The notes beneath the pieces were generated by a model. That model was not told the DNA's origin and ran no database searches. It saw only the letters and a list, made by a program, of their open reading frames with translations. A DNA stretch of 33,470 nucleotides. Source: Saccoglossus kowalevskii (Eukaryota > Hemichordata > Enteropneusta > Harrimaniidae). Shown in pieces: positions 1-33,470 of the stretch. The stretch lies in contig NW_003136845.1 of the NCBI RefSeq assembly GCF_000003605.2, forward strand, positions 12,827 to 46,296, read 5' to 3'. Numbering within the stretch: position 1 is the first letter of the stretch; every line of letters begins with the position of its first letter. The position numbers and the translations under genes were made by a program.

Positions 1-2427
1 TTTATTTATTTATCATCATCAAAAGAAAGCATGTGGGTACTTTACACACAGCTGAATATACGTCATTCCCTAAAATACAGTCGACAGACCAGTTGCCAAC
101 TGACACACGGAAATCGAACTCGCCCTCTTCTGATCATGCTTAGGGAGTGGTCGTTAATGACATCATGACAGCGTCAACTTAGTACTGTACTTGTTTCTGT
201 TTAAGCCTTCGAATTTCGGGGGGGAAATTATTTCATTTGCAAGTCAAACACGGCGCAGTGAGCAGACTATCTGGCGCTTCAAAACAGCTTGAAACACGCA
301 AAACAGAAATCGCTTTCATTAGCAGTGAGAAATACAATAATAACGGTGTTCGAGAAATGAGTATTATGCTAATCGAGCTCCAAATCGGCTGGGAATGAAA
401 TTGGCACTCCGCCAAAAACCAACATCGTCAACTTGTCGGTACTGCAAGTAACAAAGCGTCGAGGCGTTCACTGAGCTGCGTTCATTCACACATTCCCATT
501 TCAGAGTTCGAAAACAGTACTGAGTTCATGGAATTGGGGATTTGCGTCTTCGTGGAATAAAGTACAGTACAACAAATACATTTATTTTTGGGTAGTCGAC
601 TACGGGGTTTTCCCTGCTACCAAATAAGTTTACGTGTATATTGTTCAACTTAAAGTCAATGTACTGTTGGTTACCTGGTAACTGTTCATCGTATTGTACG
701 TCATACGCTGAAATTACACATTACATTGCTCAGAAAGACTGATCATGTTTTTAGTTCGAAATATTCAAATAAAACCCTCAGGCAAAAGTATCGGTCCTCG
801 AGTTTTATATCACGTCACGGTTTGGTAAGTTATCGACACGGTCGACCTTATCCTTGTCCATTGGACAAGCATACCTGTTTATACCTCCATGATTGGATTC
901 ACATGCATTTTATTAAACGTGTGTTAATCTACGCATGGAGGTATACCACCATGCTCTACGATAACACTTGTACGCCATTTCGCAATGCGACTCACTGCGA
1001 ATGCTCTGCGCCCGGCGGTCAGTGCCCTTTATCAACTTTGAATTCGTTTGAGGATGTAACTATTGACATAGTCTCACAATAAATGTAAAATAAACCCTTG
1101 AACCGTCGACTGTATGAGAGGCCATACACCTGGCCCTGATACGCCAGTTTGACACATTATTACTGTATGCCCATATGATAAACGTATATAGTAGGTAACT
1201 TTAAAAAAAAAACACGCTACAGAGAGTTTGGCTTGGCGACCTTCATTTATAACCGATACCAGATCGTTTGGCGACAATATGTGTATATGACAGCGAGAAA
1301 TTCATCATATTAGATTCATTACTATGATGACGCACAGTCACTCTATCACTAAAATGGACATGATTTATACCACTAGCAAAGTTTCTAAATAAAGCTAAAT
1401 AGAAATCAAGTATATGAAAACTATCACCTCCACAGTGGGAGAATCATGTAATTGACATTATTTTTTTTCCAATTCAGCTTTTAACATCTCTTAATTATAT
1501 ATCACAGTTTAGTTTATTTAACTGCTTCTCTTGATTATTTCATAAGGATTGTCAAAGAAAAGAAATGTATTGAAAAAAATGTCTTGAACGAAACAAAGTA
1601 CGTTTCAAAATGGGTGCGTTGGCACCGTTGTTGGAATGATCATCCCCTGTACTAAACTATTTTTGTAATGTTTTGTATGTCGTGTCTGTGACGTTTTCAC
1701 TGTTATGTGAACATTGTAATTATTATTAGAAAATAAGTTTATTTAACTGCTGTATTTTTTGTGATTTGTATTTTTATTATTTTGTTTTATTTACCATACT
1801 GCGCCCTCTCAGGCTGATGGTATAGTAGTGTAATAAATTTATTATTATTATTATTATTATTATTATCACGTGATAGACAGAATTCAGTCATGATGGCGTA
1901 TTGAAGGCGAACACGGCTCGAACTGAACGCGTTTAGTGTACGGTAACTTGTACTAACTCGGACCGGCTCGGACCAGTTGGGCTCCGATAAAATTCTTCCG
2001 TGTTCACAAGGTTAACGACTGTCACCCACAGTTCAGGTACGCCGATTTATAGTGGTTATAGAGGCCATAAAAATACATTGACTGTGATTTCTATTCGGTG
2101 ACTATACACTGTTTTACGATACTCTAACAATCAGGTAATATAAACACTATGAAGCCTATGACTGCTCATGTGATACTAACCGTTTAGTCGCTGCACTACT
2201 GTGACTTAGCCTCGGCTACCCGATGGACGCCAGGTGAACCTCTTGCAGTGTCCCCGGGATATCACATATACCGCTGAGATCATTATAACAAACGGGAACG
2301 GCAGCCATCATATATGCGCGGAAATGGGGTGGGAATTTACTCTTAAATGGACAATACGCTGTAGACCAATTGTCAAACAAACCACAGTTAAACGGAATTA
2401 CTACAAACACAGACCAACATGTAGCAA
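1..2427. repeat. Segmental duplication, left copy (partner 11320-14797)
   Basis: This stretch aligns collinearly, with many substitutions and small indels, to 11320-14797. Shared landmarks include the leading TTTATTTATTTAT, the segment around 726-1080 (partner 12480-12830), the AATAAA-rich stretch near 1075-1095, and the block 1910-2427 (partner 14212-14797). The offset is about 11.3 kb at the start and about 12.4 kb at the end, because the partner gained a MITE and a further 0.8 kb. The duplication probably continues left of the window: its partner is immediately followed, on the lower-coordinate side, by the TSP1 gene at 10747-11086, so a paralogue of that gene may lie just outside. Open frames inside are not conserved between the copies (see rejected items), so I call no gene here. 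Confidence 0.8.
1430..1868 (+). mobile_element. Possible non-LTR retroposon 3' tail ending in (TTA)n
   Basis: This segment is present in the left duplication copy but has no counterpart in the right copy, which carries unrelated sequence at 13960-14210. It is T-rich and ends with a (TTA)n microsatellite at about 1839-1868. A simple-repeat 3' end is typical of CR1/L2-like and related retroposon insertions. No reverse-transcriptase coding is visible and no target-site duplication was recognised, so the assignment rests only on the tail type and on presence versus absence between duplicates. Confidence 0.3.
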
Positions 2428-3637
2428 AGGCCAAAGGTCAAGCTCAACAAACCGCCTTATTTTGAGCGTTATGGGAATATCAAATTGAAAAGGAGTATCA
2501 AAAGGGCTGTGAAGTAGATGACATACGTCCTTTTTGCCTGGCGTCATTTCGCCTCTAGGGGCGCTGAGTGATAACGTCACTAATGCACATCATGAAATAA
2601 AAAAAAAATCGAAGAGCACAACTAGCTTTATTTTATTCAAACCCGTTCCGACATTTGTTAGCAACTTCGGTGCTAAAAATGGTTAAAAATGTGGGTGTGG
2701 TTCTCTCGCAAAATACTGTACGATATGGACATACTAGTATATGGTTATGTGACCCAGGTCGTGCTTCGATCACGTGATTTTCAGCCAATTAATCATGTTG
2801 TAACAAAGAGTACTATTATTTGAAGCAAATTGAAAGGTTATCACACCATCCAATCACCGGTGTCAATTCACGTACTTTTGTTCTTATGCTTCGACAGGAT
2901 TCATAATTATTCACTCGAGCAACATCGGTATATTTTGACGAAGATATATGGGCATACAGTAATAGTTCAAAAAGAAAAAACTAGGCTGAGATACATTAGG
3001 GAACACTGCGAATAAGCTTTCTGTGCAATTGAGAAAATAGGGTAAACAGGACTAGGGTACTGATTTTCAGTACCGAAGGTCTTCTCGGAATCATGAATTT
3101 CCAACTGTTCATCCACCGGTCGCCAAATATTTACGACAACAACTAAATTTCGATTTGTTCAGAGCATGTGGCCCGTTTTTACTGTCACAGAGGAGCTTGT
3201 TTGTAAGAAAACTCAGCCACTGATCGTGACTCAATTTTGATGTCAAATTTTGCCGGAACGACATCACTTTGGCATCGTTATATTTTGAATAAAAACCACA
3301 TCAACATTTTTTCGTAACTGTCACGATAATCATTTCTGAAAGGAGTGAGCGGTCCTAGATATAAACGGAACACAGTCAACTCATATTACACATGTATGCT
3401 AAATTCACATACTAGATTAAACTAATTTTCTTTTCAACTGTTTGTTTCTCCTACTTTGTCCACAGTAACACTTCCATCCCAATTCCATAAAATAAAATAT
3501 TATATTTCATTAAATATTTCATAAAATCAGAACAGGTACCTAAATAAGCACTCACGTAACAAGAAGTCACAGTTCAAAATGCGTTCGCGAACGATAGTAC
3601 AAAGTGGCATAAATGTGAATTGACGTACTAGAATGTT
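2428..3637. other. Intergenic, no supported gene
   Basis: AT-rich unique sequence with short uninformative open frames (for example 2830-3015) that lack any recognisable domain, signal peptide or compositional bias. Nothing else was recognised. Confidence 0.5.
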
Positions 3638-4554
3638 TCAACTTTAAAATTATCAGCAAACAAGGTCTTTAATATTAGCACTTATATGAAATTGACGTAC
3701 TAGAATGAATGGGTTCAATTATCAGTGTGCACTGATGACGTCATTGAATGGCCCTCTAGACGCTCCACAGCCCGTTTTATGATATTCAATATTTAGGGCA
3801 TTTTGCAGCAGATACAAGTTGTTTTTGTTGCCGGAATTCATTCATAGATCTCAAATTACATTTGCGAAGTGACAAATGTCATATTTATGCTCCTCTTTAA
3901 TAATAACATATACATCATGGTTTCACTTGTTGTTCACTTACCACAAAAACGTAAACATCGTATTGTCTGACTTCTCTACGATCACCCACGCATGGTTCCT
4001 ATACCATTTGAATGTCTACAACAAGCTTAGCCAATGTTTTCAAGCGACTCGTACATTTTTTGGCCAACCACTCATTCTATTTATTGTTGAGTGAGGGTAT
4101 CATTTACTAAAGAAGGGATCTTCCGAAGAAATTAAACCATGATTAGTAACTGTGATTAAACAAATCTAGTATCTACGCAGTGAACATCAAGTGATGCCTT
4201 AGAGTTATGAAGAATTACAATTCACTTGCATCAGAAAATGCATGCAGCAGTGTCTATAACATGGACCAATGGGGCTAGTTTAGCCCCAACATAATCTCTT
4301 GGAAATATTATTAATTTAATATGCATTTGGATCGTGTTAAATCATGGCTAGGTAGGTTTACTGTATATCAACCTAAACCATAAATGTTTTGCCAAGGCAA
4401 CCCTTTTCGTTAATTCGACTATAATATTGATTTTACACATTTTACATTTTGACGTCATCGTGAACACTGATAATTGAACCCATTCATTCTAGTACGTCAA
4501 TTTCATATAAGTGCTAATATTAAAGACCTTGTTTGCTGATAATTTTAAAGTTGA
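3638..4554. mobile_element. Fold-back DNA transposon / MITE-like element with ~105-bp inverted arms
   Basis: The left arm (about 3638-3743) and right arm (about 4451-4554) are near-perfect inverted copies. Both begin at the outer side with TCAACTTTAAAATTATCAGC and end internally near a TGACGTCA-containing stretch. About 700 bp of unrelated sequence separates them, with no open frame resembling a transposase. Matching ends abruptly outside 3638 and 4554, which defines the borders. No clear target-site duplication is visible. I infer a non-autonomous inverted-repeat element of unknown superfamily. Confidence 0.65.
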
Positions 4555-5060
4555 GGAGTTGTGTGTATAAATGCCATAACGATTCATGTTAAGTTTCTTG
4601 AAATCCAAGACACATACAACGTTCTAGCTATTAGTAAACAATGAGTAAATAAATATTCTACGAGTTTAAACTACTAGTAAATACGCTAAAATCATTCGAA
4701 CTAAAGTACCCATGCATTTCGCCAAACTTCCCACGTAGTAATCGACCGCATTATCCCTTAATTTCAGACCGGAAAACGATCGCATTTTTATCGTTTTTTT
4801 CCTCTAGTTCGCTTATTTTAGTCTGCAGCATTTGTATTTCGAGAATGTTTCATTTTTTAAATTCAAACTCTTCTAAATTGTGAAACATAATGTGTTGATT
4901 CCATTAAAAAATATTTGCAATGTGACCGAACTCATTAATATTCATAATTTTAAATGAGTTATGTTAATTAACGATTGAAAGGTATGTAAATGATATGCAC
5001 ATTATTATGCAAATGGCTATGCAAATTAGTTACAGCGCTATGCATTTTTTCTGGGGAAAA
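4555..5060. other. Intergenic, no supported gene
   Basis: Very AT-rich sequence between the fold-back element and the tandem repeats. Nothing recognisable was seen. Confidence 0.5.
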
Positions 5061-5430
5061 TGTCATTTTTTGTAAAAAGTTATATTTTCGACTTCTTGTT
5101 AAAAACCACAAGTCTGATTACTTTGATATAACATATATAGGTATTACATTTGGACCTCTCTCAGATTTGTTAATTACGTGATGATATCTTTAATTCTCAA
5201 TTTTTGATGAATATTTTTCTAATTTTTGGTAAAAAGTGGTATTTTCGACCACTTGTTGAAAACTGCTTTGATACTTGGTGTGTATGTACCTTGGGTAAAC
5301 CTCTCTTAGATTTGTTCATTTCATGATGGTATTTTCAATTCTCTAATTTTGATGAATATTTTGTCATTTTTGGTTAAAAGTGATATTTTCGACTTTTTGT
5401 TGAAAACAGCAAGTCGGATTGCTTCACTAC
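5061..5430. repeat. Diverged tandem repeat, ~145-158 bp unit, about 2.4 copies
   Basis: Three successive segments, starting near 5061, 5218 and 5361, share a core that reads as a TTTTTGGTAAAAAGT-like stretch followed by ATATTTTCGAC and then a TTGTTGAAAAC-like stretch. In the first two copies this continues into a CCTCTC(T)AGATTTGTT segment. The third copy is truncated. The units are diverged, suggesting an old minisatellite rather than an active array. The open frame 4990-5181 lies partly in it and is not considered coding. Confidence 0.7.
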
Positions 5431-5572
5431 TATACATATTGTTTATTTTCTAAGGATATCTTCAGTTCTTTAATTGAAATATGCATTGCTAACAGTGGAG
5501 CCGACAGGCTGGTTGTTAAATAATACAATATTTTTTTTCGGAATAGGCACTTTACAAATATTGAACAAATAA

Positions 5573-5729
5573 TAAAGCGGGGAAGTCGTCACCTGCGCAC
5601 GCGTCATATGGCCATGGCGTGTCGTCGTTTACAAACAATCGTCTACCCATGATCCTTTGCGTTTTAGCGTGTTATCGTCGCTTGGGACACAATTCCCGCG
5701 CGTGCGCAAGTGAAGACCCTCCCGCTTTA
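5573..5729. mobile_element. Short MITE with GC-rich terminal inverted repeats
   Basis: A roughly 155-bp element has imperfect terminal inverted repeats of about 30 bp. The left end reads AAGCGGGGAAGTCGTCACC and continues into TGCGCACGCG. The right end is its reverse complement with a few mismatches, finishing in CCCGCTT. The ends are flanked by TA/TAA, which is compatible with a Tc1/mariner-like TA or a Harbinger-like 3-bp duplication; the palindromic junction does not let me decide. It stands out as a GC-rich island in AT-rich flanks. Confidence 0.6.
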
Positions 5730-7522
5730 AGCATATTATAAGACCGACAACGTAGCCACTCTGTTATATTAGAAATATATTCCGCTTTATGTGTCACCTT
5801 TGTGTGTCAAGGAACACGCTAATTAAGTCTATATGCTTCACGTTTATCATTCATATATATATTTAGAAATCATTCGATGCGTATGTTATACAAATAATTG
5901 ATTGATTCATCCATTTATCTGTCACGCGCTACATTATTCGGTGTAGACTTGTGACGTGCAACGTTCAAGTGTATGGAAAATATAATGCAAATATAGGAAA
6001 ATAAACAAATTATAATAAAACCTATTTGGCCGTATGATCTTTGATACAGATTTGCGATTAGAACGAATGAAACACTAGTTTCGTGGAAATACGGAACTTC
6101 CTGTTCCTCGTGGGTGTTTCCATGTATGCTCGTCTAACATTACGAGAGAAGACAGATTAAGTTACCTACTTTCGCATTTCGTTAGTCAGCTTCGGTGTAA
6201 CGAGAAACTACTGTAAGATATTTTATTTTAGCTGGAATTAGTTTTCACTGAAAAGACATTTTGTATGGAATTTATTTTCACAGATCTTTGACGAGCTGAA
6301 TAAAAGATATTGGGAAAACAGTATATTCGCTGGGTTTTATTTCCACTGATTCAGAATCATCCCATAAGCGAAAATAAAATATTTTACAGTATGAGGCAAT
6401 GGGGCAGAACAAATATGAATGTGACTAGTAGCCCAGTTGGCAGAACACGAATCAATCGAGTCATTTTAACTATTACCGCAGCGTCTCACAATACAGTATT
6501 GTAACAGCATTATATAAATAAATCACGGAGGCGCTACAGTACATTAGATTTCATTACAAAATAATCATTGTCAAAATTACATTAATCAAGATAGGTTTTT
6601 CGCCGACACCATCGTCTAAGTTAGACACGAGAGTCAACTGCCACACTCACTCTAGTTACGTATTTTTCCGATATTAATATCATTATTAGACACGCAATTC
6701 CCCAATACCGACTGGCACTTGGCTGTCTGACCTTGGACAAAATTCTATTTTCAGACGACATTCTCAAACTAAGACAAACTAAAACGTGCTCTGTACTCCG
6801 GCTAACTCATTTTGTAATTAGTTTCACTACTATCAATCAATGTGTATTTCAAACCGCGTAGTATAAATTACAGTTGTGTCATACTTCATGGTGGGACGCG
6901 TGCAAATACGCATATAGTCTGATGTTTCTCGTTATCATTTCTCGAGAAAAACACCCCTTGACGGGTCCACGCCCAAATATTGCAAAGGACCGTGTAATTG
7001 TGTACGTGGTGATTTATTTTCGGTGATACACAAGAGACAAATTAGACCTTAATACGGCTCTGCGATTTTAGGAGAAATTGTATGCTTGGTTGCACCAATC
7101 ATACACAACTACTAGTATATACAGACAAAAGTCGCAAAACCTACATCAGTAAATAGTTAAAGTATCACAGTCATGGAACGCGTCGTGATCGTTATGGATT
7201 TCATACGATGTACAACACGTGTAAAACAGCGTGTAAAATCTCGCACTTCACTGTGACTGTGCTGTAAACACATAAACAACGTTTTCATTCTAACAATGAC
7301 AGCAAACTAAAATCCAGTCTTCAAATACACCCAAACTGAAACATTTTGCATTTGCTATTTGCTCTATTATGAATTTATAATGCAAACATTTTGTTTAATG
7401 TAGAATATTTGTAAACATACCCCCTCACCACTACATGAGCACAGAACAGTGTTGGGTTCAGCAATGGAGATTCATTTATGTATTTAGACCTGACAGTGAA
7501 TGACTTGTTTGTTGTCTTCAAA
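5730..7522. other. Intergenic, no supported gene
   Basis: No domain, signal peptide, splice-consistent exon pair or repeat family was recognised. The short open frame at 6310-6504 has no supporting features. Confidence 0.5.
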
Positions 7523-7557
7523 CTCAGACTAGTAATACAATGTATTACTAGTCTGAG
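7523..7557. repeat. 35-bp near-perfect palindrome
   Basis: A 17-bp arm beginning CTCAGACTAGTAATACA is followed after one base by its exact reverse complement, ending in TCTGAG. It could form a cruciform or hairpin. It lies within overlapping open frames on both strands; those frames are open largely because the palindrome reads similarly both ways. Confidence 0.85.
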
Positions 7558-10500
7558 CTTTAAACAAGGATTTAATCAGATACTTTCTTTTTTGTCGATT
7601 CCTACGACTGGGATCAAACCAAAGCTGGCCGTAAAGCACTTCTACAAACCACGCCCAGTAGAAACTAAGCCGTTTTATGACGTCAAAAATTGAGGGACTG
7701 TGCGTTAATATACACAAACGGAGGCGTTCGCATAACCGCCATTCTTTTACAAAAATACTAATTTTAGAGATTTGTTTTATTCTGAATGGCGACTTACGCC
7801 GACTTACGTCATTTGACGTCACAGAAGTGTCGTCATTATCGTTAACGGGCGCGTCTAACCAAAAAGGTGTGTTCTGTGCATTTAAAGGCAACGATATTAT
7901 AATATTATAGGGTAGCGCACAGAACTGTGGGTAGCGTTATCCAAAAATAAACAAGTGTTCTACGGTAGCACATTACCACGTACATGCACGAAGTCGGTTT
8001 CTTACTGCGTTTGAAGTTTGAGGCTAGTTCATTAATTTCACGCTACATATACATAGGTATACATGAAACAGTTTTGTAAAACGTTCTCCGATCTGATAAT
8101 ATTATCGACAGTAATACCCAGAATAATATTCAATGGCGTGATGCGTAACATGTGATTTGGTACTACAGAGTGAGCAGGCACAGTCAAGGCAACGATAGCA
8201 CATGTAATAGCGAATACCGCATGACTGGGAGCGCTGACAATGACAGACTAGACGAACGAACACTAATAATAAAATAACCGAACGCAGTCATCTCCTCATA
8301 AAAAATGGATGTCCTGCCTGCAGAAGACGTGAATCGTTCGGCAGTGAACTTGTCATGGAGTTAGTGTCGACAAAATAGACAGTCATGTACTACATGCGCG
8401 TGTAGAACGACGACATCTTTGTTAGCCGCTAGGGGAAATATGCATTTCCTCGTTAGTCATACTATTTTTTAACTAGCGAATTTAAAAATATATATTTTGT
8501 TATCAATACCTGCTATCTGTTTGACACTCGAACATTTGGCGGATGATAGTACGTTTTGTGATGTGAAATAATATATCAACTAAATTGAGTTGACTCGAAT
8601 CTACTCTATTTACGTAGGAGGTTTGGATAACGCATGTGAAGAAAAGAATCCCGCATATCAAAGGCCTGGAATGAGATTTCTCATACTAGTTGGGAATTTT
8701 TTTATCTCACACTTTCCTGTTGCTTGCGTGGGACAAAAGAATCTCGTTAAATATCATAATGGATTACCTTTGGCGTTTTTCAGACAGAAAGTAGTATAAT
8801 TTATAATGCCTAGTGAGTAATTGATTTTAGGGGTTGAACTTTAAATTGACAACACCACTGGTGTGAAACGAACACGGTAACCGCACAACCACACCCTAAA
8901 ACAATTTTACATGTAAATCTAGCGAAAAAATAAAAACAATACGAGTAATGCAGAGATGTTCTACTCAAAGTTAATGTACCGAACTGCATGCCCGGTAGCT
9001 GTAAGTTTCGGCTCTGGTAAATAAAAGACGTTTCGGCTCTTGTTAAATATCCGACCGACAACTGGCATAACGTGTTCAAGAGATTCGGTTCCAATCAACC
9101 GGCTCGCCTGTTCACTACCGTGTCTCTAACCTGTAGAGATCAAACACACTGATAGCTATCAACAGCATTGTGAGATGGCAGTAATAGTACCTTGGGCAAC
9201 ATACTACGCATCATTTACACCTATCTAGGCCACGTTGGCGTATCGAAACTTGGCACTGCCAAAGGACGCTTCTTACAGAAAGGATGACCTATTTATGTTT
9301 CATAAAGCCAGTGGTTATCCCGCAACAAACCCACAATGGGACCAGTAATTGTATTACATAGCCCCTAAGATTTATAATGTTTGAGAAATATATATAGTTT
9401 GAACATGAACAGTCATGGAATATGTAAGAGTAATGGCTCCGTACACCTTCCATTGAAACGAAATGGCCTCTAGTCGACCATTTTGGACTTGATCTAAAAA
9501 AAAAATGCTCGGCCATACTCAGTTCCGGAATTGCAGAAATGTTGGATGATGACGACTTTTTAACCTTAATAATCCTAGATATTAATATCTGCCCGCCATT
9601 CGGCCATCTTGAACTGAACATTGTATCTCGAATAATTGCGTGAGTCAAAAGTCAACGTCTTGTCAAGTTGTACCAAGTATATGTCATATTTCAATAAGGC
9701 TGGTTTTCAGAATCACCTTCGGACAGAGAGAAACACAAATTCTCCCGAATCACTCAAAGCAAATTGCATTCAATCATAAATAAATGACAGAGAACTAGCG
9801 TTCATTCAAGTCTATAAAAACACAAAAAGCAGGCAACGTAGATGTCCCTGACACTCTCGTCTGACCTCTCTGTAACGCAATGTTTCAGATGTGAGCGTAA
9901 GTATGTCAGTGAACATTTGTTAATTCACTCCAAGTCCAGTATGGTTAGGAGTGTTTTTATGAATATATATACATCAGTCTGTGCATAATTAGTCGTGAAT
10001 AGTAGACAACGTGTACAGGCAAACAGATGTATGTCATTCACATTTCGGTATATTGCTGCAAATATGAAGCTGTGAATGCTGATATAAAATTTTATTTTAT
10101 GTAAACCAGTCTTGCATACACTTCGATAGTCAATTTATGAACACCGAGGTCCACAGTAGTGCGACTAAATCCGGTCGTCATAACCCAGATCAGTCTACGT
10201 GGAATCGTCGCCTAGCAACTAAATTGTACATTGCTTGAGCTCTGATATTGTATGCGAGTCTGCTCTACTGAACGTTAATAATACTATACGTCACCGTGTC
10301 ACTTGAGTTAACTTGGACATTGGTCTTCAGTTACATATATAAATAGCGTTCATGTGTTTTGTTCTGACTTGAAGGGCAAATCTCTTAAAGTGCGACAGTT
10401 CAGAAGTTCGGACAATATCAAGGTTATGACGCTAAAACCCGGCGCTAAACAACAATCCCACTTAGGACAGCTGAAATATTCGGCCATATGACGCAATCAG

Positions 10501-10746
10501 TTTTCTTACTTCAACAAAATAGGTGTGAATCGGAAATCGTCAATTACTAGTACAATTAGTTGTGTTGTGTCGGACGCACCTGGCAACTACTAGTATGTTT
10601 CAGCTACAAGCACTTATTATTATTGAGTCTGAGCTGTCTACACCCATGTCATTGGATCATCGCCTGCAGTTACATTACAAAACAAACTCATAAAAATGAA
10701 ATATTGTTATTATAACTTGTCCGTACCACAGTCCATACTAACTTAC
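7558..10746. other. Intergenic, no supported gene; possible downstream region of the TSP1 gene
   Basis: About 3.2 kb downstream of the first TSP1 exon on the minus strand. A terminal exon of that gene is expected somewhere here because its first exon ends in a GTAAGT donor, but no convincing acceptor-plus-stop exon could be identified by eye. Open frames at 7529-7891, 8810-9094 and 9289-9648 show no recognisable domain. Confidence 0.45.
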
Positions 10747-11086
10747 GTTTATCGCAACACGTATCCCACCATTCATCTACACAGCTACACGATGACGTCA
10801 GTGGAGAACCATGTCCGTTACAACCTGGGTTATTACAGCCTTGGGATTCACTCATATGGTAGGGACACGATCCGCCACAACTCTGACCAACAGTTACGTA
10901 ACGTGTTCTTGTCTGTGTACCGGACGTGCCACACGGTGCCGAACATGCACCCCAGGAACTCCATCCACTAACTTGACAGTTTGAGGGACCACAGGCACGT
11001 CGCCTTCTACGTCGTCGCCAACTCTCAGTGTTGTCAAAAGATGCGAGTATCACGAAACAAGTCAGCAGTATTAAGTCCAGCTTCAT
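10747..11086 (-). CDS. Small secreted poly-Arg/TSP1/EGF-like protein, copy A (first coding exon)
   Basis: The exon encodes 113 codons plus one base. A hydrophobic signal peptide covers residues 1-22, followed by Trp23 and seven arginines (24-30), then a TSP1 domain at about 32-89 with WSSW at 42-45 and cysteines 48, 52, 70, 74, 84 and 89. A short EGF-like tail holds cysteines 100, 102, 110 and 111. The mature part has 12 cysteines. The start is the ATG directly ahead of the signal peptide; the paralogue at 20314 shares the TTAAGTATGAAGCTG context. I end the exon at a consensus GTAAGT (10741-10746). Reading through would add about 19 unrelated residues to a stop at 10688, and the paralogue at 19970 diverges right after GTAAGT, so this is an intron donor, phase 1. 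The terminal exon was not located. TSP1 domains act in extracellular matrix binding and signalling; this protein's own role is unknown. It is most likely secreted. Confidence 0.85.
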
Positions 11087-11236
11087 ACTTAATATATTTT
11101 GGCGTCACGTAGGTCGATTGTAGGTTCACTCCCTTTCACGGATGTTAAATTGAGGGTACGTCTCTAACGACATCCTGTGATCATTCCAGGTCGCACTTAC
11201 TCAAACCTCCATGCTCAAACGAAACATGAGATCTCA

Positions 11237-11244
11237 TTATATAG
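11237..11244 (-). promoter_or_regulatory. Possible TATA box upstream of TSP1 copy A
   Basis: On the minus strand the sequence reads CTATATAA about 150 bp upstream of the ATG at 11086. That would place a transcription start about 120 bp before the start codon. This is a sequence match only; no equivalent was seen at the other copies. Confidence 0.3.
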
Positions 11245-11777
11245 CTTCGTGTACGAGGTAAAGGGCGCATGCGTGCACTGACACAAATACAGCCAATGGT
11301 GTCGCTCCGATAACACACATTTATTTATTTATTCAAACAGAAAGCATGTGGACACTTTTACCACAACAGCTGAATAGACGTCATTGCCTAAAATACAGTC
11401 AACAGACGAGTTGACAACTGACACACGGAAATCAAACTGGCCCTCTTCTTGACCATGCTTAGGGCCTGGTCGTTAATGATTAGGGCGGAATTGGTGACCA
11501 AAATTGTATGACAGTTCCACACTACAGGAATAACAAATCCCTGACCATGCACAGTCCCTCATTTGCACGTCAAACACGGCGCAGTGAGCAATCTATCTGG
11601 CGCTTCAAAACAGCTTTAAACACGCAAACAGAAATCGCTTTCATTAGCAGCGAGAAATGCAATAATAACGGTGTTCGAGAAACGAGTACATGTATTATGC
11701 CAATCGAGCTCCAAATCGGATGGGAATGAAATTGGCACTCTGCCAAAAACAACATCATCAACAGTATTGTAAGGTAA

Positions 11778-12224
11778 GGGACGACGTCAAAAGATCGATG
11801 TCGGATAAAAAAAAACTTATTTCCTTTAGTTTGGGGGTGGGGGGTTTTGACCTCAAAAAGTTTCCATCCTACAAAAACGATTTTATTTTTTAATGAAGTC
11901 AAACAAATCTTGGAGTATTTGTAGTTCTATCCAATCATGGACAGAAATAACCGAAAAGGGGAAAAAAACAACAGAAAATTGGTTTGGTTCGAGTGTAAAT
12001 CTGTGCGTCAAGTGAGGTGCATCTGTAAACTCTTTTTACACCCATCCGACAACCAACTGCTATGCAATACTACTGTCCGATTATCAATTTGTATTTAATG
12101 GTGAATGTAGTCTGACGCCATGGTCAATATTTATCAATTAAGATTCAGTGGGGGTAGGGGGGTTTGGAAAAAAAAATAATGGAATTAAGTTTTTTATCCG
12201 ACATCGATCTTTTGACGTCGTCCC
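11778..12224. mobile_element. PIF/Harbinger-like MITE with TAA target-site duplication
   Basis: Terminal inverted repeats of about 35 bp start GGGACGACGTCAAAAGATCG and run on through ATGTCGGATAAAAAA. They are identical at both ends. TAA lies immediately outside both ends (11775-11777 and 12225-12227). The 447-bp interior has no coding capacity for a transposase. A 3-bp T-A-A duplication is characteristic of PIF/Harbinger elements, so this is probably a non-autonomous derivative. The paralogous position near 445-455 lacks the element, so it inserted after the segmental duplication. Confidence 0.75.
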
Positions 12225-13037
12225 TAAGTAACAAAGGCTCGAGGCGTTCACTGCGCTGCGTTCATTCCCACACCCCCATTTCAGAATTCGAAAACAGTAC
12301 TGAGTTCGTGGAATTGGGGATTTGCGTCTTCGTGGAATAAAGTACAGTGCAACAAATAGATTTATTTGGGGTAGACGACTACGGGTTTTTCCCTACTACC
12401 AAATAAGTATGCGTGTATATTGTAATGATGGTTAACTGGTATCTGTTCGTCGTATTATACGTCATACGCTGAAATTACACACTATATTGCTCAGAAAAAC
12501 TGATCGTGTGTTTTAGTTCGAATTATTCAAATAAAACCTTCAGGCAAAAGTATCGAGTTTTAGATCACGTCACGGTTTGGTAAGTTATCGACACGGTCGA
12601 CCTTATCCTTGTCCATTGGGTCATGGAGGCATATACCTCCATGATTGGATTCACAGGCATTTTATTAAATGTGCGTTACTCTACGATAACACTTGTACGC
12701 CATTTCGCAATGCGACTCACTGTGAATGCTGTGCTATCGGCGGTCAGTGCCTTTTATCAACTTTGGATTCGTTTGAGGATGTAAATATTGACATAGTGTC
12801 TCACAATAAACGTAAAATAAACCCTTGAACCGTCAACTGTATGAGAGGTCATACACCTGGCCCTGATACGCCAGTTTGACACATTATTACTGTATGCTCA
12901 TATGATAAACGTATATAATAGATAACTTTAAAAACACACGCTACACAGGGTTTGGCTTTGCGACCTTCATTAATAACCGATATCAGATTGTTTGACGACA
13001 ATAGGTGTATAAGACAAAAAATACAGCGAGCAATTCA

Positions 13038-13835
13038 GATTAAAAATTAAATAAAAAAATAGTATATTAGTCTTATTCTTGACTCACTGTTATCATAACT
13101 CTGTACTATGGTATTGGTGATATATGAATCGGGTGCCATAGAATGGTACTTGATGGCCAACCAACCTAATCAAATATGTATTTTGCATTGTTCGAGTGCA
13201 AAAATAAGTTATTAGATAATTAGGTTATTAGTACTGTTTTATACGCATGCGCATGGGCCGACCCTGTCAAATCTCGTCATCTGTTTTCGGGTGTGTCTGG
13301 TCGATGTGAAATTGCTTCAGCCATTGGATAACCGAATTAACTGGTGTATGTGTGAAACAACCATGATAAATAAATGGCGGGACTTTGGTGTTGCACATTT
13401 AGGACAGAAATAAAAGACACGCCCACAGTTGGACAACCAATCATTTTATTATTGGTCACGATGTACCACAGATCATCCCCACGCCTTTGAAAACACAACA
13501 TACACAATGGTGGGATGAGCGGCTTCCTTTGTACACAATTTCCAATTCTGCGTCAGATCATAGGTAACTATCACGTATTTATTTGGCCGTTATTTGACAA
13601 ACGTAAAATACCATAATGTTAAGTCGCGGAAATTTAAACCTACTGATACTGATGAAGAATTAAAATTTGCCAAAAAATACTAAATTTGCTATCTCATGGA
13701 AATAAATGAAATCAACATATTTGACAGTATATTAAGTTTTGCGTCGCATGCACACGATTGAAATATCATATAAAATGGGCCTAATATACTAATGTTGTAT
13801 TTATTCAATTGTACGATGTACCACGGATCAATTCA
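13038..13835. mobile_element. ~800-bp insertion in right duplication copy, flanked by CAATTCA
   Basis: The left copy runs continuously from GCGAGAAATTCA to TCATATTAGATTC (near 1292-1316). The right copy is split there, with about 800 bp between two copies of CAATTCA (13031-13037 and 13829-13835). A 7-bp flanking repeat suggests an inserted element with a target-site duplication. No terminal inverted repeats, poly-A tail or coding region are visible, so its class is unknown. A short phrase, GATGTACCAC followed by A or G and GATCA, occurs twice inside or at its edge (about 13461 and 13815). Confidence 0.45.
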
Positions 13836-14797
13836 TCATATTAGATTCATTACTATGATGGGGCACAGTCACTCTATTATTAAAAATTGACATGCTTTAT
13901 ACCTCTAGCAAAGTTTCTAAATAAAGCTAAACAGAAATCAAGTATATGAAAATCATCACCTCCACAATTAGCCTGACAAGTTGGCGTAGGTGGCGCCCTG
14001 GACTGCTGCGATCCCCACCAACGCCTGACAGAATAGTGTAGTTTTCTCTTATCTCCGACAACTTTTTGTCGGCACCAATCAGATTTCAGAAACTGTTGAT
14101 TTTGACATCCGTCATAATTTAACCATTCACGAAGCGTTGCGATTGTTGAGACAACAACTTATCACTTCTGATCGTCTTCCTGCCCATTGTTTACCATTGG
14201 TCGGGGTCGCAGCGGCTCGAACTGAACGCGTTTAGTGTACGGTAACTTGTACTAACTCGGAGCGGCTCGGACCAGTTGGATCCGATTAAATGCTGCTGTG
14301 TATACGGGGTGAACGACCGTCACCCACAGTTCAGCTACGCCGATTTATAGTAGTTATAGAGACCATAAATAAATACATTGACCTTGCCTATGGTATTTAT
14401 TGCCAAACTAATCACGTGACTTCTATTCAGTGAGTACACGCTGTTTTACGATACTCTAACAATCAGGTAATATAAACATTATTATGCATATGACTGCTCA
14501 TGCGCAACTAACCATTTAGTTTTTCGCAAAGGGCCTAAACTCGGTTCTAGTATCTTGTTACTGCACTACTGTGACTTAGCCTCGGCTACTCGATGGACGC
14601 CAGGTGAGCCTCTTGCAGTGTCCCCAGAGTATCACAGATACTGCTGAGATCATTATAACAAACGGGAACGGCAGCCACCATATATACGCGTAAATGGGGT
14701 GGGAATTTACTCTACAATGAACCATGCGCTGTAGACCAATTGCCAAACAAACCAAAGTTAAACGGAATAACTACAAAAACAGTCCCACATGTAGCAA

Positions 14798-15030
14798 CAA
14801 ATAAGTCAATTAAACCATATCTAAACGGAATAACCAAAGAACTAATTAAATCTATCAGCAAGGGTACAAAGCTTGGTAATAGATAAGTCTTCATTATTTA
14901 GGTTGAAATGTTAGAAGTCAGCTGGGTTGTCAAGTTAACGCGAGTTGATTTCACCATGCAGTGATAAGATAATATATATACTATTTTAGTCAATGTCTTA
15001 CACAACGCCAGTACATAATTTGCTCAGGTC
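14798..15030. other. Intergenic spacer between two duplications
   Basis: Short AT-rich spacer between the end of the 11320-14797 duplication and the start of the 15031-16222 duplication. Nothing recognised. Confidence 0.5.
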
Positions 15031-16222
15031 TAGTGTCTACGTGACCCAATTCAAGAACGATTGAATCCGGAAACAAAAACAAACATAATTTACGAGGAAA
15101 AAACGCTCGTTATCAGCTCAATAGTAACTATTAAACAAGTACTATGCTATCAACTTCACTCATACCAGACTGGGTTATTGTGCACGGCTCTCCATCTATT
15201 ACGCCATCAAACGTCATAAGCTACCAGTTAAGTTATAATCTACAAACAGCTTGCAATTGCCAATGAAGACACGATAATTGGATTGCATTTTTTGTTTCAT
15301 CGGTCATTAACAATAAACGCTCGAGATATATATTTATTTGTTTTATTATCTCAAACTCGCGCTGCGTGACGTCTGTGGCAATTCTTGGGTACATTAATTA
15401 ATGAGTGTATGCATGCAAGCGGGTGGGTAATAAATAATTCTCAATTGAAAATAACAATAATGAAGAAATGGTTAAGTATTGAAATGAGTGTGTTTAATGG
15501 AGGAACATAAAACCCATCTAAACCCGAACTGTATAGATGAAATAGCATTGAAAAAAGTGAATGGTCTAATTCACCGTGCATAATACGTTATTAAAAGATT
15601 TAAACTTTGCAATTCCGATCCATGTTACGTCGCAGTGTGGTATGCCTCATTGCGCTAGACTGAGAAGGCGTCTGTTCGAAGGAGGAACGAGACGTCATTT
15701 AAGTATTAGTAACGTCTTACATGGACTGGGGGCATGTCCTCCTTCACAAACTTATTGTATTACCCCTTTTGTTTATCATTGAGACATTCTTCATATCAGA
15801 CCCAGCTGTCGAAAAATGCTAAAATGCATTATGTTACCCTTTACGGTGCAGGAACTTAAGCGGGAAGTGAGAAGTTACCTGTCTCGAGTAAGCGGGAAGC
15901 TAGTAATTTGAAAATTGAGTTAAACTATGTAATTATATAAGCCCCTGTTGACTATTTGTCATATTCACATCGCAACGATAAATAATAACTTACGATATTC
16001 ACAGCATGTACCGTGCCACTCATCCTCACAACTACAACTCGATGTTAGAGGGATACCGTGGCCTTGACATCCGGGGTTGTTACATGATTGAGATCTGGTA
16101 AGTGGATCCGTACACGAACCGCCACAGCTAGCAGAAGTTGTCACAGCTCGGGTACTTGTTTGAGTTCCAGTCGCCCCACACTGAACAGAACAGGCTACCC
16201 ATGAAGACCAATCACTGAGAAC
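15031..16222. repeat. Tandem segmental duplication, copy 1 (partner 17475-18537)
   Basis: The segment aligns to 17475-18537 from the shared CTACGTGACC phrase through the shared TSP1 exon. Copy 2 lacks about 130 bp that copy 1 has near 15480-15615. At the TSP1 end, identity stops abruptly after the bases GAGAACAC inside the exon, so copy 1 contains only the 3' portion of the gene. The period is about 2.4 kb. The open frame at 15576-15782 is not preserved in copy 2. Confidence 0.8.
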
Positions 16223-16250
16223 ACCATGATAATATGGTGCAAAATGTTCT
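15994..16250 (-). pseudogene. 5'-truncated TSP1/EGF-like copy B (orphan exon or pseudogene)
   Basis: The minus strand encodes an intact TSP1 domain and EGF-like Cys tail almost identical to copy C. It runs from the V-L-S-D-W-S-S-W start to the same phase-1 GTAAGT donor (15988-15993). The signal peptide, poly-Arg run and the first two cysteines are missing; homology to copy C stops at about 16222. Upstream the frame stays open for about 40 further codons without an in-frame ATG and contains a different stretch (C-R-E-H-F-A-P-Y-Y-H-G). A possible acceptor (TATTGCAG) lies at 16251-16252 but would give a phase-2 entry. It may be a dead partial duplicate, or an exon captured by an unseen upstream first exon. 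No stop codon or frameshift interrupts the domain itself. Confidence 0.65.
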
Positions 16251-17474
16251 CTGCAATATTGAAAGTTCTGTGTGTGTGACCTCTGTCTAGGCGTTAAGTT
16301 GACAGATAAATTTGATTTATGAGTAATATAGACTATTTATTGACATGACGTAATGTTATTAAAACCGCTGATTCATTGTAATATAAGTAAATCCGAAGTC
16401 CTTTTCCAAAGTGGTTGGACCAATTCTATCGAATAGCATATTTGATTCTATATTTGTCAGTGATCGATGATTCGTACTGTCATTTGTTTCGTTAAAATGT
16501 CACACACAAGTCGATCAGGGTGGTGATATGCCTATTAAATGGATGGAGCACAAGGAAAACCAGTCAGGGGTAGAATGACTCACTAGAACTCGAGAACCAC
16601 CGTATTAACAAACAAATAATTTAATATTATATCCGCGTATTAAATATTAATCTACATGTTAATGGACATTATTGTCTATCATCTCGTCATTTATCGATTT
16701 CTGTCGCCCTCAATCAATCAGCAGAATTGTACAGAGGAATCCAGTTACCGGTGATACTCACATGTTCTCCTAGTTCGCGTACAATGGTTTCATTGAATCA
16801 AAACATTTATTTCCGCGTTACAACAACAAGAATTCACTGACGCAGACTAGCTTGTTAGAAGCCGTTCATGCATTTGGTTTGTTATCGCGTGAAATCAAAT
16901 ACGACCTCCAAGATGCAAGCTTAATAGTAGACTTACCGGTTTGTGGGTAGAGGGATGAACGAATACGAAACCGTGTGAGCGGATGACAAATTATAATTTG
17001 GACATTTACTTATAGCAACGTTGCCCCCAAACTAGTATACATCACAGGAATAAAGCTTTCCCATTAATCTAGTGACGAAGGAAATGGGTTTAAGGGTTCC
17101 TCAGAACGTCGATAATATTTTATTAATAGTCATTTATCAATAAATATTACATTTTTGTGATACACAGTCGGGGGGGGGCATTGCAATCACGCACACACGT
17201 CTTTCAGATGCCACAGAAGCAACCCAATACTAGAGGGCGCAATTTATCAGAATCGTGCAGTGATTTCCTGAAGGTAGAAGAAAATGTTGAGATTATAGGG
17301 GAGAGGGTGGTTAGCCTTCTAGAACTGTGAAACGCATTTCGCCTTGAGAAGAGTATTTTTAAGGTTCATCACTCGTTGGCAGCACCTTGGCGATCGTAGT
17401 GCATAATAATTAATGCCGTTGGGGCAGCATAACAAACAAGAACAGCTACAGCCTGGAAATCGAGACTACCATAT
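16251..17474. other. Intergenic, no supported gene
   Basis: Includes a 9-G run at about 17170-17178. It also lies downstream of copy C on the minus strand, so it could hold a 3' exon of that gene, but none was identified. Confidence 0.45.
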
Positions 17475-18537
17475 CCAGTGCCTACGTGACCTAATTTCTA
17501 GAACGAGTGAACCCGGAAACAAGAACAAACATAATTTACGCGGGAATAAACGTTCCTTATCGAGTAAATAGATCACCACTAAACAAGTACTATGCTATCA
17601 ACTTCACTCATACCAGACTGGGTTATTGTGGAAGGCTCTCCGTCTATTACGCCATCAAACGTCAGAAGCTACCAGTTAAGTTATAATCTACAAACAGCTT
17701 GCAATTGCCAATGAAGACACGATAATTTGATTATTATAACTATTATTTCATCGATCATTAACAATAACGCGCGTGATATATATTTATTTGTTTTATAATT
17801 TCAAACTCGCGCGGTGTGACGTCTGATGCAACTCTTGGGTACATTAATAAATGAGTGTATGCATGCAAGAAGGTGGTTAATACATTATTCTCACTTGAAA
17901 ATAACAGTAATGAAGAATGATTAACGATCCGTGTTATGTCGCAGTATTGTATGCCTCATTGCGCTACACTGAGAAGGCGTCAGTTCGAAGGAGGAACTAA
18001 ACGTTATTTTAGTACATTGTATTAGTAACGTCTTACATGGACTGGGGGCATTTCCTCCTCCACAAACTTATTGTATTTCTCATTTTGTTTATCATTGAGA
18101 CATTCTTAATATCAGCCTCAGCTGTGTTTCTACATTGCAAAACCGTTACCTTTCTACGCTGCCGGTAATTAAGCGGGAAGTGAGAAGTTATCTGTCTCGA
18201 GTAAGCGGAAAGCCTGTAATTTGAAAATTCGGTTAAACTATGTAATTATACAAGTCCCTGTTGACTACTTGTATATTAACATCGCAACGATATATAATAA
18301 CTTACGATATTCACAGCATGTACCGTGCCACTCATCCTCACAACTACAACTCGATGTTAGAGGGATACCGTGGCCGTGGCATCCGGGGTTGTTACATGAT
18401 TGGGATCTAGTAAGTGGATCCGTACACGAACCACCACAGCTAGCAGAAGTTGTCACAGTTCGGGTACTTGTTTGAGTTCCAGTCGTCCCACACTGAACAG
18501 AGCAGGCTTCCCATGAAGACCAATCACTGAGAACACA
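17475..18537. repeat. Tandem segmental duplication, copy 2 (partner 15031-16222)
   Basis: This is the counterpart of 15031-16222, including the intron and downstream flank of TSP1 copy C. Both copies contain the same stretches around the CTCGAGTAAGCGG motif, the GACTGGGGGCAT motif and the AATTGCCAATGAAGACACGA motif. Small indels show that it is not a recent duplication. Confidence 0.8.
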
Positions 18538-18660
18538 ATTCGTTGGGCTGCAAGATGGCGAACGACGACGACGACGGCGCCGGCTGTCCCAGAACGTGCT
18601 AATACTGTCGATTAGTAATACAATTATTAGCAGCACAGTTATAAAACGTTTGAACTGCAT
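18306..18660 (-). CDS. Small secreted poly-Arg/TSP1/EGF-like protein, copy C (first coding exon)
   Basis: The exon gives 118 codons plus one base. A strongly hydrophobic signal peptide covers residues 1-22, followed by a W-D-S linker and seven arginines (27-33). The TSP1 domain covers about 37-94, with WSSW at 47-50 and cysteines 53, 57, 75, 79, 89 and 94, preceded by C37 and C42. The EGF-like tail has C105, C107, C115 and C116. The cysteine number (12) and spacing match copy A, although the sequences have diverged considerably. The donor GTAAGT is at 18300-18305, phase 1. A possible terminal exon lies only 92 bp away (18188-18213): an AATTACAG acceptor followed by eight codons and TAA. Copy B does not preserve that frame, so this is weak. 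If unspliced, translation would continue about 13 residues to a stop at 18265. Probably a secreted extracellular protein; its function is not known. Confidence 0.85.
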
Positions 18661-19969
18661 GGTGAATCAAACGTGCAATGTGATGCAGTTGATACTCATG
18701 GTACCTGTGACGCCCTCATTGGATGGATCGAGGCACGGCATTGAGATAAACAATATTGTGTTACTAGGAAAGTAAACGATATTGTTCTCGCACGATCCAA
18801 TCAGAGAGTATAAGGAAGTACTTTTCCACTAACTATTAATAGCACATTTTTTGATTATTATCCTATATGAATATGGCCACCCATTTGTTGACAGGTTGAA
18901 CCCGGAAATAGTCTGCAAATATTCGAGATAGTAATGAGCTAAGCCGATCTGAGATAAGCGCGTATTTGTGTATTATAAAGGCCAACAATTTCACCAATTT
19001 CGGCTACTCTGATTAATGCGACTGTTCACAATTCGTTGATAGAATGGCATACGCGATTTGCAAATGGCATAGTCACATACGAGCAGCTTCTCTCAAATGC
19101 CGCGGATACTGTCGATGTGGATGTATTTTCAGAATGCGATTCCCATGTCACATCCTACCTCGCACTATGTTATTCGTCACTAGTATTAGTATTTCGAGAA
19201 TAATCATAACAGTGCTAGGCGTTCGGGACGTGGGGGAATACTAGTAAATATTGAAAAGCGCTTAGAAATAGCTAATGTTGCTTAGCGGAAGGTTCCATCA
19301 AATAATTGGCAAATAGTAAATAAATAAAGGGCCCGGTACGCGAACGGTATTTCCACCGAAAAAGTGACGCTGTGATTTTTCCTGCCATTAATGGTCGGTG
19401 GTCGTCACGCAACGTCCTGTTCGATATGGGACTCAAAGCTTAAAACGTATACAACGCGTGAAAATACATTGTTTATTTACATGAAATTCGAACACGCGCT
19501 GCGCGACCACCAACGCCACTGTGAATGGAAATATTAAATAATTAGTACAGATACCCGAACTATCTTTTAACTTTCAAATACATGTAGCTATCCACAACTA
19601 CCTAATTACTCTGTTAAAAAGTGTCGGTCACGCCCGCCTTGAAATTTGAAAAAAAACAATTGACATCCGTCATCATACCACTGTTCTGTCGGTTGATACA
19701 TGTTGGTACACTTGACTGAATCCGTATTTTTTCAATATGTTTCTAATGGACTCGAAGCTAACAAAACAATCACAGGCTTTGAAAGCTGTAGAATCAATTC
19801 GGCACGCTGCCTATATGTCACACCGGTGTTGGTAACAGACAGGAGAATATAACTCGAAACTGAATACAATTCTCGACTGAATTTGATATTGATGTTCAGC
19901 CACATCCCCAGTGAGTTACTTCTATTGAATATTTGCTGAATAATACAAATTAACATCAGTAAGACTTAC
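18661..19969. other. Intergenic between TSP1 copies C and D
   Basis: Contains the upstream flank of copy C and the expected intron and 3' region of copy D. No terminal exon for copy D was recognised. The open frames at 19044-19244 and 19732-19956 have no supporting features. Confidence 0.45.
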
Positions 19970-20314
19970 GTTTATCGCAACATGTATCCCACCATTCATC
20001 TACACAGCTACACGATGACGTGAGTGGAGAACCATGGTCATTACAACCTGGGTTATTACAGTCTTGGAATTCACTCATATGATACGAGCACGACCCACCA
20101 CAACTTTGACCAACAGTTTTGTGACGCGTTCTTTCCTGTGTACCGGACGTGCCGCAAGGTGCAGAACATGCACCCCAGACACTCCATCCCTAACTTGACA
20201 GTTTGAGGGGCTACAAGAACGGCGGCGTCTTCTCCGTCCCCACCAAGCGGCAGTGTTGTCCAAGTTTACGGATATGATCAGGACAAGTGTTAACAGTATT
20301 AAACTCAGCTTCAT
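19970..20314 (-). pseudogene. Poly-Arg/TSP1/EGF-like copy D with a single-base frameshift
   Basis: This is the closest relative of copy A. The start context and signal peptide are similar, followed by W-W-G, six arginines (residues 27-32), and C-S-P-S-N-C-Q-V. At about 20189-20190 one base is missing relative to copy A, shifting the frame at residue 42 and leading to a stop at 20075-20077. Beyond the indel, the original frame remains free of stop codons and keeps all TSP1 and EGF-like cysteines up to the same phase-1 donor GTAAGT (19964-19969). The break is therefore either very recent, a polymorphism, or a sequence error. An ATG ten codons further upstream (20344) is in frame, but homology to copy A starts at 20314. 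Confidence 0.75.
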
Positions 20315-21060
20315 ACTTAATGTGCACAGAGATTTTCCCGACACGCAAATTACAATTTAACTTGTATTGCAGTCTCGCTGTACAGAATATACATATGTCG
20401 TTAATAAGCGCACAAGGCCAAGTACACCGAGAACACAAAATAACATCTAAATTAATATCTTCAAGTCACGCCCCAGCAAAGACAATTTTACAGGTCTGTG
20501 CATGCGCGTTGAAACAAGCTTGATTCGGTACTCTTGCACCAATCAATGAACGCCCTGAGCCTGCACCTCATCAGTACAGCTGGTCCCACGCATGCGCCAG
20601 TACGTGAAGCGTCAAAATACTACCACCCCTTCAAAAACACACACAATAGAGTACAATGAGGACCAACGTAAAACCAAATATATTTATGTTAATGGAGACA
20701 TGAACAAACACTAAGTTGCAATCAATGAATATCGTCATACCCGGCGTGACGGACAAGAACCATATAATTGTATAAATGAAGCCAAGCCTGTACACTATGT
20801 TATAGAATCGTAAACAGTCTGGAAATTCCAGATTTAATATAAACATGCCTATATGAAATCAGTTGTATGACCTGTAGGTTCATTTCTAATGCTATTTCAC
20901 TTTGTACATAACATTAGTGTTGCATAGGGGCCTATCCTAAAACCTATTCTAATTGTGGTTATTCAAGCTGCTTTAGATCATAGACTATTTGTAGTTGGGG
21001 ATACGAACACAATGGTTTGTGTACGGTAACCTGGGTGCGGTGCTGAACCGTATATTGCAG
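20315..21060. other. Intergenic, no supported gene
   Basis: Upstream flank of copy D. No clear TATA motif was seen. Short open frames on both strands (for example 20631-20846) show no recognisable domain. Confidence 0.45.
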
Positions 21061-21340
21061 AGATTTTCAATAGACTGCTTTTGTAAAAGAAATCACTGTA
21101 AGGCACCACCTGGTCGTTATATTTCACCTACAATGTTTAACACAACACAAGGTTGAACCAGGAAATGACCTTTGCTAACCTGTCGATCTGTCCGAATGTC
21201 AGCAATTTGCTGAGTATAGTACTTTTAGTTGTGAGTGACTATCCTTCTTGTGGACCAAAATCGTGACTGAAGGCCGGTTTACACGATAATATATAGTAGA
21301 TCAGATACGTCTGATACGACAAGTCCGACTTTGTAATCGC
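21061..21340. repeat. Repeat downstream of family-2 gene 1 (partner 24337-24796)
   Basis: Shares with 24337-24796 the ordered blocks TTTTCAATAGACTG, ATCA(C/T)TGTAAGGC, GCTGAGTATAGT, TTGTGGACC, GAAGGCCG and CTGATACGA. Each copy lies downstream (minus-strand sense) of a family-2 gene, so it may be part of the same tandem duplication, or it may be a dispersed repeat. This copy lacks the SINE. Confidence 0.6.
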
Positions 21341-21866
21341 CACTTTGATTTTTGAGCAGACATTTAAAAAAAAACATACTTAATTTCTCATCCGATATCA
21401 GATCCAATGTTTTAATTATAGGACGTGTTCTATTTCATCATTGTGTAAATTGGTTTAACACTTTATCACGCATGAAAACAGTTATACATTAGCTGGCTGG
21501 TCTTTGATAGGAGAGTCCAGAAAAAAAATCTGTTTCAAACATCGTGTTCCTATGAGAATTAAAACTGAAAGAATCAACGGACATGCCATCAGTACACACC
21601 ATGCACACTTTCAGATGATATTCTGTCATTAACTGTGATGAAGAATAATTTAATTTAATTTATTATGCGAAAAATACTGTAATTTCCACAGTAAGAACCT
21701 GTCTTTAGTTACATCCATTGAAGGGAATATGAATACCATGAATCAATCATCAAATAAAAAGTCACATGTTCACCCATATCTTTAGAAATATACTTACAAC
21801 ATTCATAAAGACATTAGAAAAAACACAGAACAATCCTATCATTAAGGCAAGGTAAATATATTCACC

Positions 21867-21872
21867 TTTATT
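21867..21872 (-). terminator. Polyadenylation signal of family-2 gene 1
   Basis: AATAAA on the minus strand, 53 bp downstream of the stop codon at 21926-21928. The spacing is suitable for a short 3' UTR. No equivalent hexamer was spotted at gene 2. Confidence 0.5.
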
Positions 21873-21925
21873 GTAGTTAGTCCAGATTGAAGTACAAAAT
21901 ACACTTGAATACAATTATAAATCAA

Positions 21926-22807
21926 TCAGTACATCCTACCGTTACATTGGTATGAGTCGCAATATCCTTCACAATCTTCCTGATAGTAACTATAGTAGTA
22001 TTCTGTATAGTACTGCTGCTGGTATTTATAAGCCGTTCTGTATGGTGCAATAAAATCCATAAACAAGTTACATCATCCAAAACCACGTAACCAAAATCGC
22101 CTATTATTTACATTAATCCAAACTCACCGGTTTTAATTATGGCGTTTTGTGTTGCTATTCACTAGGCACGCATTCACAAATACAACAATACTGACAGTTG
22201 TTGTTGTCACTCCAATTCGTATGTTCTTATGATTATATATATTTATCTTTCGTTTCCGAAATTGTGTCTGCCATTTTGATGTGGATGACTTAAAGCCTGG
22301 CCAGAGTACATTATGAAATGATTTCATTTTAACCTACTCAATTGTCGATATTAGCAGACGTTGCCCATTTCATATTTCTTTAAACTTTAAACTGTTAAAA
22401 GGACAAATTGAAAAGCGGACATTTGTGGATAAAACGTACCTGTATCGCGTGCAGCTATCCCAGAAATTCCAAAATCCACAGCCCGTCGAATACCGACTTG
22501 CGTAAGAAACATATATCGATCTAGACAACTGCCGACTCAAGGTACTGCGGAAAGTACAACTGTTTGGCCTATAAAATAGAAGTTAGATAGAGTTATGCAT
22601 GAAATGTATCAATATATCTTCATTGCACTGATACTGAATGCAGTAAATTTATCAATCGGTGTGCTAGATTATATTGGTTAATGTGTACGACTGTCATGTA
22701 TACGTTTGTATTTATATAACAAGTGTACAGGGAACTCACCATGCACATGTCTTCTCCGTACTGCAATACAGGAAAAGAATGAAAACAAAAACTTCCGCAC
22801 AAGTCAT
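21926..22807 (-). CDS. Secreted six-Cys EMI-like, Tyr-rich small protein, gene 1 (3 exons)
   Basis: I reconstructed three exons: 22740-22807, 22440-22568 and 21926-22037. Introns are phase 2, with donors GTGAGT and GTACGT and acceptors TTTTATAG and CCATACAG. Together they encode 102 residues. Residues 1-22 are a signal peptide. Exon 2 (about 23-65) carries C27, C53 and C62 with S-R-Q-L-S-R-S-I and C-G-F-W motifs. Exon 3 (66-102) starts R-T-A-Y, holds 12 tyrosines in 36 codons and C88, C92 and C97, and ends with TGA. The support is the paralogue at 26473-28410, which conserves all three exons, both splice phases and all six mature cysteines. The spacing, with a Tyr/Arg-rich Y-R-T-x-Y segment between the third and fourth cysteines, resembles EMI domains of MEGF/emilin-type proteins, but without the following EGF repeats; this is inference. 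A GTAGGA after the last cysteine could be a weak extra donor. Extracellular; role unknown. Confidence 0.75.
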
Positions 22808-22829
22808 TTTGATTTTCAATTGCGATACT

Positions 22830-22845
22830 GCCCTGTTAGTCATAA
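22830..22845 (-). promoter_or_regulatory. Conserved 16-nt block upstream of family-2 gene 1
   Basis: Minus strand TTATGACTAACAGGGC, 22 bp before the ATG. It matches 15 of 16 bases upstream of gene 2 (28427-28442), while the sequence between it and the ATG differs. It is a candidate core-promoter or 5' UTR element. The partly TATA-like TTATGA makes a promoter role possible but unproven. Confidence 0.35.
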
Positions 22846-24336
22846 CGGTACACCTGTTACTTTCACTTCCCCCAGCACAGTCCTCCTCCGAACAATGAAG
22901 TCACAATTAATTCAGAGTAAAGCATGACACATACTTTCCCTATAACCAGGCTACATCAACAAGCTGCAAGATCCGCCCACACTTTGAATATTACCACAAC
23001 TTAGAATATCATTGTTTAAATGGTATCAGGCGTTATCGATTTTTTTAATAAGGTCAGCATCGTATAAATCGACGACGCATTGTATATATCCCTCTAGTGC
23101 AGCTCTGTTCATCGAATTTGAGTGTCTGAATAGTAGGTGCATTCATGAATACATTTCCCATAATGTGCCTACTGGCAAGTACTTAGTGTAACCATAGATA
23201 CATAAACACTGTAAACGTGGGTGTACTGCCATTGGTTGTTGATATACATCACATATGCACCATGTTTGATGGTAAGCTTTTTGTTGATCATCAAAAACAC
23301 GTGATATTAGGTTTGGGATAATGACGTCATATCGGATAGTACCACACAGATCGTCTGTTCTATTTGCTTTCCCCTGTCCTTCCTCGATGAACGTCATATA
23401 TCACACGTAATCCCACCCGAATAGTATCATAAACAAACTATCAAATAAATAAATAATGCTGTAGAATATGTGGACTGAGGTTAATAATGCTATGTTAACA
23501 CACCAACCACAATAGGTCTCTTTATGTGTGCATAACCCGGGTGTAATGAGAAATAACACTATATTAAGCATAACAGGTCACTGAACTAGCTATTAAATGG
23601 GTTCTTGCTGCGGAGAAACGCGAATTTAAGACAACAACGAAACGTGCTGCTCTAGTATACACTAGTATAGTTAAACACAAACTTTATAGATTTACAACGT
23701 GTCAGTATAACCACTGAAATGGAATAGATTTGCGGCATATATTCATTCTATACCCTCGTTAGACGATCGTTAAGGTTTATACAGGAGAAGAAACGGTCAT
23801 GCGCAGAACTTCAAAGGGGATTCCCCAGTCAACATCAAATATCATGCTACCCTCTGAAGCAAATGGGATCACTCGTGTTTAGCAAGATTCACTCATAGAA
23901 CGCTCTGTATTTGAGATGTTGAGCATCGGTGTCGCAAAATAGGCGATAACATTTTCTAGCAGGGATCGGCGTCGAATTGAGGGTAACTATTTCTTTCGAC
24001 TGTTAATAGTTTGAAAGTGTGCTAGCGGGAGTTTATCGAGTTGACATTTTTAGCAAGACTTAGTCGAAGATGGGTGTACGAGCCTCGCACGTATTTGACT
24101 TGCCTCTTTTATAGGGCGTATTACAAACTGCATGTACTACACTTAATACTCGTTACTGTTTTAGTCGGACTTACGAAATTGCGTCTAAATACGTCTAGTT
24201 CGTAATAGAATGCTTTGTTTCTGTTTATTTAGAATGATCCAGTGTTTTCATTATTTTTTATCAGTGCATTTTGGTTATGGATTCGGGGTCCTATACAGTT
24301 TTCCATACTACCTACGGATTTCCGTATGATGGGGGC
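22846..24336. other. Intergenic, no supported gene
   Basis: About 1.5 kb between family-2 gene 1 and the downstream repeat of gene 2. An open frame at 23143-23397 on the minus strand has no recognisable features. Confidence 0.45.
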
Positions 24337-24796
24337 ATTTTCAATAGACTGTTGCTACAAAAAAAAAATCATTGTAAGGCGACATTGAATCATGTTTTCT
24401 ACAGTTTTCAACAAGATTGAACTATGAAATGATTTTTACAAATACGCCCAAATACAAATACGCCCGGTCACTGGTAGTCTAGTGGTTGTCGCATCAGACT
24501 CATAGACAGTAGACCCAAGTTCAAATCCTACCTTAGGCTGAACATCAAAAGGGTCGACATGCACTATGTGTCAGCACTAACACTTGCAATTTGCAATTAC
24601 AAAAAAAGTCAGGAGAGACAACAGTGGTATTCAATGTCACCTGGCACAAATAATACGCCCGAATGTGGGTTATAATAGAAATTGTCAATTCGCTGAGTAT
24701 AGTGGTGTTTGTTCATATTGTGGACCGAAGGCCGTTTAACATATTCATTATATCAAACATTCCTGATACGATAAATCTGAATGTGCACTATAATGG
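24337..24796. repeat. Repeat downstream of family-2 gene 2 (partner 21061-21340), interrupted by a SINE
   Basis: Collinear with 21061-21340 on both sides of the SINE at 24467-24653. The left part holds the TTTTCAATAGACTG and ATCATTGTAAGGC blocks. The right part holds GCTGAGTATAGT, TTGTGGACC and CTGATACGA. Confidence 0.6.
24467..24653 (+). mobile_element. tRNA-derived SINE with 8-bp target-site duplication
   Basis: The 5' region contains a Pol III A box (TAGTCTAGTGG) and, about 40 bp on, a B-box-like AGTTCAAATCC (one mismatch to consensus). An anticodon-arm-like stretch between them pairs poorly, so this is a tRNA-derived SINE head rather than a working tRNA gene. A tRNA-unrelated body of about 110 bp follows. 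TACGCCCG occurs directly before (24459-24466) and after (24654-24661) the element, consistent with a target-site duplication. The paralogous repeat at 21061-21340 lacks it. Confidence 0.75.
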
Positions 24797-26472
24797 CTGA
24801 CTAGTTATTTGAAAAGCAATAGAATGACATGAAACAGACGTACGTAAACCATGGCGTCATATTTGTCAGATCAAGCACACCCTTACCCTATGTCCAATTT
24901 GTGTGATTAAACTATGAAATTATATATACAGGGGTTACGGACTCGACTAGTTCTGATGAACTATATCTGTAATCCCCACCCAAAAAAAAGAAAAGTTATC
25001 TAAGCAGAATTCGTTATTTATTAAATTATTTATTTATTTATATGTATTTACTACCTGTGCAACTTCTACCTTTACCGTTGTTTTTTTTGTTTTTTGTTTT
25101 TTTGGTGAAATAAATTTAATTCAAATTTCATTCATGTTATAGCGAATCGGACAGTTTAATCAGACTAATATGGTCTGGTAAACTAGATTAAAACTATAGT
25201 TATGTTCGCTATATCACGTGATTCGGCAGACATTCACAAGGCATAGGAATAGTAACCAAAAAAAGAGACGGTCATCAGTGCACATCAGACATTCTTTTAG
25301 ATATTTAGTTGACGCCTAATAAACACATAGTACCTGAACTACATGAAGTCGATTTTGTGACATATTTATGGAAATAAGCTGCAGTTAGTGTCACAAGTAT
25401 TTGCTACGCCACAGTCTGTATAACATGAACGCACGTAAAAAAACGTTCATTTAACATACAGTTAGTTGCTTCGCCCTTTCAACTTCTTGCAACATAGCTT
25501 CGGGAGAGTTTGACCAATATAAAGAGCTTTTGCTACATGTCCGAGAGAAAATGGAGAAATTACGCGGACAAGCGATTTTAATTGCTTTTTATGGCGTTGC
25601 TTTATTTAGATTGTAAGAACAATATATATTTTGAATGTATACCATTATAATGCTCTTGAATACATGCAGGGTAATTTGGATCGACAAACATCCACCGAGA
25701 CAGAAGACGAGCAGTTCCTCCACTCTACCATGTATGGCGCACTTCACAGGTACATGGAATTGCAAATGCAACTGTGAGATACAGGTTTCAAACTGGCGTA
25801 CATAATGATGTAAACATTTTACCTTAACTATTTTGTTTTCAAAATCTTTTTATTCATTTCAAACATACCAGTTTTGAACTTAGATTTAACTTAGCTCATG
25901 ATTGTACACTGGTTAAAAAGTGACCTAATTTGAAAACGGCGGAATCTAATTTGAAAACGGTAGAATCTCTTAAGTCATTTCAAAATTCATTAATATACGA
26001 ATATATTCAAACAATGTCCTATCAAGCTCACTGACATTTAATGTACAGAAGTTGATAAATCTAGTAAAATCAAGTAAATTGTACAACTATCTAGTATCTG
26101 AAAAAGCTAATCACAGTAATGAACATATGGTACAGGAAGTATAATTTTCATATGCAAGTAAAACAAGTGATCGACAATTAAAATTATCTAATTTGGGTTT
26201 TTGCGTTGTGATCAGTAGAGGTCAAATCATCATATATTTGTTCGATTTAAATTGCAAATTGAGTAACTGTGTGTGATCATAGGTTAGTCAATATATCGTT
26301 GTCTCCGTACTCTCATTCAGTATAAGCATTGGATTCTCGATTTAGTTTCCAAGATTTAAATAAATACAAGCTCAATAAATATGAAGACCAAGGAACAAAA
26401 CAAAAAAATGAACAAAAAAGACAGAACATAAGAAATGCAACCCTACCAGTCTCATTGTATACAACAAGTAAA
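24797..26472. other. Intergenic with low-complexity T/A tracts
   Basis: Contains TTTA-rich sequence at about 25015-25050, a T/G homopolymer-rich tract at 25079-25106, and a 21-bp direct repeat at 25925-25966. The polyadenylation site of gene 2 should lie near 26300-26470, but no AATAAA hexamer was recognised. No coding feature is supported. Confidence 0.45.
25925..25966. repeat. Two tandem copies of a 21-bp unit
   Basis: CTAATTTGAAAACGG followed by CGGAAT or TAGAAT is repeated twice, head to tail, with two differences. Confidence 0.75.
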
Positions 26473-28410
26473 TCAGTATATCCTACCGTTACATTGGTAT
26501 GAGTAACAATATCCTTCACAATCTTCCTGATAGTAACTATAGTAGTATTCTGTATAGTACTGATGTTCATATCTATACGACGTTCTGTGGGGTGCAATAA
26601 CATGCATACACGTGTATCACACAATACAATACGGGTAAAATGTTTGAAATAATCGACAAGCCTACGCTTAGATATTTTCGTTAGTAATAAATACCTAAAA
26701 TTTCACCCCGCCATCAGCGATAAATTAACAAACATTTGCAAACAAAAAACAAATTATAAGAGTGGATGATGAATAAATGTTGGAATAAAAAAGTCCCAGA
26801 CGATCTAGTTGCTAAGCTACTGTACAATGTGGATGATAATGTATAAACATGGGTAGTCATACATTCCGGAAATGCATATGCTTTATTATACCCAGATTCA
26901 GTAATTATTGAGGAAATATATATTTCCTATATGAAACTTTAATTTCCACGGAAATGGCAAATTTATTTATTGCATTGAACGAAAATTACCAATATCCGAT
27001 TCGCTAACAAAAAATGATGGCACCTAAGCTTCTTACCAAAGTTTTGAATAAGTCTTTGAATGTGCATTCAGTACCACTGGTTTTCAAATGTGAGATTGAT
27101 TAATTTTTTTGTGTGTGTGGACTATTATACACTTTCGTGGTAGCATTAGTCGAAAATGTTCTACAAAGATTTTTTTTAAACAGACGAATTACACTGGAAA
27201 ATTATTTCCTGGATTATTTTCTCAAAACGATCTTTTCCCAATTGCCCCAAACACACCCTTTTCTTTGATTATTAGAAATATACAACTTCGAATGCAATAC
27301 GTGTATTTACATTGTACGTGTTGCACAGTTATTCTGCCAATATTCTATTTATGTTAAAATGGCTCAACATTTTGTAGCACTGGGTAGCAGTGCGGTTGCT
27401 GAAACTCCCTTTTCGTATTTATGTCACAAAGTATATCATCAATATCATGTGTTTCATAATCCTCTCTAAGTAAAATGAATGCCTTCAGTTTGATCATGTT
27501 TCACTGGTAACTAGGGAATTCCGGTCAAATTTGGATTTTAACATGGACCCCCCCCCCTATCTTGAAAATACATGAAAGGGTATGGATTATTTGATGATTA
27601 TTATTACCACTTCAATTTAATGAGTTTTTGTAACGCATAAATATATCTGAAAAATAATCGTATTAATGAATATTGAGAATTTCTGATATTGTCAGTAAAT
27701 TGAGTTTTTTGGTATACATGCTCACTTGCGTAGCCGGAAAGAATAACACATATACATATAATTGCTAACTGAGTCACATGCATCGACACTGGCCCATTAA
27801 TTTAGATCCGTGTAATGTCATACTCTAGATGGGGTCGCGAATCTAGTTTCTGGTTAGTGCCGGATGTGTATGTTTTGAGTATGGGTCCAAAGAGCTTCAG
27901 TGACGGTTATTACCAAAGTAGCAAAAGTGTGTGATAATACTAGATTTATATTAATCTTCCAAAATCATTACCTGTATATAGTGCAGCTATCGAAACCCCA
28001 AAATCCACAGTCTGTCCAATACCTAGTTACGTAAGAAACACTTATCGATCTAGACATCTGCCTACTGAAGGTATTTTGAAAAGTACAATTGTTTGGCCTA
28101 TAAGAAAAGCGGAATACAGACATTGACGTGCATTGATACAGTGCAGTAAAGTATATCAATCCGTTGACAAGTTACTATTATTTTCTGTTACTTTTGTTAC
28201 AAAAGCAACGTCGAATGTAGAGAACGTCGACTCGCTTGGCTGATGACGCTTACACGTAGATATACCGGTACGTGATGTCATTATTGTAACACTTTGTACA
28301 CAACTTGAACGTTAACCGTTATCAAATATGAGCCAAACTTACCATGCATATGTCTTGTCCGTGCCGCAATACAGAAAAAGGACAAAAACAAAAACGTATG
28401 TCGAATTCAT
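26473..28410 (-). CDS. Secreted six-Cys EMI-like, Tyr-rich small protein, gene 2 (3 exons)
   Basis: Exons 28343-28410, 27972-28097 and 26473-26584 encode 101 residues. Donors are GTAAGT and GTAATG; acceptors are TTCTTATAG and CCCCACAG; both introns are phase 2 as in gene 1. Intron 2 is larger (about 1.39 kb against 0.40 kb). The signal peptide is residues 1-22. C27, C53, C61, C87, C91 and C96 correspond to the six mature cysteines of gene 1. N26-C-T is a possible N-glycosylation sequon that gene 1 lacks. Exon 2 differs from gene 1 at roughly one base in five and is one codon shorter, while the last 90 coding bases of exon 3 differ at only three positions. Exon 3 has 13 tyrosines in 36 codons with neighbouring acidic residues. 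The EMI-like assignment is tentative. A single minus-strand open frame at 27968-28159 covers exon 2 but starts inside intron 1 and is not the real protein. Confidence 0.75.
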
Positions 28411-28426
28411 GCTAAATGATGTAACG

Positions 28427-28442
28427 GCCCTGTTAATCATAA
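28427..28442 (-). promoter_or_regulatory. Conserved 16-nt block upstream of family-2 gene 2
   Basis: Minus strand TTATGATTAACAGGGC, 16 bp before the ATG. It is the counterpart of 22830-22845 with one difference. See that entry for interpretation. Confidence 0.35.
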
Positions 28443-29248
28443 AAGCATACAAGTTTGTTGGTTTGAAACGGACGCATGCCAGTCGCCACCCAATTAGATA
28501 ATGAATTTTGGTCAGTAGAGTTGCTACGTGATCACAGCGCCCATGCGGTAATATTCGTCAAAATATGATGCCACGTCACACTATACCCTCACACCAGTCG
28601 AATAAATTTATGTCAACATTTACGGTTAGTTGTTTGTAGCGCAATTTGAACAGCAATGCATAGCGACACATTGAAGTGAAAACAAGAATAACGTACTTAT
28701 GTTTAAATTTAAAAGACTTTCAACTACTTTTTCCCATAATATATTGTATAGAGGCCAACAGTGTCTTGTAATCTAATATATGCTACTTGTTCGTGATGGA
28801 ATTCAGGTCGTTAACAGTATTTATCTGGTAGTGTCATTTGTCCGCAAACATTAGGCAGATATTGAGCCCCATTATTTAAGAATAACAGCGTGGTGGAGTC
28901 ACTGACTTATTTCTAGGAAGAGATCAGTTTACGGAGGCATGACTTACACTTATAACCTCTGCCAACCTTGTAACCCCACCAAATGTTTGTGAATAACGTT
29001 TGTACCCTTAATGTGGTACGATAATTTTGAATCGCAGTAACTAGTTCAGTGCTTGGACGATTCTTTTCAAACAAACTGTCGGCGTAAATAGCTTTAATTA
29101 ATTGTGACCCCTATACCTGCTAAAAGATTACTTTTATACCCTTACATCTAACAAATCATTTTATGTACACAATTAGCAATTACACAGTATTTCCACGAAT
29201 TCATTCCACGTTTGCTGGTAATTTAATACAAAACTAACGATATATATA
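28443..29248. other. Intergenic, upstream of family-2 gene 2
   Basis: No gene is supported. Upstream regulatory sequences of gene 2 probably lie here, but no motif beyond the 16-nt block was recognised. Confidence 0.4.
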
Positions 29249-29267
29249 TCTTTTAAACAAATTAAAC

Positions 29268-29327
<60 letters not shown>

Positions 29328-29346
29328 GTTTAATTCGTTTAAAAGA
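29249..29346. repeat. 98-bp hairpin: (TA)27 flanked by 22-bp inverted arms
   Basis: The arm at 29249-29270 (TCTTTTAAACAAATTAAACA plus GA) is inverted at 29325-29346 with one mismatch. Between them lie 27 TA dinucleotides, themselves self-complementary. The right arm is also the start of the 0.6-kb repeat unit at 29325 that recurs at 30355, where neither the TA tract nor the left arm is present. Confidence 0.85.
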
Positions 29347-29935
29347 TTCCTCTCATTAGTAAATAGCGCCCTAACTCAACAATAATTAGAATGAGTGGTT
29401 AATCAAAAGTTTGATGAGTCAGGTGCATCTATTGGCTAAGCTTATTGTACATAGATGCAAATGAATATAGGAACCAATTATGCTGTAGGGTGTATTGGGA
29501 GGGGTGGAGGATTCCATGTTTGTAATGACTGGTTGTAATGTGCTATCTCCTTGTTTTCAGGATGCGGCCTGATATGTTTTGCTTTCTTGTTTGTTCAATT
29601 ATGGCTAAAATTTGTGTGGTGGATGTAAGATGTGTTTGTTGAGCCATTGTTTAGACACCCTGCAGCTTGAAATGGTATGGTTCAAATCAAAATTCGATAT
29701 GGCGGTGTCGTCTAAAAACATGACATCAAAATCTGTTCTGTTTATTTATTTACTGTTGTAGATCCTGCGAACTAGCCATTGAATATGATGCCGGGAATAA
29801 ATGGTATTCTGAACAAGCTTTATTAAGCATTGCTAGCAATATTCCAATATGAATTGGGAGCAAACTGCGACACCAAATCTAGTCGCTGTATTGTTATGTT
29901 TCTAAAATATTTTTTTCAAATGTCTTGAATCAGGA
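29325..29935. repeat. 0.6-kb tandem repeat unit I (partner 30355-30972)
   Basis: About 90% similar by eye to 30355-30972, sharing TTCCTCTCATTAGTAAATAG, GGGAGGGGTGGAGGATT, CACCCTGCAGCT and CAAACTG(C/T)GACACCAAATC. The short open frame of unit II is interrupted here (TGA after TGTGTTTGT near 29640), so neither unit appears coding. Confidence 0.8.
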
Positions 29936-29936
29936 T

Positions 29937-30352
29937 GAATTAATTTTAATATTTTATTTTAATTTCAACACTGGATGTGATTCACTGCCTGAGAAATCAT
30001 ATATCATAGAAATTCAACTGCACCTAGACTACAAGCACTATGAGTACAAGTTATAAGTCCTGTCCCAATATGTTTTCAGGTAAGTGCACTGTTTTGCGCT
30101 ATTAATCTCAGCCATCACTCGATGTTCACTGCTTGTAATGTTGTAATGAATTTATTTTAATATTTTATTTTAATTTCAACACTAAATGTGATTTACTGCA
30201 TGAGAAATCATATATCGCAGACATTCAACTGCGCCTAGACTACAAGCACTATGGGTACAAGTTATAAGTCCTGTCCCAATATGTGTTCAGGTAAGTGAAC
30301 TGTATACCTTCATTGATAAAAGCATCACTTGTTGTTCACTGCTTGTAATAGT
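29937..30352. repeat. Two tandem ~210-bp repeats nested between the 0.6-kb units
   Basis: Copies at 29937-30147 and 30148-30352 share TTTTAATATTTTATTTTAAT, GACTACAAGCACTATG, AAGTTATAAGTCCTGTCCCA and GTTCACTGCTTGTAAT. Each contains TTCAGGTAAGTG, which resembles a splice-acceptor/donor junction, but no exon context is evident. Confidence 0.8.
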
Positions 30353-30354
30353 AG

Positions 30355-30972
30355 ATCTGTTCAATTCTTTTAAAAAATTCCTCTCATTAGTAAATAGCGC
30401 CCTCGTTCAACAATAGTTAGAATGAGTGGTTGGTCAAAAGTGTGATGAGTCATGTGCATCTATTGGCTAAGCTTGTTGTACATAGAGCAAATGAGTATAG
30501 GAACCATTAATGCTGTAGGGTGTACTGGGAGGGGTGGAGGATTTCATGTTTGTAATGACTGGTTGTAATGCGGTATCTCGTTGTTTTCAAGATGCAGTCT
30601 GATATTTGTTGCTTTCTTGGTTGTTCAATTATTGCTAGAATTTGTGTGGTGGGTGGAAGATATGTTTATTGTTTGTTGAGCCATTGTTTAGACACCCTGC
30701 AGCTAGAAATGGTATGGTCCACATCAAAATTCGATATGGCGGTGTCATCTAAAAGTATGGCATCAAAATGATTTCTGTTTATTTATTTACTGTTGTTGAT
30801 CCTGAGAACTAGCCACTGAATATGATGTCGGGAATAAATGGTATTCTGAACAAGATTTATTAATTATTCCTGGCAATATTCCAATAAGAATTGGAAGCAA
30901 ACTGTGACACCAAATCTAGTCGTTGTATTGTTATGCTTCTAAAGTTTATTGTTTCAAATGTCTTGAAACAGA
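30355..30972. repeat. 0.6-kb tandem repeat unit II (partner 29325-29935)
   Basis: The period to unit I is about 1.03 kb, including the nested 210-bp repeats. It contains a 67-codon open frame (30568-30771) that unit I does not preserve. Confidence 0.8.
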
Positions 30973-33470
30973 TTCAAATATAAGGATATGGATTGTAAAA
31001 TATTAAGATGAAATGGTGTCCAAAAAATAATTTGTATATGATAAATTTATTTTAAAGAATTCAGTGAAAATATTATGAAATAAAATAAATTAAATAGAAA
31101 TATTATGTGTATTTTTGTATGTGGAAACTTGGCTGGCCCACTCAAAAATAGATGTGAGGTCTGCAGTTTTTTTATTTGTGAAAAAACTGGTATTTTACAG
31201 ACTACAAACAATGCAAGTGCACAGTGCAAGGCTAGTTCACCAACATGCCTATTCTCCTGCTTGAGTGTGAAAGTACATGGCTTAGTGATTACCTCTTATT
31301 TTTTTAAATATTAGAATTTCTTTTATTTAGGAAGATTCTTCTATAAACATAGAATAGTTATATATATATATATAACTAGGTCTGTGTTTCTCTTCAGTAA
31401 TGGTAGTTTGAGATGTGATAATATACTGATTATTTAGTCACTATTCACGAAATCGTAAACATGACTGGTTTGTTTGGCGCTCACACTCCACTGTGTCATA
31501 CCTTTATCAGATTGACCTAGTTCGGTTCCCTGCCCCACTGTCAGCGGTTATTGTCTTTACCGCCCCCAGCGTTGAAATTGAGGCAGGGGCCCAGCCTAAG
31601 ATTGCCCAAGACATTATCCGCTATCGGAGGGCGCACTAATGAATAATGCTTGGCTTATAGTTGGTGGCGCAAAACATTTTAGATTGAATGAAGTATTATT
31701 GAATTTGATGACATATAGGTGATTTCAGAAATAATAATAAAATTGTCGAACATACGTGTAAACAGGAAATAGCACATTTGTGTGCGGGTCTGTGTGTAGT
31801 CCAAAGCAAGATAATGAAATGAATGTGGGGAGCAATAACTCAGTGGAACACAGAGAACGAAATGAACATATCACACACGATTAGTCATCATGTTTTGGGA
31901 TAAGGAAAAAATTATGCTGCACATATAAAAAGAGACAATACGCAAATACACGTACAAATAAATCAATATCGATATCGATATCAGTGAAATCTACAGGCAT
32001 ATCAATCCATGTAAGCATGGCAACAAGATAAATATATTTTACAATAATATGATAATTATTACTATTTCCGACCTTGGCTTATGCGTTTCAGCACATACTG
32101 ATTGTTGATGCCGACTTTTGAATTTTTCGTATTTTATTTCGTTACGTCATAAGGTACTGCAACGCCAAAATGACTCTCACAGATTTAGTTCTATTATTTC
32201 AGTGTCATTTGAAAATGTTACTCTATGCTATTACAATCAAGCAAATGTATCCGTAAACCGGGAGCACGTCAAGGTCACTTGACTGTCGGTTCAAACAGAG
32301 GTAATTAATAGCGCAAACATGTTCTGTTGTATTGTAATATATAAGGCTGTACATAACAAGTGTTTGGTGAAAATCATACACTATGCTCATACAGACCAGC
32401 ATACATAAACGATTGACACGTGTATTCAAACGGAATAATTGGAAAAATGTGTAAGTGACAGTGGCTGAATAGAGCAGTCAAATACTGCAAACAGTGCATT
32501 ACGCTAATGTCGAATTGTTGTTAAAATGTTGTTTTACGCGCAAGCAAAGGTAATGAGCTGATAATTATACACACAAGGATAACCTCGTTACGCCTTATAT
32601 ATGTCTGCTTCAGGTTTGACATCAGTTCTATTGTTTAAACAAACACTTAACGTCAAGACGATCGAGTGCTAATGTCCTGAACTGCAGTTGTTATTTTAGA
32701 CTCTTACAATTTCTTACAATACACATCCAAACACGATATGCAAATGAACATTAGAAAATCCTAAAATGTTTAATTATGAAAATTGTACCAGCTTATAAAA
32801 AAAACAATCCAGAAGTCGTATCAAGTTAAGCGTTATACAAGTACATGGGGATGGGAAAACATTCATATAATTGTTTAAAACATCACTGCAATGTATACGT
32901 TACCCGAGTACTGTGTGTCAGTGAATACTGATTATGGAATAAAAAACGCAGAGAAAATATAAATTAACATTCGTGAAGAACTGGCGTAGAGGTATCACGG
33001 TGAGTGATAAGCTCCAATGGCTCTAATTGCACCCAGGCCGAAAAAAAGAGTGTTCCTGTTAATACTATAAGTTGCTACCAGTTCACATATTTACATACGC
33101 TAAAATTCACTAGCATTATTCTTTCAGAACACACATTAGTTTATCATGAATACGAACCTAAAACAAAATATGCAAATGTCGATAAAGATGTGGACAAGTA
33201 TTAAATTAGCAATCAAAGACATTGTTAGGACCTGTTCGACGGCAGAGGGTTGTATCATTGTTTGATGGGACCAAGCACAGCTATCTTTATATCTTCAATA
33301 AAATCAAGGTGGAAATCGCCGATATAATGTATGAAACCATATGTCTGCCTTTATAAAATCAATTGTTGGTACATGTGCCTTCTTAACACTATTTCGCATA
33401 GTACAATACATAAGTGCTGTTTGACGACTCATGATACAATATAATATAATAATTACTAATAACAAAGTGC
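30973..33470. other. Intergenic, no supported gene
   Basis: AT-rich. A GC-richer block at about 31480-31640 has abrupt composition change and may be an old repeat, but it could not be classified. Short open frames (31047-31229, 31105-31314, 32223-32429, 33004-33204) have no recognisable features. Confidence 0.45.
31355..31378. repeat. 24-bp perfect palindrome around (TA)n
   Basis: TAGTTATATATA is followed immediately by its exact reverse complement. Confidence 0.8.

Follow-up and report, generated by a model that had tools for sequence, protein, structure and literature searches.

Tandem split genes of a putative divergent EMI family in Saccoglossus kowalevskii

The genome of the hemichordate Saccoglossus kowalevskii contains two paralogous split genes, copies A and B, on the minus strand of a 33,470-nucleotide stretch (RefSeq assembly GCF_000003605.2, contig NW_003136845.1, positions 12,827 to 46,296), referred to here as the window. 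We consider it probable, at roughly 0.6, that they are tandem copies from a small and old gene family, which encodes secreted proteins, is maintained by purifying selection and carries a divergent form of the EMI domain, a module found in proteins of the extracellular matrix. Exon 1 would encode a signal peptide and exons 2 and 3 a single divergent EMI domain, with intron phases 2 and 2 followed by a phase-1 donor. The stop codon of a three-exon model would then most likely lie where intron 3 begins, with one or more further 3' exons, probably short and still unrecognised, behind it.

Results

Gene models of copies A and B

Copies A and B are real spliced genes. Their features are listed below in window coordinates, with a slash at each splice junction.

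22740..22807, minus strand: copy A exon 1; carries the start codon and the predicted signal peptide, ending in phase 2 at CATG/GTGAGT
22440..22568, minus strand: copy A exon 2; encodes C1, C3 and C4 in the first half of the EMI-type domain, acceptor TATAG/GCC, donor CAG/GTACG, phase 2
21940..22037, minus strand: copy A exon 3; encodes C6, the new Cys and C7 in the second half of the EMI-type domain, 98 nt up to the phase-1 donor ACG/GTAGGA
21926..21939, minus strand: copy A tail, RMY-stop; non-conserved, directly behind the putative donor, either the start of an intron (favoured) or the C-terminus
28343..28410, minus strand: copy B exon 1; carries the start codon and the predicted signal peptide, donor CATG/GTAAGT
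27972..28097, minus strand: copy B exon 2; acceptor TATAG/GCC, donor CAG/GTAATG, phase 2
26487..26584, minus strand: copy B exon 3; 98 nt up to the phase-1 donor ACG/GTAGGA
26473..26486, minus strand: copy B tail, RIY-stop; non-conserved, behind the putative donor

A blastn comparison of A with B matches exon 3 (E 4e-51), exon 2 (E 2e-36) and exon 1 (E 1e-14) in the same order and at 83–86% identity; nothing else aligns at E<=0.01, and therefore the introns do not. Both copies have GT donors after exons 1 and 2 and AG acceptors before exons 2 and 3, in phases 2 and 2. An earlier model of exon 3 ran to the TGA (21926-22037 in A, 26473-26584 in B), and the resulting proteins of 102 (A) and 101 (B) residues are 74% identical, each with six cysteines downstream of the signal exon. 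The original prediction of two split genes, with three blocks conserved in order, identical splice phases and all six mature cysteines retained, is borne out on each of these points, and its coordinates and protein lengths fit the exon 2 acceptor TATAG/GCC. The alternative acceptor CAG/TTG, which fits A and is lost in B (CAA), was rejected. Exon 1 of copy A is conserved in B and also in the copies on contigs C2440 and C1615; in A and B this hydrophobic, signal-like exon stands directly 5' of the domain. Between A and B, dN/dS is 0.39 (bootstrap range 0.22-0.76), with 99.65% of resamples below 1.

Family members in the host genome

Both predicted genes are real, and the count of two was too low: at least seven copies in which exons 2 and 3 are open, and a further, decayed locus, are distributed over five contigs (C1615:54019, E 0.216, and C2507:277242, E 2.89, were left out of the family). 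Values of dN/dS range from 0.22 to 0.69 across all 10 pairs of A, B, E, F and G. Two divergent copies, D49 and H352, have 38-47% identity to the others, with synonymous sites saturated, and still retain the six cysteines as well as an exon 3 of 98 nt. Tyrosine makes up 14-20% of the domain. Copy D49 lies just outside the window, at C2863:49.6-49.9 kb, with an N gap in between.

The family has no match in NCBIfam, and a pattern search of GTDB contigs gave 50 matches, none of them confirmed. Besides EMI, Pfam returned a weak match to Zap1_zf2 for B (E 1.3), while the sole match for H352 was the unrelated NHase_beta_N (E 0.04, below the cut-off of that family).

Relation to the EMI domain

The EMI resemblance proposed originally was the right lead, on the strength of intron positions, intron phases and five cysteines and not of a profile match. 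When both spliced proteins were compared with Pfam EMI (PF07546, curated cut-off 25 bits), as had been proposed, neither A nor B matched even at E 10. No copy among the seven exceeded the cut-off and six had no match, D49 alone aligning with profile positions 2-67 at sub-threshold scores of 10.8 and 10.4 bits (E 1.2). A genome-wide EMI search placed no family member among the loci listed. With hhalign, the family aligned to the EMI domain of gene C662 over 41 columns at E 0.0028 with a probability of only 10.9, and to a two-sequence EMI alignment with a probability of 2.7.

Gene structure is better evidence for EMI than the profile match. The genome-wide search listed four EMI loci, of which C662:144394-148919 (PF07546 at 31.1 and 26.5 bits, one score per exon) and C3770:535.1-536.9 kb (34.1 bits for the second exon; 18.6, below the cut-off, for the first) were compared, and C2:520051 and C4462:225029 were left out. 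Intron positions in C3770 were read by hand because the MAFFT alignment misplaced its C1; identity to D49 in the multiple alignment is 34% for C662 and 19% for the partly misaligned C3770. In both EMI genes the first boundary is a phase-2 acceptor located 3 or 4 codons upstream of C1; the second, also of phase 2, splits an Arg codon 4 or 5 residues past C4, and the third is a phase-1 donor 2 codons beyond C7. In 7/7 family copies the acceptor stands 3 codons before C1 (7 in D49), the Arg junction 4 residues after C4 and the phase-1 donor 1 codon after C7, so that the phases 2, 2, 1 match throughout and positions agree within 1-2 codons, or 3-4 for the first boundary of D49.

The cysteines correspond in part. 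Five of the seven EMI positions (C1, C3, C4, C6 and C7) are aligned in every copy; C2 and C5 are gone, and one new Cys follows the GY motif. The seven-cysteine framework with its CC pair is thus not found in the family, whereas the C662 domain has seven Cys and both C662 and C3770 keep the CC pair. A YR-rich middle (C4-x-x-Y-R in most copies) and the motif C-x-G-[YW] are common to the family and the EMI genes. The portion of PMC11949838 consulted presents the EMI domain as a single module at the N-terminus, and in A and B the domain is likewise single and N-terminal, behind the signal-like exon.

We assign the family to EMI because its intron positions and phases match those of two EMI genes in the same genome and because five cysteines align; the suggestion that it could be a new family would be better put as a divergent EMI subfamily. 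That the resemblance arose by convergence, in a family of small Tyr- and Cys-rich secreted proteins that is not EMI by descent, appears very unlikely. Convergence would accommodate the failure of all copies to reach the Pfam cut-off, the loss of two EMI cysteines and gain of another, and the lack of a convincing PDB relative (one unrelated match at E 0.62, and none in a second search), but a PDB search with the EMI domain of C662 itself finds no EMI chain either. Against convergence stand the three intron boundaries that coincide in phase and, closely, in position, as well as the five cysteines and both motifs.

The end of exon 3

The original prediction took exon 3 as the last exon. In all seven copies with exon 3, coding conservation ends at a phase-1 donor (G/GTARG), and therefore the TGA behind it is probably intronic. 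The exon measures 98 nt up to that point in 7/7 copies, and the residues beyond are unconserved (RMY, RIY, RTY, RIQIDL, RILINL, RCVT and KF, each followed by a stop), with a 2-nt indel shifting the frame. Ranked by strength among the 4345 GT sites of the window, using general donor-site frequencies, this donor falls in the top 0.3% in D49 and H352 and in the top 1.5% in the five others. A phase-1 donor also lies nearby in both EMI genes compared. A stand-alone gene of three exons and about 100 residues is consequently not established, since a conserved phase-1 donor closes exon 3 and the stop behind it is probably intronic.

We regard it as unlikely that exon 3 is nonetheless terminal, with the TGA ending translation of a stand-alone EMI-like product of about 80 residues and GTAGG after CNG being fortuitous or disused in the five close copies. 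An in-frame stop within 10 codons of the donor in all seven copies, the weaker donor of the close group, and conservation between A and B that continues for about 32 nt beyond the boundary, a longer stretch than behind the other donors, would all suit this reading, as would AATAAA motifs, 53 nt behind the TGA in copy A and at 171 nt in D49. In B, F and G, however, the following 400 nt contain neither AATAAA nor ATTAAA, and a terminal exon does not account for strong donors at the same nucleotide in copies as divergent as D49 and H352, for the constant length, or for the unconserved tails.

Downstream regions

Translated and DNA comparisons downstream of the seven copies recognised no further coding exon among 90 of 230 translated matches, which is what a terminal exon 3 would predict; N stretches occupy all of this region in H352 and parts of it in D49, E, F and G. 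The comparisons returned TSP1 exons (shared by A and E256) that belong to neighbouring genes, patches of DNA-level similarity and an element of about 140 nt. A single gene joining EMI and TSP1 exons was considered and rejected, the intact TSP1 exons t10 and t18 each having at the start an ATG and a stretch that resembles a signal peptide.

Phase-1 junctions are the usual ones for the addition of extracellular modules. The phase-1 end of exon 3 would thus also suit a larger multidomain gene, of EMI with EGF or other modules, in which exons 1-3 are the 5' part and distant 3' exons went unrecognised; the N-terminal position of EMI domains in proteins, as given in the consulted portion of PMC11949838, agrees with this. 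We consider such an arrangement improbable: the next TSP1 gene on the same strand starts 1.6 kb from A, the distance between B and A is 3.7 kb, and apart from TSP1 no downstream coding block is shared among those 90 matches, within the limits set by N gaps.

The ~140-nt element occurs at two positions in the window.

20642..20778, minus strand: ~140-nt element, downstream of copy A exon 3
33132..33268, minus strand: same ~140-nt element, downstream of divergent copy D49

It lies behind five of eight loci, being absent from B and I1966 and with H352 adjoining an N gap; a genome-wide DNA search with 20642..20778 listed only itself and C2440:258074. A role as terminal exon, 3'UTR or regulatory element is speculative, because its putative acceptors yield short, unconserved tails (DLTMLIRC, DAYLLLS, GSDDVH and GPNNVFDC, each followed by a stop) and AG is absent in A.

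Discussion

Returning to the reading of A and B as members of a divergent EMI family, we infer that the protein enters the secretory pathway, where its Tyr-rich domain of about 75 residues would fold round three disulfides with changed pairing, C2 and C5 of EMI having been lost and one Cys gained. It may act outside the cell, in matrix or mucus, as a module for association or adhesion. Mussel foot proteins are likewise small, secreted, Tyr- and Cys-rich adhesive proteins; the present family differs in its ordered cysteine framework, shared with EMI.

Relative to EMILIN and multimerin, no collagen, C1q, FAS1 or EGF modules were recognised in the family, N gaps lying behind several copies. More tentatively, and at somewhat less than even odds, these genes may represent a family, amplified in tandem in an animal, whose secreted EMI domains are free-standing and have a rewired disulfide set, the domain forming nearly the whole mature protein; among the open-licence papers listed by literature searches, none was noticed that treats a stand-alone EMI family. 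If the domain is nearly the whole protein, it would offer a minimal system in which to test what EMI does alone. The cysteines lost and gained provide a natural test of EMI disulfide pairing, and the comparison as a whole suggests that intron positions can reveal EMI domains missed by the curated profile.

The fifth residue after C1 is Ser or Thr in six of the seven copies and Ala in H352; in MMRN1 this position is the O-fucosylation site T216, according to the portion of PMC11949838 consulted.

Structure and membership of the gene family

Two minus-strand genes, copies A and B, were compared on that strand with blastn.

Copy A: exons 22740-22807, 22440-22568 and 21940-22037
Copy B: exons 28343-28410, 27972-28097 and 26487-26584

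Three blocks aligned in the same order in both, with 85% identity over 60 nt (exon 1), 83% over 138 nt (exon 2) and 86% over 160 nt (exon 3), and beyond these no alignment reached E 0.01. Joined through GT donors and AG acceptors and read on to the TGA, the frames bear out the lengths of the original prediction, 102 residues for A and 101 for B, and its splice phases of 2 and 2. The exon-2 acceptor TATAG/GCC suits both copies and yields these lengths; an alternative, CAG/TTG, fails in B and was rejected. The two proteins are 74% identical, and a dN/dS of 0.39 (bootstrap 0.22-0.76) indicates that the exons evolve as coding sequence.

The pair proved to belong to a larger family, rather than being the two genes proposed. 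A protein search of the genome (572 Mb, 4830 contigs) with copy A returned 20 matches at E<=10, 19 of them within eight loci, and a search with copy H352 placed 15 of 16 matches within the same eight.

Family loci found by protein search with copy A
C2863 (the contig of the window): A, B, D49
C2440: E256, F279
C1615: G; C352: H352; C1966: I

Exons 2 and 3 are open in seven loci, while exon 3 of locus I is decayed or missing; copy G (C1615:77680-77860) has ACG at the aligned start of the signal exon where its relatives have ATG. All ten pairs among the close copies (A, B, E, F, G) have dN/dS of 0.22-0.69, and D49 and H352 share only 38-47% identity with the other copies and with each other, with saturated synonymous sites; together these values indicate that the family is old and under selection. 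Its tree gave no branching order, all five inner branches lacking resolution. Outside the eight loci, a weak match at C1615:54019-54120 (E 0.216, query-A residues 7-41, of which roughly half belong to the signal exon) is perhaps a further copy. Upstream of A, 23177-23371 is 82% identical to a block approximately 5.8 kb downstream of F279 and could be a conserved promoter of family genes.

Relationship to EMI domains

The EMI profile, PF07546, speaks against the description of these proteins as EMI-like: it did not match A or B even at E 10. Over the seven copies D49 was its sole match (E 1.2), and H352 matched the unrelated family NHase_beta_N better (E 0.039). A genome-wide EMI search gave six matching exons, spread over four loci, with no copy of this family among them, and hhalign of the family against EMI sequences of the same genome produced weak alignments (E values of 0.0028 and 0.017, with probabilities of 10.9 and 2.7). 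Gene structure, however, supports the description. Two of the four EMI loci were taken into this comparison.

C662 EMI gene: exons 144394-144519 and 148801-148919
C3770 EMI gene: exons at 535.1 and 536.8 kb

In these genes a phase-2 acceptor precedes the first EMI cysteine (C1) by 3 and 4 codons respectively, a phase-2 junction splits an Arg codon, 4 residues past C4 in C662 and 5 in C3770, and a phase-1 donor lies 2 codons past C7. In all seven family copies the phase-2 acceptor precedes C1 by 3 codons (7 in D49), the phase-2 Arg junction lies 4 residues past C4 and the phase-1 donor 1 codon past C7, so that corresponding boundaries are no more than one or two codons apart (3-4 for the first boundary of D49). 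Of the seven EMI cysteines, five align in every copy; C2 and C5 are jointly absent, and a new cysteine follows a GY motif. Because the phases match at three places, in near-identical positions and with shared cysteines, common descent appears more likely than convergence. We place the family as a divergent EMI subfamily that falls below the profile cut-off and departs from the seven-cysteine framework, two of the tests that define the domain.

The end of exon 3

Exon 3 had been taken as the last exon, which is now disfavoured. In all seven copies its length is exactly 98 nt, and its final G is followed by GTAAG or GTAGG; when general donor-site frequencies are used to score the 4345 GT sites on both strands of the window, this putative donor ranks in the top 0.3% in D49 and H352 and the top 1.5% in the five close copies. 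The sequence past it shows no protein conservation, and the copies differ there by a 2-nt indel. The simplest reading would be a phase-1 intron here, as in C662 and C3770, and the TGA codons of A (21926) and B (26473) would therefore lie inside intron 3. Against this, A/B conservation extends approximately 32 nt beyond the boundary, and AATAAA occurs 53 nt past the TGA in A and at 171 nt in D49, although neither AATAAA nor ATTAAA occurs within 400 nt in B, F or G. Besides TSP1 exons of neighbouring genes, no shared coding block was recognised downstream among the translated matches listed (90 of 230); N runs break several of these regions, and that of H352 is mostly N (20,899 of 25,201 bases).

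Five of the eight loci (A, D49, E256, F279, G) have a 140-nt element downstream of the gene and on its strand; none was seen at B or I, and H352 adjoins a gap.

20642-20778, minus strand: element of copy A
33132-33268, minus strand: element of copy D49

A genome-wide DNA search with the element of A matched only itself and the E256 copy; this search missed three known copies and its sensitivity is thus limited, but it rules out an abundant near-identical repeat. Four of the five copies have a YAG able to open a short terminal exon, with predicted tails that are not conserved; the element is at most a speculative candidate.

Predicted function

According to PMC11949838, EMI domains are N-terminal, with three disulfides, and the EMI domain of MMRN1 carries O-fucose on a Thr five residues past the first Cys. 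In six of the seven family copies this position is occupied by Ser or Thr. From these features we infer a secreted, disulfide-bonded module for extracellular association or adhesion. Tyr makes up 14-20% of the domain in the seven copies, a content that would be in keeping with a structural protein of matrix or mucus.

Neighbouring genes and repeats

Genes with a TSP1 domain lie on the same strand as the family copies, and the window thus belongs to a duplicated cluster of genes for small secreted domains.

10691-11104, minus: TSP1 gene, intact (t10)
15965-16336, minus: TSP1 gene, 5' end altered
18265-18666, minus: TSP1 gene, intact (t18)
19964-20321, minus: TSP1 gene, frame broken within the TSP1 domain
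C2863:11265-11648, strand of A and B: TSP1 gene outside the window
C2440:259.1 kb, orientation of the E256 EMI gene: TSP1 gene behind E256

The intact genes encode a signal-peptide-like stretch, an Arg run, a single TSP1 domain and a Cys-rich tail, with sub-threshold EGF matches in the tail of two copies; t10, t18 and a further copy, t11, also terminate at a phase-1 GTAAG site. The gene at 15965-16336 is 94% identical to its 18.3 kb neighbour over 85 aa and is without that neighbour's signal-peptide and Arg-run start, and the copy at 19964-20321 may be a pseudogene or reflect an error in the assembly. Direct segmental duplications of 79-92% identity pair 1-2427 with 11320-14797, 15029-16227 with 17474-18539, and 29321-29933 with 30352-30971. 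At 24470-24660, where ARAGORN and Rfam gave no match, a tRNA-derived SINE-like insertion was recognised by eye, with motifs that we take to resemble A and B boxes; the surrounding stretch resembles 21050-21330.
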